From Prevotella sp. (GTDB taxonomy: Bacteria; Bacteroidota; Bacteroidia; Bacteroidales; Bacteroidaceae): a stretch of DNA of 62,608 bases. This document shows, in pieces, positions 1 to 62,608 of the stretch. The notes under the pieces are model-generated. The model saw only the letters and a list, made by a program, of their open reading frames with translations, made no database searches and was not told the DNA's origin. The stretch spans positions 1 through 62,608 of the forward strand of contig JAFVFY010000044.1 of assembly GCA_017475265.1 (NCBI GenBank), written 5' to 3'. Both the position numbers and the translations under genes were made by a program. Within the stretch, counting starts at the first letter, position 1. Each line of letters starts with the position of its first letter.

Positions 1-111
1 AATCATAAATAATAAATAATTCATTTAATTTATCTTCTTTATTAATTTTCAAATTATTAAAACTTTCCATAAATGAATTGCATCTTAGATTTGAGATTTG
101 AGATTTGAATC

Positions 112-1449
112 ATGAAACTCTGGGAGAAAGACTTTGAGATAAATGCTGAAATAGAACGATTCACCGTGGGTCGCGACCGCGAGCTGGACCTTTACCTTGC
201 CCCCTACGACGTGCTGGGCAGCATGGCCCATATCACCATGTTGGAAAGCATCGGACTCATCGGCAAGGACGAGTTACCTGTGCTGCTGAAAGAACTTCGT
301 AACATCTACGAGCAGACGCAGCGCGATGAGTTCGTCATCGAGGAAGGTATCGAGGACGTGCACTCGCAGGTGGAGCTGATGCTCACCCGCAAGCTGGGCG
401 ACATGGGCAAGAAGATTCACTCCGGCCGCTCGCGCAACGACCAGGTGCTTGTAGACCTGAAGCTCTTCACCCGCCATCAGCTACGTCTTGTGGCCGAGGC
501 ATCGAAGGCACTCTTCGACGAACTGATACAGAAGAGCGAGCAATACAAGCAGGTGCTCATGCCTGGCTATACCCATCTGCAGGTGGCCATGCCCTCGAGC
601 TTCGGACTGTGGTTCGGAGCATACGCCGAGAGCCTCGCCGACGACATGCAGTTCCTGCTCGCCGCCTACCGCACGGCCAACCGCAACCCCTTAGGCTCTG
701 CCGCTGGCTATGGTTCCTCGTTCCCCCTGAACCGCCAGATGACCACCAATCTGCTGGGCTTCGACTCGATGGACTACAACGTGGTCTATGCCCAGATGTG
801 CCGAGGCAAGATGGAGACAGGCGTGGCCTTCGCCTTGGCCACTATCGCCGGGACACTTGCGAAGCTGGCCTTCGACGCCTGCATGTTCAACTCACAGAAC
901 TTCGGGTTCGTGAAGTTGCCCAAGGAGTGCACCACTGGTTCGAGCATCATGCCCCATAAGAAGAACCCCGACGTGTTCGAGTTGATACGTGCCAAGAGCA
1001 ACAAGCTACAGGCGCTGCCGCAACAGGTGATGCTCATCAAGAACAACCTGCCAGTAGGCTATTTCCGTGACCTACAAATCATCAAGGAGGTATTCCTCCC
1101 TGCCTTCGACGAGCTGCTCGACTGTCTGCGCATGACGGCCTACATCATTAGCCGCATAGAGGTGAACGAGCACATCCTCGACGACCCGCGCTACGACCCG
1201 ATGTTCTCCGTCGAGGAAGTGAACCGCCTTGCCGCCGATGGCATGCCTTTCCGCGATGCCTACAAGAAAGTCGGTCTTGACATCGAAGCCGGAAACTTCA
1301 CGCCCTGCAAGAACATCCACCACACCCACGAAGGTTCCATCGGCAACCTCTGCAACGACCGCATAGCCGCCCTCATGGACGACACCCTCGCACAATTCGG
1401 ATTCGACCGCGTGGAAGCCGCAGAGAAGAAACTCTTACAATTCGTCTAA
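112..1449 (+). CDS. argH: Argininosuccinate lyase
   Basis: Cytosolic enzyme of arginine synthesis that splits argininosuccinate into arginine and fumarate. The 445-aa protein has the fumarase/aspartase superfamily signature GSSIMPHKKNPD near residues 279-290, and the SGRSRNDQ motif near residue 104 that is typical of ArgH. Length fits the family. The start ATG directly follows three copies of a TTTGAGA-type repeat (about 92-108), so no clear Shine-Dalgarno is visible. No other arg gene is next to it. It ends just before a long palindromic element. Confidence 0.96.
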   Translation: MKLWEKDFEINAEIERFTVGRDRELDLYLAPYDVLGSMAHITMLESIGLIGKDELPVLLKELRNIYEQTQRDEFVIEEGIEDVHSQVELMLTRKLGDMGKKIHSGRSRNDQVLVDLKLFTRHQLRLVAEASKALFDELIQKSEQYKQVLMPGYTHLQVAMPSSFGLWFGAYAESLADDMQFLLAAYRTANRNPLGSAAGYGSSFPLNRQMTTNLLGFDSMDYNVVYAQMCRGKMETGVAFALATIAGTLAKLAFDACMFNSQNFGFVKLPKECTTGSSIMPHKKNPDVFELIRAKSNKLQALPQQVMLIKNNLPVGYFRDLQIIKEVFLPAFDELLDCLRMTAYIISRIEVNEHILDDPRYDPMFSVEEVNRLAADGMPFRDAYKKVGLDIEAGNFTPCKNIHHTHEGSIGNLCNDRIAALMDDTLAQFGFDRVEAAEKKLLQFV

Positions 1450-1452
1450 CTT

Positions 1453-1590
1453 GGATTATTCATACCGCTTTGCGGTCTACAGCAAAACAAAAGAAAACAA
1501 AAGAAAACAAGAAAAAACAATTATAAGTTTGGTTTTATTTGGTTTTATGGGGTTTTGCGTAACACCGCGAAGCGGTACCATGAATAATTC
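1453..1590. repeat. Long imperfect inverted repeat after argH
   Basis: The left arm begins GGATTATTCATACCGC at 1453 and the right arm ends GCGGTACCATGAATAATT at about 1590. The arms carry the pairs ACCGCTTTGCGGT and ACCGCGAAGCGGT, and GCAAAAC pairs with GTTTTGC. The A-rich left interior (AAAACAAAAG) faces a T-rich right interior. The whole can fold into one long hairpin of about 140 nt. It may end argH transcription or be a miniature mobile-type element; the sequence does not decide. Confidence 0.6.
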
Positions 1591-1593
1591 AGG

Positions 1594-1710
1594 CTAATTC
1601 GTGCAATTCGTGTAATTCGTGTAATTCGTGTAATTCGTGTAATTCGTCTAATTCGTGTAATTCGTCTAATTCGTTGTTGAGATAAACGTCTAATTCGTTG
1701 TTGGGATAAA
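1594..1710. repeat. Tandem 9-bp repeats (TAATTCGTG) and a 24-bp direct repeat
   Basis: About nine degenerate copies of TAATTCGTG/TAATTCGTC run from 1594 to 1675. They are followed by two copies of a 24-bp unit (CGTCTAATTCGTTGTTG then AGATAAA or GGATAAA), the second ending next to the ATG at 1712. The array therefore forms the 5' leader of the next gene. Related CACGAATT/CGGATT strings recur at 4588-4710, 6909-7029 and 45980-46115. Confidence 0.8.
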
Positions 1711-1711
1711 G

Positions 1712-2272
1712 ATGAAGAAGATTCTCGTTTCATTGTTCATATTGCTGATGGCATCGTGTGAGACTGACAATATGTATAGCAGCCACGACTGCTACTTCAC
1801 CTTCCAGGCTTCTATGTTTCCGTCGAGTGCGCTGACGCGCTCCGTAGGCAGCACGGGTGGAAACTTCTGTATCGTAAAGGCCGTGATGGAGCGTGGTGTC
1901 ACTCACCTGAAGCTCACGCCCAATCAGGGAACGTATGCCTCCACCGACCTTGACCTTACCATGAGTACCGCCGTGAACGGACGAGCCATTTCATACACCC
2001 GCATGGGTTACAAGCAGGGACTTATCATCGGTCGCTCCTCCTTCGGACAACTCAGGGCCTACGACCTGCAGTGTCCCAACTGCGACTTCAACTACGAGCT
2101 GAAGTGGAAGGGCATCTACGAGCTGCAATGCAGCAAATGCAACCGCATCTATAATATCAATGGTAATGAGGGTTACGTGCAGAGTGGCGACAAAGGTCAC
2201 AACCTGGCCCTCTACAAATATGTGACCTACAACGAATTTGATGGCGTGCTCATCGTGAGTAGCGGACAGTAA
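1712..2272 (+). CDS. Lipoprotein with a Rieske-like C-terminal region and a four-cysteine site
   Basis: 186 aa with a lipoprotein signal peptide (MASC, lipidated Cys16), so likely anchored in the envelope. Residues 115-185 contain C121-P-N-C124 and C140-S-K-C143, followed by a glycine-rich loop and a final beta-rich stretch. The order resembles the Rieske fold, where the usual pairs are CxH and CxxH. Here both His are Cys, so a zinc or single-iron site is more likely than a 2Fe-2S cluster. Function unknown. It precedes the polysaccharide-export gene, but that gene has its own promoter. Confidence 0.6.
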   Translation: MKKILVSLFILLMASCETDNMYSSHDCYFTFQASMFPSSALTRSVGSTGGNFCIVKAVMERGVTHLKLTPNQGTYASTDLDLTMSTAVNGRAISYTRMGYKQGLIIGRSSFGQLRAYDLQCPNCDFNYELKWKGIYELQCSKCNRIYNINGNEGYVQSGDKGHNLALYKYVTYNEFDGVLIVSSGQ

Positions 2273-2305
2273 ATTTGATGTAATATTATTTTTTTAGGAG
2301 TTTTA

Positions 2306-2337
2306 TTTGTGTATGTCGGAAAATAACCGTAATTTTG
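2306..2337 (+). promoter_or_regulatory. Bacteroidetes-type promoter for the export gene
   Basis: A -33 box TTTG (2306-2309), a 20-nt spacer and a -7 box TAATTTTG (2330-2337) match the known Bacteroidetes housekeeping promoter pattern. It lies about 30 nt before the ATG at 2368. Confidence 0.7.
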
Positions 2338-2367
2338 CACCCAAAATCAAATAACACATAATAATTT

Positions 2368-3165
2368 ATGAAGTATACAAACAAATTTATCCTAGCACTT
2401 TTTGCAGTGGTGCTCCTTGCCAGCTGCGCCAGTCAGAAAGACGTTCCCTATTTCCAGAACTCAACCGACGTGGACCTCTCACGTTCACAGTATCTCTTTG
2501 ATGCCCGCATCATGCCGAAAGACCAGCTCACCATCACCGTCAGCTGCATTGATGACCAGGCTGCCGCACCGTTCAACATGACCGTGCCCACAACATACTC
2601 CCTGAACACCCGCAGCACCTACTCCCAGCCCATGCTGCAGACGTATCTCGTGGACAACGAAGGAAACATCCAGTTCCCCATTATCGGACAGGTGCATGTA
2701 GGTGGTCTTACCAAGGCAGAGGCCGAGAAGATGATTGAAGAGAAGATTAAGCCCTTCATGTCAGAAGCCGAGAAGCCCATCGTCACCGTGCGCATACCTG
2801 GTTACCAGATTTCGGTCATCGGTGAAGTGGCACGTCCAGGAACCTTCAACGTGTCACGTGAGAAGATTACCATCCTTGAGGCACTGGCACAGGCCGGAGA
2901 CCTCACCATCTACGGACAACGTAAGAACGTACAGCTCATCCGCGAGGACTCCACCGGTATGAAGTCTGTCCACTTCTACGACCTTACTGATGCAAACATC
3001 ATCAATTCGCCCTATTACTATTTGCAGCAGAACGACGTGGTCTACGTGACACCTAACAAGGTGAAGGCCCAGAACTCCAGCGTGGGTAGCATGACAACCC
3101 TCTGGTTCTCGGCAACCTCGATTCTCATCTCGCTCACATCGCTACTCTACAATATCCTGAAGTAA
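2368..3165 (+). CDS. Polysaccharide biosynthesis/export lipoprotein (Wza/BexD type)
   Basis: 265-aa outer-membrane lipoprotein (LLASC lipobox, Cys at residue 20). The Poly_export domain begins near residue 45 (RIMPKDQLTITVSC) and is followed by an SLBB-type domain near residues 145-225 (IPGYQISVIGEVARPGTF). A C-terminal hydrophobic stretch (residues 243-262) follows. The family forms the outer-membrane channel for capsule or exopolysaccharide. The usual neighbour, a Wzc-type chain-length kinase, is absent; the next gene is DNA repair. It may be an orphan or work with a remote cluster. Confidence 0.88.
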   Translation: MKYTNKFILALFAVVLLASCASQKDVPYFQNSTDVDLSRSQYLFDARIMPKDQLTITVSCIDDQAAAPFNMTVPTTYSLNTRSTYSQPMLQTYLVDNEGNIQFPIIGQVHVGGLTKAEAEKMIEEKIKPFMSEAEKPIVTVRIPGYQISVIGEVARPGTFNVSREKITILEALAQAGDLTIYGQRKNVQLIREDSTGMKSVHFYDLTDANIINSPYYYLQQNDVVYVTPNKVKAQNSSVGSMTTLWFSATSILISLTSLLYNILK

Positions 3166-3178
3166 ACTTATTGGAGTC

Positions 3179-3235
3179 AGGAATTAGGAGTTAGGAGTGA
3201 AAGGGACAATCCCTAACTTCTAACTCCTAACTTTT
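3179..3235. repeat. Palindromic GGAGTTAGGAGT repeat between two genes
   Basis: TTAGGAGTTAGGAGT on the left is mirrored by AACTTCTAACTCCTAACT on the right around GGGACAATCCC. It can fold as a hairpin followed by TTTTT on the plus strand and could act as a terminator for the export gene. It has the look of the 7-bp repeat family found inside genes elsewhere in this window. Confidence 0.6.
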
Positions 3236-3249
3236 TAATTGCTAACGCT

Positions 3250-3996
3250 ATGAAATTCGTCAGTTGGAATGTAAACGGCCTTCGTGCCTGCGAGGGCAAA
3301 GGCTTCAGCGATGTGTTCCGCAGTCTGGATGCCGACTTCTTCTGCCTTCAGGAAACCAAGATGCAACCCGGACAGCTTGACCTCAACTTTGAGGGCTACA
3401 AGAGCTACTGGAACTCTGCCGACAAGCGCGGCTACAGTGGCACAGCCATCTTCACCCGACACGAGCCCCTCTCGGTAGAGATGGGTATGGGTATCGACCT
3501 GCACGACCATGAAGGGCGCGTCATCACCCTGGAGATGCCCGATTTCTTCCTTGTCACCGTCTACACGCCCAACTCGCAGGATGGCCTGAAACGGCTGGAC
3601 TACCGCATGTCGTGGGACGATGCTTTCCGCAGCTACCTGAAGCGGCTCGACCAGCAAAAGCCCGTCATTGTCTGCGGAGACATGAACGTAGCCCATGAGG
3701 AGATAGACATCAAGAATCCCAAGAGTAACCGTCGCAATGCCGGCTTCACCGATGAGGAGCGCGAGAAATTCACCGACCTCCTTGCCTGTGGCTTCACCGA
3801 CACCTTCCGTCACCTGCACCCCGACGAGGTGCGCTACTCCTGGTGGTCGTACCGTTTTCAGGCCCGTGAGAAGAACGCAGGCTGGCGCATCGACTATTTC
3901 TTGACAAGCAACCGTCTACAGCCCGCCATCGTCAGTGCCTCCATCCACACCGACATCATGGGCAGCGACCACTGTCCGGTCGAACTGGTCATTTGA
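3250..3996 (+). CDS. xth: Exodeoxyribonuclease III / AP endonuclease
   Basis: 248-aa cytosolic DNA repair enzyme that cuts at abasic sites and has 3'-5' exonuclease activity. Motifs of the EEP superfamily are all present: SWNVNGLRA near the N-terminus, LQETK (catalytic Glu) near residue 35, GDMN near residue 142, and the terminal SDHCPVEL with the catalytic Asp-His pair. The start is preceded by the palindromic repeat at 3179-3235. Its last 81 nt overlap the 3' end of the convergent gene. Confidence 0.95.
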   Translation: MKFVSWNVNGLRACEGKGFSDVFRSLDADFFCLQETKMQPGQLDLNFEGYKSYWNSADKRGYSGTAIFTRHEPLSVEMGMGIDLHDHEGRVITLEMPDFFLVTVYTPNSQDGLKRLDYRMSWDDAFRSYLKRLDQQKPVIVCGDMNVAHEEIDIKNPKSNRRNAGFTDEEREKFTDLLACGFTDTFRHLHPDEVRYSWWSYRFQAREKNAGWRIDYFLTSNRLQPAIVSASIHTDIMGSDHCPVELVI

Positions 3997-4416
3997 CATA
4001 GTCTCGGCTTCACAACGCTTCATCGTCGGAACGACGAAGGGCATCACCAAAGCGGTGATAATGGCCAAGTAGCCAAAGGCCGGTTCGTAGCCCAGCATAT
4101 AATATAATAATGTGTTGCCTACGAGTATCACGCCAAGCATGAGCAGTCGCAGCGCGCCCCATTTCTTCAGTGCTGGTGCTTTGCGCTCCGACAGGTCAGC
4201 CTTTATTTTCTGCATACTGAACAGCTTGAGTGACAGCGGTACCACGGCCAGCGACAACAGTATGGCCACCGTCTGAAGTATGAACCGCGTCTCGTCCGAC
4301 ACATCGGAGAGCACGGCGATGTCCATATCCATGAACTCACCGCCGATATACAAAGCCAGTGCCACAACGCAAATCAGCGTGAACAGCGCAGCAAGCCAGT
4401 TACGAGTCTCTTTCAT
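3916..4416 (-). CDS. Small integral membrane protein, convergent overlap with xth
   Basis: 166 aa from the chosen ATG at 4416 (MKETRNW). An upstream ATG at 4497 would add 27 poorly protein-like residues across a probable promoter, so it was not used. Four hydrophobic segments are visible: about residues 7-25, 43-60, 86-108 and 109-126. The C-terminal hydrophilic tail (from about residue 140) is encoded antisense to the conserved end of xth, so it is under double constraint or is not important. No family recognised. Confidence 0.6.
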   Translation of the reverse strand: MKETRNWLAALFTLICVVALALYIGGEFMDMDIAVLSDVSDETRFILQTVAILLSLAVVPLSLKLFSMQKIKADLSERKAPALKKWGALRLLMLGVILVGNTLLYYMLGYEPAFGYLAIITALVMPFVVPTMKRCEAETMSNDQFDRTVVAAHDVGVDGGTDDGGL

Positions 4417-4802
4417 TTCCGTTACTATTATCTTTTCTGTTTGGCAATTTCGGGTGCAAAGATACAAAATGTTTCTTGAAAGAAGCACTTTTTGCAAGAA
4501 ATTGTTTGTTATCCTTCACGAGTGGCTAAACTACTCTCCTAAAGAAAACCGTTTTCTCTACTAGAGAAAGCCGTGCTCTGATTCTTAACACAAATTGCCA
4601 CGAATTCAAGTTGCGAATTGGACGGATTGCACGGATTCCTCTTAACCACGAATTTGACGAATTACACGAATTGCACGGATTGGACGAATGATCCAGTCCG
4701 TGCTTTTTGGTGACAGAAAAAATGAAGATTAATTTGGAGGTTTGGAATATAATTCGTAACTTTGCGGCCAGTTAATGATAACAATACATAAATCTTACGA
4801 CT
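4417..4802. other. Intergenic region with CACGAATT/CGGATT repeats and a divergent promoter
   Basis: On the minus side GCAAAGATA near 4456 reads TATCTTTG, a -7 box for the membrane protein. A run of degenerate AATTCGTG/ATCCGTGC-type repeats occupies 4588-4710. On the plus side TTTG (4733-4736), a 20-nt gap and TAACTTTG (4757-4764) form a good promoter for the dockerin protein. No further ORF supported. Confidence 0.6.
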
Positions 4803-6893
4803 ATGAACAGAATTTTCACACAACTTTTCCTTTTTGTTGCCCTTATGGTTTGGGGCAATTTCGCCGCCAGTGCCGCCACTAACTACGGCATCTACGTGGG
4901 TGAGACGATGATTACGAGCGACAATGCCAGCGATGTGCTGAAAAACGGACAGTTCAGCTACTCCCCGCAGACAAAGACGCTCACCGTGACCAATGCTGAC
5001 CTGACAAACGAAGGCACGCTGGGTAGCGGCATCAGCAACCGCGAGGTGGACGGCCTTATCATCAAATTTGTGGGCCATAGCACCTTCAACACGCGCATGA
5101 ACGTCATCAACACGGCAAAGTCTATCTCACTCACCGGCACGGGCAGCCTCACTGGCTCTGCAGGCGAGACCTGTGCCCTCTATCTTTGGGGTGACGACAT
5201 CACCTGCACCGTGAACGGCCCTGTCATCGACCTCAGCAGCCAGGCCGACGCTCTGAGGGACTCTCACCAGAATGCGACGCTGCGGGTGGAAGGCTCCACG
5301 ACGAGCCTCTCGCTGCAGGGTAGTGGCTACCATAAAACTGTCAATGGCCTGGGCTCCCTGTCGCTGGGTCTCTGGGCTGAAATCACCGAGCCTTTCCTTA
5401 GCCGTTTCGATGAGGAGCAACACACCATCTGTAACTATCAAAGCACAACCCCCTACAAAGGAAAGGTCACCATCGGGGCTTCCTATCCCCTCTATGTGGC
5501 TGACGTCCAGGTGACTCCACTCAATGCCTCCAACATCACGGGCGAGGGCATCACGGGCAACGTCAGCTACGATGCTTCCACCAAGACGCTGAGACTCATC
5601 AATGCCTCGCTTTTATCTAAAATAGGTAACGGCATACAAAACAGGGGGGTCGACATGCTGAAAATCGAGGTGTTGGGCGTAAATAAGATTGACTGTACCG
5701 GTGATGGCCTGGCATTGATTCTTGCACAGCAGGAAATGTCGCTAACCGGCAACGGAATACTCCAACTCATGACCGACAACAGGAACTACTGTATACGCAA
5801 CCTCTCAGGCTATTCGTTTACCATCGACGGGCCCACTGTCATGGGCTCTACCAGGACAGAGGCATACGATGGCAACAAAAAGGGTGACCTGATAGTGAAA
5901 GGAAGATCACAGCTCTTGCTCATTGCGTACGATGGCATCGGTGTTATAAAGGATGTACCCAACCTTGTGCTGGGCAGCGGATTGTATATTACTGAACCCT
6001 ACGGCGGCTACTTCTCACCGACGTTGCAGAGCATCACCACCGACGGCGTCAATCCCCACAAGGGAATCCTGAATATCTCTATCCAGGAGCCGAAACTCAA
6101 ATATGGCATCATTATCGGCGAGACGGATGTGACTGAGGATAACGCGGCAGACATTTTCGACGACGGGCAGTTCAGTTATGACCCCCAGACGAAGACGCTC
6201 ACCGTGAACAATGCCAACCTTGTAAACAACGGCGCGCTGGGCCCCGGCATCAGCAACCGCGAGGTGGATGGTCTCATCGTAAACCTTGTGGGCGACAACT
6301 TTATCACCGGGCGTAACTTCGCCTTCATCACCAGTAAGAGGGCTACCATCACAGGTAGCGGGTCGCTGAAGCTCACGGCAACGGAAGGCAACGGCATACA
6401 CCTCGGCGATGGCTGTGACTTGCTGACCATCGACGGCCCGACGATAGAAGTCACTGGAAATGATGCGGGGCTGTTTGACAACAGTGGAGGAGCAACACTC
6501 TGGCTGAAGGGCAGGGACACAAAGCTTATCCTGAACACGTCCACGAACGCCATCTTCCCCACCATCTACTCTCTGAAAGACTTGAAACTTGATGACGGGC
6601 TGGGCATCAGCAAACCCGCAGGTGGTTACTTTAGCCCAGAGATGCGCACCGTAACCGTGGACGGCACATCGGCATACCGGGGTGACATCGTCATCAATGC
6701 TATGGAGGAACAGCCCGACCCTGCAGATGTGAACGGCGACGGCAGCATTGATGTGGCCGACATCTCAATGGTCATCGACATCATGGCCGGAAAGGTAGAA
6801 ACGACATCGGATAATCAAGGTGACGTGAATGGTGATGGAATTGTCGACGTGGCAGACATCTCGTCCATTATCAGCGCTATGGCAGAAAAGTAG
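4803..6893 (+). CDS. Secreted three-module protein ending in a type I dockerin
   Basis: 696 aa with a signal peptide (residues 1-24). Three homologous modules of about 200 aa follow, starting with YGIYVGET (about 29), YPLYVADV (about 229) and YGIIIGET (about 432). Modules 1 and 3 are very alike even at DNA level (FSYSPQTKTLTV versus FSYDPQTKTLTV; GISNREVDGLI in both), which points to recent duplication. Residues 638-696 hold two calcium-binding dockerin repeats (DVNGDGSIDVADIS and DVNGDGIVDVADIS). Dockerins bind cohesins, but no cohesin is visible in the window. The modules are beta-rich and of unknown role; no catalytic motif was seen. Confidence 0.82.
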   Translation: MNRIFTQLFLFVALMVWGNFAASAATNYGIYVGETMITSDNASDVLKNGQFSYSPQTKTLTVTNADLTNEGTLGSGISNREVDGLIIKFVGHSTFNTRMNVINTAKSISLTGTGSLTGSAGETCALYLWGDDITCTVNGPVIDLSSQADALRDSHQNATLRVEGSTTSLSLQGSGYHKTVNGLGSLSLGLWAEITEPFLSRFDEEQHTICNYQSTTPYKGKVTIGASYPLYVADVQVTPLNASNITGEGITGNVSYDASTKTLRLINASLLSKIGNGIQNRGVDMLKIEVLGVNKIDCTGDGLALILAQQEMSLTGNGILQLMTDNRNYCIRNLSGYSFTIDGPTVMGSTRTEAYDGNKKGDLIVKGRSQLLLIAYDGIGVIKDVPNLVLGSGLYITEPYGGYFSPTLQSITTDGVNPHKGILNISIQEPKLKYGIIIGETDVTEDNAADIFDDGQFSYDPQTKTLTVNNANLVNNGALGPGISNREVDGLIVNLVGDNFITGRNFAFITSKRATITGSGSLKLTATEGNGIHLGDGCDLLTIDGPTIEVTGNDAGLFDNSGGATLWLKGRDTKLILNTSTNAIFPTIYSLKDLKLDDGLGISKPAGGYFSPEMRTVTVDGTSAYRGDIVINAMEEQPDPADVNGDGSIDVADISMVIDIMAGKVETTSDNQGDVNGDGIVDVADISSIISAMAEK

Positions 6894-6908
6894 AACTAAT
6901 ACGCTTTT

Positions 6909-7029
6909 TTCAACAACGGATTTTACGGATTACACGGATTTTACGGATAATAATTGATTTCACGGATTTTTACGGAGATAATAATAAATCCGTGAAAATC
7001 CGTGAAATCAGTTTTAATCCGTTGTTGAA
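6909..7029. terminator. Long inverted repeat between convergent genes
   Basis: TTCAACAACGGATT (6909-6922) pairs perfectly with AATCCGTTGTTGAA (7016-7029). Inside, TGATTTCACGGATTTT (6955-6970) pairs perfectly with AAAATCCGTGAAATCA (6996-7011). It lies between the 3' ends of the dockerin gene and the GH36 gene, so a bidirectional terminator is the simplest reading. Its units (ACGGATT) belong to the same short-repeat class as 4588-4710. Confidence 0.65.
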
Positions 7030-7051
7030 TAATGTAGGTGAACTTCTAATT

Positions 7052-9226
7052 CTATTTTATTTCAAACACTCTGGAGGCATAGTCCTCCCAGAGGGGCACC
7101 TCGATGCCTACGTCCATGAGGAAACGGCCGGTGAACTGCTTGCCGTTGAGTGAGCAGGGTTTCTCGCCGACGCGGATGTTACGCTCTGTGAGTGTGTAGG
7201 TCTTGTCGGGGTTTAGACCGGCCAGACGCAGACGGGGCAGGAGCTGGTCGCAGAAGTTCTCGGTTTTGTAGACGAAGAGAACGGCCTCACCCTTCAGGCT
7301 GTACATCAGCGCGGCCATGCCCTTGCGGTCGTGGGGGGAGATGAGACGGTAGAGGTCGCCTGTCTGCACGATGGGGCGCAGCCGCTTGTAGTCGGCAAAG
7401 CAGGTGGTGCATTGCTGGCGTTCCTCGTTGGTCATGTCCTTGGGCTGCAGCTCTATGCCGAGGCGTCCACTCATGGCCACATCGCAGCGGAACTTCACGG
7501 GTATGACACGCTTGCCGGTGTTCCAGTAGGGGCAGTGGTTGATGTGGGCGGCCATCGCGTTGGCGGGGAAGAAGAGGCTGGTGCCGTATTGTATATAGAC
7601 ACGTTGCAGGGCATCGGTATTGTCGCTGACCCAGAACTCGTCGAAGTAGGGCAGGAGACCGTAGTTGGCACGTCCACCTCCCGAGGCACAGTCCTGGATG
7701 ACGAGGTCGGGATATTTTGCGCGGATGCGCTGGAGGGTCTTGATGAGTCCCCGGTGGTAGTCTATGTAGATGTTGTTCTGCTTCGACTTTGGCAGGTAGA
7801 GCGAGCCGTAGTTCTGTATGGATGCGTTGGCGTCCCATTTGATGTAGCTGATTTCGGGGTACTGTGTCATCAGGTTGTCGACGATGCTGAAGACGAAGTC
7901 CTGCACCTTGGGATTGGTCATGTCGAGCACAATCTGCGTGCCGCCTCGTCCAAGCTTCATTTCGCGTCCCTTAGCCTGGAGCACCCAGTCGGGGTGCTGC
8001 TCGTAGAGTTCGCTGGTGGTGTTGGTCATCTCCGGCTCTATCCAGATGCCGAACTTGATTTTGCGCTGCTTGGCTGCATCGGTGAGGGCCTTGATGCCGT
8101 TGGGCAGTTTGTTCTTGTCTACCACCCAGTCGCCAAGTGACGAGTTATCGACCTTACGGGGATATTTGTCGCCAAACCATCCGTCGTCCATGACGAAGAG
8201 CTCACCGCCGAAGGCTGCTATGTCGTCCATCATCTTGATGATTTTCTCCTCGGTGATGTCGAGGTAGATGCCCTCCCATGAGTTCAGCAGGATGTCGCCC
8301 GTCTTCATTCCCCGATGGAACATGCCTTCCTTGCGTGCCCAGTTGTGGAAGTTGCGGCTCACGCCACCCATTCCCTCGTCGGAGTAGGTCATGGCCAGAT
8401 GGGGTGTCTCGAAGGGTTCATTGGGCTCCAGCACATACTCGCTGCTGACAGGGTCGATGCCGGCATAGACGTGATGCTCACGGTGGGACATGGTGTTCAT
8501 GCGCAGCTCGTAGTTACCACTCCAACAGAGTGCGAGACCTATGGTGCGGCCTGTCTGTTCCTGGGGACGGCCATCGAGGGAGAGCATCAGTTCGGGAGCG
8601 TCGAGGTGGGAGTTGCGTGCTCCGTCGCTGTTGCGAATGGTTTTGATACCCTTTTTCAGTGGCTCCATCGTCGGCTCGGCTTCGGCTCCCCAGTTGCCAT
8701 GCAGGTGGGTCACCCATACATCGCCCTGCCGCAGGGTCAGTTGTCCGCTGTCGAAGCGTTTCAGGATGATGGCCTTCTTCTCCTGGTGGGATATTTCCGT
8801 CCAGGTCTCGATGACGTCAACGTTCTTGTATGCCTTGTAGAATACTTTTACCGTCAGGGGCATCAGCTTGTCGGTCATCGTGAAAGTGTGGACGACGGCG
8901 GCTGTCTCGTTTCGCGATTCGTAATTGGTAACTTGTAGCTCCAGGTTGAGGTCGCCGTCGAAATGCTGTACCTGCAGAGCTGGCAGCTGGACGGCATCTA
9001 CGGTGCCGTAGGCGGGTAGGGCGTGGAAACTGAGGTCGTCGCCGGCATTGCGCAGCTCTTGCAACGTGGCACTCTTGTTGCCATAGTACGACTGGTGCAG
9101 GTCGCCACCTTCATTTGCGGTGAGCAGCAGCTGCGTGTTGGGGGTCTCGATGGTGACTTCACCCTGCCAGGCAAACGTGGCCAGGGGTAAAAGGGTGAAC
9201 AGGGAAAAGAAAAGTTTTGCTTTCAT
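7052..9226 (-). CDS. GH36 alpha-galactosidase
   Basis: 724 aa from the ATG at 9226, which begins a clear signal peptide (MKAKLFFSLFTLLPLATFA); the longer reading from 9403 is out-of-frame GH2 sequence. An N-terminal beta-sandwich is followed by a TIM barrel with MDDGWFG (346-352), the nucleophile in YIKWD (D465) and the acid/base in SDNTD (about D535), all typical of GH36. It removes alpha-1,6-galactose side chains, here probably from galactomannan oligosaccharides, in the periplasm or at the surface. It is the last gene of the operon GH26, epimerase, GH2, GH36, with a 4-nt gap to GH2. Confidence 0.93.
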   Translation of the reverse strand: MKAKLFFSLFTLLPLATFAWQGEVTIETPNTQLLLTANEGGDLHQSYYGNKSATLQELRNAGDDLSFHALPAYGTVDAVQLPALQVQHFDGDLNLELQVTNYESRNETAAVVHTFTMTDKLMPLTVKVFYKAYKNVDVIETWTEISHQEKKAIILKRFDSGQLTLRQGDVWVTHLHGNWGAEAEPTMEPLKKGIKTIRNSDGARNSHLDAPELMLSLDGRPQEQTGRTIGLALCWSGNYELRMNTMSHREHHVYAGIDPVSSEYVLEPNEPFETPHLAMTYSDEGMGGVSRNFHNWARKEGMFHRGMKTGDILLNSWEGIYLDITEEKIIKMMDDIAAFGGELFVMDDGWFGDKYPRKVDNSSLGDWVVDKNKLPNGIKALTDAAKQRKIKFGIWIEPEMTNTTSELYEQHPDWVLQAKGREMKLGRGGTQIVLDMTNPKVQDFVFSIVDNLMTQYPEISYIKWDANASIQNYGSLYLPKSKQNNIYIDYHRGLIKTLQRIRAKYPDLVIQDCASGGGRANYGLLPYFDEFWVSDNTDALQRVYIQYGTSLFFPANAMAAHINHCPYWNTGKRVIPVKFRCDVAMSGRLGIELQPKDMTNEERQQCTTCFADYKRLRPIVQTGDLYRLISPHDRKGMAALMYSLKGEAVLFVYKTENFCDQLLPRLRLAGLNPDKTYTLTERNIRVGEKPCSLNGKQFTGRFLMDVGIEVPLWEDYASRVFEIK

Positions 9227-9230
9227 AGTT

Positions 9231-11921
9231 TTAATAGGGTGAAATGTTATTGAGTTCTTCCAAATGGGCCTCGCTGACTTTGGTTGTGAAGAGCTGGCGA
9301 AGCTGGTCGGGGGTGATGGTCGTGGTGGGGGCGAAGGCTTGGGAGTGCATGTAGTTGAGCACGGTGGCATAGAACTGTCGGCCCTCGGGATATTCGCTTG
9401 CACGCTCTAGGTCGCTCATGACAACGAGCAGACGGCCCTTGCCAACCTGCAACTCGAAGACGAGGCCCAGCTTGTGGTTACGCTCGACGTTGTCAATGAC
9501 CTGGACGATGGGGAGTTGAGAGTTGAGAGTTCTTGCTCCGACGGACTCCGCAAGCGTCCCGTTGGGCCGAGCGGAGATTTGAGATTTGGGGTTTGAGGTT
9601 TGAGATTTGTGAGATGAGAGTTTAAAGAGATTATCGAGAATGAAGGGATGGCTCCACTTCACCACTGGCCACCATTGCCAGGAGGTATGCTCTTCGGTAG
9701 GGAAGTCTTTGAACAGGGGATGATATGGGTCGCAGAGCAGACCGAGGGTGCCGGGAGAGACAGGCTTCTTTTTGTTCTCTGAGATGGTCTTGAACATGCG
9801 GTAGTTCCAGTAATCGGTCTGGAAGAGACCACCGACACAGAGGTCTGTGGAGTCGGGCATGAGCAGCACCTTGGCACCTTTCCGTAGCTTACGGGTGATG
9901 TCGTCGGTCAAGTCCTTGGAGATGATGATGCCTTTCTTGTTTAGCTTCACTTCGTCGGGATAGGCCCAGAGGTCGTAGGTGTTCTGGTAGTTGGCGACGT
10001 GAAGTGTCAGTTTCAGTTGCGTGGCCTGTTTCAGGTGGGAGAGGTCGATGTCGATGTTGCCTATTTCGAGGAGACCTTCACCATCGGGGATAGGGAGTTC
10101 GCCCTGCTGTCCGGCACATTCCCAGCGTACCTTATTATTATGCAGGGAGCTGCCGCCGTAGTTGGCCACTTGTATCTTTCCGTGTATGCCCTCGCTGAAG
10201 GTGAAGCAATAGGCATCGCTGACCAGCAGCGGCACGACGGGGGAGCAGAACTGTCGCCATTCCTCTGGGGTGCAGATGGCTTTCGACTCCATGAAGGCAT
10301 CGAGGATGCCCACGTAGGCCGAGCCCTGGCCAGGATAGTCCTGTAGGTCGAGAAGCTGGAAGCCCGCCATGTTAGGCGTGCGCAGGTCCATCTCGATGTC
10401 TTGCTTGTAGAGCAGGTACGACCATCGGCCGCTGGCGCGGTGGAATGCTTCGGCTTGGTCGGCCATGCCTGCCTGTTCCAGTCGCCGACGGAACACCTCC
10501 ATGTTGCAGGGGCGCAGCACACCTGTGTATTTCTTGATTTCGTTGTAGTCGGGATAGGTCTGGAACTGTCCTGTCTCGTGGCTGATAATGGGCACGCTGC
10601 TTCGTGCGCAGCCTTCCTCAAAGTTCATCTTAGCGTTGGGACGGAAATGGTTGATGATACCACCGTCGAAGGCATCGGCAAAGGAGAACGAACCACGGGT
10701 GTGAGTGTCGTAGCTGCCCCAAGCCTCACCACCAACGCGACAGGTGGTAAAGTATTCCATGCCAGGCTTTTCTCCCTGATAGCCTAAATAATAGTTGGAA
10801 CCAAAGGTGTAGAGCTTGTCGGGGGCGATGCTGCGGAAGTCATCGACGAACTCCTGCATCTTTTCGATGCTGCCCCATAGCTCGTTGCCCAAGGCAAACA
10901 TACGGAACGAGGGATGATGACCATACCAGCGCAGGATGTTCTCACCCTCCTTGTGCAGGAACGTCATGAGCAGGGTGTCCTTTGCGTTGAAGTCGCCCCA
11001 GAAGGGAAGCTCGGGCTGGAGGATGATGTGGAGGGAGTCGGCAGCTACAAAGGCGGCTTCAGGCGGGCACCAGCTGTGGAAGCGCACATGGTTGATGCCG
11101 TAGTCGGCGCAGGTGCCTAAGTAGTCGAGCCACGACGGAACGTCCATAGGCACATGACCCGTCAGCGGCCAGACACAGGCATCGTGCTTGCCTCGAAGGA
11201 AGATGCGGTGACCGTTTTGGATGAATTGAGAATTGAGAATTGAGAGTTCTTGCTCCGACGGGCTCCGCAAGCGTCCCGTTGGGCCGAGCGGAGAGTTGAG
11301 AGTTGAGGATTGAGAGTTGAGAGTTGAGGATTGAGAGTTGAGAGTTGAGGGGGGAGCAAATTCTTCACTATCCACCCTTAGCTCTATCCTTCCGATGATG
11401 CCGTTCCAGTTGGTCTGGGTGTCCTCGGTGCAGGCATGACTGCTGGCATAGAGCTGGGTGGGGATATGACTGCCGTTGTCTACCATGATGGTAAGCACAT
11501 GGTGGCCTGAGGCTATGGGGTGGGGTAGGGCATAGCGTTGTGGCGTCGAGAGGTCATTACTACTGCCAATGAGCTGCCCGTCGATATAGACCTCGGTGTA
11601 TTTGGTGCGTTCCAGGAGGAGGGTGACAGGCTTGCATGCCCACTCTTCTGGGATGTTGATTTCGCGACTGTACCAAGCACGGCCTTTGTAGTAGTAGCGA
11701 CGGCTAAGGTGGGTGGTCTCGTCGAAACGGTTGAGGGGCCTGCCTTTCTGGTTCGTGTCAGTGGTTCCTGGGAGTGTCACCACATCATCCAATAACGAGG
11801 AGGCCGTCAATGTGCTGTCGGGGTCAAGGGCAAAGTGCCACTGACCCGCAAGACTCATAGTGGGTGAAGCTTCGCCCACTAAGGGGAGCAGGTAGAAGAG
11901 GAGGATGAGGAGGCTTTTCAT
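9231..11921 (-). CDS. GH2-family glycosidase carrying two embedded repeat tracts
   Basis: 896 aa with a signal peptide. The sugar-binding jelly roll (SLAGQWHFALD onward, to about residue 185) and the TIM barrel are recognisable, with acid/base Glu in GNELWG and probable nucleophile in SHETGQ. Members are beta-galactosidases, beta-glucuronidases or beta-mannosidases; in this operon a beta-mannosidase or beta-galactosidase role is likely. Between the two domains, where GH2 enzymes normally have an Ig-like domain, there is instead a low-complexity tract (STLNSQS repeats) encoded by 11224-11351. A second such tract is encoded by 9511-9620. The start overlaps the epimerase stop by 4 nt. Confidence 0.85.
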   Translation of the reverse strand: MKSLLILLFYLLPLVGEASPTMSLAGQWHFALDPDSTLTASSLLDDVVTLPGTTDTNQKGRPLNRFDETTHLSRRYYYKGRAWYSREINIPEEWACKPVTLLLERTKYTEVYIDGQLIGSSNDLSTPQRYALPHPIASGHHVLTIMVDNGSHIPTQLYASSHACTEDTQTNWNGIIGRIELRVDSEEFAPPSTLNSQSSTLNSQSSTLNSPLGPTGRLRSPSEQELSILNSQFIQNGHRIFLRGKHDACVWPLTGHVPMDVPSWLDYLGTCADYGINHVRFHSWCPPEAAFVAADSLHIILQPELPFWGDFNAKDTLLMTFLHKEGENILRWYGHHPSFRMFALGNELWGSIEKMQEFVDDFRSIAPDKLYTFGSNYYLGYQGEKPGMEYFTTCRVGGEAWGSYDTHTRGSFSFADAFDGGIINHFRPNAKMNFEEGCARSSVPIISHETGQFQTYPDYNEIKKYTGVLRPCNMEVFRRRLEQAGMADQAEAFHRASGRWSYLLYKQDIEMDLRTPNMAGFQLLDLQDYPGQGSAYVGILDAFMESKAICTPEEWRQFCSPVVPLLVSDAYCFTFSEGIHGKIQVANYGGSSLHNNKVRWECAGQQGELPIPDGEGLLEIGNIDIDLSHLKQATQLKLTLHVANYQNTYDLWAYPDEVKLNKKGIIISKDLTDDITRKLRKGAKVLLMPDSTDLCVGGLFQTDYWNYRMFKTISENKKKPVSPGTLGLLCDPYHPLFKDFPTEEHTSWQWWPVVKWSHPFILDNLFKLSSHKSQTSNPKSQISARPNGTLAESVGARTLNSQLPIVQVIDNVERNHKLGLVFELQVGKGRLLVVMSDLERASEYPEGRQFYATVLNYMHSQAFAPTTTITPDQLRQLFTTKVSEAHLEELNNISPY
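9511..9620. repeat. Embedded repeat element, copy 1 (inside GH2)
   Basis: TTGAGAG-type 7-bp repeats flank a core that begins TTCTTGCTCCGACG and ends GGGCCGAGCGGAGA (core 9525-9576). The core differs from copy 2 by one base in 52. It stays open in the GH2 frame, read as SARPNGTLAESVGARTLN. Confidence 0.85.
11224..11351. repeat. Embedded repeat element, copy 2 (inside GH2)
   Basis: Same core (11242-11293) flanked by about eleven 7-bp TTGAGAG/TTGAGGA units. It is read in a different frame from copy 1 (PLGPTGRLRSPSEQELS), yet is still open. This shows that the DNA, not the peptide, is what is conserved. Confidence 0.85.
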
Positions 11922-13342
11922 GCGAAGCGTTCAATCGTTTCCAGGCACATACGGCTGTTGTGGTAAGGGCATTTCCAGAAGCCAGCATGGTCATCGTCAA
12001 GGTTCAGCGTACCGTCGTCGTGGCGGCTCCAATACCACTCGCCATGCTCGTAGTCGATGAGGTTCTGCTTGATATACTCCCAGCAGCGGGATGCTCTCTG
12101 CAATGCCTCCTCGTCGCCGAAATACTGATAGATGTTCAGCCACCCTACCACGTTCTCGGCCTGTACCCACCAGTGCAGATCATCGTCCGTTGACCATTCT
12201 TGCGTCCCGTTGGTAGCAAGCGTCCTTCGGCCGAGCGGACCATTGACCGTTGATCTTTTTATTTCGTGAATCATCGAACCGTCTGGACGCAGCCCCTTTG
12301 CTGAAGCCTTTGCCACCATCTGTACAATCGGCTCCACCTTCTCCAGCACCTTCTTGTCGCCCAGCACCAAGGCGGTCTCATGCATCAGCCACGAACATTC
12401 TATGTCGTGACCATAGCTTTCCATCTGTCCACCACCACGTGTCCAGTCCATATTGAAGAATAGGTCGAGATGGTGGGTGTCAGGATTAAGGATGCGGTCG
12501 GTGAAGATGTTGATAAGGTTGCGCAGCGAAGCCTCCACCCTGTCAATCGTTTCCTGAGCTACGGAAATACCTATCGGGAGCACAGCTCCAACAACGGGCA
12601 CATAGTTGCAGTTGGGCGATTCAGCCTCCTGGAACTCTTTGAGGCAGCGGTAGAGGTTTGTGTATGGCTCGATGATGTGCAGGTGTGTGTTCTGCGATTT
12701 GGGGAAGTTGGCATCCAACTCCGATAACCGCATGTCGGCAATCTCACCCCACTCTCTGGTGCAGGCCTCTATGTAACCATTGTGCTCTCTGTCCAAGGCG
12801 TGCTCCTCTATGCAGTCGTATAGTTGCAAGGCATAGTCCAGAGCCTCACGGTCGCCTGTGGCACGGGCATACTCCGAAAGGCCATAGATGGCAAAGCCGA
12901 TGGCATAGAACTGTTTCTTGGTGTCGAGGGGCTGACCTTTGTAGTCCAGGCTCCAATAGACACCGCCATACTCTGGGTCGATGAAATGCTCTATGAAGTA
13001 GTCCTTCGCCCGGGTGGCAGCGTCCAAATATAATTGAGGGTTGAGAGTTCTTGCTGCGCAAGCGTCCTTCGGCCGAGCGGAGGGTTGAGGGTTGAGAGTT
13101 GAGAGTACGCGGTATGCTGCCGAGAATGACCATAGGATGCGGGCGTTGAGGATGGCACCCTTCTCTGCCTCAGGATGCAGTTGATGATGCCCGTCCATAC
13201 GACCGTAGAAACCACCGTTCTCCGTGTCCTGCATCTTGTCGAGCCAGAAGCGCAGGATGTTGTTCTCTAGCACATCCAACATCTCGCTCCTCATCCTTTT
13301 TATCGTTTCATTCATCGTCTCTTCATTCGATTTAAGTTTCAT
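11918..13342 (-). CDS. AGE-family 2-epimerase (cellobiose/mannobiose type)
   Basis: 474 aa without a signal peptide, so cytosolic. The (alpha/alpha)6-barrel family is recognised from NNILRFWLDKMQDTENGGFYG, GGVYWSLDYKG, the ESYGHDIECSW motif and the C-terminal HAGFWKCPYHN region. It converts the reducing-end sugar of a beta-1,4-disaccharide to its 2-epimer, for example mannobiose to mannosylglucose for later phosphorolysis. No GH130 phosphorylase is in the window. Two embedded repeat tracts interrupt the protein (13033-13106 and 12189-12255). The start may be 13342 or the internal ATG at 13315 (MNETIKR). Confidence 0.88.
   Translation of the reverse strand: MKLKSNEETMNETIKRMRSEMLDVLENNILRFWLDKMQDTENGGFYGRMDGHHQLHPEAEKGAILNARILWSFSAAYRVLSTLNPQPSARPKDACAARTLNPQLYLDAATRAKDYFIEHFIDPEYGGVYWSLDYKGQPLDTKKQFYAIGFAIYGLSEYARATGDREALDYALQLYDCIEEHALDREHNGYIEACTREWGEIADMRLSELDANFPKSQNTHLHIIEPYTNLYRCLKEFQEAESPNCNYVPVVGAVLPIGISVAQETIDRVEASLRNLINIFTDRILNPDTHHLDLFFNMDWTRGGGQMESYGHDIECSWLMHETALVLGDKKVLEKVEPIVQMVAKASAKGLRPDGSMIHEIKRSTVNGPLGRRTLATNGTQEWSTDDDLHWWVQAENVVGWLNIYQYFGDEEALQRASRCWEYIKQNLIDYEHGEWYWSRHDDGTLNLDDDHAGFWKCPYHNSRMCLETIERFA
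12189..12255. repeat. Embedded repeat element, copy 3 (inside the epimerase)
   Basis: TGACCATT/GACCGTTGA units flank a core with TTCTTGCGTCCCGTTGG and a 22-bp stretch (12217-12238, CAAGCGTCC to CCGAGCGG) identical to the one in copy 4. The protein reads GPLGRRTLATNGTQE here. Confidence 0.8.
13033..13106. repeat. Embedded repeat element, copy 4 (inside the epimerase)
   Basis: TTGAGGG/TTGAGAG units flank a shorter core, TTCTTGCTGCGCAAGCG to CCGAGCGGA. It is read as STLNPQPSARPKDACAART, placed just before the motif LYLDAATRAKD that is normally adjacent to RVL in this family. Confidence 0.85.
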
Positions 13343-13393
13343 ATTTACTTAAGTTTAATTTCCTTAACTTCTTTAGCTCCTTTAACTTATCAA

Positions 13394-14500
13394 CTATTCA
13401 ATATCCTTGAGGAACAAAGATTTCTCTGCATCGTAGAATTCCTTGAAATACGGAGCATCGGGCTGGGCTGGCGACGGGCCGAACCATTCCTTCTTGTAGT
13501 TGCGCCATACCAGGAGGTAGCTGATGGGGTACTTGTCTACGACGGGCTGGAGCGACGAAACCCACCATGTGGGGTCGGTGAGGTTCTTCAGTCCGCACTC
13601 GGTGAGGGCCGCTATCTTCCCACGTTTTTCAGCAAAGGCGCAGAGCATTTGCAGGTTCTGGTCTAGTTGTGACATGAAGTCTTCCTTCGTTCCCCACTGA
13701 TAACCGTCGATGCCAACGAGCTGCACACGGTCGTCACCAGGATAGCGTTCCAGGTATTTCTCTTCCGTCAGGTCGGGAGCCATACCAGGGGAGTAGGCCC
13801 AGAGCAGGTTGCTGAAGCCGTCGGCTGTCAGCTTGTCCTGTAGCATGTTCCATAGTTCCTTGTATTCCTCAGCCGTGCAGAGCTTCTCACCCCACCAGAA
13901 CCACGAGCCGGTGTTCTCGTGCCATGGGCGGAAGATGATGGGGATGGGCTCTCCTTCCTGCGTCTTCAGCGTGGAGAGGAAATCGCTCATTCGCTGCATC
14001 CACAGTTGGAACTTCTCATGTTGTGTGCCACTGGGCAGGATGTTCTTTACGACGGTAGAGTCGCTAACGTCCCAGGCGGTGCCCTCGGGCCATGTGCCTC
14101 CTTGCTCTGTTGTGGTCACGGGGTTGCGTGGATGCCAGCTCAGGGTGATGATGCCACCTCGTTCGTAGTGCTTGATGACCTCTTCGGTGATGCGGCTGAA
14201 AGGAACGCTGTCGAGACTCAGGTCATCGCCCATCTCAATGCCACCCAGCTCGAATCCCATGACGGCAGGATAGTCGCCGCAGGTGTTCCTCACATCGCTG
14301 CTGTCCTGCTCATACTCCCACGTCAGTCCGTACATCGGGTCATCCTGATGCCCGAACATGTAGCCCTTCTGTCTCAGGCTGTCCAATCGCTCCACCAACT
14401 GTTGAGCTGGTGTTTTCTCCATTTCGGCGGCCTCTTTCTGTCCACCACATGCCGTCAGCACTAGAGCTGCTACGGCCATTCCAATCAATACTTTTTTCAT
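13394..14500 (-). CDS. GH26 endo-beta-1,4-mannanase lipoprotein
   Basis: 368 aa, lipoprotein signal (LTACGG, Cys18), so probably surface or periplasmic. The clan GH-A catalytic pair of GH26 is visible: acid/base E195 in RPWHEN and nucleophile E301 in LTECG. SWHPRNP near residue 121 is also typical. It cleaves internal beta-1,4-mannosidic bonds. It is the first gene of the operon GH26, epimerase, GH2, GH36, and its promoter region shares a motif with the esterase gene. The 51-nt gap to the epimerase suggests one transcript. Confidence 0.93.
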   Translation of the reverse strand: MKKVLIGMAVAALVLTACGGQKEAAEMEKTPAQQLVERLDSLRQKGYMFGHQDDPMYGLTWEYEQDSSDVRNTCGDYPAVMGFELGGIEMGDDLSLDSVPFSRITEEVIKHYERGGIITLSWHPRNPVTTTEQGGTWPEGTAWDVSDSTVVKNILPSGTQHEKFQLWMQRMSDFLSTLKTQEGEPIPIIFRPWHENTGSWFWWGEKLCTAEEYKELWNMLQDKLTADGFSNLLWAYSPGMAPDLTEEKYLERYPGDDRVQLVGIDGYQWGTKEDFMSQLDQNLQMLCAFAEKRGKIAALTECGLKNLTDPTWWVSSLQPVVDKYPISYLLVWRNYKKEWFGPSPAQPDAPYFKEFYDAEKSLFLKDIE

Positions 14501-14559
14501 ATACTTTTCAATTAATCTTCATGGCTGCAAAAATAATCATTTCTGCACAAACAGCCTTG

Positions 14560-14597
14560 TACTATCTTTGCAAGTTCTTGCACTTTCGTGAAATAGA
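14560..14597 (-). promoter_or_regulatory. Shared operator-like motif upstream of the GH26 operon
   Basis: TACTATCTTTGCAAGTTC followed by TTGCACTTT and, after four bases, GAAATAGA. It closely matches 18020-18058 upstream of the esterase gene. The centre is the palindrome TGCAA-GTTC-TTGCA (14569-14582). It lies 60-97 nt before the GH26 start, just upstream of a minus-strand -7 box TATTTTTG near 14530, a position suited to an activator. Confidence 0.7.
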
Positions 14598-14656
14598 GAT
14601 TGCCTATAGACGTTTCCCGTTAAACGCTCAGATACCTTTTCCTTGAAATAATCATA

Positions 14657-14713
14657 CGTTCATAACTGAACGTTTAAACTTTAATACTCAATATAAACGT
14701 TCAAATGTGAACG
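14657..14713. promoter_or_regulatory. Two CGTTCA-N4-TGAACG operators
   Basis: Perfect 6-4-6 palindromes at 14657-14672 (spacer TAAC) and 14698-14713 (spacer AATG), centres 41 bp apart (about four helical turns). They lie 72-128 nt upstream of hipB. HipB-type antitoxins repress their own operon by binding paired palindromes, so these are the best candidate HipB sites. A minus-strand -7 box TAACTTTG (14714-14721) abuts the second palindrome, so a divergent transcript may also be controlled. Confidence 0.7.
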
Positions 14714-14771
14714 CAAAGTTAATAATATATAAAATACAAGAGCATCTGAAAGGAGATTGAGAAATAATCTG

Positions 14772-14779
14772 TATATTTG
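14772..14779 (+). promoter_or_regulatory. hipBA -7 box, nearly leaderless
   Basis: TATATTTG ends only five nt before the hipB ATG at 14785, so the transcript should begin at or within a few bases of the start codon. No Shine-Dalgarno can fit on such a message. Confidence 0.55.
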
Positions 14780-14784
14780 CACCC

Positions 14785-15117
14785 ATGAGTACGAGACTAG
14801 ACGCACAGAACCAGTCGCCGGCAAGGATTATTCTCTTCCTTGGACAGCGATACAAGGCTACCCGTGTGGCCTTGCAAATCACACAAAAGGAGGTATCGGA
14901 GAAGACGGGTATCAGCATGAGCACCATCCGCCGCTTTGAGAATGGGCTGACCTTTAACCTCACGCTAGCGCATTTTATTGCGTTGCTTCAGGCCATTGGC
15001 TTCGCCGACAACCTGGAAGATACTATTCCTGAGATGCTCCCTGACCCGAACCAGCTTTTCAAGATGCAGAACAAACAACGTAAAAGAGCAAGTCATGGAA
15101 AATGTAGTAATGATTAA
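14785..15117 (+). CDS. hipB: HipB-like antitoxin (XRE-family HTH)
   Basis: 110-aa DNA-binding protein. The HTH lies at about residues 32-75 (ITQKEVSEKTGISMSTIRRFENG). It precedes and overlaps hipA by 23 nt, the usual arrangement of type II hipBA modules in which HipB both neutralises HipA and represses the operon. The ATG at 14785 was chosen because the -7 box ends just before it. Confidence 0.88.
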   Translation: MSTRLDAQNQSPARIILFLGQRYKATRVALQITQKEVSEKTGISMSTIRRFENGLTFNLTLAHFIALLQAIGFADNLEDTIPEMLPDPNQLFKMQNKQRKRASHGKCSND

Positions 15118-16606
15118 AATATGGGGTCGCCCCGTTGGCACCATCATGTGGGACTTTCACCGCAAGCGTGCCATCTTTAGTTATGACGAAGGGTTTATCA
15201 ATAGGGGCATTGATATAGCCCCACTGACGGCATCCATCCATAATCCACGATGCCGTCTGCCGTTCTTGGGTGAGACCGACCGTGACATTTTCTCAGGACT
15301 TCCAGCCTTTGTCGCCGACTCGTTGCCTGGTGGTTGGGGTAACGCCGTCTATAATGCGTGGGTAGCTGAACATCATCTCAGCTCACAGCAGATAACACCC
15401 ATCGACAAGTTGGCTTTCATTGGTAGACGAGGCATGGGAGCATTGGAGTTTGAACCTGCTGTTCCTATTGAGGAAAGCAGAGGCATCGCGTTGAAAGACT
15501 TATATTTACGTGCTAAGGAAATACTCGAAAACCGTGAACAAGTTTCAGCAGACGTACATCATTTGGATATGGACGTGCTCTATGAAGTGGGTACGTCGGC
15601 GGGTGGCAATCACGCCAAGGCCGTCATCGCCAAGAACAACCAAACTGGCGAGATACGTAGTGGCCAGATAAACCTGTCGGCAGACTATACCTATTATCTG
15701 CTGAAATTTGAGGAAAACGAACACTATCCGTTGACACGCATCGAAATGACCTACTATGATATGGCGCGTGCCTGCTCCATTCATATCATGCCTTCGCAGT
15801 TGATTGAAATAGGAAACGAAAGACATTTTCTTACGGAACGTTATGACCGACAAGACGGACAGAAATTCCACACACAAACGTTGGCGGCTATGATGCCGGA
15901 CGCCTCTTCCTACGAGGACTTGATGGATGTGTGTTTGAAGCTGAAACTTCCATACGCCGAACTGGAGGAGACTTATCGAAGGGTCGTCTTCAACATCTTG
16001 TCGACCAACGTGGATGCCCATATCAAGAACTTCTCGTTCATGATGAAGGAAGGTGGCGATTGGCATATCACACCTGCCTACGACTTGACCTTCTCGTGCT
16101 TCAATCCTGGCAACAAGTATGACCCCGCGCACTATCTGAGTCTGAACGGCAAAACTATGTATATAAATGCCAACGACCTGCTTACGCTGGGGCGTATCTA
16201 TAACATCAAGAATCCCAATGCCATTATTAAGGAATGTGTGGATGCCGTTATGGAGTTCAGAACCTTTGCCGCCAAATATGATGTCAGCGAACAATGGATA
16301 GACAAGGTGGAACGCCACTTCGCCGAGATGTCGCCCGACCTCTTGTCTGGCCTGCACTTATATAAGCCCCACGTATTCAGTTTCATCCTGCAGGGAGTGC
16401 ATGTGGAGGATGCCCAGTGGGTGGAGATGGGCAACGGTGCCCTGCGACTGACGGCAAAGCTCAACGGGCAGGAGCATAAAGTCACCTTCAGCCCGAAGTC
16501 ACCCAAGGGTAGGCTTGCCATCGAAAAGGGTGGCACAAAAATGGCACAGGAAGACCTGCGCCAGTTTGTGGAAGAATTGTTCTTGCCAAGGATTATGGGG
16601 CAGTAG
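15095..16606 (+). CDS. hipA: HipA-like serine/threonine kinase toxin
   Basis: 503 aa from ATG 15095 (MENVVMIKIW); the same frame is open further upstream but there it reads hipB in another frame. N-terminal HipA domain (about 1-110), then SAGGNHAKAVI (168-178, the Gly-rich loop), the catalytic D307-AHIK-N312 and the metal-binding Asp in AYDLTFS (D330). All kinase residues look intact, so the toxin should be active. Known HipA proteins phosphorylate aminoacyl-tRNA synthetases and cause persistence. The pair sits between two minus-strand units of the mannan locus, as if inserted. Confidence 0.9.
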   Translation: MENVVMIKIWGRPVGTIMWDFHRKRAIFSYDEGFINRGIDIAPLTASIHNPRCRLPFLGETDRDIFSGLPAFVADSLPGGWGNAVYNAWVAEHHLSSQQITPIDKLAFIGRRGMGALEFEPAVPIEESRGIALKDLYLRAKEILENREQVSADVHHLDMDVLYEVGTSAGGNHAKAVIAKNNQTGEIRSGQINLSADYTYYLLKFEENEHYPLTRIEMTYYDMARACSIHIMPSQLIEIGNERHFLTERYDRQDGQKFHTQTLAAMMPDASSYEDLMDVCLKLKLPYAELEETYRRVVFNILSTNVDAHIKNFSFMMKEGGDWHITPAYDLTFSCFNPGNKYDPAHYLSLNGKTMYINANDLLTLGRIYNIKNPNAIIKECVDAVMEFRTFAAKYDVSEQWIDKVERHFAEMSPDLLSGLHLYKPHVFSFILQGVHVEDAQWVEMGNGALRLTAKLNGQEHKVTFSPKSPKGRLAIEKGGTKMAQEDLRQFVEELFLPRIMGQ

Positions 16607-16621
16607 TAAACTCCTTGTTCA

Positions 16622-17950
16622 TCATTTTTTTAACTTCTCAAGGAGCCAGTTTTCCCACTCGTCCCATTGTTCCTGGAACCAGAAGTGCCAGGTGGCTTGA
16701 TAGGGTGACAGCTGTTTGGGACCTTTCACCGTGTTATAGGTGGCGTAGGCAGTAGTGGGAGGCACCACGTCGTCGCAGTAGCCAAAGGAAAACCACCCCT
16801 GCTGCTGGTCAGTAATCAGGCGCGCAAAGTTCACACCGTCGTAGTAGCGTGTAGCCTCTATTTTACTCTCCAACTCCTTTGCCTCCTTATTCCTCAACTC
16901 CTCATAGAAATAATGTGGCCATCCGCATGCCTTGCCGTTCAGCGCGTTGGTATAGTCGCATAGGGCTGCATGAACGGGAGCGTAGCAGGTGACGCGCTTG
17001 TCGAGTCCAGCCGTAGCCAGCGAGAGAAAGCCTCCCTGACTGCTACCCGTAACGCCCAGTTCCTTGCCATTCCAAGCGGTGTACTGCTCAATATAGTCGA
17101 TGGCACGTATGCAACCCAACACCACCCGTTTGTAGTAGCTCTGGTCGCGATTGTCCATGCCAAAGTTCCAATAGCAGTTCAGTGCCCCGTTGGCCAGGTC
17201 GTCGTAGACCTTCTGTTCCATCGTCACGGGGATGCCGTGAATACCTATCTCCAGCGTGATGATGCCTTGTGAGGCCGTCCACACGTCTCCCTGATAGGGT
17301 CGCACGCCTGCACCGGGCACACGTAAGAGGGCAGGATAACGTTTTCCTCCTGTAGACACAGAATTGCTAGATTCCCTACTATCTTTCGGTTCGCAGAGAA
17401 TGCCGTATGTGCGTGAATTCCAGCGCACATTCTGGAACGACACCTCGTAGACGTTCACGTCCTTTGTACACCGTTCAGGCAACAGGCGCTTTGTGGGGTT
17501 CAGGTCTGTCCAGCGTGCCTCTTTGACGGCATTCTCCCAGAACTCCCTGAAATCTGCCGGCATCACCGTCGAGGGCAGTAGCTTCTCTGGCGAGAAGGCA
17601 GCCGCACATGCACCACGATAGTCCTTACCGTCTACATGGGCCGTCACATCAACACGGTAGAAGCCCGGTGTGGTCATCTTGCCTGTGAGTTTCAGCGTAC
17701 CGTCCTTCAGCGTCACAGTCTTCTTCACGTCCTGATACATCTCAGGGCCGGTGGCATAGTCGATGGTGACATCATTGACAAGTGTGCCTGAACGGCGCAC
17801 CTCCACCGTGAACTTCGCCGTCTCCCCCACCTGATAGTTCCAGTCCTGATGGTCGGGTTCTACGGTCACGACAATGCTGTTGCCCCTGATTTGCGCCCCA
17901 GTGGGCAGCAAGGTCAGCATCACTAAGAGTAGTAAACACAGTCTTTTCAT
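16622..17950 (-). CDS. AXE1-family (CE7-like) acetyl esterase
   Basis: 442 aa with a signal peptide (MKRLCLLLLVMLTLLPTGAQ). An N-terminal beta domain (about 25-120) precedes an alpha/beta hydrolase domain with nucleophile S304 in GSSQGG, acid Asp in GYCDD (393/394) and H422 in ATWHFW, matching the acetyl xylan esterase/cephalosporin deacetylase family. In this locus it would remove O-acetyl groups from mannan or xylan. It ends 15 nt from the convergent hipA gene. Its promoter shares the 38-bp motif with GH26. Confidence 0.88.
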   Translation of the reverse strand: MKRLCLLLLVMLTLLPTGAQIRGNSIVVTVEPDHQDWNYQVGETAKFTVEVRRSGTLVNDVTIDYATGPEMYQDVKKTVTLKDGTLKLTGKMTTPGFYRVDVTAHVDGKDYRGACAAAFSPEKLLPSTVMPADFREFWENAVKEARWTDLNPTKRLLPERCTKDVNVYEVSFQNVRWNSRTYGILCEPKDSRESSNSVSTGGKRYPALLRVPGAGVRPYQGDVWTASQGIITLEIGIHGIPVTMEQKVYDDLANGALNCYWNFGMDNRDQSYYKRVVLGCIRAIDYIEQYTAWNGKELGVTGSSQGGFLSLATAGLDKRVTCYAPVHAALCDYTNALNGKACGWPHYFYEELRNKEAKELESKIEATRYYDGVNFARLITDQQQGWFSFGYCDDVVPPTTAYATYNTVKGPKQLSPYQATWHFWFQEQWDEWENWLLEKLKK

Positions 17951-18257
17951 AGTTTCTATTCGGTTTAGTTCAATCTCTTCGACGCTGCAAAGTTAAACAA
18001 ATTTGTGTAAACAACCTCATACTTTCTTTGCAAGTTTTTGCACTTTATATGAAACAGACACATATTATCTTGTAATCAATCCTTACGAAATCTCGCTGTG
18101 TCGGGCTTTTTTTAAAAAAGTATCAATAAAAAGCAAATAAAAGTTATGCGGTTTGAAGAAAAATCATTACTTTTGCACGCGAAATGACGAAATTACTAAC
18201 CACGAAATAAAAACATCATAATATTATAACCTAAAAAACAACTAACCAAAAAACCGT
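17951..18257. promoter_or_regulatory. Divergent control region between esterase and susC
   Basis: On the minus side CAAAGTTA (from about 17987) reads TAACTTTG, the esterase -7 box. On the plus side TACTTTTG (18168-18175) is the susC -7 box, leaving an 82-nt leader. The leader contains no visible riboswitch fold. Confidence 0.65.
18020..18058 (-). promoter_or_regulatory. Shared operator-like motif upstream of the esterase and susC
   Basis: TACTTTCTTTGCAAGTTT followed by TTGCACTTT and GAAACAGA. The palindrome TGCAA-GTTT-TTGCA is at 18029-18042. It is 70-108 nt from the esterase start, nearly the same distance as its twin from GH26. It is also about 110 nt upstream of the susC -7 box. Confidence 0.7.
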
Positions 18258-21200
18258 ATGAATTTATTTTGCAGTAAAAATTCAGTGGTGGCGACGTTGT
18301 GCTTGGCCTCCTTGCTAAGCTATTCGCCACAGATGTCGGCTGCGCCTACGGTAGAGACAACACCTGTTGACGGGGATTCCCAATCCCCTCTCACGCTTGT
18401 TGCCCCAACCGAAGTGCAGCAGTCAAAGAAAATCACGGGTACGGTCAGCGATGTCATGGGGCCGGTTATCGGTGCCAGCGTCAAAATCAAGGGCACCAGC
18501 ACTGGTGTCGTCACCGATTTTGACGGTAAGTTCTCGCTACAGGTCTCGCCGGGTCAGACGCTGGTCATCACCTACGTAGGCTACCTGCCCAAGGAAGTGA
18601 AGATTTCTTCGCAGAGCGACTATGCCATTACCATCGAAGAGGACAGGCAGATGCTCAACGAAGTGGTGGTCGTCGGCTATGGTACGATGAAGAAGAGCGA
18701 TGTGGCCGGAGCCACTGGCTCTATGGACGAGAAGAAGATGAAAGGCTCCATCATCACCAACCTCGATCAGGCCTTTGCCGGTCGTGTGGCTGGTGTGACT
18801 GCCGTCCAGACCTCTGGTGCCCCTGGCTCATCATCTTCTATTCGTGTGCGCGGTCAGGCCACTATCAATGCCGGTGCCGAGCCTCTCTACGTCATCGACG
18901 GTGTCATCTGGAACAATGGCAATTCGTCAGGTGCATCGGTGGGTCTGGGTGACCGTCTGGGAAATGGTTCTGTTTCCTCAGTGTCTCCCCTTTCTACCAT
19001 CAACCCGAACGACATTGTGAGCATGGAAATCCTGAAGGATGCCTCTGCCACCGCCATCTATGGTGCACAGGGTGCCAACGGTGTCGTGCTGATTACCACC
19101 AAGCATGGTAAGACGGGCGAGGCCAAGTTCAGCTACGAAGGTATGATGGCCTGGCAGTATCAGGGAAAGCGCATTGATATGCTCAACCTGCGTGAGTTTG
19201 CTGAGTTCTATAACGACATGGTAGCCCAAGGTTCTGCTACGGAAGACGAGTCGCTGAGCGACCCCAGCCTGCTGGGCAAGGGTACGAACTGGCAGGATGC
19301 CATCTTCCGCACAGCCCTACAGCATCAGCACCAGGTGAGCGCCCAGGGTGGTACGGACGCGGTGAAATATTATGTCAGTGCCAACTATATGGATCAGGAT
19401 GGTACCATTATCGGTTCGTACTTCATGCGTAACGGTGCCCGTGTTAATCTCGACGCACAACTGAAGCCCTGGTTGAAGCTGGGACTGAACGCCACCTATT
19501 CGCATACCTCCGAGAAGCTGCTGAAGGCCGATCAGGACGAGGGTGTCATCACCTACGCGCTAACCACTCCGCCCTACCAGCCTATTTACGACATCGAAGG
19601 CGGCTATACTTCTGTTTCACGCGAGGGTATGAGCAATCCCAACCCCGTTGCGCTGGCCCTGATGAACGACTACCGCTACAGGCGTAACTTGCTGAACGGA
19701 AACCTCTTTGCAGAAGTGACCTTCCTCAAAGGGCTGGTATGGCACACAGAGCTTGGCTACAACTTCAACTGGGACCGTGCCTCCACTTTTGAACCTTCTG
19801 TCAATCTCGGCAACTGGACTATGCCCCAGAACCGTGCTCGCGTGCAAAAGACCACGGGACAGTTCATTCAGATTAAGAACTACCTGACTTATAACGGACA
19901 GATTGGCAAGCATGGCTTCTCGGCTATGATTGGTCAGGAGTGCTGGGAAAGCAAGTGGGACTATGTGAGTGTCTACAATACGGACCTGCCCTCCAACAGC
20001 ATTCAGAATCCTGCCTTAGGAGCTGGTGAACCCCAGATAGGCTCCGGCTTCGGATCGGCAGCCATGTCCTCGTTCTTCACGCGCGAAACATATAATTATG
20101 ATGACCGCTACCTCCTGACCTACACCTTCCGTCGTGACGGCAGCTCGAACTTCGGTCCCGACATGCGCTGGGGTTCGTTCCACTCTTTTGCTGCAGCCTG
20201 GCGTTTCTCCAACGAGGCCTTCATCAAGAAGTTTGCCGAGAAGTGGCTCTCCAACGGTAAGCTGCGTTTAGGTTGGGGACAGACGGGTAACTCGAACATT
20301 GGTGGTGGCAAGTGGGCCTCCGACCTCTCCGTCATGGAGTCGGGTCTTGGCATCTCACAGCGTCCTGCACGTATTGCCAACCGCGAGATACACTGGGAGA
20401 AGCAGGAACAGGTGAACATTGGTATCGACCTGGGCTTCTTTGACAACAAAATCAACATCACCGCTGACTGGTACAAGAAGGTGTCTGACGACATGCTCAT
20501 GCCCATGCAGCTGCCCTCCATCATGGGAACCAGCGGTAACGGCTCGTCGGCCCTTGCAGCTCCCTGGGGTAACTACGGTAAGATTGAGAACACAGGTTTC
20601 GAGCTTACCATCAATACACATCCCATCTCGACAAAGAACTTCTCCTGGGACTCAGAGTTTGAAATCTCCTGGAACAAGAACAAGCTGAAGGAACTGGCTG
20701 GTACGGCCAGTGCCTCTATCTACGGCTATGGCATGTGGACGGACATTGTGTCGAAGAGTGACGTAGGCCAGCCGCTGTTCCAGTGGTATGGATATGTTAC
20801 CGACGGCATCTACACCAGCCTGGAGGACATCGAGACCTCTGCCAAGCCTGTGGCCTACGGCAACAATGGCTTCAACCGCAGCAACACCGTATGGGTGGGC
20901 GACATCAAGTACAAGGACTTGAACAGCGACGGTATCATCGACGAGAACGACCGCACCTATCTTGGCAACCCCATGCCTAAATACACCTTCGGCTGGACCA
21001 ACACCTTCCGCTATAAGGACTTCGACCTGAGCATTTTCGTCAACGGCTCGTATGGCAACAAGGTGTTCAACTACCTGCGCATGAAGCTCGACGGCATGAA
21101 CAGCGTATGGCAGAACCAGGCCGCTTCCATCAAAGACCGTTCCGTCATCACAGCCATCGACCCCAACAAGGACTACAGCAATGGCTATGTGGGCAACAAC

Positions 21201-21581
21201 TCTGGTACTGTGTGGAACTGGTATGACGACATCGACAATGTCCAGGTGAGCAATCCCAACTCGCTGCCTGCCGTCCGTCTGAACGACCCGAACAACAACC
21301 GCCGCATCAGCGACCGCTATGTGGAAAACGGCAGTTACCTGCGCCTGAAGAACATCACCCTGGGCTACACTGTTCCCAAGAAGTGGGTGAAGTATGTGGG
21401 ACTGGACAACGCCCGTATATATTGCAACATCCAGAACCTCGTCACCTTCACAAGCTATGACGGCTACGACCCAGAGGTGGGCGCCTCTACGGCAGATGCC
21501 AACGGTTATGTCTATGGACTCGACAACGGCCGCTATCCCTCGCCGACAGTCTACTCGTTTGGCCTGAACATTTCATTCTAG
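18258..21581 (+). CDS. susC: SusC/RagA TonB-dependent outer-membrane receptor
   Basis: 1107 aa. Signal peptide, a short variable stretch, a carboxypeptidase-like domain (KKITGTVSDVMGPVIGASV, about 57-135), the SusC TonB-box region NEVVVVGYGT near 137, the plug domain (SSSIRVRGQATINAG), then a beta-barrel. It imports oligosaccharides with SusD as lid. The variable stretch is encoded over a perfect palindrome GGGGATT-CCC-AATCCCC (18372-18388). It heads susC-susD-SGBP-SGBP-GH5-kinase. Confidence 0.97.
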   Translation: MNLFCSKNSVVATLCLASLLSYSPQMSAAPTVETTPVDGDSQSPLTLVAPTEVQQSKKITGTVSDVMGPVIGASVKIKGTSTGVVTDFDGKFSLQVSPGQTLVITYVGYLPKEVKISSQSDYAITIEEDRQMLNEVVVVGYGTMKKSDVAGATGSMDEKKMKGSIITNLDQAFAGRVAGVTAVQTSGAPGSSSSIRVRGQATINAGAEPLYVIDGVIWNNGNSSGASVGLGDRLGNGSVSSVSPLSTINPNDIVSMEILKDASATAIYGAQGANGVVLITTKHGKTGEAKFSYEGMMAWQYQGKRIDMLNLREFAEFYNDMVAQGSATEDESLSDPSLLGKGTNWQDAIFRTALQHQHQVSAQGGTDAVKYYVSANYMDQDGTIIGSYFMRNGARVNLDAQLKPWLKLGLNATYSHTSEKLLKADQDEGVITYALTTPPYQPIYDIEGGYTSVSREGMSNPNPVALALMNDYRYRRNLLNGNLFAEVTFLKGLVWHTELGYNFNWDRASTFEPSVNLGNWTMPQNRARVQKTTGQFIQIKNYLTYNGQIGKHGFSAMIGQECWESKWDYVSVYNTDLPSNSIQNPALGAGEPQIGSGFGSAAMSSFFTRETYNYDDRYLLTYTFRRDGSSNFGPDMRWGSFHSFAAAWRFSNEAFIKKFAEKWLSNGKLRLGWGQTGNSNIGGGKWASDLSVMESGLGISQRPARIANREIHWEKQEQVNIGIDLGFFDNKINITADWYKKVSDDMLMPMQLPSIMGTSGNGSSALAAPWGNYGKIENTGFELTINTHPISTKNFSWDSEFEISWNKNKLKELAGTASASIYGYGMWTDIVSKSDVGQPLFQWYGYVTDGIYTSLEDIETSAKPVAYGNNGFNRSNTVWVGDIKYKDLNSDGIIDENDRTYLGNPMPKYTFGWTNTFRYKDFDLSIFVNGSYGNKVFNYLRMKLDGMNSVWQNQAASIKDRSVITAIDPNKDYSNGYVGNNSGTVWNWYDDIDNVQVSNPNSLPAVRLNDPNNNRRISDRYVENGSYLRLKNITLGYTVPKKWVKYVGLDNARIYCNIQNLVTFTSYDGYDPEVGASTADANGYVYGLDNGRYPSPTVYSFGLNISF

Positions 21582-21610
21582 ACCCCCCTCAATCCCCCCG
21601 AAGGGGGGAA
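21582..21610. repeat. C-rich palindromic repeat between susC and susD
   Basis: ACCCCCCTCAATCCCCCCGA then AGGGGGG. The first 20 bases recur exactly at 45052-45071 inside the hydrolase gene. As an RNA the CCCCCC and GGGGGG runs pair, forming a hairpin between the susC and susD messages. Confidence 0.8.
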
Positions 21611-21642
21611 GAAAAGAAAGAACAATATAAATAATAAACGAT

Positions 21643-23418
21643 ATGAAACTATATAAAATCAAATCTATAGCATGCATTGCTTTGATGGGGCTGGCCGTGT
21701 CATCGTGCGATGACTATCTGGACAGACCTACTGAAGACGGCTATGATACCTCCAACTATTATAGCACAGATGCACAGTGCCGTGCGGGTGTCAACTACCT
21801 GTACAATTCGCCTTGGTATGACTTCCAGCGCGGTTTCTTCAAGACTGGCGAGGTGATGTCGGGTAACTACTATTGGGGCAGTTCACCCTACCTGACCTTT
21901 ACGCTCGATGGCTCCGATGCCGACCTGGCAAACATGAGTGCCTCGTTGTGGGCAGTGAACACACATTCCACAACAGTATACAATAATATAAAGAATGCCA
22001 GCGGAGCTTCCGAGGCAGTGAGGAACGCCACCATGGGCGAATGTTTGGCTTGGAAGGCGATGGCCTATTTCTATCTGGTACGCACGTTTGGCGCTGTGCC
22101 CATCGTTCACGACCCGGCAGAAATCATCAACAGCCAGCAGTCCAACTCCCTGCACAAGGCCAAAATCAGCAATGTCTATGACTATGTCATCATGATTCTG
22201 GAGAAAGCTATCGAGCTGCTCCCTGAGAAAGACCCCACCAACACTGGCCGTATAGACAAGTATTGCGCTAAGGCCCTGCTGGCCAAGGTCTATCTGACAA
22301 AGGCCGGATTCAGCGAGAGCAATACCACCTACAACCCCGGTACTTACAGCTACATCACCTGTACGGCCCACCAGCGAAATGCCGAAGACCTGAAGAAGGC
22401 TGCCGACCTGGCACTCGATGTCATTGAGAACAGTGGCCGCAAGCTGATGGAGAACTATGCCGACATCTTCCGTGGGGAGAACAACGTCTGCGACGAGGCT
22501 CTCTTCTCATGGGCTTGGACGATGGGTGCCCACTGGACCTGCCAGAACACCTTCCAGAGCGACCTCATGATTGAGGGCTTCGACGAGAACGGTGACTGCT
22601 GGGGAGGCTGGGGAGGCCCGTCCGTAGACCTTCAGGATGCCTTCAATGAGAATGCCCTCAGCCTGACCCGTCAGAATGTGGACGACCGCCGCAAGGCTAC
22701 GTTGATGATGATAGGCGACCACTACGACTACTTCTATGCTGACTGCGGTGGCTTCGAGATTGTGAAGTACTGCTATGGTGGCTACGAGGCCGACGGGCAT
22801 CCTGGCCCTGGCCAGTGGGAGAGTCCTACAGGTGCCCACGAGGTGAAGCACCTCTATGGCAACAATGCCGACCATGCCCGTTTCTATGGCAGTCCTGCCG
22901 GTCGTATGGCCTACGCCCTTTACACCCACATCCTGCGCCTGGCCGATGTCTATCTGATTTATGCCGAGGCTGCTATGGGCAACAACGCCTCGTCGAGCGA
23001 CCCGAAGGTGCTGGATATCTTCTATCAGGTACGCCATCGCTCGGTGAAGGGCTACCAGTACCCCACTAGCATCACCTGGGAGGACATCTGGAAGGAGCGC
23101 CGTCTGGAGCTTGCCTGCGAGGGTGACCGTTGGTACGACTTCGTGCGTCGCTACTATTACGATCCACAGGGTGCCATCAACGAAATCAAGTCGCAGCGTC
23201 GCAATGAATACTATGCGCTGAACGACCTCTACAAAACCTACTACGAGAGTGGTGCTTTCAACGTTGACCCCTCTAAGCACTTATACAATAATACTATAGC
23301 TGCCCCCAACGTGACCGACCGCAGCTTCACGATTCCCCTTCCCTCTGCCGACATTTCCTACAACCCCCTGTTGATGGAGGCTCCGGAAGACTTCGACCTA
23401 AGCGGAATTGCTTTCTAG
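21643..23418 (+). CDS. susD: SusD/RagB glycan-binding lipoprotein
   Basis: 591-aa lipoprotein (VSSCDDYLDRP, lipobox near residue 22). The N-terminal SusD motif, helical TPR-like fold and C-terminal ERRLELACEGDRWYDFVR are typical. It binds glycans at the cell surface and caps the SusC channel. It directly follows susC. Confidence 0.95.
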   Translation: MKLYKIKSIACIALMGLAVSSCDDYLDRPTEDGYDTSNYYSTDAQCRAGVNYLYNSPWYDFQRGFFKTGEVMSGNYYWGSSPYLTFTLDGSDADLANMSASLWAVNTHSTTVYNNIKNASGASEAVRNATMGECLAWKAMAYFYLVRTFGAVPIVHDPAEIINSQQSNSLHKAKISNVYDYVIMILEKAIELLPEKDPTNTGRIDKYCAKALLAKVYLTKAGFSESNTTYNPGTYSYITCTAHQRNAEDLKKAADLALDVIENSGRKLMENYADIFRGENNVCDEALFSWAWTMGAHWTCQNTFQSDLMIEGFDENGDCWGGWGGPSVDLQDAFNENALSLTRQNVDDRRKATLMMIGDHYDYFYADCGGFEIVKYCYGGYEADGHPGPGQWESPTGAHEVKHLYGNNADHARFYGSPAGRMAYALYTHILRLADVYLIYAEAAMGNNASSSDPKVLDIFYQVRHRSVKGYQYPTSITWEDIWKERRLELACEGDRWYDFVRRYYYDPQGAINEIKSQRRNEYYALNDLYKTYYESGAFNVDPSKHLYNNTIAAPNVTDRSFTIPLPSADISYNPLLMEAPEDFDLSGIAF

Positions 23419-23449
23419 ATTGAACATTGATAATCGAAAATTGATAATT

Positions 23450-24799
23450 ATGAATACCAAATATTTCAACAACTTACTTGCCGCCTGTCTCGTAGGCTGC
23501 GCTATATGCGCAGCACTCACCTCCTGCAAGGACCAGCCCGACAAGTTTGAGCTGACTGGTGGCATCCCCACCATCAACTACATCCGTCCGGCCAAAGCCA
23601 GCGCAAGCGACTCTCTGCTTGTTCAGGCCTATCCCCAGGCAACCATCTGTCTCGTGGGTTCTAACCTGACCAGCATCCAGCAGATGTATTTCAACGATAA
23701 GAAGGCCATCCTGAACACCAGCTTCATTACTGAAAACACGCTGATAGTTCAGATTCCCAGTGATATTCCCGACCTGGTGACTGACAAAATCTACATGATT
23801 ACAGCCGCCCACGACACGCTGACCTACGATTTCCATATCGTTATTCCTGCTCCTGTCGTTTCACAGATGTCATGTGAATATGCTGCTCCGGGTTCTGTTG
23901 CCACCATCTATGGTAGCTACTTCATCGACGACCCCAATGTACCGCTCACCATCACATTCCCCGACGGTAAGACAGCTGAAATCAAGAGCATCAATGATTC
24001 ACGCAGCACCGTTTCGTTTGTCGTTCCTGAGTGCACGACCGAAGGACAGGTTACCGTGAAGTCAATCTATGGCTCGAGCAAATCAAGCTTCCGCTATCTT
24101 GACTCACGCGGCATACTGTTCGACTTCGACCACGGCAATGCCGTGACGGGAGCAGTCCTGGGCTGCCACGGATGGCATAACAACCTGACTATTACTGACG
24201 CTGAGAATCCCATCTCCGGCAAATATCTGATTCTGGGTAATGCCAAACTGGATGAGGACGGATCTTGGGATGACGGTAACTTCTCGTTTGAGTACTGGCC
24301 GGGCAACTGGCAGGATCCTGAGGACTATCAGGGCGACGGCGTTCGCCTGTCTGACCTTGCTGACTTCAGCGACTACAGTAACATGTCATACAAGTTTGAG
24401 ATGTACATTCCGAAGTCTAATCCTTGGTCGGCTGGTGCTATGCAGTTCATTGTCGGTGGTGTCGACAAGATTTCGCAGGGCAATGCTGGTGTCAAGGATA
24501 TCTATGGTAATGTCCTCGCAGGTTGTAACAATACCTATTTCAACAACGACGAGCTGCCCCGTGGCATCTATCGTCCTTGGGAAGCTACAGGCAGTTACGA
24601 CACGGCCGATGAATGGATTACCGTCACACTTCCCATCAGTGAGTTCAAGTATGGTATGAGTGGTGGTGCTGCTACTGGTAGCCTCACCTCCAGCGATTTC
24701 ACCAGTCTTGTTATCTTCGTTGTCGGTGGTGGCATCAAGGGAACAGAGTGTACCCCCATCATCAAGATAGACAATCTGCGTGCAGTTCCGAACAAGTAA
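23450..24799 (+). CDS. Surface glycan-binding lipoprotein with IPT/TIG domains (SusE position)
   Basis: 449 aa from ATG 23450 (MNTKYFNN), which begins a lipoprotein signal (LTSCKD). The upstream in-frame start at 23408 overlaps susD and was rejected. Two IPT/TIG-like Ig domains (about 35-130 and 133-215) are followed by a C-terminal beta-rich domain (about 220-449, rich in Trp and Gly). Position and layout fit the surface glycan-binding proteins of Sus-like systems. A short ATTGAACATTGATAATC repeat fills the gap after susD. Confidence 0.78.
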   Translation: MNTKYFNNLLAACLVGCAICAALTSCKDQPDKFELTGGIPTINYIRPAKASASDSLLVQAYPQATICLVGSNLTSIQQMYFNDKKAILNTSFITENTLIVQIPSDIPDLVTDKIYMITAAHDTLTYDFHIVIPAPVVSQMSCEYAAPGSVATIYGSYFIDDPNVPLTITFPDGKTAEIKSINDSRSTVSFVVPECTTEGQVTVKSIYGSSKSSFRYLDSRGILFDFDHGNAVTGAVLGCHGWHNNLTITDAENPISGKYLILGNAKLDEDGSWDDGNFSFEYWPGNWQDPEDYQGDGVRLSDLADFSDYSNMSYKFEMYIPKSNPWSAGAMQFIVGGVDKISQGNAGVKDIYGNVLAGCNNTYFNNDELPRGIYRPWEATGSYDTADEWITVTLPISEFKYGMSGGAATGSLTSSDFTSLVIFVVGGGIKGTECTPIIKIDNLRAVPNK

Positions 24800-24814
24800 A
24801 TTGAAATTTGAAAA

Positions 24815-27250
24815 ATGAAGATTATGAAAAAGATAAAGAATATATTCGCACTGGCAGTGATAGCCCTCGCAGGGCTGTCGCTGACAGGGTGCAGCAGCGA
24901 TGACAATCTGGATACCAACCAGTATCTTGGTGGTGTGTCGCTCAATGTGTATGGCCCGTCGCCTGTGATGCGTGGCGGTCAGTTGCGCTTCTTGGGCAGC
25001 AACCTCGACCAAGTGAGCGAGGTCATTCTTCCTGAAGGCATTTCCATCACCGCGATTGAAGTGGTGAAGGCAGGCGTGCCCAGCGAAATCCGTGTCACCG
25101 TTCCCAAGGATGGCCCTGTGGAAGGACTGGTGAAGCTGGTGACAAAGACCAACCAGACGATTGTCACAAAGACCGACCTCAAATATATTGAGGGCATCGA
25201 AATCACGAAGATTCCTGCCAAGGCCATGCCTGGCGATGTCATCAAACTGGAGGGAGACTATCTGAACCTCGTCCATTCGCTGGCCTTTGCCGACAATGTG
25301 GTTGTCAGTGAGAAGGACTTCGTGTCCCATACTCGCTATGCCATCGAGGTGAAGGTTCCTGAGGAAGCCCAGACAGGCAAGATGGAACTCTACACCGCCG
25401 ACCTGACGGTCATCGACAAGAGCAAGGTGGACTATCAGATTATCCAGACGGAGGAGGCCATCGAGATTGGGCTCCCCACGATTTCCTCACTGAAAGGCCG
25501 TAACACGGCTGAGGCTCAGGGTAACGTCACGGCCAAGGCTGGAGAGAACATTACCATCGCCGGTTCCTATCTGAACTTGGCCGACTTCCTTGCCTTCGGA
25601 GATGTTAAGACTGTCCAGTTTGATATTTCCGAAGACGGTACTTCCCTCACCTTCCAACTGCCCGCCGAGGCTCCCAGTGGCGACATCGTCATCATCTGCA
25701 AGTCGGGTGTGGCTGTCACTGCCGGAGCTCTGACTACCGTGAAGCCCAGCAATGCTGTTGCTGACCCGAAGCCAGTCAAGGCAGGGAAGGCCCTGACCAT
25801 TACTGGTAAGGACATGGACCTCGTCTCTTATATAGGTTTCAAGGAGACTCCTTACGGTGGCGATGGGCTTACTGTTGCTGCCGACAAGGTGGTTATCGGT
25901 GCCATGCCCGAGGAAGTCACTGAAGGCAAACTGAATCTCGTGATGGTGAACGGTGAGTACGTCGAGGTAGACTTTACGCTGGTGAAGCCTGTCGTGTCAA
26001 GCTATGACAAAACGACGGTCAATGCCGGTAGTGAACTTTCCATCAGAGGTACTGACCTCGACCTGGTGAAGACCGTGCGCTTTGGCGAGTCTGACATAGT
26101 CAACGTCCAAGGCAATCCCAGGACTCTCAAGCTCACCGTGCCGATGAATGCCACTTCGGGCAGTCCTACGCTCACGCTGGCCAATGGTACTACCGTTGCC
26201 AATGTCCCTGCCCTCACTATCAACGAAGCCCTGTTCTGCTACTTCAAGGAAATGCCAGCAGAAGATGCTGAGCTGAAGGCTGGCTACACTTTCGCATTGC
26301 CTGTGGCCAACGGTGACAAGCTGACGGGTGTGGAAATCAACGGTGAGGCTTGCCAGTACATACTGCTTGGTGACAACCAGCTGATTATCGGTATTCCCAC
26401 AAATGCCACGAAGGGCTCCAAAGTCCGCCTCATTTCCTCTAACGGAGAGATTACCTACACCATCGACTTCGTCCCCAACACCGAGGTCACTACCGTCCTG
26501 TGGACTGGCCAGGCTGTTGCCGATGACTGGAAAGACCAGCCATACGTCCTTTCCGATGGTGGTCAGGAACTGAAGGATGCTGGTGTCGCCCCCGGCGATA
26601 TCATCAGCTTCCACCTCGTTCCTTTGGACGCAGCCTGGAAGATTGAGTTTGTAGAGGGTCACTGGGGCCCCACCTATGCAAGCATCTGTAGCGTGGGTAA
26701 CGACACGGAAGGTGGAAAGTTCACTGAGTATGACCTTGATGCCAACAAGGGCTGCTTTGACCTCGTCGTCACTCAGGAAATGCTCAACGCTGCCTATCAA
26801 GTTGGTGGCTGGGGAGGTGTCTTCGTGCTCAATGGCGACAACGTCGTTGTTGACAAAATCACCACCACTCACTATAACTCATCCGAGACTGTCCTCTGGG
26901 AAGGCGAGGCCGTTGCTGACAACTGGGGCGACCAACCCTACATGCTCAGCGACGGTGGTGCAGAACTCATCGCAGCAGGTATGAAGGTCGGGTCGATTAT
27001 CAGGTGTTACCTCACCGCAACCGATTCATCATGGAACTGTCAGATTGTTGACGGTCACTGGAACCCCAACACTGCTTTTGACGGTTGCGACTTCAACTCA
27101 GACAACTGGAACCTCGCCGAGCACAACGGAGCCATTGAGTTTGTCGTCACCGATTATATCTATGAGCACCTCACCACTGCCGGAGGCTGGGGTGGTGCCT
27201 TCCTGCTCAACGGTGACAACGTGATTTGTACTAAAGTAACGATTGAATAA
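24815..27250 (+). CDS. Surface lipoprotein: IPT/TIG array plus two duplicated C-terminal beta-sandwich modules
   Basis: 811 aa, lipoprotein (LTGCSSDDN). A row of IPT/TIG-like repeats spans about residues 35-560. Two similar C-terminal modules of about 120 aa follow, beginning TTVLWTGQAVADDW and ETVLWEGEAVADNW. Each contains DQPYxLSDGG and ends GGWGGxFxLNGDNV. The modules look like carbohydrate-binding domains; which CBM family is not clear by eye. It likely extends away from the cell and captures the mannan or glucan. No catalytic motif seen. Start may be 24815 or the ATG at 24824. Confidence 0.75.
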   Translation: MKIMKKIKNIFALAVIALAGLSLTGCSSDDNLDTNQYLGGVSLNVYGPSPVMRGGQLRFLGSNLDQVSEVILPEGISITAIEVVKAGVPSEIRVTVPKDGPVEGLVKLVTKTNQTIVTKTDLKYIEGIEITKIPAKAMPGDVIKLEGDYLNLVHSLAFADNVVVSEKDFVSHTRYAIEVKVPEEAQTGKMELYTADLTVIDKSKVDYQIIQTEEAIEIGLPTISSLKGRNTAEAQGNVTAKAGENITIAGSYLNLADFLAFGDVKTVQFDISEDGTSLTFQLPAEAPSGDIVIICKSGVAVTAGALTTVKPSNAVADPKPVKAGKALTITGKDMDLVSYIGFKETPYGGDGLTVAADKVVIGAMPEEVTEGKLNLVMVNGEYVEVDFTLVKPVVSSYDKTTVNAGSELSIRGTDLDLVKTVRFGESDIVNVQGNPRTLKLTVPMNATSGSPTLTLANGTTVANVPALTINEALFCYFKEMPAEDAELKAGYTFALPVANGDKLTGVEINGEACQYILLGDNQLIIGIPTNATKGSKVRLISSNGEITYTIDFVPNTEVTTVLWTGQAVADDWKDQPYVLSDGGQELKDAGVAPGDIISFHLVPLDAAWKIEFVEGHWGPTYASICSVGNDTEGGKFTEYDLDANKGCFDLVVTQEMLNAAYQVGGWGGVFVLNGDNVVVDKITTTHYNSSETVLWEGEAVADNWGDQPYMLSDGGAELIAAGMKVGSIIRCYLTATDSSWNCQIVDGHWNPNTAFDGCDFNSDNWNLAEHNGAIEFVVTDYIYEHLTTAGGWGGAFLLNGDNVICTKVTIE

Positions 27251-27301
27251 AAACACATTTCGGATGTTTGGAGTTATCACTCCCCCAAAACAATAAGAAT
27301 T

Positions 27302-28846
27302 ATGAAACTAAAGAATATTATATTTCCAATGTCCCTTGCAGCTGTGGCACTCATTGCCACAAGCTGCCAGGACACCGACGCGCAGATTGACATCACCGAA
27401 GTCGATGCACCTCAGTATGTCTCAGCCTATCTCACCGAGGAGAAGCCCATATTCTTTGGCGAGACAACCATTAAGGTGGCTTTCGACAAAAACATTGGCT
27501 TCGCAACCAAGAACACCAGCCAGATAACCATCAACGGAGAACCTGTTGACAAGGCTCTCGTAGCCGGTGCCTCTAAAGAGCTGACCGTTACTAAGTCCCT
27601 CGATTTCTGCAAAACTATCGAACTCTACATCCCTGGCAGAGTTATCGTCGGCCCGCAGGGAAAGACCTACGAAAATGCCATTGGCGTAACCTTCAAAGTC
27701 AAGGAGATGCCCAACAATGAAGCGACGGCCATGACGCAGAAACTGGGCTGGGGCTGGAACTTGGGCAACCACTTCGACACCAACGGCGATGCCATCAAGA
27801 ACGGCTGGGGCTACTGGGATGGTGTGGACACACCCACTGCCGGTCCCTTCGAGAAACTTGCACTTCACGATGCCAAGACCGTGCGCATACCCACCACTTG
27901 GACCGACCACATGGATGACAGCTACACCATCAGTGCCGACTATCTTAATGAGGTGAAGGGTGTGGTAGACCTCGCCATCGGTGCCGGACTGAATGTCATC
28001 CTCAACACCCACCACGATTCCTTCGAGACTGACCTGGGCAATGCTGCCACAAACAATGAGGCTTACCAGAAAGACTCCACCATCATCGTGAAGCTGTGGG
28101 AGCAGGTGGCTACCAAGTTCGCCAGCTATAGCGACCAGCTCATCTTTGAGACCTTCAACGAGATTCACGCTGGCGACAACTGGGGCGGTGGCACAGACGC
28201 AGAGTATGCCTTGCTCAACAAGTGGAACCAGTGGGCTGTCGATGCCATCCGCAAGACGGGCGGCAACAACGCCACCCGCTGGATTGGCGTAGCCGGCTAT
28301 GCTGCCAATATCGACCTCACCGTCGCCCATCTCGTGCTGCCCAACGACCCGGCCAACCGCATCATGGTGAGCGTGCACTGCTACGACCCCTATAACTTCT
28401 GCCTGCAGCCCTACGGTGATGACGGTTCAGCACTCTACTCCGCAGAGTGGGGACATGCTAAAGACGGGGCAGGGGCAGAGGAGCTCAATGCCATCAACCA
28501 ACTCTACAAGGTGCGTGCCGCCTACATCGAGAAGGACATTCCCTGCTATCTCGGTGAGTATGGCTGTGTGTGGAAGAATACGGACTACGAGAACGCCTTC
28601 CGCGCCTACTACCTCGAGTTCTTCTGCCGCGCTGCCAACCTGGCCGGCATCCCCATGTTCGTCTGGGACAACAACGCCAAGAACTCAGGCAACGAGGCCA
28701 ACGGCTACATAGACCATAAGACAGGCGAATGGCTGAACGACAGCGAGACCATCGTCCCCATGATGATTAAAGCCTGCACCAGTACTGACAGCAACTACGG
28801 ATTCTCTGCCATCTGGGCCAAGTCACCCGCTGCCAAAACAGAATAG
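27302..28846 (+). CDS. GH5-family endo-glycanase lipoprotein
   Basis: 514 aa, lipoprotein (IATSCQD). An N-terminal Ig-like domain (about 35-135) precedes the GH5 barrel: LGWGWNLGNHFD (148-159), VRIPTTW (194-200), NTHHD (235-239), acid/base E287 in TFNEIH and nucleophile E419 in LGEYG. The motifs look closest to GH5_4-type endo-glucanases, but beta-mannanase or mixed activity is possible and the locus suggests a mannan or glucomannan substrate. Confidence 0.87.
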   Translation: MKLKNIIFPMSLAAVALIATSCQDTDAQIDITEVDAPQYVSAYLTEEKPIFFGETTIKVAFDKNIGFATKNTSQITINGEPVDKALVAGASKELTVTKSLDFCKTIELYIPGRVIVGPQGKTYENAIGVTFKVKEMPNNEATAMTQKLGWGWNLGNHFDTNGDAIKNGWGYWDGVDTPTAGPFEKLALHDAKTVRIPTTWTDHMDDSYTISADYLNEVKGVVDLAIGAGLNVILNTHHDSFETDLGNAATNNEAYQKDSTIIVKLWEQVATKFASYSDQLIFETFNEIHAGDNWGGGTDAEYALLNKWNQWAVDAIRKTGGNNATRWIGVAGYAANIDLTVAHLVLPNDPANRIMVSVHCYDPYNFCLQPYGDDGSALYSAEWGHAKDGAGAEELNAINQLYKVRAAYIEKDIPCYLGEYGCVWKNTDYENAFRAYYLEFFCRAANLAGIPMFVWDNNAKNSGNEANGYIDHKTGEWLNDSETIVPMMIKACTSTDSNYGFSAIWAKSPAAKTE

Positions 28847-28903
28847 CACCGGAGTTCATAGAGAAATCAAACGACTTATTATCCTTTATTTAAATTGTTT
28901 ACT

Positions 28904-30496
28904 ATGACCGCAAAACAAATTATCGAGGCTGGAAAAGCCATTTTGGGAATTGAATTTGGTTCCACACGTATCAAGGCCGTCCTTATCGACCAGGACAATA
29001 AACCCATCGCACAGGGAAGTCACGAGTGGGAGAACCAACTCGTAGACGGGCTGTGGACGTATAGCATCGAGGCCATCTGGTATGGTCTGCAGGACTGCTA
29101 TGCCGAGCTGCGCAAGGACGTGCTGAAGCAGTACGACTGTGAAATAGAGAGCCTTGCCGCCATCGGCTTCTCAGCCATGATGCATGGCTACATGGCTTTC
29201 AACGAGAAGCAGGAAATCCTGGTGCCCTTCCGCACTTGGCGCAACACGAACACGGGCAAGGCTGCTGCCGAGCTGTCTGAGCTGTTCAACTACAACATCC
29301 CCCTGCGTTGGAGCATCTCTCACCTCTACGAGGCCATCCTCGACAACGAGGAGCATGTGCCCGACATCAAGTTCCTCACCACGCTGGCTGGCTATGTCCA
29401 CTGGCAGGTGACAGGACAGTTCGTGCTCGGAGTTGGCGATGCCTCGGGTATGATTCCCGTTGACCCCGCCACGAAGACCTACGATGCCGAGATGGTTCGC
29501 AAGTTCGACGAGCTGATAGCCCCGAAAGGCTTCCCCTGGCGGTTACTCGACATCCTGCCGAAGTCGCTCAACGCTGGTGAGAACGCCGGATTCCTCACCC
29601 CCGAGGGTGCCAAGCGTCTCGACGTGAGCGGACACCTGAAGGCTGGCATCCCCGTCTGTCCTCCTGAGGGTGACGCTGGTACGGGTATGGTGGCCACCAA
29701 CGCCGTGAAGCAGCGCACAGGTAACGTCTCTGCCGGAACATCGTCGTTCTCGATGATTGTTCTGGAGAAGCCGCTGAGCAAGCCCTACGAGATGATTGAC
29801 ATGGTGACGACTCCCGACGGAAGCCTTGTGGCTATGGTTCATTGCAATAACTGTACCTCAGACATCAACGCCTGGGTGGGACTCTTCAAGGAGTATCAGA
29901 AACTGCTCGGCCTCGAGGTTGACATGAACGAACTCTATGGCAAGCTGTTCAACAAGGCTCTTGAGGGCGATACCGACTGCGGTGGCCTAATGTCTTACAA
30001 CTATGTGAGTGGTGAGCCTGTCACAGGTCTTGCTGACGGCCGTCCCCTCTTCGTTCGCTCGGCCAACGATAAGTTCAATCTTGCCAACTTCATGCGTGCC
30101 CACCTCTACGGTGCTATTGGTGTGCTGAAGATTGGTAACGACATTCTGTTCAAGGACGAGATGATTCGTGTGGATCGTATCACCGGTCATGGCGGTTACT
30201 TCAAGACTCCTGGTGTTGGTCAGCGTATGCTTGCTGCCGCCCTTAACTCGCCTATCTCCGTGATGGAGACCGCCGGAGAAGGTGGTGCCTGGGGTATCGC
30301 CCTGCTGGCCGGCTTCGTCGTGAACAATCCCAACAAGCTCTCCCTGGCCGACTATCTGGAAAACGTTGTCTTCGCCGGCAATACGGGAACCAGCATTGCT
30401 CCTACTGCTGAGGACGTCGCAGGATTTGAGAAGTACATCGAGAACTACAAGAAGTGTCTGCCCGTGGAGCAGTGTGCTGTGGACAACAAGAAATAG
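28904..30496 (+). CDS. FGGY-family carbohydrate kinase
   Basis: 530 aa from ATG 28904 (MTAKQII); an ATG nine nt upstream is also in frame. Cytosolic sugar kinase with the FGGY N-terminal GIEFGSTRIKAVLID (ATP-binding DxGS-like) and the later GNVSAGTSSFSM and GEGGAWGIALLAG motifs. The closest known roles are xylulokinase or ribulokinase; the exact sugar cannot be read from sequence. It ends the PUL transcript before a strong terminator. Its presence suggests that pentoses or ketoses are released as well. Confidence 0.82.
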   Translation: MTAKQIIEAGKAILGIEFGSTRIKAVLIDQDNKPIAQGSHEWENQLVDGLWTYSIEAIWYGLQDCYAELRKDVLKQYDCEIESLAAIGFSAMMHGYMAFNEKQEILVPFRTWRNTNTGKAAAELSELFNYNIPLRWSISHLYEAILDNEEHVPDIKFLTTLAGYVHWQVTGQFVLGVGDASGMIPVDPATKTYDAEMVRKFDELIAPKGFPWRLLDILPKSLNAGENAGFLTPEGAKRLDVSGHLKAGIPVCPPEGDAGTGMVATNAVKQRTGNVSAGTSSFSMIVLEKPLSKPYEMIDMVTTPDGSLVAMVHCNNCTSDINAWVGLFKEYQKLLGLEVDMNELYGKLFNKALEGDTDCGGLMSYNYVSGEPVTGLADGRPLFVRSANDKFNLANFMRAHLYGAIGVLKIGNDILFKDEMIRVDRITGHGGYFKTPGVGQRMLAAALNSPISVMETAGEGGAWGIALLAGFVVNNPNKLSLADYLENVVFAGNTGTSIAPTAEDVAGFEKYIENYKKCLPVEQCAVDNKK

Positions 30497-30530
30497 CCCC
30501 TTTCAGGACTATAGACGCCCTAAATAGTTT

Positions 30531-30567
30531 AAGCCGTTCAAACCCAGAGTTTGAACGGCTTTTTCTC
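30531..30567 (+). terminator. Rho-independent terminator after the kinase
   Basis: AAGCCGTTCAAAC, loop CCAGA, then GTTTGAACGGCTT followed by TTTCTC. A 13-bp perfect stem with a U-run, closing the susC-to-kinase transcript. Confidence 0.92.
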
Positions 30568-30584
30568 ATAGAAAGAATACCATG

Positions 30585-30931
30585 TCACAATACAATCCAG
30601 ATACCACCATGATCTTCACCTTCTCTCATCAACTTGTTCTGTGAACGTAGAAGGTCGATGTCACGTTGAACAGTCTTTCGTGACACATGAAGGATATTGG
30701 CAAGATTATCGTATGTGATTTTCTTATCGGCTCCACCGTTATTACCACAGGCTCCCACTCCCGATAATCGCGATGATAGAGTGAGTTCGTAATACTCTCT
30801 TCTAATGCCTGGTAAGGATAGGTATAGAACTTGATGCTGTGATTGTCGTTCTTAGGTTTGATGATGGTCTGCATCACCACCATACGATTCAGATACTCCA
30901 GCGTCCGCTCGATAATCTCTTCTTTCGTCAT
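30585..30931 (-). pseudogene. Decayed AlbA/ATP-binding regulator, remnant 1
   Basis: From ATG 30931, about 65 codons match the middle of the intact gene at 31411-32985 (YPYQALEESITNSLYHRDY versus YPYEALEEAVVNSLYHRDY). The frame then changes near 30740 and the other frame gives a winged-helix tail (NLANILHVSRKTVQRDIDLL) ending at 30585. Promoter bases (CAAAGGTAATCAAT) match those of the intact gene. An internal deletion joined the start, the middle and the end. Confidence 0.75.
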
Positions 30932-31159
30932 ATTTCGTTTGCAAAGGTAATCAATTATTCCGGAATGAGCATCAAGAACCATCCTTACTCCACTACAGCA
31001 CTCAGTAAAAACACTCTTTAAAAACATTTTGCCCATTTTGGTGCTTTTTGTGTTTTTATGCGAAGCCCCTGAATTAAAGGGAATTCCTGTTCTTAGTAGC
31101 TGTTCTATAAAAACATTTTCTAAAAACATTTTGCCCATTTCGACGCACATTTTATGTTT

Positions 31160-31285
31160 TTATACGATATTTAGTCCAACGCTTCTGCCCCTCCCAACAC
31201 AGTCTTTTGCCAGCTCTGCAAAATCAGCGGTCTTGCCGACCACCGTTTTCAGCGATTTCTTGTCGTATAATGAATTCTCTTTCAT
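31160..31285 (-). pseudogene. Decayed AlbA-type gene, remnant 2
   Basis: A 41-codon frame (MKENSLYDKKSLKTV, then GKTADFAELAKDCVG) ends early in GRGRSVGLNIV. The opening resembles the N-terminus of Bacteroidales AlbA_2-type ATP-binding proteins, where the sequence would continue with FANAxGG. The upstream DNA again has AAAGGTAATCAATTATT. The direct repeat AAAAACATTTTGCCCATTT at about 31018 and 31120 lies beside it. Confidence 0.55.
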
Positions 31286-31410
31286 GTTTCGTTTGCCGCT
31301 CGACCCCTGGTCGCTTTGTTTACAAAGAAAGGTAATCAATTATTTCGAAATGATTATCAAGAACCGTCCCTCGTAATCTTTGTCGGAAACAAACTGTTGT
31401 CTCACAAATT

Positions 31411-32985
31411 TCACTTTATTACTTCCCAATAGCCACCAAAATCAGCACCTATGCGCTTAATAACGCCAGTTTCTCGAAGTTTTCTAATTTGCTTCTCTAC
31501 ACCTCGTGCAGACATATCCATTTCCATCGCTATCTCTGCAGCAGATATTGTCGGTCTGTTCTTGATTAAATCAAGGATTCTCTCCGAACTTTTTTTCTTT
31601 CTCTCCGAACTTTCCCCTTTTGTCTCCGAACTTTTCTCCGAACTTTTTGTCTTAGTTTCCGAACCTGTTTCCGAACCTACAGGGCTTTTAACTGTCCCTA
31701 CTGCCAAAGGATTTCTTTCACATCCAGGATGAATGGGAATGTGAATCAAGAACGTCAAACGGTCTTCGGTTGTCTCGAAAGTTGCGCGTGGAGAGCCATT
31801 GCCTGCAAGTTTTTCTTGAATAGTAGGCACACCAGTAGAGCGGCCTTCTGTTAAATCCATCTCTTTTAGAAAATCGCCCAAGTAGCGGTTACGATAGCGT
31901 CGGCTCTTCAACATATCGCCTTTCACAATAGACTCCATAGATATACTCCTGTCAGGGCCTGGGCAGTTGAGTATGTCTATACCATCAGGCTCAATGGTTA
32001 TTTCTACGGGCTCATGCTGGCTGTAGTCTCTGTGATAGAGTGAATTCACAACAGCTTCTTCCAATGCTTCGTATGGATAACTCCAGAAACGGTTGGCTTC
32101 GGCTCTATCCGGTACTTTTTGAACTGTCTCATATAGGATTGTGGTGCGTAGATAATCCATCGTTTGTTTTATCAGTTGCGGCACACTCCCTTTGAAGATC
32201 TTCTCTGTAAAGCGATGTGGGTTCTTCAATTTGCCTTCTGGGAACATAACGACATCAACCTGCGTATAAGGGAAAAATTTCTCAGGCGTCTCACAAAACA
32301 TCATTGCTGCAACGTTCTTCAGCCATCGTTGTTCCTGTGGGCCGGTAAACAGATTCATCTGATCAAGGATGTCTGCTATAGGTCTAGACCAAAGTTCATT
32401 AGCCAATTTACTGCCAACCTTCACCAGATACTCGCGAAGCAACAGCGTGGATATGTCCTCCAGCTTGATGTCTGGATTGCCTCTCTCGTCAAATGGTACA
32501 CGGCTGGCCAGTTCACGTAGTTCGTCCAGCACCTCACCTTTAGCAATGATGCTGCTCGTCCCGCTGCGGATATAGAAATACTCTTTACTGCCACTCTTCG
32601 CTGTAACGTTTTCAGGCACAGAATAGGGTCTATTGATGCCAGCAGGACACCAAATCACCAATACCTGCTTTCCGTCCACTTCCTCAACGCTCGTCCTGGG
32701 CATGTAGTAAGGCGACATCTTATTGTTATATCCCACCATCTCCTGAAGGATACCGTCAATCTTCTCGATGGGTACACCCTCAACGGGACGGATGGCCATG
32801 CCTGTATCGCCATCGCTATCCACACCAACCAAGATATATCCACCGCCAAGGTCATCGAAATCATTGGCGAAAGCACACACGCTATGGTATATGCTTGCAG
32901 GATTCCAACCCTTTTTGAACTCAATCCTGTTGGACTCTATCTTCTGCTTGTTCAGCAGGTCTTCTATGTTTATTGCCAGTGCCAT
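31411..32985 (-). CDS. AlbA_2 / HATPase_c_4 putative transcriptional regulator
   Basis: 524-aa cytosolic protein. AlbA_2 (Schlafen-like) domain at about 10-150 (ESNRIEFKKGWN, GGGYILVGVDSDG), a central region with YPYEALEEAVVNSLYHRDY typical of the HATPase_c_4 part, and a C-terminal winged helix (about 465-524). Between them lies a low-complexity linker of repeated SSE(K/T/R) units, encoded by seven TCCGAAC-containing repeats (31585-31675). A -7 box TACCTTTG is at 32996-33003. Related proteins are called ATP-dependent DNA helicase-like or regulators; the true role is unknown. It sits next to a restriction-modification system. Confidence 0.75.
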   Translation of the reverse strand: MALAINIEDLLNKQKIESNRIEFKKGWNPASIYHSVCAFANDFDDLGGGYILVGVDSDGDTGMAIRPVEGVPIEKIDGILQEMVGYNNKMSPYYMPRTSVEEVDGKQVLVIWCPAGINRPYSVPENVTAKSGSKEYFYIRSGTSSIIAKGEVLDELRELASRVPFDERGNPDIKLEDISTLLLREYLVKVGSKLANELWSRPIADILDQMNLFTGPQEQRWLKNVAAMMFCETPEKFFPYTQVDVVMFPEGKLKNPHRFTEKIFKGSVPQLIKQTMDYLRTTILYETVQKVPDRAEANRFWSYPYEALEEAVVNSLYHRDYSQHEPVEITIEPDGIDILNCPGPDRSISMESIVKGDMLKSRRYRNRYLGDFLKEMDLTEGRSTGVPTIQEKLAGNGSPRATFETTEDRLTFLIHIPIHPGCERNPLAVGTVKSPVGSETGSETKTKSSEKSSETKGESSERKKKSSERILDLIKNRPTISAAEIAMEMDMSARGVEKQIRKLRETGVIKRIGADFGGYWEVIK

Positions 32986-33086
32986 ATTTCGTTTGCAAAG
33001 GTAATCAATGTTTGGAATTAAACAAAGAGAACCGTTCCTTCTTTACTAAATGATCACTATAACCGTGATTATTTTAACGCATAAAA

Positions 33087-34703
33087 TTATCCGTCACTAA
33101 TGCTTTCTAACGTCGTAACAAATGGGAGGTATCTTATATGTCCTCGCCGTTGGGTTTTAAGAATGTTTAGTGTTCCTAAATCTGCTGGTGTTTCTGTGTT
33201 GTATTCCAACAGGAGGAACCTAGAGGCTCCATCTGCGAGCCTTGGTAAATACCCATCTGGTATATCGTCCTTGATAACTAACCTCGGCTTTTGGCTCAAC
33301 ACATAAGGCACTGGATTCTTCCAATAGTGGAACAATACATATTTCACGCTCATATAGGATACCTCTTGCTCTTTCGAAAGAGATTCCTCTTTGATGCCCA
33401 GTGCAATCTTCCCAGCTGTCTCTGTCTTCTTTCTGGCCTTGGGGCTGATGGCATACATAAGTACCAAGCCGAGTTTTTCATCAAGCAGATGACTCCGTTC
33501 CGTTTTTGGCAAATCGACGGGGACACTTCCCTCAATAAAAATATCTTCAGCGGCCATCATAGGCTCGAATTCCACGGGGTTATTCGCGAGAGAAGGATGC
33601 AGAGAAATGGTTGTGCAATGTGGCTTAATTTCTTGTGCCATGTTGGTGGCCATTTCTTTTGCTATGTCATTCTTGTAGGCTATCACTTTTCGAGCTGCCA
33701 TTTTCTTCTCTGCACGGACAATCGTCTGCATGAACTCCACATCAATTTCTCCGTTAGAATCGGTTGGCAGGTAGATTTCCTCGGTCTCAACGCGATTCTG
33801 CCATGTGGCTTTTTGCTCGCGCGAATAAATAGGGAATATCTTTTTCTGAATGGCGGTTCTCAGGAACAGATTCACATCAAAAGGAATCTCTTCACCCTTC
33901 CATTTTATCAGATAACTGTCTGTAAAGATGCCAACGTCCTCTTCATGTGCATACACCAGCCCTGCGGCAATGGCTCCGTTGTATATGATGGAGAGAACAT
34001 TAGAATGAGTTGTATAATCTTCCCTGCGTCCAAACTTCATGATTCCATTATTACCACGTTTGGCGCAGATCACAGGTAGACAAAACTCCTTTGTGCGGAT
34101 GCGGCTAACATGGTCTTGTCTCCGTGTACCCTTTCGTAGGTATGGAGCTTTCAGCGGAGCAAAAATTTCATTCATCGCAAAAGGCTTCCAACTTACTTCG
34201 CCACGGAGGAGTCGATGTAAAGCTGCTTCTTCTGCGCCAGTTAGCACGTAGTCTTCGAGGGAATATTTCTCAAGAAACGAATCAATTTTTTTGATATATT
34301 CACTATTCAATAATCCAACATATTCCTCCATGTAATTAAAGTCAACTTCTCCTTGGGACATAGGAACAAATACATATATTTCCTTTAGAATATTTTCATT
34401 GAAAGAATCAACACCCCATTGGAAGTTTGCGAAAGCTTTGCGCATTGCTCCTAAAAGATAACAAGCAGACCTGTTGTTCAGACAACCATTTAACAGGGTG
34501 AGTATTTTTATTTTGTCGCCTGTAAAATATGGTAAATCTTGATAAAAGATCGTCGCAGTGTCTTGGCCAAAAGAAATGGTTTGACCGTCATTTAGAAACG
34601 CAGTGTCCTCGTCTATATATCCCTTTATACCATTGTTTTGACTAGTTCTAACTACATAACGATACTTTCCTCCAAATGAGATTTTGTTTGCATCAAACTT
34701 CAT
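33087..34703 (-). CDS. Type I/IIB-like specificity (S) subunit, start codon missing
   Basis: 538 aa from the first ATG at 34703. The frame is open back to 34817 without any ATG, GTG or TTG. Those upstream codons read KWEKTSIGTLFDVSSPK, a typical start of a target-recognition domain. The first TRD continues with NNGIKGYIDEDTAFLNDG and SFGQDTATIFYQ, and a second begins near WKPFAMNEIFAPLKAP. So the real polypeptide probably begins earlier, by frameshift from the upstream enzyme, or the gene is damaged. It gives DNA sequence specificity to the adjacent enzyme. Confidence 0.82.
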   Translation of the reverse strand: MKFDANKISFGGKYRYVVRTSQNNGIKGYIDEDTAFLNDGQTISFGQDTATIFYQDLPYFTGDKIKILTLLNGCLNNRSACYLLGAMRKAFANFQWGVDSFNENILKEIYVFVPMSQGEVDFNYMEEYVGLLNSEYIKKIDSFLEKYSLEDYVLTGAEEAALHRLLRGEVSWKPFAMNEIFAPLKAPYLRKGTRRQDHVSRIRTKEFCLPVICAKRGNNGIMKFGRREDYTTHSNVLSIIYNGAIAAGLVYAHEEDVGIFTDSYLIKWKGEEIPFDVNLFLRTAIQKKIFPIYSREQKATWQNRVETEEIYLPTDSNGEIDVEFMQTIVRAEKKMAARKVIAYKNDIAKEMATNMAQEIKPHCTTISLHPSLANNPVEFEPMMAAEDIFIEGSVPVDLPKTERSHLLDEKLGLVLMYAISPKARKKTETAGKIALGIKEESLSKEQEVSYMSVKYVLFHYWKNPVPYVLSQKPRLVIKDDIPDGYLPRLADGASRFLLLEYNTETPADLGTLNILKTQRRGHIRYLPFVTTLESISDG

Positions 34704-34801
34704 CTTAGGGGATGATACATCAAATAACGTTCCTATACTTGTTTTCTCCCATTTGCCCCCGCTCTTTGTAAACTCCTCGTTGAGTTTTGCAAGACGGGGG
34801 C

Positions 34802-36886
34802 TTACTGAAAATCCATTTCATCGGACTGGGAGATGTCTGTGAGCAGAGTGGATATTTGCCAAGCCATATACTCTGATACAGACTTGCGGAAGTCGGATTC
34901 TGTAGGAATAGCATTGTGCGACTGGTGCTGCCCGTATGTCCAGTCGTTGCCTTCGAGTGATATGGTGTCCTTGATGATATGTCCGTCAAGATGATGGGTG
35001 GAACGTTTTCGGTCCAATACAATGTCTACTAGTTCCTGATAACGTTCTCTACCAGTGCCATCATCCCGGAAATTCTTAGCGAGACTAGCTTTTTTCTTGT
35101 CTTGGCGTAAAAAACCATCATAGGAGAAGTCTATGAACTTGACAAGAGTAGCGGGAGCATGCTTTTTACCTACCTCAAACAGATATATTCCAGTCTGTAC
35201 ACCAGCTCTTCCGATAAATAGTTTGCTTGGCATCTTAATAGAGGCCAACAATGTATTTCGTTCCAAAATGCGTTTTGTGAATGGTAGTCCTTGGCCGCTT
35301 CCAGCATTTTCTTGAATGAGGATGGCTGCCATGCCATTGGTCATTCTACTAAGTGCCTTCTCTACAAAGATAAAACCTTTGCCATCTTCAGAATAAGGTG
35401 GATTGAGCAAGAATACGTTTGCAGGGAAAGGCTTTTCACCTTCATCTTCCACCGATTGTTCATATTTGCCTTCGTATAAGAGTGAATCTTTATTGAGTAT
35501 GTGGCTAGAACCATCGCCCATGAGAATCATATTTAGAACGGCGAGGATATATATCTCAGGACGCAATTCCAACCCCAACAACTGAAAGAGTTGTATATGG
35601 TCAATTTTTGTGGTCAATTCCCGTTGGCTTTTAATGTTTCGCTGGGCATCTTCAATCATCAACTTCATGGCGGACACAAGGAAACCACCGCTACCAGCGG
35701 CATAGTCCCACACGTAACTATCCATGTCCACCTTGCATAACCGCGCCATCATCTCCGTGACATAGCGAGGCGTGAGCACCACGTCATTCTTGTCGTCGCC
35801 AGGACGGAGAGGAATCCACGATGTCAGCACGTTGAAAAGTCTTCCTGTGAAATCCAAATGTTGAGCGGAACGGAACATGGGCATGATGTCGTCTTTGATG
35901 GTAATGTACACCGATTTGATAGGACTTTCCCCATTACGTGGTTTGTAATAATTGGCATCTTGCAAGATGGCGGAGAAAATGGAACCAATGGTATCTTTCT
36001 TCTCCTGAGGCAAATTTTTACTATTGAGGAAATCTTTTATGCGGTTCAAAACTATAACACCGTCATTAGTGTTCTTACCCATTTGGCCTTTCAGCTCCTC
36101 TATTTCAAGAGGTGCTACGACATCCTTATATCCCAATGCTGCCATAATCATACCACACACCAACTGCACCCGAGACTCTGCTTTAATATTCAATCCGCCG
36201 CTTTCGCCTTTGTCTTCCATTCTTTGGTTCAGCTTTTTGAGTATGGCCTCTATTCGTATTTCATACTCGGTATTCCTCCGTTCTTTTTCTTCGTCAGTAA
36301 GTGACAACTCCCTGATGGCAGTCTGCAAGAATGTAAGATGCTCTTCGGAAAGGAACGACAAGTCGGAATATTCGGCTATCTTCTTTGGTAGGAGCATATT
36401 TTCACGCGACAGGTAGTAAACTCCTATTTCTGTTTTTATATCTTCCGCAACTTCGTAGCCATTGTAACCGATAGCTATAACCTCTTGGAACGACTTGCTG
36501 TAGTTTATGATTGCCTGAGCATAGTGTACGGCTCCATTTACAGCATATCGCTTGATATTATCATATATAGCATCGCCTTTCTCATTGAAATTCAGTACAT
36601 TTCCGTCCTTGCCAAACTTTGCAAAATCGCCATTTCTGCCTTTTACTTCTATCATGACAGGGATACGCTTCATTTCTGGCAACTCTATCAGCAATTTAAT
36701 GTCTGGATAGTTGCCTCCTTTGCCACCACTCTTGGATTCAGCTTTTGTTAAAGCCTCGTCAATCTCAGTATTTACACTTTCCGTCTTGGTGAAATAGCGT
36801 ACTTGGTTAGCATCGAGTTGCTTTTTTGCAATATCTTCTATCTTTTCCTCTATACTTTTAGTTGACTTTGCCATTGTTGCGTTCAT
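34802..36886 (-). CDS. Restriction-modification enzyme: PD-(D/E)XK nuclease plus N6-adenine methylase (type IIG/IIB-like)
   Basis: 694 aa. N-terminal nuclease motif P61-D62 ... E80-V-K82 (YPDIKLL, MIEVKG) fused to a helical segment and an N6-MTase with SAM motif DYAAGSGG (394-401) and catalytic NPPY (495-498). This is the arrangement of BcgI-type A subunits, which cut and methylate in one chain; there is no separate HsdR. It ends QSDEMDFQ; the S frame continues in the -1 frame right across this stop. Start may be 36886 or the ATG at 36874 (MAKSTKS). Confidence 0.85.
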   Translation of the reverse strand: MNATMAKSTKSIEEKIEDIAKKQLDANQVRYFTKTESVNTEIDEALTKAESKSGGKGGNYPDIKLLIELPEMKRIPVMIEVKGRNGDFAKFGKDGNVLNFNEKGDAIYDNIKRYAVNGAVHYAQAIINYSKSFQEVIAIGYNGYEVAEDIKTEIGVYYLSRENMLLPKKIAEYSDLSFLSEEHLTFLQTAIRELSLTDEEKERRNTEYEIRIEAILKKLNQRMEDKGESGGLNIKAESRVQLVCGMIMAALGYKDVVAPLEIEELKGQMGKNTNDGVIVLNRIKDFLNSKNLPQEKKDTIGSIFSAILQDANYYKPRNGESPIKSVYITIKDDIMPMFRSAQHLDFTGRLFNVLTSWIPLRPGDDKNDVVLTPRYVTEMMARLCKVDMDSYVWDYAAGSGGFLVSAMKLMIEDAQRNIKSQRELTTKIDHIQLFQLLGLELRPEIYILAVLNMILMGDGSSHILNKDSLLYEGKYEQSVEDEGEKPFPANVFLLNPPYSEDGKGFIFVEKALSRMTNGMAAILIQENAGSGQGLPFTKRILERNTLLASIKMPSKLFIGRAGVQTGIYLFEVGKKHAPATLVKFIDFSYDGFLRQDKKKASLAKNFRDDGTGRERYQELVDIVLDRKRSTHHLDGHIIKDTISLEGNDWTYGQHQSHNAIPTESDFRKSVSEYMAWQISTLLTDISQSDEMDFQ

Positions 36887-36951
36887 TTTTTTCGTTAAAA
36901 CTTAACTCGTTCTTTTTCTCATGTTAGAAATCATTGGGTCGGTTCTACTGA

Positions 36952-37101
36952 TTACGTTTGCTTCCTCATATCCACAGGGCGTGAACTCTTGTCGACTTTC
37001 ACCCAGTCCTCGCGATAGCTGAGGTTTTTGCAAGTATGCGAACGACCAGAGATTGAGCGGGGCAGTATGAAAAGTTGCCAGGTTCTTTGTTGTTTTACCA
37101 T
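36952..37101 (-). CDS. Possible 49-aa protein coupled to the AlbA fragment
   Basis: Starts MVKQQRTWQLF one nt after the stop of the upstream ORF, with AAAGGAGGGGAG as a strong ribosome-binding site. Basic and without a recognised domain. Translational coupling is likely if it is real. It could also be the start of a gene lost to rearrangement. Confidence 0.35.
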   Translation of the reverse strand: MVKQQRTWQLFILPRSISGRSHTCKNLSYREDWVKVDKSSRPVDMRKQT

Positions 37102-37102
37102 C

Positions 37103-37702
37103 TTACTCCCCTCCTTTCTCGTTTTGCTCAATGACTTCCCAGTGACCACCTTTGTTAGGGTCGACACGACGGATGAGACCCAGTTCACGAAGGCTTCTAA
37201 TTTGTTTCTCAATATCTTTGACTGATATATGTATTTCTGCAGCAAGTTCAGATTGTGTAATCTTAGGGTTCGCTTTAATCAATTCAACTATTTTCTCCCT
37301 ACTTTTCTTCCTACTTTTCTCCCTACTTATCTCCATAGTTTTTTCTCGTCCACTTTCTGGTCTACTTTGTGGTTCTAGCGTACTCTTTAATGTACTTTTC
37401 TCCCCAGTTTTCTCCGTAGTCTCATCCTCATCTCTCAATGCCGAGGTAAGTTTCACCTTGACCATGAATTCTACTTGCTTGTATTCGGGTGCAGGATTGC
37501 CGGCCTCAGCCATTTCGCAGAACATACAGTCGACACCCTCGCCAAATTCCTTCACCAGTTTGTACTGCTGCATGAACTCAGCAATTTTGGGATTGCGAGA
37601 GAAGTGCATCTGTCGGATATTGTCGATGCGGAAGCTCTTACGGTCGAACTGCTGACCTTCGGGTTGCTGTTGAAGCGTCTGTATATCGTTAATGTCAATC
37701 AT
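37103..37702 (-). pseudogene. Internally deleted AlbA/ATP-binding regulator, remnant 3
   Basis: 199-codon open frame from ATG 37702. The first 28 residues (MIDINDIQTLQQQPEGQQFD) are the start of an AlbA_2 domain. They run directly into HFSRNPKIAEFMQQYKLVKEFGEGVD, which is normally near the C-terminal side of the ATPase part, so most of the catalytic middle is gone. A linker of repeated REKSRKKSREK-type units and a winged helix (KITQSELAAEIHISVKDIEKQI) follow. The frame is intact, so a small DNA-binding protein may still be made. Confidence 0.65.
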
Positions 37703-37811
37703 TGCTTGAAATGTATCATTAATAGAGCGCAAAGATACACATTTCCTACGAAACAAACGAAGAAATGAAAAGGTTTTAATACTTTTTGCGATATAGAGTG
37801 GCCGAGAAATA

Positions 37812-37921
37812 GAAATATAGTGTTTAGGTGACAGAAGTATGATACTTAGGCGGCGCAAGTATGATACTTAGGTGGCGCAAGTATAATACTTAGCCCCCGT
37901 AAGTATGGCAGTTAGACATCA
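37812..37921. repeat. 22-bp tandem array A (palindromic core AAGTAT-G-ATACTT)
   Basis: Five consecutive 22-bp units start at 37812, 37834, 37856, 37878 and 37900. The three central ones read AAGTATGATACTTAGG or close variants; the outer two are degenerate. Each core is a 6-1-6 palindrome. Two helical turns per unit put all cores on one DNA face. Confidence 0.85.
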
Positions 37922-37988
37922 CAAACGGCATAGATAGATGGCAAGTTACACATTTCCGTCGTAACAAATGAAGAAAAGAAAAAGGATA

Positions 37989-38433
37989 CAACTTTTCTCA
38001 CGAAAAGTTTTTAAAAACACTATACATTCCTACATTTTTGTTGTAACTGTCTAAATATAAAAGATTTAGATTATGTATAGACCCTACATAATTGATAGGC
38101 ACTATACATTCATTGAGAAAAGACGTAGGATAGTAACCGCAACAACGTATCTAAGTATCGGATAATCAGTTTGTTTCCCTTCGTTTCCTCCGTGGAGACA
38201 AACAGTTTCCACGGGAGAAACAAACAGTTTCCACGGCAGAAACTAAATCAAAGGTCGGTTATTGTTACTACTTTCCTACGTTATGTTTGTCGAAAAAGTC
38301 CGTTCTATGCCTATGTATGGTGGCATCATAAAATGTATGGTCCATACATAAACTAACTCTCTGTATATATGCAGGTTACACGAAAAATGTAGGAATGTAT
38401 GGTGAAATCAAAAAAAGTTCGTGAGAAAAATTG
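37989..38433. repeat. Large imperfect inverted repeat, 59-bp arms
   Basis: Left arm 37989-38047 (CAACTTTTCTCACGAA to ATTTTTGTTGTAAC) and right arm 38375-38433 match at 48 of 59 positions when one is reverse-complemented. Between them a weaker second pair (ACGTAGGATAGTAAC near 38125; GTTACTACTTTCCTACGT near 38263) flanks array B. CTATACAT/ATGTATGG words recur at least six times. Could be a miniature mobile element, a replication-type site or a regulator-binding region. Confidence 0.7.
38181..38246. repeat. 22-bp tandem array B (GTTTCC...GAAAC units)
   Basis: Three units start at 38181, 38203 and 38225; the last two share CAGTTTCCACGG and end AGAAAC plus A-rich bases. Each holds an inverted GTTTC/GAAAC or GTCTC-like pair. 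Same 22-bp period as array A but different sequence. Confidence 0.8.
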
Positions 38434-38434
38434 C

Positions 38435-38477
38435 ATCTCTCAAAATGCCTTTGTATAAAGGAGGGGGCTTGAGAGAT
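38435..38477 (-). terminator. Terminator of the AraC gene
   Basis: ATCTCTCAA (38435-38443) and TTGAGAGAT (38469-38477) are perfect arms directly after the AraC stop; on the minus strand the hairpin is followed by GCAATTTTTC. Confidence 0.75.
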
Positions 38478-39341
38478 TTAGTGAGTAAGTGAGGCGTGAT
38501 TGTCGCGGTATTGTTTAGCGGTTATGCCAGTGATACGTTTGAAGTAGCGATAGAAAGAGGTTGGCTCTGAGAAACCAAGCATGTAGGCTGTTTCCTGAAG
38601 GGTCTGGGTGGCGCACGTCTCTATAAGGCGCTTTGCCTGTGCCGTCACGTACTGCTCTATCCATTCGGCTGGTGAGATATTGGCGGCATCCTGGATGACT
38701 TTACTCAGATACTTAGGGGTTAGGTTCAGCAGGGCTGCGTAGTATTTGATTTCACGTGACTCCCGATAGTGTTTTACCACGAGGTCGCAGAAGCGGTTGA
38801 AAATGTCGGCGCGACGGTTCTCCGTCCATTGCTTATCCTGCTCACGCCGGTAGCAGTTGAGAAGCTCGTAGCCCACAGCGAGTTGCGCCAACAGAGCTTG
38901 ATAGCGATGGGGGAATTCTTCATCGGTGTGGTTGGCAATGACGTTGAGCAGATCTACGATGGCCAGCAGGTGTGCCGCCTGATCGTCGGTAAGTGAACAA
39001 ACGGGTGCATAGTTGAACTTCTCGTAGTCGTGGCTGAAGGTATGAAAGCGCAAGTCGTCGAACATCTTTGGTGAAATGAAGAACACGGTATATGAGAAAT
39101 CATCCGAGCAATCTATAGGATGCATAATGTGGCCTGGCATGATGAAGGCCAAATCATTCTTGCGGTGGGTGATGGTGCGCATGTCGTACATGGCCCGTGC
39201 ATGGCCGCTCAGGGTGAGTGTCAGAATGATGTGAGGGAATACGTAGTCTTGGTTGCTCGCGAAAAGACCATGTACTTTGCGCACTATCACAATGCCGGAT
39301 TGTTCAACGGCTTTTATCAGCTGCTCGCTATCGTAATTCAT
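38478..39341 (-). CDS. AraC-family transcriptional regulator
   Basis: 287 aa from ATG 39341 (MNYDSEQL). Upstream codons run across the promoter and were excluded. An N-terminal cupin-like sensing region (HIILTLTLSGHARAMYD, MPGHIMHPID) is followed by the double HTH at about 185-280 (YAALLNLTPKYLSKVI and LQETAYMLGFSEPTSFYRYFKRITG). A -7 box TACTTTTG at 39352-39359 leaves a very short leader. It is divergent from the 1031-aa protein and may control it. Confidence 0.92.
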   Translation of the reverse strand: MNYDSEQLIKAVEQSGIVIVRKVHGLFASNQDYVFPHIILTLTLSGHARAMYDMRTITHRKNDLAFIMPGHIMHPIDCSDDFSYTVFFISPKMFDDLRFHTFSHDYEKFNYAPVCSLTDDQAAHLLAIVDLLNVIANHTDEEFPHRYQALLAQLAVGYELLNCYRREQDKQWTENRRADIFNRFCDLVVKHYRESREIKYYAALLNLTPKYLSKVIQDAANISPAEWIEQYVTAQAKRLIETCATQTLQETAYMLGFSEPTSFYRYFKRITGITAKQYRDNHASLTH

Positions 39342-39487
39342 ATTTCGTCTGCAAAAGTAATGCTTTTTTGTGGTTCTTGCAAAGAAAAAGCGACATATTG
39401 CCATAAAAAAGTCCTTAATTGTTAGTGTGAAGACGTGGGAAACACAGTACCTTTGCGCTATGCTAAATAATAAATAACAAATAACAA

Positions 39488-42400
39488 ATGAGAAAGATGA
39501 CAAAGAAATTACTCCTTTCCGTGTTGCTCCTGTTTGTGGGAGTAAGCATGCAGGCTCAGTCTGTTGCTACCGAGCAGATGGACGAGCGGTTTAATGACGG
39601 TACGAAGATGCCTTTCGGCTGGTTTGGCGAGGGCTGGAAGGTTGACGATGGCAAGGCAAAGTCAGAAGCCACCGACGAGTCCTCCGGCTTCGATTTCAGC
39701 CAAATGATGAACATGAATCAAGAGAACAGCGAGGGGACGCCCAACATGATGCAAGGTATGTTTGGCGGCCCACGCTACAGGACCTATCTGCTCACCCCGC
39801 CTGTGGTGGTGAAAGACGGAGAGAACCTGGTGTTCAGCGCCAGCAAACCCAGTGGCGACGACAATGGCATGGGCTTCAGTTTCGATATGAAGGCTATCAT
39901 GGGGATGACCGACACCATCTTCGTGGTGGAACGTTCCGTCTATGGCCGGAACCAGTGGGTGCGCGTAGGTGACTTTACGACGACGCTCAACAACGAGTTC
40001 CAGACGTTCACTATTTCGGGCACACCCGCAGGCGAATACCGTTTCCGATTCGTGTCGTATGTCAATGCTGAGATAGACAGCGTGGCGGGTTTCCACATCG
40101 ACAACGAGGCGCCCGATCTGCTCGTGACGGTCGATAGCCTGCACACCCGCTTTGTAGATTACAGCGTTTGCGATGAGGACAGCACCAAGGAGTTCATCCT
40201 CATCAATACGGGAACGGGAACGCTGAAGGTGAACATCGAGTCGAGAGACCCTGAGCTGTTCAGCCTCGATCAGAGCCATTTCGAAATTGCCGCCGGCGAC
40301 TCTGCCAAGCTGAACGTCACGTTCAACTATGGAGCAGGCGAGATTGGGAAGAACGAGAGCATGATCAATTTCATTTGTGAGGATACCCGTCTGTTTGGTA
40401 CAAACATCACCGTCGCTGCCCTCATCACCGACCCAGAGGTCTGGGCTACCGACTTTAACGACGACCAGATGCCTTTCGGCTGCTTTGGCGAGGGTTTCGT
40501 GGTGAAGGAAGGCGTTGCCACGCACTATAATCCTGCTGGCGGCGGCATGGCTGCTATGGCGGCCATCTTTGGCGGCGGCGGGGCAAGCGACTGGTTCATG
40601 ACGCCCCCGCTGACCATTCAGGGCGTTAACGATGCCGTGGTCTTCTCGCTGAAGAATGGCGACGGCAGCTATAAGGGTCCCATCATCGACCCGCAGGCCA
40701 ACGTGACCATCGAGAAGACCATCTACGGCAGCAACGAGTGGGAGCGCGTGGATGCCTATCAGCTCACCGACACCCTTTACCACACGAAGTGGATTGCCTG
40801 GCTCCCGGTCGGCGACTACCGCTTCCGATTCGTATCTGGCGACAGCCTCTGCATCGACAGCATTGCAGGAGGGCGCATCAACATGAATGCTCCCGACCTG
40901 CTGGTGCGCCACAATGGAAGCAGCGTGCAGACGGTGAACTACGGCATTTGCTGCGGCAACCAGACCAAGACCTTCCAGCTTATCAATACGGGTACGTCGG
41001 AATTGCAGCTCTATGCCATGTCGAGCGATCCTGCGTTCTACAGCCTGAGTCAGCAGATGTTCAGCATCGCTGCCGGAGAATCGGCCACCGTCGACGTAAC
41101 CTTCAACTTCGACCCCGTGGCTTTGGGCGCCCATCAGGCAGCACTCGTACTGATACCGCAAAACTGCCAGATTGCCACACAGATGGTCTACCTGTCGGCC
41201 TACATCACTTACGAAGATGCCTGGACCGAGGACTTCGAGCCTGAGTTCGTGGTCGAGGAAGGCGAAACCGTAGACCTGCCCATAGGCTGGAGCACCACCG
41301 GCTGGCAGATTATCAAGGGCGGCGGCATGGACATGATGGCGATGATGGGCATGGGCGGCGGAGAGAAGTCGTGGGCTCCTCATACCGATAACGATGCATA
41401 CAACCTCATCACGCCGAGCCTGCAGGCCAGGAAGGGCGACGTGCTCCGCTTCTATGCCGACATCAGCAGCGGTTGGCTCAACCTGTTCTACAAGTGCGAA
41501 GACGACGCCGACTGGATCTACCAGAACACTTATATCACTGCCGACTCTATCTACTTCATCGCGCCACTCACGGGCATCTACCAGTTGAAGTTCACCGGCA
41601 GCTCAGTAGCCGTCGATGACTTTGTCGGCTTCCTGAAGCCTATGCAGGGGGCAACCCTGATGGATGACAGCGCGTTCGATGGTCAGAACGCCGAAGTGAT
41701 AGAGCACTTCGAGGGTCAGAAGGTAAATGTCTACTACGACCGTGTACTCTCCGCCGTAAACAATGGCTACGGTTCGTGGACGCCAAAGGCATATACGCTC
41801 TGCCTGCCCTACGAGTTCCGTTTTGGCGAGCTCATAGAGCCGGGCAAGGTGAAGTTCTACCAGCTCTCATTCGTCGATGACTACTACAAGCAGTTCGTCT
41901 TTACCGCCGTCGCCGACGTTGCCGAGGCGGGAAAAGCTTACCTCGCCGTGGTGGAAGAGGGCGACGTCAGCCTGAATGCGTATAACGTAACTCTCAACTC
42001 TCAACACTCAACTCTCAACCCTGTTTACGACTACGCCGACTGGTTCTTCAACGAGAATCTGACGAAGGTGGGCCAGTGGCAGGGCAGTTTCAAGAGCATC
42101 AGTGCCTCCGAGGCCGACGAGAAGAACATGTATTGCCTGCTCGACGACGGCTCGTGGGTACGCTTCACCTCAGAAGACAATCCTGACACGAAGCTCAATG
42201 CCTTCCGAGCATACTTCCTCTCTGATGAACCCGCCGAAGTAGTAGCCAACGCTTCCCAGCGTGGGAACATCGCCGAAGAAGTAGTAGCCCACACTTCCCA
42301 GCGTGGGAACATCGCCGACAACACCGTCAAGGTGTTCCGCACTCTGTTCAGCAACGCCGGCGTAGCCAATGTGAGCGACAGCAACGTACCCGATGCCTCC

Positions 42401-42583
42401 AGCATCCTGTATGAGGCCGACATCCCCACTCCGGAATCCATCTCCGTAGGCATCCAGCCCACTATCATCACCATCGATTCCGACGGCACCAGCCGCTACT
42501 TCGACCTCCAGGGCCGCATGCTAAACGGCAAGCCCGACAAGGGGCTATTCATCGAAAATGGCAAGAAGACCGTCAACAAATAG
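39488..42583 (+). CDS. Large secreted multidomain protein with sorting-type C-terminus
   Basis: 1031 aa with a signal peptide (MTKKLLLSVLLLFVGVSMQA; start 39488 or 39497). Three similar units start WFGEGWKVDDG, CFGEGFVVKEG and STTGWQIIKGG, each a lectin-like/choice-of-anchor beta domain, separated by Ig-like ASPM/Hydin-type stretches (KEFILINTGTGTLKV, KTFQLINTGTSELQL). Met-rich loops occur. The end, YFDLQGRMLNGKPDKG then FIENGKK, resembles a type IX secretion sorting tail. Two embedded repeats lie in its 3' part (41990-42022; 42232-42312). A -7 box TACCTTTG is at 39448-39455. Substrate unknown. Confidence 0.7.
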   Translation: MRKMTKKLLLSVLLLFVGVSMQAQSVATEQMDERFNDGTKMPFGWFGEGWKVDDGKAKSEATDESSGFDFSQMMNMNQENSEGTPNMMQGMFGGPRYRTYLLTPPVVVKDGENLVFSASKPSGDDNGMGFSFDMKAIMGMTDTIFVVERSVYGRNQWVRVGDFTTTLNNEFQTFTISGTPAGEYRFRFVSYVNAEIDSVAGFHIDNEAPDLLVTVDSLHTRFVDYSVCDEDSTKEFILINTGTGTLKVNIESRDPELFSLDQSHFEIAAGDSAKLNVTFNYGAGEIGKNESMINFICEDTRLFGTNITVAALITDPEVWATDFNDDQMPFGCFGEGFVVKEGVATHYNPAGGGMAAMAAIFGGGGASDWFMTPPLTIQGVNDAVVFSLKNGDGSYKGPIIDPQANVTIEKTIYGSNEWERVDAYQLTDTLYHTKWIAWLPVGDYRFRFVSGDSLCIDSIAGGRINMNAPDLLVRHNGSSVQTVNYGICCGNQTKTFQLINTGTSELQLYAMSSDPAFYSLSQQMFSIAAGESATVDVTFNFDPVALGAHQAALVLIPQNCQIATQMVYLSAYITYEDAWTEDFEPEFVVEEGETVDLPIGWSTTGWQIIKGGGMDMMAMMGMGGGEKSWAPHTDNDAYNLITPSLQARKGDVLRFYADISSGWLNLFYKCEDDADWIYQNTYITADSIYFIAPLTGIYQLKFTGSSVAVDDFVGFLKPMQGATLMDDSAFDGQNAEVIEHFEGQKVNVYYDRVLSAVNNGYGSWTPKAYTLCLPYEFRFGELIEPGKVKFYQLSFVDDYYKQFVFTAVADVAEAGKAYLAVVEEGDVSLNAYNVTLNSQHSTLNPVYDYADWFFNENLTKVGQWQGSFKSISASEADEKNMYCLLDDGSWVRFTSEDNPDTKLNAFRAYFLSDEPAEVVANASQRGNIAEEVVAHTSQRGNIADNTVKVFRTLFSNAGVANVSDSNVPDASSILYEADIPTPESISVGIQPTIITIDSDGTSRYFDLQGRMLNGKPDKGLFIENGKKTVNK
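41990..42022. repeat. Embedded CTCAACT repeats in the 1031-aa protein gene
   Basis: Four units of CTCAACT/CTCAACA, the reverse complement of the TTGAGAG family seen in the GH2 and epimerase genes, read as TLNSQHSTLNP. Confidence 0.85.
42232..42312. repeat. In-frame tandem duplication carrying palindrome TTCCCAGCGTGGGAA
   Basis: Units of 39 nt (42232-42270) and 42 nt (42271-42312), each with the inverted TTCCCA/TGGGAA pair, encode VVANASQRGNIAE and VVAHTSQRGNIAD. Both lengths are multiples of three. Confidence 0.85.
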
Positions 42584-43544
42584 GATTCTGCTTTGCATCG
42601 TGGCAAGCATCATGGGAATGATTGCGCCCGCTTCGGCGCAATCGTTCTTTTCACGTGTTGACAGCATCCTCACGCTCCACTACCACAAGGGCGACATCGA
42701 CACGGCCTACATCATGCGTCCTCAGACCAAATGGACCATCACGGCGCGGATGAACGTGTCGGGGGCAAAGATTGAAGCCGAGGGAATCGATGAAGGCCGG
42801 CATTTCAAGTCGGAGATGGAAGCCAACAGGAAGGCGACGCTCAGCGTGGGCGTCAGTTATCTCGGTATCTCACTCAGCGCGTCGCTCAATCCCGCCAAGC
42901 TGATGGGAAAGTACCGCGACTTCGAACTGAACTTTAACAGCTATGGCCGGCGCTTCGGCTTCGACATCATCTATCAGGATGCCAAGAACTTCACGGGCTG
43001 GCACGACCATCAGGGCATGGAGCGTATCGAATTGCCCGACGGTATGCTTTCGGTGAAGACGCTGAACCTGAATGCCTATTACGTCTTCAACAGCCGCCGT
43101 TTCTCCTATCCTGCCGCCTTCTCGCAGAGCTACATCCAGCGCCGCTCTGCCGGCAGTTTCCTTCTGGCTGCGTCGGGCATGGGGCAGCACGCCACACTCG
43201 ACTGGCAAGAGACGATGCAGCTGAAGATGACAAACATTGGTCTTGGTGCTGGCTATGGCTACAACTACGTGCCAGGGCAGGGATGGCTGCTGCATATCTC
43301 CGCCCTCCCGACGTTTATTGCTTACAGTAAAACTTCGATGTCTTTCGGTGACACCAACATCCCCTTGCGCTACCACTTCCCAGAGGTCATCATTACTGGA
43401 CGCGGCTCCATCGTCCGACAATGGAGCAATATATTCGTCGGCATGTCGATGGTGTTCAACTTCACCAACATCGGAAATAAGGAGAGTCTTGCCATACATA
43501 ACACAAAATGGCGCATCCGCGCTTTCTTCGGCCTAAGGTTGTAG
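42558..43544 (+). CDS. DUF4421-like outer-membrane protein
   Basis: 328 aa with a signal peptide. Alternating beta-strand pattern to the end (FFGLRL), typical of an outer-membrane barrel; SFFSRVDSILTLHYHKGDID and DTAYIMRPQTKW are characteristic of the DUF4421 family as I recall it. It overlaps the upstream gene by 26 nt, so it is translationally coupled to the 1031-aa protein and may help place it at the surface. Confidence 0.75.
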   Translation: MARRPSTNRILLCIVASIMGMIAPASAQSFFSRVDSILTLHYHKGDIDTAYIMRPQTKWTITARMNVSGAKIEAEGIDEGRHFKSEMEANRKATLSVGVSYLGISLSASLNPAKLMGKYRDFELNFNSYGRRFGFDIIYQDAKNFTGWHDHQGMERIELPDGMLSVKTLNLNAYYVFNSRRFSYPAAFSQSYIQRRSAGSFLLAASGMGQHATLDWQETMQLKMTNIGLGAGYGYNYVPGQGWLLHISALPTFIAYSKTSMSFGDTNIPLRYHFPEVIITGRGSIVRQWSNIFVGMSMVFNFTNIGNKESLAIHNTKWRIRAFFGLRL

Positions 43545-43645
43545 GCATTACTTTCCGTAATATTGGTAATTCTTTCCAAGATTTGGGTAGCCGGTGTATC
43601 AGAAATAGTGCGTACCTTTGCAGCGTCAAATTAAAACGAAGAGAA

Positions 43646-44761
43646 ATGAAACAGATTGCATTGATTTTGATGTCGCTCCTGATGATGTGCTGCACGAAGG
43701 ACGACGAGGTGAAGGCCGCCACCGTGCAGGAGGCTGGAAAGACGCTGGTGGTGTACTACAGTTACACGAATAATTGTCACGAGATAGTGACCTCTCTGAC
43801 GAGCCAGATACAGGCTGACGTGATGCGCATAGAACCTGCGGACAAGACGCAGAAGTACGAGGCTAACGGCTATGCCATCGGCACGGCACTGCTGAACGCC
43901 ATCAAGGCTGCGCCCAACGATGCGGCGAGTTATCCCGCCATCGACCCCGTAAGCATCACCGACCTCTCGCAGTACCAGAACATCATCATCGTCACGCCGC
44001 TGTGGTGGAGTCAGATGGCGGCCATCATGCAGACATACCTCTTTAATTATGGTGCGCAGATGGCAGGCAAGCATGTCGCGCTGATTGTGTCGAGTCACAG
44101 CAGCGGCATCAGCGGCGTGGTGGCCGATGCAGAGCGACTGGTGGAGAACGTCACTTGGATGGGCGATGCATTGTGGATCAATGCCAGCAATCATAGTAAC
44201 CGCGCCTCGCTGATTCAAAACTGGCTGCCGACGCTGAACTTTGCAGATAAACAAACTGCTACGAACAAGATGTATATCACCATCGACGGCGGACAGACGC
44301 TGACGGCCACGCTCACCGACAACACTTCGGCACAGGCACTGATGGAGGCTTTAAAGCAGGCTCCCATCACCTACGAGGCCCACGACTACGGCGACTTCGA
44401 GAAGGTCGGGCCGCTGGGACAGTCATTCCCTGAGAACAACGAGAACATCACCACTGAGCCAGGCGACATCATCCTTTACCAAGGCTCTAACCTCTGCCTC
44501 TATTACGACACAAACACGTGGGCCTTTACTCGTATTGGCAAAATCGAAGGCAAGACGCAAGCTGAACTGAAGCAGATTCTGAAAGCCGGACAGGGGAACA
44601 TCACCGTCACGCTGTCGCTGAACAACACAACGGGAATCAGTGGCCTCACCCCCAGCCCCTCTCGCGAGGGAGAGGGGAGTATATACACCCTCAGCGGTCA
44701 GGGCATCGTGAATCCAACACATGGCATTTATATAAAAAACGGCAAAAAGGTAATTATATGA
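43646..44761 (+). CDS. Lipoprotein fusing flavodoxin and cyclophilin-like domains
   Basis: 371 aa from ATG 43646 (MKQIALIL); the frame upstream runs over the -7 box TACCTTTG at 43613-43620. Lipoprotein signal (MMCCTKDD). Flavodoxin_4-type domain at about 25-190 (LVVYYSYTNNCHEI, IIIVTPLWWSQMAAIMQTYL), then a cyclophilin-like barrel at about 207-330 (MYITIDGGQTLTATL, GDIILYQGSNLCLYY). Ends YTLSGQGIVNPTHGIYIKNG plus KK, a sorting-type tail. An REP hairpin is embedded just before the tail. Probably an FMN-dependent envelope redox protein; its stop overlaps the hydrolase start. Confidence 0.8.
   Translation: MKQIALILMSLLMMCCTKDDEVKAATVQEAGKTLVVYYSYTNNCHEIVTSLTSQIQADVMRIEPADKTQKYEANGYAIGTALLNAIKAAPNDAASYPAIDPVSITDLSQYQNIIIVTPLWWSQMAAIMQTYLFNYGAQMAGKHVALIVSSHSSGISGVVADAERLVENVTWMGDALWINASNHSNRASLIQNWLPTLNFADKQTATNKMYITIDGGQTLTATLTDNTSAQALMEALKQAPITYEAHDYGDFEKVGPLGQSFPENNENITTEPGDIILYQGSNLCLYYDTNTWAFTRIGKIEGKTQAELKQILKAGQGNITVTLSLNNTTGISGLTPSPSREGEGSIYTLSGQGIVNPTHGIYIKNGKKVII
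44656..44677. repeat. Embedded hairpin CCCCTCTC...GAGAGGGG
   Basis: Perfect 8-bp arms around GCGAGG, inside the flavodoxin fusion gene, read as PSPSREGEG, a low-complexity insertion before the sorting tail. Confidence 0.8.
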
Positions 44762-45975
44762 ATGATTCGATTAAGAGAGAGCAAAGCAAACGCGTTTGCT
44801 TTGCCGAACGTGAGAATTATCGCCTGAAAGGCAAAAAGGTATTAGCCGCAGTGCTGATGAGCTTGACGCTCACGGCCTGCACGACGAAGAGTAACAACGA
44901 ATTGAACGAATTAAACGAATTGAATAGCATGAATACGACATTGAATCTGACTCAGGAGTGGGACAAGGTGTTCCCCAAAAGTGACAAAGTAGACCACAAG
45001 AAGGTCACGTTCAAGAACCGCTACGGCATTGAACTGGCTGCCGACATGTATACCCCCCTCAATCCCCCCGAGGGAGGGAAATCTCCCGCCATCGCCGTCA
45101 GTGGACCGTTCGGAGCCGTAAAGGAGCAGTGCTCTGGTCTCTATGCCCAGCACATGGCAGAGCGTGGATTCATAACCATCGCCTTCGACCCTTCGTTCAC
45201 TGGCGAGAGCGGTGGCGAGCCTCGCCGCATGGCCTCGCCCGACATCAACACGGAGGACTTCCTCGCAGCCGTCGATTTCCTCTCCGTGCAGGACAATGTT
45301 GACCCAGAGCGCATCGGTATCATCGGCATCTGCGGATGGGGAGGAATGGCCATCAACGCCGCCGCCCTCGACCCACGCATCAAGGCCACCGTTGCCTCGA
45401 CAATGTACGACATGAGCAAGGTGAACGTGGAGGGATACTTCAAGAGCGAGGACACCAAGGAGCAGCGCATGGCTAAGCGCAAGGCCATAGCCGCCCAGCG
45501 TACGGAGGACTTCAAGGCAGGTTCCTACAAGCGTGCAGGTGGTGTCATCGACCCGCTGCCCGAGGATGCACCTTTCTTCGTGAAGGACTACTACGACTAC
45601 TACAAGACCCCTCGCGGCTACCACGAGCGTAGCGGCAACTCAAACGACGGCTGGAACGTCATCGGCTGTCAGTCGTTCCTCAACCAGCCCCTGTTGGCCT
45701 GGGCGCACGAGATTGAGTCGCCCGTGCTGCTCATCCACGGCGAGAAGGCCCACAGCCGCTACTTCTCTGAATACGCATTCGAGAAGATGACGGGCACCAA
45801 TCCGCAAGGCAAGAGCATGACCATCGGCCGCTCGGCCGAAGGACGCTTGTACACTTACAAGAATAAGGAACTGCTGATCATCCCCGATGCCGTCCACACC
45901 GACCTCTATGACGACAAGAACGGCAAGATTCCTTACGACAAGATGGAACAATTCTTCCGCGAGAACCTGCACTAA
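44758..45975 (+). CDS. Exported alpha/beta hydrolase with Cys in the nucleophile elbow
   Basis: 405 aa. The first 25 residues are unusually polar and are encoded over a perfect palindrome (44781-44804); then comes a lipoprotein signal (LTLTACTTK). Core motifs: SGPFGAVKEQC, FDPSFTGESGGEP, and elbow GIICGWG-like GICGWGG in which Cys replaces Ser, as in dienelactone hydrolases. Later LLIHGEKAHSR (acid region) and PDAVHTDLYD (His). Substrate unknown. Three repeat elements lie inside the frame (44781-44804, 44893-44925, 45052-45078) and a 22-bp core match at 45828-45849. ATGA overlap couples it to the flavodoxin gene. Confidence 0.82.
   Translation: MNDSIKREQSKRVCFAERENYRLKGKKVLAAVLMSLTLTACTTKSNNELNELNELNSMNTTLNLTQEWDKVFPKSDKVDHKKVTFKNRYGIELAADMYTPLNPPEGGKSPAIAVSGPFGAVKEQCSGLYAQHMAERGFITIAFDPSFTGESGGEPRRMASPDINTEDFLAAVDFLSVQDNVDPERIGIIGICGWGGMAINAAALDPRIKATVASTMYDMSKVNVEGYFKSEDTKEQRMAKRKAIAAQRTEDFKAGSYKRAGGVIDPLPEDAPFFVKDYYDYYKTPRGYHERSGNSNDGWNVIGCQSFLNQPLLAWAHEIESPVLLIHGEKAHSRYFSEYAFEKMTGTNPQGKSMTIGRSAEGRLYTYKNKELLIIPDAVHTDLYDDKNGKIPYDKMEQFFRENLH
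44781..44804. repeat. Perfect 12-bp-arm palindrome in the hydrolase N-terminus
   Basis: GCAAAGCAAACG directly followed by its reverse complement CGTTTGCTTTGC, read as SKRVCFA. It lies in the abnormal extension before the signal peptide. Confidence 0.9.
45052..45079. repeat. C-rich repeat inside the hydrolase gene
   Basis: Shares 20 identical bases with 21582-21601 (intergenic, susC-susD). Read as TPLNPPEGGK in a surface-loop position. Confidence 0.88.
45828..45849. repeat. Inverted copy of the embedded-element core in the hydrolase gene
   Basis: 22 bases identical to the reverse complement of 12217-12238 and 13059-13080. Read as GRSAEGRL. Flanking 7-bp repeats are absent here. Confidence 0.8.
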
Positions 45976-46206
45976 ACGACCACGGATTGCACGGATTCAA
46001 CGGATTATCTTTTGACCACGAATTTTTGGAGTAGCGAGTGCAGTGCCAAGCTTGCTTGAGTACTGCCGAGTCACGACAAAAAAGGACAATATCAATTACA
46101 CGAATTTCACGAATTAGGAGCAGCCCGCACCCTGGGATGCTCCTTTCTCATGTGTTGTGGGCTCCATCCGAGGTTCTTCGAGATTTTGTGTTGGTGGAAG
46201 AAAAAA

Positions 46207-46252
46207 GTTAATTCGCCGACGTTGAATTAACGTTCACCGTCGGCGAATTAAC
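46207..46252. repeat. Inverted repeat GTTAATTCGCCGACG
   Basis: Perfect 15-bp arms at 46207-46221 and 46238-46252, loop of 16 nt that itself contains GAATTAAC, repeated 21 nt further on in the right arm. Confidence 0.9.
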
Positions 46253-46294
46253 TCTTGCTCCAGGCTGTCCCACAGCAACGTTACGGCAAGCGGG

Positions 46295-46338
46295 CACTTT
46301 CCCCGTACTTTCGTTTAACTTTCCCCGTACGATTCAGA
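46295..46338. repeat. 22-bp tandem array D (ACTTTCCCCGTAC)
   Basis: Two units at 46295 and 46317 share ACTTTCCCCGTAC at exactly 22-nt spacing. Flanking 22-nt blocks show weaker likeness: CAGCAACGTTACGGCA at 46273 and CAGCAAACCGGCACG at 46339 are 66 nt apart (three periods). Confidence 0.65.
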
Positions 46339-46464
46339 CAGCAAACCGGCACGCTTTCGCCCGATGTCCGTTAAACTTTGTCACTTTTTCCGTGCGGTAG
46401 TAGTTTATTTAGAAAAAAAAGCTTACCTTTGCAGCCGAATATTTAACTTAAATATGTATTTAAT

Positions 46465-46626
46465 ATGGCAAGACCTATCAAGGAGACCCCCATCCTCTAC
46501 GGTGAGGAGGCGCGCAAGTTCGAGACGCGCATGATGAATCCGGAGCCCGTTTCGCGTGAATGGCTTGAAAGCATGAAGCGCAACTACGAGTTTATGCGTT
46601 CTCGTTGTGTAAACTGCACGTTCTAA
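46465..46626 (+). CDS. 53-aa antitoxin-like partner of the GNAT gene
   Basis: MARPIKETPILYGEEARKFE is the opening of a small conserved protein type that I recall beside toxin-like genes; the rest is helical and ends SRCVNCTF. It lies directly after a -7 box (TACCTTTG, 46424-46431) and 3 nt before the GNAT gene, so the two are one operon. Function as an antitoxin is inferred from layout. Confidence 0.65.
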   Translation: MARPIKETPILYGEEARKFETRMMNPEPVSREWLESMKRNYEFMRSRCVNCTF

Positions 46627-46629
46627 GAC

Positions 46630-47175
46630 ATGAACAAGGAGAACCTACAATTGCGCCGACTTGGAGAGAATGACAAGGTGGCAACATTCGACTGCGGCGA
46701 TGAAGACCTGAACGACTTCATCCTTACTGACGCGCCATTGTATTATCGCGTGCGGCTTGCCACGAGTTATGTCTGGGAGGACAGCATCACTGGTGAAGTG
46801 TTCGGCTATTTCAGTCTTGCCCACGACCGCATTTCCTTGACCGACTTCCCCAGCAATTCAGCTTACAACCGTTTCCGCAAGCAGTTCTTCGCACAGGGCA
46901 AGATGTTCAAGAGCTACCCCGCCCTGAAGATATGCCGTCTGGCCACGAGCAAATCCTGCCGTGGGGAGGGCATCGGTTCAATGATAATTCAGGCTATCAT
47001 CGCCTCCTACCGCAACGACAGCAAGGCCGGTTGCCGCTTCATCACCGTCGATGCATACGCCGACGCCCTGCCATTCTACTACAAGCAAGGTTTCCTTCCC
47101 CTCTCCAAGGCCGACGAGGGAGCCGACACCCGTTTGCTCTATTTCGATTTGCAGAGTGTGAATACAAACGAATAA
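46630..47175 (+). CDS. GNAT acetyltransferase, toxin-like
   Basis: 181 aa. FDCGDEDLNDFI near residue 20 is the hallmark of the GNAT toxin group (TacT/AtaT-like), and CRGEGIGSMII near residues 111-121 is the acetyl-CoA loop. Ends with YYKQGFLPL, the final GNAT strand. Known toxins of this group acetylate aminoacyl-tRNA. With the 53-aa partner it forms a probable type II toxin-antitoxin module. Confidence 0.82.
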   Translation: MNKENLQLRRLGENDKVATFDCGDEDLNDFILTDAPLYYRVRLATSYVWEDSITGEVFGYFSLAHDRISLTDFPSNSAYNRFRKQFFAQGKMFKSYPALKICRLATSKSCRGEGIGSMIIQAIIASYRNDSKAGCRFITVDAYADALPFYYKQGFLPLSKADEGADTRLLYFDLQSVNTNE

Positions 47176-47476
47176 TACTACCAACCCACCGACACGACAT
47201 TAACCGAGACGGGATTTCAACGATGAGAAAGATTGAGGTGATAACAATGTTTAACGCGAATTGTTTGGAGATTCCAAATAATTCGTTATCACTCACTCAC
47301 TCACTCACTCACTCTATTATTCTCTAAGGTACGCGCGATTGAAGAAGCGCGCGGGCGCGTCAATTTACGGCTTTTCTTGCATATACGCAAGGGAGGCCTG
47401 ATTGTTTTTTGTCCCCCGCAACAAATATTTCCGCAGGCATATCTCAAACTTATAATTACAAATAATTTACAACAAA
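47176..47476. other. Intergenic region with a TCAC microsatellite
   Basis: Six and a half TCAC units at 47289-47314 lie near the 3' end of a possible 34-codon frame (47223-47327, MRKIEVITMF) of doubtful reality. A GC-rich stretch with CGCGCG follows at 47334-47360. No convincing gene. Confidence 0.55.
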
Positions 47477-47614
47477 ATGAGAACAAAAAAGATTTTGAAT
47501 TGGGCGCTTGCCGACACCCTCATCTGCGGCGCAAGTGTGTTTACAGCCTGTTCATCAGACGATGATGATTCTAACTTGTCGCTGACGAAGGCATACGTGC
47601 GCAATAAATTTTAA
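47477..47614 (+). pseudogene. Truncated lipoprotein (45 codons)
   Basis: MRTKKILNWALADTLICGAS then VFTACSSDDDDSN is a complete lipoprotein signal with an acidic sorting stretch, but the frame ends after SLTKAYVRNKF. The body of the protein is missing, so it is most likely the 5' remnant of a lost gene, though a short lipopeptide could still be made. It ends 16 nt before the 1420-aa gene. Confidence 0.55.
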
Positions 47615-47630
47615 CTTAAAAACATAAAAA

Positions 47631-50600
47631 ATGAAACAAAAAGTATTTTTGATGATTGCCCTGCTCTGCGCAGTTGTGCAGGGGGCGTGGGCTACAGAGA
47701 CTACGTACGAAAACGGCATATTCACGGGATTTACCGCTACAGCCGCTTCTTCTTGTCACTATAACACTCCTTACGGAAATATTGTGGACGGCAATACAAA
47801 TACGGTGATAAATATATATCCAGGTAATCCTGCCTACGTCGAGTTCTATAGTTCAGGCTATATTGTTCCAACAGGCTATATCTTTACATCAGCGCCATAT
47901 AGCGCAAACAACACAGGCAAAACCCCGAAAAGCTGGGCTGTAAAGGCGAAGGTGAACGAGTCTGATACGGAGTGGACGACACTTGCCAGTGTGACTGATA
48001 ATCCTACATGGAATGAGAATAGCCATCCGTACGAGTTCAACATTTCTGGCAACACGACGGCCTATAAGTACTTTCGTTTAGAATTTTATGAAAACCATGG
48101 CGGCGATAGTCATTACTTCTCTTTGTTCCAGTTCAAGGGCACTTCCCCCGATCTTTACTTCGGCGCCATCAGCAACGTTAATCCTGATTATGAGTTGCCT
48201 TTGTCATCCGGTATCTCGCCAGTCGTAAAAGATTGTAGCGGAACGAACCTCGAGCTTGGTACCCACTACACCGCTACGCTGAACGGTAACAATGTGGCAT
48301 CGTTCCCTATCAACATCAGTACACCGGGCAGCTATACGCTCACCGTCACGGGCAAGGGCAGCTATGTCGGCTCCAAGAGCCTCTCGTTCGACGTTTATAC
48401 CACCCTTAGCGGCGACGGCACAGTGGGCAACCCCTACCTCATCAGCAGCGCAGACGAGTGGAACGCGTTCGCCTATAACGTCAACAACGGCAACAGCTAC
48501 AGCGGCAAGTATGTGCAACTGGAAGCAGATATCGACATCGACTTGCCCGTGGGTGTCCGCACAAGCGATAGCGATACAAAGCCCTTCAGCGGCACTTTCC
48601 TTGGCAACAATAAAACCATTCAGGTGTCACTGGTCAGCGATGGAAATTCGGGCCTTGCCCCATTCCGCCAGATCAGTGGCGCCACCATCAAGAACCTGAA
48701 CGTGGCAGGCACTATTACCTCTAGCCAGAGACATGCTGCCGCCCTCGTGGGTTTCTCGAAAGGTACAGGCAACAGCATCCAGAACTGCACAGTATCAGCT
48801 AACGTCAGCGGCAGCGAGTACGTCGGCGGCATCGTGGGACACTCCGTTGACAGCGACATCAGCATCAGCGACTGCGTGTACAGCGGCCTGATGACGGGCG
48901 GCGGCAACTGCACACGTGTATTCATCGGCTGGGGCGACAGCGGCAAAAGAAGCGTCACCAACTGCCTCTATATCATGGCCGACGGGCAGAGTACCAGTAA
49001 TTTCGACCTCGTGAAGGAAGGCGGCGAACTGACGATGAATCGCCTCTACAAGACCACCAGCGCAGGCTCACAGGGCACGCTGGTCAGTTCCACCGCTCCC
49101 GTCGATGGAGTCTACCAGTCCATTACGGCTGCTGACAACAAAACTTACTACATAATTCTCATCGTCAGCAATGTAAAAGAATATTATAGGTACACAGGCT
49201 CGGCCATCGCCATCGAACCTTCCGTAACTGCCGGCAGCATCAACGGCCCAGCGCTCACGGAGGGTACCGACTACACCTACACTTTCAGCCCTGCCACCGT
49301 GCAGGAGGTTGGCAGTTACACGCTCACCTTCACCGGCATCGGCAGCTACACGGGCACAAAGACCTGCAATATAAGGGTGTTAGGCTCAGATGAATATTAT
49401 CCCATCAACAGCGAAATGACCACGCTGGCTTCAGAGAAATATGGGGTATTTCAGGATTTAGAAATCACGTCGCGCATCAAAATCAGCGGTGACGTCACCC
49501 TCTTCCTCGGCGAGGGCACCACGCTCCACGCCCCCAAGGGCATCGAGCTGAGCAATGGAAACAGCCTGACCATTGAAGGCCCGGGCGCACTGACCATCGA
49601 TAACTGCGATCGAGAAAAGTCGGGCATCGGTGCCCAAGATGTGGGTACGCTAACCATCAACGGAGGTACTATCAACGTCACGGGTGGATATTATTCAGCT
49701 GGCATCGGTGGAAGTTTTCAAAACATAAAAGGTGGCACCATTATTATCAACGGTGGCGTGGTCAACGCCACAGGTGGATATTGGGCCGCAGGCATCGGTG
49801 GCGGTCATTATAGTCTTACCGCCTATAGTGAACGTGGTTTTTGCTGCGACATCACCATCAATGGTGGTCAGGTGACTGCCATAGGCGGAAATCGTGCATA
49901 CGGCATTGGCCCTGGTGTTAATGGTGAAAGCAGCAGTGGCTCGCTGACAATTGGCTGGACCAAGCTCACTGACTTTTTCAATAGCTCATTCAATTTAGAT
50001 CATGTTTCCTTTGCTGATGGAAAAATATTCCTCTTTGACGGCACGAAGACGCTCGCCACCATCAACACCATCAGCGGCAAGAAAATTGTGCCCTTCGAAT
50101 TGTCTACACTAAGCGGTCTTGGCACCGAGGGCAATCCTTACCTTATCAGCAATGATGACCAATGGATAACGTTCGCCTATAACGTCAACAACGGCACGAG
50201 CTACAACGGTGAGTTCGTGAAGCTGGATGCCGACATCAGCGCATCCACGATGGTGGGCACAAGCGACAATAAGTTCAAGGGCACCTTCCTCGGCGACGGC
50301 GACTACACGCTGACCTTCACACATGGTACCGCCCAGAGCGCTTTCGACGAGCAATACTGCGCTCCTTTCCGCTACACCGATGGTGCCACCATCCAAAACC
50401 TGAAGGTGGAGGGCTACATCTATACTGCTAAGAAGTTTGGCGCAGGACTTATTGCTCATAATTACGGAACGACGAACATCACTAACTGCCACGTTAGCAC
50501 CGTCATCCATAGCAGCGTCGGTGGTGACGGCACGCACGGTGGCTTTATTGCCCTTCCAGAAGGCAATGTAAACTTCTCTAACTGCGTGTACGACGGTCGC

Positions 50601-51893
50601 ATGTTTACCAGCTCTGGTACTGACCTATGCGGCGGCTTCATCGGATGGGGTGACAACAAAACGTTCAATATCACCAATTCGCTCTATGCCCCCAATCCCA
50701 ATATTGCACCGGCAGACAACGAGGTAGCCATTGCTACCAGTTGCGCTACCTTCGTGCGTGGTGGCAGCCCAGCAGAAGGTTCCACCTGTTATTACACCGA
50801 GGCGATGGGTACGGCACAGGGCACGCAGGTCTATGCCACTATCCCCGAGAACGAAATCTGCAAGGCAGCAACCATTTGCAACACTGCGGTGTACATAATG
50901 CCTGTATGCACCGTCAGCGGCATAGAGGAATCCTACAGTCTGAACAATGATGTTGAAATAACGCCAGTCGTGAAATACAACGAAACGTCCCTCGCATTTG
51001 GCACCGACTACACGGCCACACTGGACGGACAGACTGTGGCGTCGTTCCCCGTCAGCCCCAACAAGATGGGCACATATAGGCTCATCCTCACCGGCGCGGG
51101 TGACTACTCAGGCTCGAAGAGCTTCTACATCACGTTGATGCCATCTTCCACTGAAGCTGTCACATTGACCGATGCAGGTACCTACAGCTTCAAAGCAGAC
51201 GTAAATGTCGTCTCTGCCACCTACAAGAAGTCGCTGGGTGAGAGTCGCGTGGGCAAATACCAGGCTTGGTTCGTGCCCTTCGACTACACCATCACCGACG
51301 ATGACCTGGTGAAGTTCGACTTCTATAAGATCAACATGATTGCCAACGCGCCGAATTCTCAGACCAACGCCACCGACGACATCTGGGTGTTCCTGAAGAA
51401 GATGAGCGCCGACGAAGTGCTCCGTGCCAACATGCCTTACGTCTATAAGCCGAAGCAGGTCGTGGAGGACTACGACTTCACCACCGCCAACGCTACGCTG
51501 AAGGCCAAGAACACCGGCGTGCTGGCCACCATGCAGACGATGGAGGACACCTACACGCTCTATGGCACCTACGATGGTACGACGGCCACAGCCGGCGACC
51601 CGTTCTACTATGTGAACATCGACGGCGACCTGAGCCTTGGCAACGACGGCTCGGTGACCGTGGGTGCCTACCGATGGATCATGCGCGTGGAGAGCAAGCT
51701 TGGCAGCACGGCCTACGCCCGCACCGCGCACTTCCTCGACGGCGAGGGCAGTGAGGCATCGGGCATCAAAGCAATTGACAATGGACAATTGACAATTGAT
51801 AATGTGGTCTACGACCTGCAGGGCCGCCGTGTGGCACAGCCCACGAAGAGCGGACTCTACATCGTCAACGGTCGCAAGGTCATCATCAAGTAA
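47631..51893 (+). CDS. 1420-aa secreted modular protein with sorting-type C-terminus
   Basis: Signal peptide (MKQKVFLMIALLCAVVQGAWA). An F5/8 type C-like galactose-binding domain at about 25-175, Ig-like stretches (ELGTHYTATLNG and the later TDYTATLDG), two GLUG-type units (GNPYLISSADEWNAFAYNVN near 265 and GNPYLISNDDQWITFAYNVN near 835), and between them a parallel beta-helix-like region (SLTIEGPGALTIDNC, GTLTINGGTINV). Ends YDLQGRRVAQPTKSGLYIV then NGRKVIIK, a sorting tail. An AATTGACAATGG repeat is embedded before it (51771-51803). Probably a surface adhesin-like protein; no catalytic motif. Confidence 0.72.
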   Translation: MKQKVFLMIALLCAVVQGAWATETTYENGIFTGFTATAASSCHYNTPYGNIVDGNTNTVINIYPGNPAYVEFYSSGYIVPTGYIFTSAPYSANNTGKTPKSWAVKAKVNESDTEWTTLASVTDNPTWNENSHPYEFNISGNTTAYKYFRLEFYENHGGDSHYFSLFQFKGTSPDLYFGAISNVNPDYELPLSSGISPVVKDCSGTNLELGTHYTATLNGNNVASFPINISTPGSYTLTVTGKGSYVGSKSLSFDVYTTLSGDGTVGNPYLISSADEWNAFAYNVNNGNSYSGKYVQLEADIDIDLPVGVRTSDSDTKPFSGTFLGNNKTIQVSLVSDGNSGLAPFRQISGATIKNLNVAGTITSSQRHAAALVGFSKGTGNSIQNCTVSANVSGSEYVGGIVGHSVDSDISISDCVYSGLMTGGGNCTRVFIGWGDSGKRSVTNCLYIMADGQSTSNFDLVKEGGELTMNRLYKTTSAGSQGTLVSSTAPVDGVYQSITAADNKTYYIILIVSNVKEYYRYTGSAIAIEPSVTAGSINGPALTEGTDYTYTFSPATVQEVGSYTLTFTGIGSYTGTKTCNIRVLGSDEYYPINSEMTTLASEKYGVFQDLEITSRIKISGDVTLFLGEGTTLHAPKGIELSNGNSLTIEGPGALTIDNCDREKSGIGAQDVGTLTINGGTINVTGGYYSAGIGGSFQNIKGGTIIINGGVVNATGGYWAAGIGGGHYSLTAYSERGFCCDITINGGQVTAIGGNRAYGIGPGVNGESSSGSLTIGWTKLTDFFNSSFNLDHVSFADGKIFLFDGTKTLATINTISGKKIVPFELSTLSGLGTEGNPYLISNDDQWITFAYNVNNGTSYNGEFVKLDADISASTMVGTSDNKFKGTFLGDGDYTLTFTHGTAQSAFDEQYCAPFRYTDGATIQNLKVEGYIYTAKKFGAGLIAHNYGTTNITNCHVSTVIHSSVGGDGTHGGFIALPEGNVNFSNCVYDGRMFTSSGTDLCGGFIGWGDNKTFNITNSLYAPNPNIAPADNEVAIATSCATFVRGGSPAEGSTCYYTEAMGTAQGTQVYATIPENEICKAATICNTAVYIMPVCTVSGIEESYSLNNDVEITPVVKYNETSLAFGTDYTATLDGQTVASFPVSPNKMGTYRLILTGAGDYSGSKSFYITLMPSSTEAVTLTDAGTYSFKADVNVVSATYKKSLGESRVGKYQAWFVPFDYTITDDDLVKFDFYKINMIANAPNSQTNATDDIWVFLKKMSADEVLRANMPYVYKPKQVVEDYDFTTANATLKAKNTGVLATMQTMEDTYTLYGTYDGTTATAGDPFYYVNIDGDLSLGNDGSVTVGAYRWIMRVESKLGSTAYARTAHFLDGEGSEASGIKAIDNGQLTIDNVVYDLQGRRVAQPTKSGLYIVNGRKVIIK
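51771..51803. repeat. Embedded AATTGACAATGGACAATTG repeat
   Basis: Units of ATTGACAATGG/CAATTGA read as AIDNGQLTIDN directly before the sorting tail of the 1420-aa protein. Confidence 0.85.
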
Positions 51894-51908
51894 ACGGAGG
51901 ACACGACT

Positions 51909-52082
51909 ATGAGAAAAGCATATTTGAAGCCCAACATTAATGTGTTGAAGATTCGGCAGATGCAGATGATTTGCGGAAGCCCTGACGTCATCAACCCTGG
52001 CGCCGACAACAAGCCTGCAGGCACCCGCCGCGGCGGCTACGATTGGGACGAAGAGGACTGGGACGACGAGCAAGACTACTAA
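51909..52082 (+). CDS. 57-aa small protein with acidic Trp/Asp tail
   Basis: Begins MRKAYLKPNINVLKIRQMQM, then ICGSPDV, and ends GTRRGG plus a tail of mostly Asp, Glu, Trp and Tyr (DWDEEDWDDEQDY). It lies 15 nt after the 1420-aa gene with GGAGGACACG as ribosome-binding site. It resembles a recurrent class of short Bacteroidales proteins that start K-x-Y-x-x-P; I do not know their function. No signal peptide. Confidence 0.7.
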   Translation: MRKAYLKPNINVLKIRQMQMICGSPDVINPGADNKPAGTRRGGYDWDEEDWDDEQDY

Positions 52083-52336
52083 GGATACAGAGTCCCCACC
52101 CCTGACCCCTCACACCCCTCCCCGGCCTTACGGCCACCCCTCCCCTCCGCTCGGCATCCCGAAGGGTGATGCTTGCTACCAGCGGGACGCAAGAAAGGGG
52201 CGGGTTCGGTGACATGATTATTGGGAGAAAATTTGGGAAGACTGAAAGATTTATGATAATAAAACTTCGGGAGGCCGCCGCTGAATCGCCAGCATCGGCC
52301 TCCCGAATCTCTTTCCCGTCTGTACCTTATTATATG
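52083..52336. other. Intergenic region with an element core and a terminator
   Basis: 52090-52145 is C-rich (CCCCACCCCTGACCCCTC type). 52145-52194 carries, on the minus strand, the embedded-element core TTCTTGCGTCCCGC to CCGAGCGGA. TTCGGGAGGCCG (52266-52277)/CGGCCTCCCGAA (52296-52307) is a hairpin followed by GTTTTATTAT on the minus strand and likely ends the Rpn gene. Confidence 0.7.
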
Positions 52337-53188
52337 TTACAGCCCCTCGATTTCCTCGGCGGTGAGGCCGGTGGCCTCGGCAATCTGCCCGGTAGTCATC
52401 ACGTTCATGGCCTTCAGCTTGCGGGCAAAATCAACATCTTTCTGCTTCAACTTGGCCTCTGCTTCTTTTAACTTATCCTCCCAGTCACCCTCGATGGTTC
52501 TTAACGAAGAGACCTCATCCCAGAACTTGTCATAGGCTCGCATTTCGGCATCCGTGAATGCAGCACGCTCCAGTATTTCGAGGGCTTCGCTCACCTCGGC
52601 GTTCTCCAACAGCTCTGCGGGAGCCTCCTGCGTCTTGTCGTTGATTTCGGTGAGGAAGCGGAGCCACAGCACCTGCATTTTACGCTCGCTGATGGTCTGG
52701 GGCTTAAACTTCGGCAGTTCCACAAAGATGAGGTGCAGGCCGTCAATCACCTTGTCGGTGTACTTGTCGTGGACGAGGTGATAGTAGTGATAGTAGTCAT
52801 CCACGTCCTTCATGAACTCGGCATTGACGAAGTTCAGCGCATAGACGGGCTGCAGGTTCTTGTATTTCATGCCTTTGTTGGTCTGTGCCACGTAGGCCTT
52901 CGAGGCATTCAGCAAGACACGCTTCTTGAACGATTCCGTCCATGTCATCTGCATCTCCACAATGAATTCGCGCTGCTTGTTGTCCTTGCAGCACACGTCC
53001 ACGATACTGTATTTCTCGGCCTCCGTGCGCTCGGGAATCTGGTCGGCAGGCCAGTACTCGATGCTCTCCACGCGCTCGTCATCCTTCAAGGGGAGAAGAG
53101 CGTTAAGCAAACTGATGACGAGGTGCTTGTGCTCACCGAACACCTTCTTGAAAGTCAGGTCGGCTCTCGGGTCTAAATACTTTCCCAT
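52337..53188 (-). CDS. Rpn-family recombination-promoting nuclease (PD-(D/E)XK)
   Basis: 283 aa from ATG 53188 (MGKYLDPRADLTFKKVFG). The opening motif, the nuclease strand SIVDVCCKDNKQREFIVEMQ (D...ExQ) near residues 62-80, and NASKAYVAQTNKG are typical of PDDEXK_2/Rpn proteins, formerly called putative transposases. A helical tail with repeated KLKEAEAKLKQK follows. A -7 box TACCTTTG (53212-53219) lies upstream. The family is linked to recombination and possibly phage defence. Confidence 0.9.
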   Translation of the reverse strand: MGKYLDPRADLTFKKVFGEHKHLVISLLNALLPLKDDERVESIEYWPADQIPERTEAEKYSIVDVCCKDNKQREFIVEMQMTWTESFKKRVLLNASKAYVAQTNKGMKYKNLQPVYALNFVNAEFMKDVDDYYHYYHLVHDKYTDKVIDGLHLIFVELPKFKPQTISERKMQVLWLRFLTEINDKTQEAPAELLENAEVSEALEILERAAFTDAEMRAYDKFWDEVSSLRTIEGDWEDKLKEAEAKLKQKDVDFARKLKAMNVMTTGQIAEATGLTAEEIEGL

Positions 53189-53384
53189 AGTGGTATTGCT
53201 TTTTTCTGGCGCAAAGGTAAACAAATAATTTGAAATAAACCGCAATCGCGCGGAAAAAGTGACAAAGATTAACGCTGCTGCGGCCATTTCCGGCCTAATT
53301 GCTACCCGAATCACGGAATATCCTACCATTTTTACTGATGGTGGCACGAGTTACGAAAATTCTTCGTAACTTTGCGCCCTGTAA

Positions 53385-53765
53385 ACAGGTTTCGAGACTC
53401 GGCGGCGCCTCAGCGACATCCTCACCGCCTTCCATCAGCAACTTCGCGAGTATTTCGAGAGCGGACATCCAGAGCGAAATGGTTTGCCCACTGTGGCTTA
53501 CTTTGCCGACAAGGTCTGCCTCTCGCCCAACTACTTTGGCGACCTCATCAGCAAGGAGAGCGGCACCACCGCACAGCGTCACATCCAGGATGCCGTCATC
53601 GAGCGCTCCAAACAGCTGCTCGTTGAGACCCGCCTACCCGTCAGCGAAATCGCCTACCAACTCGGCTTTGAATACCCACAGCACTTCTCGCGCTTGTTCA
53701 AGTCGCGCACGGGTATGACACCGAATGATTATAGATTAACAGCAAAATATCCAAATAAAATATAA
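53385..53765 (+). pseudogene. 5'-truncated AraC-family regulator
   Basis: Open from the codon after a stop at 53382: RRLSDILTAFHQQLREYFES, then the HTH region VAYFADKVCLSPNYFGDLIS and SEIAYQLGFEYPQHFSRLFK, ending at 53765. The sensing domain is absent and no ATG precedes it; only a TTG at 53484 could start a 93-aa HTH. CGTAACTTTGCG at 53364-53375 looks like a promoter now reading into the fragment. Confidence 0.75.
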
Positions 53766-53812
53766 ATCCCAAGGCAAAATCAATCTGCTTTGGGATTTTA
53801 TTTGTATATTTG
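53764..53812 (+). promoter_or_regulatory. 49-bp promoter block, copy 1 (before GH27)
   Basis: AAATCCCAAG and CTTTGGGATTT form a hairpin; TATATTTG (53805-53812) is the -7 box. 45 of 49 bases match copy 2 at 57723-57771; the four differences (TCTG versus CAAG) fall in the loop. It can also serve as a terminator for the AraC fragment. Confidence 0.75.
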
Positions 53813-53878
53813 CGGGCAGAAAACTACGATTACACCGCTGGGGGGGTGGCTGTTAACAAACACAATTAAAACAAAAAA

Positions 53879-56380
53879 ATGATGAAACAAACGCTAACTA
53901 TCATCGCTACATTACTCTCGCTGAGTGTGGTGCAGGCACAGAACAATGAAGAGATTGCAACTTTCCGTACTTGGGCGATGACTCCGCCGATGGGCTGGAA
54001 CTCGTGGGACTGCTACTACTCTTCGGTGACAGAGAAAGAGGTGCTGCAGAATGCGCAGTACCTGGTGGATAACGACCTGGTGAAATATGGCTGGGAGTAT
54101 GTGGTGGTGGACATCCGCTGGTACTGCAACCATCCGTCTTTGGGCGGTGGCAACTACAACCAGCGGGGCGACCAGGAATACGTGCTTGATGAGTATGGAC
54201 GCTACCTGCCGTCGCCCACCCGCTTCCCGTCGTGTATGGTTGATGGCAAGAACGAAGGATTCAAGGCTCTGGCCAAGAAGATTCACGACATGGGCCTGAA
54301 GTTCGGCATCCACATCATGCGTGGTGTGCCCAAGAGCGTGGTGGGTTCGTCTTTCAAGCTGAAAGGTAGCGAATCTACGCCTTGGAGTCAGGTCTATAAC
54401 GGCACCACCTCGCCCTGCACATGGCTGAAGGACAACCTGCTGGTGCGCAACAACGAGGCAGGACAGACATATTATAACAGTATCATGGATCTCTATGCTG
54501 AGTGGGGCGTGGATTTTCTGAAGATTGACGACCTCTCACGTCCGTTCTATACCGACGAGATTCACATGATTCGCAAGGCCATCGACCAGACAGGACGCCC
54601 CATCGTACTGTCGCTCTCGCCCGGCAAGACGCAGTACCAATATGCCGGGGAGTGTCTTGACAATGCCAATATGTGGCGCATGATGGACGACCTATGGGAC
54701 AACTGGAGCGCCGTGGATGCCGTGTTCAACGAGGCTCATGCCTGGGAGACTGTCACCCGTCCGGGCAACTATGCCGACTGCGATATGCTGCCACTGGGAC
54801 AGATTGCCATGACCATCGGTGATCCGGGCTATACCAACGCCGACGCAGGCCGTTGGACGAACCTCTCGCAGAACGAGCAGCTGACGATGATGACGCTCTG
54901 GGGCATCTGCCACTCGCCGTTGTTCTTTGGCGGCGAAATGACGAAAAACGATGCCTTCACCCTCTCGCTCCTGAACAACGAGGAGTATCACCAGATGCAC
55001 AAATATGGCGAGGAGGCCCATCAGGTGTTTAATGACGAGGATAACGGTCGTGTGGCATGGACATCACACATCGGCGACACCCGCTATCTGGCGCTCTTCC
55101 AGCGCGACAATAACCGCTGGGTGGTTGGCAACAAGGCTCTCTACAAGAGCGAGGTGGTGGCCTACACCACCGACGGCCATGCTGTGGATGTGGACATAGA
55201 GTGGCCCGAGGGTGAGAAGACGCTCGTATTGGTGGTTGATGACGGTGGGGACAACTACAACTACGACCACGGCGACTGGATCAATCCCACGCTCGTGTTG
55301 CGCGACGGCACCGAGGTTCCCCTCACAGGCACCTACAAGACCCGCCAATATACCAAGTCCTACTTCAACCGCGTGTATGAGAACAAGAACGTGGACAACG
55401 GCGGCAAGATGAAAGTGATGGGCGTCACCTACGACCGCGGCTTCTCTACCGATGCCAACGCCGCCATCTTCTTCCAGATTCCCGACGATATGGACGTGGT
55501 GCGCTTCAAGGCGATGGCCGCTGCCGATGACTCTGGCATCGGTCAGCAGGGAGCCACGACGACCATCCGCTTCATGGTGTTCGCCCAGAACCCGCTCGCC
55601 GACGAGCAGGACGATGCCGCTGCCCGCTCAGGGCTCATCAGTCGCACAGGCACGAAGAGCAAGACACTGGTGGCCGACGTGACTGGCGCCGAGCAGTTGA
55701 AGATCGTGGTGAGCAACTGGGGCGACGGCTTTGCCTACGACCGTGCCGACCTCATCAACCCCGTGCTCATCGATGCCGAGGGTAACGAGACCTCGCTGAC
55801 CACGTTGAAGCAGACCAGCTACCAGTCGGAATGGGGCAGCCTGCATGTGAACAAGAACGTAGAGGGCGGCACGTTGCGCGTAGATGGTCAGTCATATACC
55901 ACCGGCCTTGGACTCAACGCCCAGTGCACGCTCATCTACGACCTGCCCGCAGGACACTCGTGGACGACCTTCCGCGCTCTCTGCGGCTACGACTCGTCGT
56001 GCGACAGCGACAATCCCAACACGTCTGGCACCACGATGGAGTTCATCTTCTACGTCACCAAGAACGAGGCATCCGACTTCGACCTCACGCAGCTTGGCTA
56101 CAGTGCCGCAGAGTCTGTTCCCGTCTATGACATCTGGGCTAACGAGGACCTTGGCGCCGCCACAGGCATCCTCAGCACCACCGTGCCCAGTCACGGAGTG
56201 AAGCTTTTCCGTCTGGGCGAGAAGGTTACGACAGGCATCAAAGAGACTGGCAATTTACAGATGTACGATTTGCAATCTGAAACAGATGCTGTCTATGACC
56301 TCAGCGGCAGACGAGTTCCTGCAACCTCACACCTCCGCAAAGGATTTTACATCAATCATGGAAAGAAAATCATGAAATAA
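53879..56380 (+). CDS. GH27-type alpha-galactosidase with two NPCBM modules
   Basis: 833 aa with a signal peptide. Barrel motifs MTPPMGWNSWDCY (34-46), nucleophile D217 in FLKIDD and acid/base D271 in WRMMDD. About residues 495-590 and 650-740 are two NPCBM-like modules (RGFSTDANAAIFFQIPDD and TGLGLNAQCTLIYDLPAG). Ends with YDLSGRRVPATSHLRKG then FYINHGKK, a sorting-type tail. Removes terminal alpha-galactose or related sugars outside the cell. Confidence 0.87.
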   Translation: MMKQTLTIIATLLSLSVVQAQNNEEIATFRTWAMTPPMGWNSWDCYYSSVTEKEVLQNAQYLVDNDLVKYGWEYVVVDIRWYCNHPSLGGGNYNQRGDQEYVLDEYGRYLPSPTRFPSCMVDGKNEGFKALAKKIHDMGLKFGIHIMRGVPKSVVGSSFKLKGSESTPWSQVYNGTTSPCTWLKDNLLVRNNEAGQTYYNSIMDLYAEWGVDFLKIDDLSRPFYTDEIHMIRKAIDQTGRPIVLSLSPGKTQYQYAGECLDNANMWRMMDDLWDNWSAVDAVFNEAHAWETVTRPGNYADCDMLPLGQIAMTIGDPGYTNADAGRWTNLSQNEQLTMMTLWGICHSPLFFGGEMTKNDAFTLSLLNNEEYHQMHKYGEEAHQVFNDEDNGRVAWTSHIGDTRYLALFQRDNNRWVVGNKALYKSEVVAYTTDGHAVDVDIEWPEGEKTLVLVVDDGGDNYNYDHGDWINPTLVLRDGTEVPLTGTYKTRQYTKSYFNRVYENKNVDNGGKMKVMGVTYDRGFSTDANAAIFFQIPDDMDVVRFKAMAAADDSGIGQQGATTTIRFMVFAQNPLADEQDDAAARSGLISRTGTKSKTLVADVTGAEQLKIVVSNWGDGFAYDRADLINPVLIDAEGNETSLTTLKQTSYQSEWGSLHVNKNVEGGTLRVDGQSYTTGLGLNAQCTLIYDLPAGHSWTTFRALCGYDSSCDSDNPNTSGTTMEFIFYVTKNEASDFDLTQLGYSAAESVPVYDIWANEDLGAATGILSTTVPSHGVKLFRLGEKVTTGIKETGNLQMYDLQSETDAVYDLSGRRVPATSHLRKGFYINHGKKIMK

Positions 56381-56391
56381 AAGTCTAAGAT

Positions 56392-57564
56392 ATGTTAGGA
56401 AACTTTTCTTACTACAATCCCACAAAACTGTATTTTGGTGATGAGTCTTTGAACTTTCTCAAAGACGAACTGAAGGGCTACGGCCCAGTGGTGCTGCTCA
56501 ACTATGGCAGTGGCAGTGTGAAACGCAACGGTATCTACGACCAGGTGGTGGCTATCCTAAAGGAGGCTGGCAAGACCATAGTTGAGAATCCGGGCGTGAT
56601 GACCAATCCCACGCTGGAGAAACTGAACGAGGGCGTGAAGATAGCCCGCAAGAACGAGGTAGACCTGATTCTGGCCCTCGGTGGCGGCAGCGTGTGTGAC
56701 TACTCGAAGGCTGTGGCAGCATCCGTCTATTACGAGGGCGACTACTGGGACAAGTTCTGGCTGAAGCAGGAGCAGCCCGATGCCAACCAGAAGCTGTTAC
56801 CCGTTGGCTGCGTACTGACGATGGCAGGCACAGGCTCGGAGATGAATGCCGGTACGGTGATTACCGATGCTGAGCATACGTTCAAGGTAGGCCACGTGTT
56901 TGATAGCCGCCTGATGCCGAAGTTCTCCATCCTGAACCCGAAGTTCACGATGACCGTGCCCGAGAATCAGATGAAGGCTGGTATTTACGACATCATGAAC
57001 CACATCATGGAGCAGTACTTCTCTGATTTCGATGACAACACCAGTGACTACCTCGCCGAGGGGCTGATGCGCTCGGTGATTCATAGCAGTCGCATCGCCG
57101 TGAAGAATCCACAAGACTACGAAGCCCGCTCAAACATCATGTGGACGGCCACCTGGGCGCTGAACACCCTCATCGGACTGGGCAAGAAGGAGGACTGGAT
57201 GGTACACATGATTGGTCACAGCGTAGGCGCTTGGACACACGCCCCTCACGGCTATGCGTTGGCATCGGTATCGATGGCTTACTATCGCAGGGCGATGGAA
57301 AACGGTCTGCCCAAGTTTGCCCGTTTTGCGCACAACGTCTGGGACATTCCGACGGAGGGCAAGAGCGAACGCGAACTGGCCGAAGCTGGACTGGAGGCCC
57401 TGAAGGACTGGATGCTGGAGATTGGTCTGCCCCTCACCATCAGTGAGCTTGGCGCCACCAATGAGATGATTCCTGGTATCACCGAAACCACCGTCGTCTA
57501 TCCCGCAGGCTATCTGAATCTTACAAAGGAAGATATCACGGAGATATTAAAGGAGAGTATGTAA
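56392..57564 (+). CDS. Iron-dependent alcohol dehydrogenase (YqhD/BdhA-like)
   Basis: 390-aa cytosolic enzyme. NAD(P)-binding LALGGGSVCDYSKAVAAS (Gly-rich, about 94-111), metal ligands in the region MKAGIYDIMNHIME and the paired histidines in MIGHSVGAWTHAPHG (about 274-288). Reduces aldehydes with NADPH or NADH. Only 11 nt after GH27 and thus probably co-transcribed, although no metabolic link is obvious. Confidence 0.92.
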   Translation: MLGNFSYYNPTKLYFGDESLNFLKDELKGYGPVVLLNYGSGSVKRNGIYDQVVAILKEAGKTIVENPGVMTNPTLEKLNEGVKIARKNEVDLILALGGGSVCDYSKAVAASVYYEGDYWDKFWLKQEQPDANQKLLPVGCVLTMAGTGSEMNAGTVITDAEHTFKVGHVFDSRLMPKFSILNPKFTMTVPENQMKAGIYDIMNHIMEQYFSDFDDNTSDYLAEGLMRSVIHSSRIAVKNPQDYEARSNIMWTATWALNTLIGLGKKEDWMVHMIGHSVGAWTHAPHGYALASVSMAYYRRAMENGLPKFARFAHNVWDIPTEGKSERELAEAGLEALKDWMLEIGLPLTISELGATNEMIPGITETTVVYPAGYLNLTKEDITEILKESM

Positions 57565-57590
57565 TTCTCATTCTCTTCCAATCATATATT

Positions 57591-57622
57591 GGGCTGTGTC
57601 ACAATGCTGGCGCAGCCCTTTT
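57591..57622 (+). terminator. Terminator after the alcohol dehydrogenase
   Basis: GGGCTG (57591-57596) pairs with CAGCCC (57613-57618) followed by TTTTG; the loop TGTCACAATGCTGGCG adds GTG/CGC-type partial pairing. Confidence 0.75.
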
Positions 57623-57624
57623 GA

Positions 57625-57705
57625 TTATTTTCCCTCCCTGTACTCCGTCGGCGTTACGCCCGTGTGCTTCTTGAAATAGCGGGCGAAGGAGGCCCAGACG
57701 GACAT
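57625..57705 (-). pseudogene. AraC-family C-terminal remnant (26 codons)
   Basis: MSVWASFARYFKKHTGVTPT then EYREGK-stop is the very end of an AraC second HTH, without anything before it. The adjacent 49-bp block resembles the one that follows the other AraC remnant. Confidence 0.7.
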
Positions 57706-57722
57706 TGATAACAAAAAAACTT

Positions 57723-57771
57723 AAATCCCAAGGCAAAATCAACAAGCTTTGGGATTTTATTTGTATATTTG
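57723..57771 (+). promoter_or_regulatory. 49-bp promoter block, copy 2 (before the GH35-like gene)
   Basis: Same hairpin AAATCCCAAG/CTTTGGGATTT as copy 1 and -7 box TATATTTG (57764-57771), 24 nt before the ATG at 57796. Confidence 0.75.
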
Positions 57772-57795
57772 TCCGCTGATTGCAAACTATAATAT

Positions 57796-59385
57796 ATGAA
57801 AAGACTGATTCTTTCTCTTATTGCACTGGTCATGATGCAAAGTGCCATTGCAGATGATAGGTTGTCGATGTTGCCGTGTCCCATCCTTGGCGGTGAGTTG
57901 AGTAACTCAGCTGCTACTTCGGTGGAGGACATCGACGAAGTGATGCCTCGGATGCGGGCGTTGGGACTGAACACGGTGCTTGTGCCAGCCTATTGGGAAT
58001 TGATGGAGCCTGTAGAGGGGAAGTTCGACTTCACACTCATCGACCGTACCATCGATGTGGCGCGGCAGGAGTATTTGCACGTGGTGTTCCTTTGGTTTGG
58101 CGCGTGGAAGAACTCGATGTCATGCTATGCGCCAGGGTGGTTCAAACAGGACACGAAGCGGTTCCCACGAGCAATGACTGCCGAGGGGAAGCAGATGGAG
58201 ATTGCCTCGTGTTTCAGCGACAATGTGCTGCAGGCCGACCTGAAAGCGTTTTCAGCACTCATGCGGCATATCCGTGAGAAAGACCCGCAGCGTGAGGTGG
58301 TCATCATGATGCAGATAGAAAACGAGATTGGTATGCTGGAGTCGGCACGCGACCATTCGCCGTTGGCGGAGAAAACATACAAGCAAGAACGTTGGGCAGA
58401 GCGCTACGGTACGGATGAGTATGCTGATGAGAAGTTCATGGCATTGAGCTATGCCCGCTACGTGGAGCATCTGGCCAAGGCTGCCCGTGAAATCCACGAC
58501 ATGCCGCTCTACGTGAATGCCGCGATGAACAGCCGTGGGCGCCGGCCTGGCGAGTATCCCTCGGCAGGGCCGTTGGCGCATCTCATCGACTTCTGGCACG
58601 AGGGAGCACCGAGTATCGACCTGCTTGCTCCTGACATCTACGACACTGGCTTCAAGTCGTGGTGTGCGCAGTATGCGATGCCTTTGCGTCCGCAGGAGGG
58701 AGGTCCAATTAAGAACCGTCTCTTTATCCCAGAGAGCCGTTGCTGCGAGAACAGTGGTGTACGTGCTCTCTATGCCTTCGGCGAGCATCAGGCTTTGGGT
58801 TTCTCGCCCTTCGCTATCGACCAAGCCAGCCCAAAGGAAACAGAATCCGTGACAAAAGCCTACGGGCTGCTCAAGCAAATTGTAAATTGTAAATCGTTAA
58901 ATCGTAAATTGTCATGGGGTTTACTCTTTGATCAAGAAGACCGTGAGCGTATCATCAACGATGACGACGTGGTAATGACCTGCCGCCATTACTTCACACT
59001 CCCTTGGGATCCTCGTGCTACTGACGGTTCTACTTGGCCAGAGGGTGGCGCTATGCTCATTCGTCTCGGCAAGTTTGATTATCTGTTGGCAGGTAGCGGT
59101 GTGGTCATCGACTTCAAAACCCCTACGGAGAAGCAACAAACTGAGCAGAAACAGTTAGGCGAGGACGGTTTCGCCGAAGCAGGCGGAGCAATGGTCAATG
59201 TTCAATGGTCAATGTTCAATGGAAAGCGTCTCGGCCTTCTTTCTGTTGATGAAGTCGAAATGGACTCTACTGGCACCATACAATACCTCCGACGTCACAA
59301 TGGTGACCAAACCCATCAAGGCCGTCACGCCCGCATCGGCGTCGGCGAGTGGAAACTGCTCCACATCCTTCTTTATGAATATTAA
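57796..59385 (+). CDS. GH35-like beta-galactosidase (DUF5597 type)
   Basis: 529 aa with a signal peptide. Barrel motifs NTVLVPAYWELMEPVEGKFD (about 55-75), acid/base Glu in MMQIENEIG (about 173-181) and probable nucleophile in RLFIPESRC (about 313-321). A C-terminal beta domain follows. The relation to GH35/GH42 beta-galactosidases is clear; substrate not certain. Two embedded repeats lie in the frame: 58877-58912 (IVNCKSLNRKLS) and 59191-59222 (MVNVQWSMFNG). Confidence 0.83.
   Translation: MKRLILSLIALVMMQSAIADDRLSMLPCPILGGELSNSAATSVEDIDEVMPRMRALGLNTVLVPAYWELMEPVEGKFDFTLIDRTIDVARQEYLHVVFLWFGAWKNSMSCYAPGWFKQDTKRFPRAMTAEGKQMEIASCFSDNVLQADLKAFSALMRHIREKDPQREVVIMMQIENEIGMLESARDHSPLAEKTYKQERWAERYGTDEYADEKFMALSYARYVEHLAKAAREIHDMPLYVNAAMNSRGRRPGEYPSAGPLAHLIDFWHEGAPSIDLLAPDIYDTGFKSWCAQYAMPLRPQEGGPIKNRLFIPESRCCENSGVRALYAFGEHQALGFSPFAIDQASPKETESVTKAYGLLKQIVNCKSLNRKLSWGLLFDQEDRERIINDDDVVMTCRHYFTLPWDPRATDGSTWPEGGAMLIRLGKFDYLLAGSGVVIDFKTPTEKQQTEQKQLGEDGFAEAGGAMVNVQWSMFNGKRLGLLSVDEVEMDSTGTIQYLRRHNGDQTHQGRHARIGVGEWKLLHILLYEY
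58877..58912. repeat. Embedded TTGTAAATTGTAAATCG repeat in the GH35-like gene
   Basis: About four units of AAATTGT/AAATCGT. The reading frame gives QIVNCKSLNRKLSW, unlike its surroundings. Confidence 0.82.
59191..59222. repeat. Embedded ATGGTCAATGTTCA repeat in the GH35-like gene
   Basis: Units of ATGGTCA/ATGTTCA, read as MVNVQWSMFNG. The same class occurs in GH3 at 60727-60758 and beside copy 3 in the epimerase gene. Confidence 0.85.
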
Positions 59386-59389
59386 ATAA

Positions 59390-59563
59390 ATGAAGAAATC
59401 GTTTTTTATGCGGATGGTGGTTACGATGCTATTCGTAATAATGGACAGTTTGACTCTACTCCCAGCACTTCATTCTATTTATCTGCATGCTGGTTTAAAT
59501 AATTCTGAAAAAGGAATATATTATTTTGTTGTCTCCGAAAATGTTACTACCTTTGTACTTTGA
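59390..59563 (+). CDS. Possible 57-aa membrane or secreted peptide
   Basis: Starts 4 nt after the GH35-like stop: MKKSFFMRMVVTMLFVIMDS, a hydrophobic signal-like segment, then LTLLPALHSIYLHAGLNNSE and a short tail. Its 3' third overlaps the GH3 promoter, so it may be a remnant rather than a working gene. No family recognised. Confidence 0.35.
   Translation: MKKSFFMRMVVTMLFVIMDSLTLLPALHSIYLHAGLNNSEKGIYYFVVSENVTTFVL
59525..59555 (+). promoter_or_regulatory. GH3 promoter
   Basis: -33 TTTG (59525-59528), 19-nt gap, -7 TACCTTTG (59548-59555); the GH3 ATG is 43 nt further. Confidence 0.75.
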
Positions 59564-59598
59564 AAAGCGTTTACCCAAAGTTAACATTATCAATACAA

Positions 59599-61974
59599 AT
59601 GAAAAAACTAATCCTGACAGCCCTTGCTGCAACAATCTGCATGGTGACAATGAATGCACAGCCTAAACTTTCGGCAAACAACATCGACGAGGTAATGAAG
59701 GCCATGACTCTGGAAGAGAAGGCCAAGCTGCTCGTCGGCGGTTCAAACAACTTCTTCGGCGACCAGGCCGCTGTCGGCGGTGAGGCCGACCTCGTGGCCG
59801 GTGCTGCCGGCACGTCGCCCGCCATCCCCCGCCTTGGCATTCCGGCAACGGTGCTGACCGACGGCCCCGCCGGCGTGCGCATCGACCCCACGCGAAAGGG
59901 CACCACCCAGACCTATTATGCCACGGGATTCCCCATCGGCACTTGCTTGGCATCGACGTGGAACACGGAGCTTGTAGGGAAAGTGGGCGAGGCCATCGGC
60001 AACGAGACCAAGGAGTACCGCTGCGACGTGATTCTCGGCCCGGGCATGAACCTCCACCGTAACCCTCTCTGCGGACGAAACTTTGAGTACTACTCGGAAG
60101 ACCCGTTCCTGACAGGAAAGATTGCCGCCGCCTACATCAATGGTGTGCAGAGCCAGGGGGCGGGCGTGTCGGCAAAGCACTTCGCCGTGAACTCTCAGGA
60201 GACCGAGCGCACCAGCGTTGACGAGCGGGTGAGCCAGCGTGCCCTCCGCGAGCTCTACCTTCGCGGCTTCGAGATTGCCGTCCGCGAGAGCAACCCGTGG
60301 ACCATCATGGCATCGTACAACAAAATCAACGGAGAGTTCTCCATGGGCAACCGCGACCTGCTGACGAGCATCCTGCGCGACGACTGGGGATTCAAGGGTA
60401 TCGTGATGACTGACTGGATTGGCATACGCAAGGGGTTGCCTACCATCACCGAAGTGCAGGCTGGCAACGACCTGATGGAGCCCGGTCAGCCGGCGCAGGT
60501 GAAAGAAATCGTTGAGGGCGTGAACAGCGGCAAGCTCTCGATGGCCGATGTTGACCGCAACGTGCGCCGCATGCTGGAGTACATCGTGAAGACGCCGAGC
60601 TTCAACAACTATCCCGCCACCAACAAGCCTGACCTGAAGGCACACGCTGCCATCACCCGGCAGACGGCCTGCGAGGGCATCGTGCTGCTGAAGAACAACG
60701 GCACACTCCCCTGGAACACCAAGAAAATGGTCAATGGTCAGTGGTCAATGGTCAATGTTGCAACCGTCGCCCTCTTCGGCGAGAACTCCTACAACTTCCT
60801 TTCCGGCGGCGTAGGCTCTGGCTGTGTGCACACGCCTTACGTGGTTGATATGGTGGAGGGCCTGAAGAACGCGGGTATCAAATCGTCGGAGACCCTGACC
60901 GACATCTACCGTAAGTATATCGACTATGCACGTCTGAAGTTCCAGGTCGAGCGTCATCCCGCCAAGTGGTTTCAGACTGAGGCCATGGGTCCGCAGAAAT
61001 ATCCTGAGATTGCCCTGAACACCATCGCCATCAACAAGGAGGTAAGGGGTGCCGATGCCGCCATCATCACCATCGGCCGACAAGCCGGTGAGGGCATCGA
61101 CCGCGACTTAGAGACGGAGTTCAACATTATTCCTGAGGAGCGTCAGCTCATCATCGACGTTTGCCAGGCTTTCCATGCCGCCGGCAAGCCCGTCATCGTC
61201 ATCATCAACAGCGGCTCGGTCATCGAGACGGCTTCGTGGAACAGCTATCCCGACGCCATTGTCTGTGCATGGCAGCCCGGCGAGGAGGGTGGCAACTCGG
61301 TGGCCGACATCCTGACGGGCAAGGTGAACCCCTCAGGCCGTCTGACCATGACGTGGCCCCTCGCCGCCACCGACCATCCCTCCACACATAACTTCCCCGG
61401 TATGGTCGACTTCTACAGCTATCAGATAATGCGGGGAGGCGGCAGAGAGATGCCCAACTACGACTACACGAACCACGACGAGGACATCTTTGTGGGCTAC
61501 CGCTATTTCGACACCTTCCAGAAAGAGGTGTCCTATCCCTTCGGCTTCGGTCTCTCCTACACCACCTTCGATTTCTCCCAGCCGAAGGCCAAGGTGAATG
61601 GCGATAACGTCGACGTTACCATCACCGTCAAGAACACCGGCAATGTCAGCGGCAAGGAGGTGGTTCAGGTCTATGTCACCGCTCCTGACGGCCAGTTGCA
61701 AAAACCCGCTCAAGAGCTGAAAGCCTTTGCCAAGACCCGCGAGCTACAGCCCGGCGAGAGCCAGACGCTGACGATGGAGATTCCCGTCCGTATGTTGGCC
61801 TCATTCGACGAGCAGGGCAGCCAGTGGCTAACCGAGGCAGGAGACTATACATTCAGGATAGGTTCTTCCAGCCGCGACATCAAAGCAACAGCCACCGCCA
61901 AGGTCGGTCAGTACACGGAGAAGGTGAGCAACGCCCTGGCGCCCAACGCAAAGCTGAAACTGCTCCAGCAATAA
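59599..61974 (+). CDS. GH3-family beta-glucosidase
   Basis: 791 aa from ATG 59599 (MKKLILTALAATICMVTMNA, signal peptide); the in-frame ATG at 59560 lies inside the promoter leader. N-terminal TIM barrel with LTDGPAGVR (87-94), KHFAVNSQE (193-201) and nucleophile D272 in IVMTDWIG, then the alpha/beta sandwich and a C-terminal fibronectin-like domain (SYPFGFGLSYTTFDF onward). An embedded repeat at 60727-60758 gives KMVNGQWSMVNV between the two main domains. Periplasmic release of glucose or related sugars. Confidence 0.93.
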   Translation: MKKLILTALAATICMVTMNAQPKLSANNIDEVMKAMTLEEKAKLLVGGSNNFFGDQAAVGGEADLVAGAAGTSPAIPRLGIPATVLTDGPAGVRIDPTRKGTTQTYYATGFPIGTCLASTWNTELVGKVGEAIGNETKEYRCDVILGPGMNLHRNPLCGRNFEYYSEDPFLTGKIAAAYINGVQSQGAGVSAKHFAVNSQETERTSVDERVSQRALRELYLRGFEIAVRESNPWTIMASYNKINGEFSMGNRDLLTSILRDDWGFKGIVMTDWIGIRKGLPTITEVQAGNDLMEPGQPAQVKEIVEGVNSGKLSMADVDRNVRRMLEYIVKTPSFNNYPATNKPDLKAHAAITRQTACEGIVLLKNNGTLPWNTKKMVNGQWSMVNVATVALFGENSYNFLSGGVGSGCVHTPYVVDMVEGLKNAGIKSSETLTDIYRKYIDYARLKFQVERHPAKWFQTEAMGPQKYPEIALNTIAINKEVRGADAAIITIGRQAGEGIDRDLETEFNIIPEERQLIIDVCQAFHAAGKPVIVIINSGSVIETASWNSYPDAIVCAWQPGEEGGNSVADILTGKVNPSGRLTMTWPLAATDHPSTHNFPGMVDFYSYQIMRGGGREMPNYDYTNHDEDIFVGYRYFDTFQKEVSYPFGFGLSYTTFDFSQPKAKVNGDNVDVTITVKNTGNVSGKEVVQVYVTAPDGQLQKPAQELKAFAKTRELQPGESQTLTMEIPVRMLASFDEQGSQWLTEAGDYTFRIGSSSRDIKATATAKVGQYTEKVSNALAPNAKLKLLQQ
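60727..60758. repeat. Embedded GGTCAATGGTCAGTGG repeat in GH3
   Basis: Four to five units of ATGGTCA/GTGGTCA. Inserted in frame at the start of the second domain, between WNTKK and VATVALFGENS. Confidence 0.87.
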
Positions 61975-61990
61975 GCATAACAAACAAAAA

Positions 61991-62023
61991 AGTGGAAGCC
62001 TTTGTGGCTTCCACTATTTTTTG
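61991..62023 (+). terminator. Rho-independent terminator after GH3
   Basis: AGTGGAAGCC, loop TTTGT, GGCTTCCACT, then ATTTTTTG: a perfect 10-bp stem. Confidence 0.93.
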
Positions 62024-62446
62024 AATAAGCTATCAAGGAGAACCGTCCCCGCTGATTTCCACAATCTTATCACTTGCTGCCACAACACTCTCCGAGGTTC
62101 ATTTGTTCTTCCTGTCCACTGAGTTCTTGCCATTGACGATATAGACTCATTGCTGAAATGTAAAGAAAAAGTGCAGAAAAAAGTACTCCTAAAAGATGAT
62201 CATCTAGCATAAAAACCTGGCCAAAACGACTGTTTTTTGCATGAATCGCGCTTCATAGTCCTGCACAAATCCCCCTCTTTTGTGCAGAAAGTGACTTAAA
62301 ATTACATAAACTTAACACTTACTTGCCCCTATTTCGCTTAAAACTGCTGTTTTTCGCGGTTGGGAAATACCCCGAAAAAGGGTGTTCGAGGCGTCCGTTG
62401 GTGCCTTTTTGGAGCCAAACAGCCAGTCTAATGGTAGTAAGTGAGC
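62024..62446. other. Gene-free region with small hairpins
   Basis: No ORF of substance. A perfect 9-bp hairpin CTGCACAAA (62261-62269)/TTTGTGCAG (62279-62287) with a C-rich loop, GATGATCATC near 62198, and ACCCC-GAAAAA-GGGT near 62369 suggest a structured, possibly transcribed leader to the array that follows. No known RNA family recognised. Confidence 0.5.
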
Positions 62447-62600
62447 GGGTTTGTTCAACAAAAGCACTGGTTTTGTTCAACAAAAGCTATGGTCTTGTAC
62501 TACAAAAGATATGGTCTTGTACTACAAAAGATATGGTCTTGTACTACAAAAGATATGGTCTTGTACTACAAAAGATATGGTCTTGTACTACAAGACCACC
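62447..62600. repeat. 22-bp tandem palindrome array C at the right end
   Basis: Seven contiguous 22-bp units start at 62447, 62469, 62491, 62513, 62535, 62557 and 62579. Units 1-2 have core TTTGTT-C-AACAAA; units 3-6 read GGTCTTGTACTACAAAAG plus ATAT; unit 7 is the perfect palindrome GGTCTTGTA-C-TACAAGACC followed by ACCTTTTT. There are no unique spacers, so it is not a CRISPR. Confidence 0.93.
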
Positions 62601-62608
62601 TTTTTCGG

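Follow-up and report, generated by a model that had tools for sequence, protein, structure and literature searches.

Element X, a two-hairpin sequence of 30–49 bp that nests in tandem arrays, is probably a small non-autonomous mobile palindromic repeat; this assignment draws on sequence comparison. We studied a 62,608-nucleotide stretch of Prevotella sp. DNA (contig JAFVFY010000044.1; the window) together with further stretches of the same genome. X has the form CTTGC..GCAAG-CG..CG-AGCG and is without any gene of its own. There are six copies in the window and 85 across the sampled own-genome stretches, those outside the window (L114–L143 and L338–L377) having been picked for containing pattern matches.

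Copies of X and the arrays around them

A sequence-only reading of the window had placed two repeat tracts in each of two adjacent enzyme genes. All four are present, with cores starting at 9530, 11247, 12197 and 13048. In the GH2 gene, X copy 1 (9532–9573, forward strand, 42 bp) lies between TTGAGAG heptads (9511–9531) and GATTTGA/GGTTTGA-type heptads (9574–9623). The gene reads antisense to X, and the extra tract follows HPFILDN. X copy 2 (11249–11290, forward strand, 42 bp) is flanked by TTGAGAA heptads (11223–11248) and TTGAGAG/TTGAGGA heptads (11291–11353). As reported in that reading, copies 1 and 2 are one base apart, here across a 46-base core, and are read in distinct phases to give SARPNGTLAESVGAR and PLGPTGRLRSPSEQE. 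In the epimerase gene, X copy 3 (12199–12237, forward strand, 39 bp) sits within short TTGACCR heptads (12187–12198 and 12238–12255). X copy 4 (13050–13079, forward strand, 30 bp) is bordered by TTGAGRG heptads (13034–13049 and 13080–13106). The third tract departs in this from the earlier description of TTGAGAG-type repeats around the cores.

The two remaining copies are heptad-free and on the reverse strand. X copy 5 is in a hydrolase gene (45829–45861). The 22-base match noted there previously is exact (13059–13080 equals 45828–45849, inverted) and extends to a complete element of 33 bp. X copy 6 (52148–52193, 46 bp), the diverged copy expected at 52145–52194, is downstream of a gene. An Rfam search of positions 9000–13800 returned one miRNA match only, far under the gathering score.

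Chance can be excluded as the origin of X because, across the whole genome, left-half matches number 95 and right-half matches 71, compared with 4 and 0, respectively, for the backward control. The core occurs at dozens of unrelated loci, not only in the enzyme genes. Patterns used for genus and family searches and for copy numbers fix the end CCGAGCGG; those used for border counts do not. In the genus search, the pattern matched in 307/398 genomes. The backward control gives 0–10 matches per genome and, hence, only high counts are meaningful. Twelve relatives, hand-picked for high counts, have 19–31 copies of X each, against 0–1 in the control. Among the genomes searched, which include few other family members, X is above background in this genus only. 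The idea of an element found across the Bacteroidales is therefore not borne out.

In 261 kb of own sequence, a sample biased by being chosen around core matches (the window and L114–L143), 62 arrays had period 7 and 7 had period 9; periods 5, 6 and 8 were absent. In 988 kb from relatives, 32 arrays were accompanied by only one weak X-like match; arrays therefore occur without X. Three such arrays are inside coding sequence in the window, all on the reverse strand: 41989–42019, 59189–59221 (of TTGAACATTGACCA type) and 60726–60757. In the stop-free orientation, all three frames of a period-7 array give one heptapeptide, LSTLNSQ. X nests in period-7 and period-8 arrays, in other palindromic repeats, including an AATTT^GCTACCGC repeat, and within the loops of other X-like copies. 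It is also present in 8-mer and other hosts. Heptad arrays and the X core are separable units, with X nested in the arrays. What had been described as a single element is a real repeat but consists of these two nested things.

Hairpin pairing and insertion sites

Hairpin 2 of X keeps its pairing via compensatory changes. It has the form CG.CCC/GGG.CG, with a 3-nt loop, in 24 variants. In a set of 24 distinct hairpins taken from 7 genomes, pairing held in 97.5% of cells, a value reached in 0/500 shuffles, with two of the five pairs set by the search pattern. The covariation score for the same set was 0.255, also reached in 0/500 shuffles. One pair was CG in 14 hairpins, AU in 6, GC in 3 and unpaired in 1. 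The number of hairpin 2 pairs changed on both sides (one) was not above shuffles (490/500), nor was the number of further pair types (328/500). Only hairpin 2 entered the covariation count, as the variable loop of hairpin 1 caused MAFFT to misalign it. Tabulated hairpin 1 stems comprised five matched and four mismatched types. The high-copy genomes listed do not share the same dominant hairpins. Folded as DNA, single X copies were not exceptionally stable: |z| was below 2 in 7/8 and one reached -3.3.

X has precise borders. Using a pattern that leaves those bases free, CTTGC was preceded by TT in 79/85 own left halves. Removing X restored an unbroken array at offset 0 (offsets -3 to +3 were compared) in 21/21 testable copies, namely those with clear arrays on both sides. 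These came from 160 copies in fetched stretches of 13 genomes, a non-random sample drawn mostly from six or seven of them. At 45829–45861, X is a clean 33-bp in-frame insertion relative to six hydrolase orthologues (L279–L284), in which the site is uninterrupted. No target duplication or loss was seen at this site against the six orthologues, and no duplication was seen across the arrays of the 21 copies. The hydrolase is the one comparison giving a base-exact, array-free empty site, and its loop varies in more distant orthologues.

Comparison with orthologues, the check proposed by the sequence-only reading, gave the same picture elsewhere. Of 30 alignments made, one fell short of the insert; X was absent from all 29 that span insert sites. 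The tract of copy 1 was absent from all 5 GH2 orthologues found, and gcvPA was without X in 5/5 genomes. The site of copy 3 is a gap in the two aligned solved cellobiose 2-epimerases. Copy 4 contributes to a tract of ~20 residues in an epimerase loop that is short in 65/80 orthologues. In different species, some loops hold different repeat inserts. Judged from these alignments, the insert sites in genes look like variable stretches resembling surface loops. Neither outcome named as refuting by the sequence-only reading was seen, since the orthologues are without the tracts and the core is not confined to these genes.

Coding copies and reading frames

X tolerates genes but does not favour them. 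Of the 85 own copies, 36 are coding (24 are of unclear status), and all three frames are used (phases 10/13/13). Outside 7-periodic flanks, coding and non-coding copies stand at 11:23 against 874:161 for random positions, so X is depleted from genes there. Within 7-periodic flanks the ratio is 25:2, with no such depletion. Hence, the comparison with 1500 random positions rules out a preference for genes, and of the earlier suggestion that the element tolerates or favours coding insertion only the first part stands.

Among own copies, the length of X is divisible by three in 33/36 coding and 12/25 non-coding cases (p = 2e-4). Part of this difference follows from how coding copies are called, as an open frame is required on both sides. 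The corresponding counts for the 13 genomes are 54/58 and 42/73, with 29/160 copies of unclear status. In this set, L209 was reclassed from coding to non-coding, as X precedes an ATG, and the weak coding call at L220, on the sense strand, was retained. X is stop-free in every antisense frame in 51/58 coding copies. In two genomes where X tends to carry antisense stops, 1/16 and 1/19 copies are coding; in two with open X, the counts are 18/20 and 27/43. Stop-carrying and open X genomes thus offer a built-in contrast, which G034 and G304 do not fit. G034 has open-framed X with 0/13 sampled copies coding, and in G304 2/23 are coding; hence, open frames are insufficient for coding X. A sense/antisense bias was rejected as a property of X, since the own coding copies whose flanks are clearly non-periodic were 4 antisense and 2 sense; it is apparently a property of the arrays.

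Host genes include gcvPA, gcvT, prmA and mtaB, with functions that span glycine cleavage and the modification of tRNA and ribosomal protein; glycoside hydrolases are also among the hosts. Predicted X-encoded peptides include SARPKDACAAR and PLGPTGRLPKQE; the three frames of X give unrelated peptides.

Possible origin and relation to known repeats

As a mobile repeat, X was probably amplified within lineages, and the arrays are probably an independent population, grown by slippage and providing many TT sites. Inside genes, X and arrays would persist only if the frame stays open, with X 3n long, the arrays oriented stop-free and the sites in variable, surface-loop-like stretches. IS200/IS605-type single-strand elements insert 3' of a short fixed sequence, cause no duplication and have hairpins near their ends. 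X shares these traits: insertion adjacent to TT, no duplication and hairpins near the ends. For these reasons we infer that X may be moved in trans by single-strand (HUH/Y1-type) transposition, by an enzyme not found here or already lost. A bolder reading, rather less likely than not, is a two-layer system. Slippage-grown 7-bp arrays, with one heptapeptide in all three frames, would act as frame-indifferent landing pads inside genes, and 3n-long, TT-targeted X would spread from array to array. If this is true, the loops of genes throughout a genus acquire peptides with the frame intact. No description of such an insertion system was found in the literature searched.

Could X instead be an odd unit of the slippage arrays, spread by recombination via heptad homology and without transposition? 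Composite tandem units of X plus heptads occur, spaced 44 bp apart on C76; the heptad type is equal on both sides of X and the register is exact. Array-free copies, and the clean, repeat-free empty site in the hydrolase, argue against this origin. So do nesting in other palindromes and X-like loops, and the 8-mer and other hosts. We regard it as unlikely. It is also doubtful that X is a REP mobilised by a resident REP-associated Y1 transposase (a RAYT/REP system), although short palindromes and TT-adjacent, duplication-free insertion are common to both. GTAG REPs with RAYT transposases are, like X, high in copy number; X ends in CTTG and GAGCG and lacks the GTAG tetranucleotide. Across 28 genomes hand-picked by X count, Y1 matches did not track X, being found in 7/13 high-copy and 8/15 zero-copy genomes (6/13 and 6/15 above the curated cut-off), with completeness of 70–99% and 85–99%, respectively, such that a Y1 gene could be hidden in a high-copy genome. 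The own genome has three Y1 matches, and one is 1.2 kb from X. In G204, a degenerate X-like match precedes a Y1 match by ~270 bp (L177). The other 25 of the 27 Y1 loci read had no X in fetched flanks of up to ~1.5 kb. RAYT was rejected as the mobiliser, given the lack of association over the 28 genomes and the different palindrome that borders the full-length RAYT-like gene of the own genome.

Two further explanations concern X within genes. Selection of the inserted peptides for protein function, as linkers or tags, would be consistent with different repeat inserts in the same loops of different species. However, a permissive loop explains this recurrence, the peptides from three frames are unrelated, as are the host enzymes, and most compared orthologues have no insert; such selection is very improbable. 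Action as untranslated RNA, whether bypassed, spliced or regulatory, would suit paired hairpins with covariation. However, a removed or bypassed insert has no need of 3n length (33/36 coding copies) or stop-free antisense frames (51/58), and we give this explanation hardly any credence. Separately, two inverted copies of X surround one gene at L129, which we take to be tyrosine-recombinase-like. The arrangement looked like a parent element but was rejected as one: the case is single, both copies of X have TT sites of their own and an NCBIfam search returned no match at E 1e-20.

Rickettsia and Wolbachia provide the best-known palindromic repeats within protein-coding genes. The likeness of X to the Rickettsia elements, also drawn in the sequence-only reading, is upheld. 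Both are palindromic and dispersed, occur between genes and enter genes in frame, X doing so in several frames and in genes whose orthologues are without it. The Rickettsia elements are 105–146 bp with a long stem-loop, according to the available part of one account (PMC2229807); X, by comparison, has 30–49 bp and two short hairpins, is nested in tandem arrays and is inserted after TT. By analogy, X appears to work like these elements, the two being set apart by size, hairpin anatomy, nesting in arrays and the TT target. RPE-4 and RPE-6 have been classed among short CGTC repeats (PMC3733652). CGTC-tagged REPs are small palindromes, some intragenic, found in Bacteroidetes among other phyla and, like X, without a dedicated transposase (PMC3733652, Di Nocera 2013). 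They are defined by an 8–9 bp stem starting with AT pairs, a 4–5 nt loop and a CCA-like tail (PMC3733652). X has no such stem, loop or tail; its CGTC is internal rather than terminal and is CGGC or CATC in some copies.

Further systems resemble the arrays. TAACTGA heptamers form period-7 direct repeats, intergenic by title, in five Bacteroidetes (PMC4679880); the unit is different and the available part of the report describes no nested palindrome. Geobacter metallireducens has elements with four heptanucleotide repeats, in 49 copies that lie both inside genes and between them (PMC2700814); they differ in sequence, and the part of that source available describes no X-like insert. BrickBuilt, a MITE of Porphyromonas gingivalis, likewise joins a tandem repeat to an inverted-repeat element in a Bacteroidales host; as far as the accessible text goes, it has 23-nt units, is always intergenic and carries promoter elements (PMC4596501). 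X is unlike a MITE in that neither the clean site nor the arrays show target-site duplication. In the Prevotella-group case, a large genome holds many copies of X, exactly bordered and in hosts of varied kinds. X offers a testable system for the addition of DNA to working proteins, and annotators should be aware that such enzymes include repeat-encoded peptides.

Borders and insertion site of the palindromic core

Two adjoining minus-strand genes encode a GH2-type enzyme (9231-11921) and a cellobiose 2-epimerase-like protein (11918-13342). Both proteins match NCBIfam models below the curated cut-offs, and each gene contains two repeat tracts. The sequence-only reading placed one core at four sites in these genes; we located it at 9530, 11247, 12197 and 13048 (tracts 1 to 4). 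The exact 22-base recurrence of part of the core, and a diverged copy near 52146, were also confirmed in the sequence. The copy reported at 45828 proved to be an entire element of 33 bases (45829-45861) that lacks heptads, the period-7 tandem repeats found around many copies. TTGAGAG-type heptads had been ascribed to all four tracts; this failed for the tract at 12197, where the heptad is TTGACCR. Hence, the core, here named X, and the heptads are separable.

The C of CTTGC and the final G of GAGCG are the two end bases of X. Hairpin 1 (CTTGC...GCAAG) is followed by hairpin 2 (CG.CCC...GGG.CG) and then AGCG. The 85 copies in the genome of the window are 30-49 bp long. Borders were counted using patterns that leave flanking bases free. 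On the 5' side, TT precedes CTTGC in 79 of 85 left halves, and T in 84. On the 3' side, G comes next after GGCCGAGC in 67 of 69 right halves, and was counted as the final base of X. The base beyond is G in 47, A in 10, C in 9 and T in 1 of these 67. Hence, the target is TT^, and the base on its 3' side is free.

The hydrolase gene is the cleanest proof of these borders. Six orthologues (L279-L284; 81-91% protein identity) are uninterrupted at the X site, which reads ATCGGC-AACAAGGAG in L280. In the window, 33 extra bases occupy the site; read on the opposite strand they are X exactly, and no base is duplicated or lost. The loop is variable among more distant orthologues, some of which carry other insertions there. 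Clear arrays flank X on either side in 21 copies (period 7 in 16, period 8 in 5), and excision of X in silico left an unbroken array in all of them. No offset between -3 and +3 fitted better than exact removal.

Hairpin 2 was examined in 24 distinct 9-nt versions from seven genomes. Here, 97.5% of cells are paired, a value reached by 0 of 500 shuffles, with two of the five pairs set by the search pattern itself. The covariation score was likewise reached by 0 of 500. One pair is C-G in 14 versions, A-U in 6, G-C in 3 and unpaired in 1. Double-sided pair changes (one) and additional pair types were no more numerous than in shuffles.

Host genes and the surrounding arrays

Hosts of X with NCBIfam hits above cut-off include GcvPA, GcvT, PrmA and MtaB; GH2 is also a host. 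Others resemble GH43, sulfatase, MBOAT and glycosyltransferase proteins. Consistent with the tracts being insertions, as the sequence-only reading held, orthologues lack them. X occurs in none of 29 orthologue alignments crossing an insert site (of 30 in all), and gcvPA lacks it in 5/5 genomes compared. Other sequence occupies the same loop in some orthologues (gcvT of relatives G034 and G040, prmA of G071, mtaB of G119). In an mtaB-like gene of G119 (L318), a short tandem repeat encoding TTGDTP-type units lies at the loop that holds X and heptads in the genome of the window.

At the tract 4 site of the epimerase, the loop is short in 65 of 80 relatives and has a longer insert in 15, several of these being visibly different repeats. 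Tract 3 was seen in the window alone, and one locus (L047) has an unrelated insert at that place. Both tracts are missing from two solved cellobiose 2-epimerases that we aligned. The GH2 tract at 9511-9623 is absent from 5/5 orthologues found among 80 loci; the other GH2 tract site is a variable linker. Tract 4 took the place of about four residues, so arrival of the array was less clean than that of X.

The repeats that host X differ between genomes: TTGAGAG in that of the window, TTGAACA and TTGTAAA in G358, TTGTCCG in G180, TTGAGCG in G207 and G287, and 8-mers such as TTGTTTAG in G304. X also lies within another palindromic repeat, AATTT^GCTACCGC, and in loops of other X-like copies. Around the epimerase of 80 named relatives (988 kb in all), we counted 32 arrays of period 7, 14 of period 8 and none of period 5 or 6, with a single, weak X-like match. 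The counts in 261 kb from the genome of the window, picked around core hits, were 62 for period 7, 7 for period 9 and none for periods 5, 6 and 8. Of these 62 arrays, 39 lie away from X (20 coding, 13 unclear and 6 non-coding), and 17 of 19 coding ones with a TTGA direction are antisense. Hence, the arrays occur independently of X. They form a second layer, within which X is nested.

AAGAGTG/CACTCTT heptads in inverted orientation border another family of palindromes (AATTTGCTRCC...GGYAGCAAATT type), which lies in frame in three epimerase genes (L035, L040 and L077, near 6190-6320) and once 3' of a gene (L113:7324-7507). Period-9 arrays of CACGAATT/CACGGATT type recur in the window at 1586-1684, 4647-4690, 6919-6949 and 45976-46116, some as inverted pairs.

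Tolerance of the core in coding sequence

Using an ORF and codon-usage rule, 36 of the 85 copies were called coding, 25 non-coding and 24 unclear. Coding copies fall in all three phases (10, 13 and 13), and 34 of 36 are read antisense to X. A TTGAGAG array has TGA once per 21 bases, and its complement is open in every frame; because 7 and 3 have no common factor, this complement encodes one heptapeptide in all frames. Six coding copies of X with clearly non-periodic flanks are antisense in 4 cases and sense in 2. The antisense bias thus seems to stem from the arrays.

The length of X is divisible by three in 33/36 coding versus 12/25 non-coding copies (p = 2e-4), and in 54/58 versus 42/73 across 13 genomes. 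Counting identical X once per genome and class gives 25/29 versus 30/52 (p = 0.012). This excess is partly built in, because the coding rule itself demands open frames. Where X tends to carry antisense stops, few copies are coding (G204, 1/16; G358, 1/19). Where X is open, many are (G207, 18/20; genome of the window, 27/43 in the 13-genome sample). Exceptions are G034, with open X yet 0/13 coding, and G304 (2/23).

Random positions in the genome of the window (1500) gave 874 coding, 161 non-coding and 465 unclear. Relative to these, X without 7-periodic flanks is depleted in genes (coding to non-coding, 11:23), and X with such flanks is not (25:2); the split scores period 7 alone as arrays. 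The sequence-only reading proposed that the element tolerates or favours coding insertion. From these ratios, we read X as tolerated in genes; favouring is contradicted by the 11:23 outside arrays against 874:161.

Distribution and candidate mobilisers

Twelve high-copy genomes, selected from a genus search, have 19-31 copies each versus 0-1 in the control; copy places were listed for six. The dominant hairpin is CACTGCGTG in G304, CCCTGCGGG in G207 and CCCATAGGG with CACAGAGTG in G358, and other types, such as CCTTCGG, are common to several genomes. The differing dominant hairpins suggest amplification of X within lineages. Order-wide, the X pattern matched 17/295 genomes, that of the window included. 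The other 16 had one match each, with a middle unlike X, and a reversed pattern matched 7 genomes or a few more. The genus-level limit is provisional, since the sample included only three further members of this family. X was not described among literature matches listed (for example, the best 20 of 291 and best 12 of 19,817, with subscription journals thinly covered), nor in the available portions of PMC3733652, PMC4679880, PMC2229807, PMC2700814, PMC2996958 and PMC4596501. We conclude that X is real, a variant of protein-coding palindromic repeats at the genus level.

The dispersal and nesting of X, together with the exact empty sites, suggest that it is mobile. TT-adjacent insertion without duplication, with hairpins near the ends, would resemble the single-strand transposition of IS200/IS605 elements. 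Y1 transposase matches do not separate high-copy (7/13) from zero-copy (8/15) genomes, both chosen by hand; 6/13 and 6/15 exceed the curated cut-off. Absence from any one genome is weak evidence, because the six match-free high-copy genomes are 70-89% complete. Among 27 Y1 loci, one in the genome of the window has X at 1.2 kb, and one in G204 (L177) has a degenerate X-like match near 1228, about 270 bp ahead of its Y1 match. No X occurs within the fetched flanks of the remaining loci.

What is presumably a tyrosine-recombinase-like gene (L129:2828-4310) lies between two inverted X copies. A full-length RAYT-like gene (L031, contig C37 of the genome of the window) lies between different palindromes of its own (GCCCCGAAGGGGC with CGGGGGTGCAAGCCCCCGG; near 1290-1470 and 1950-2060), and may represent a REP system belonging to this genus. 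X also recurs about 400-530 from contig starts (C7, C106 and C57 in the genome of the window; C14, C73 and C28 in G034), as if these copies belonged to a longer repeat, itself multicopy, at which the assembly broke. The contig end in the window (62429-62604) is a tandem array of the 22-bp unit TTGTACTACAAAAGATATGGTC.
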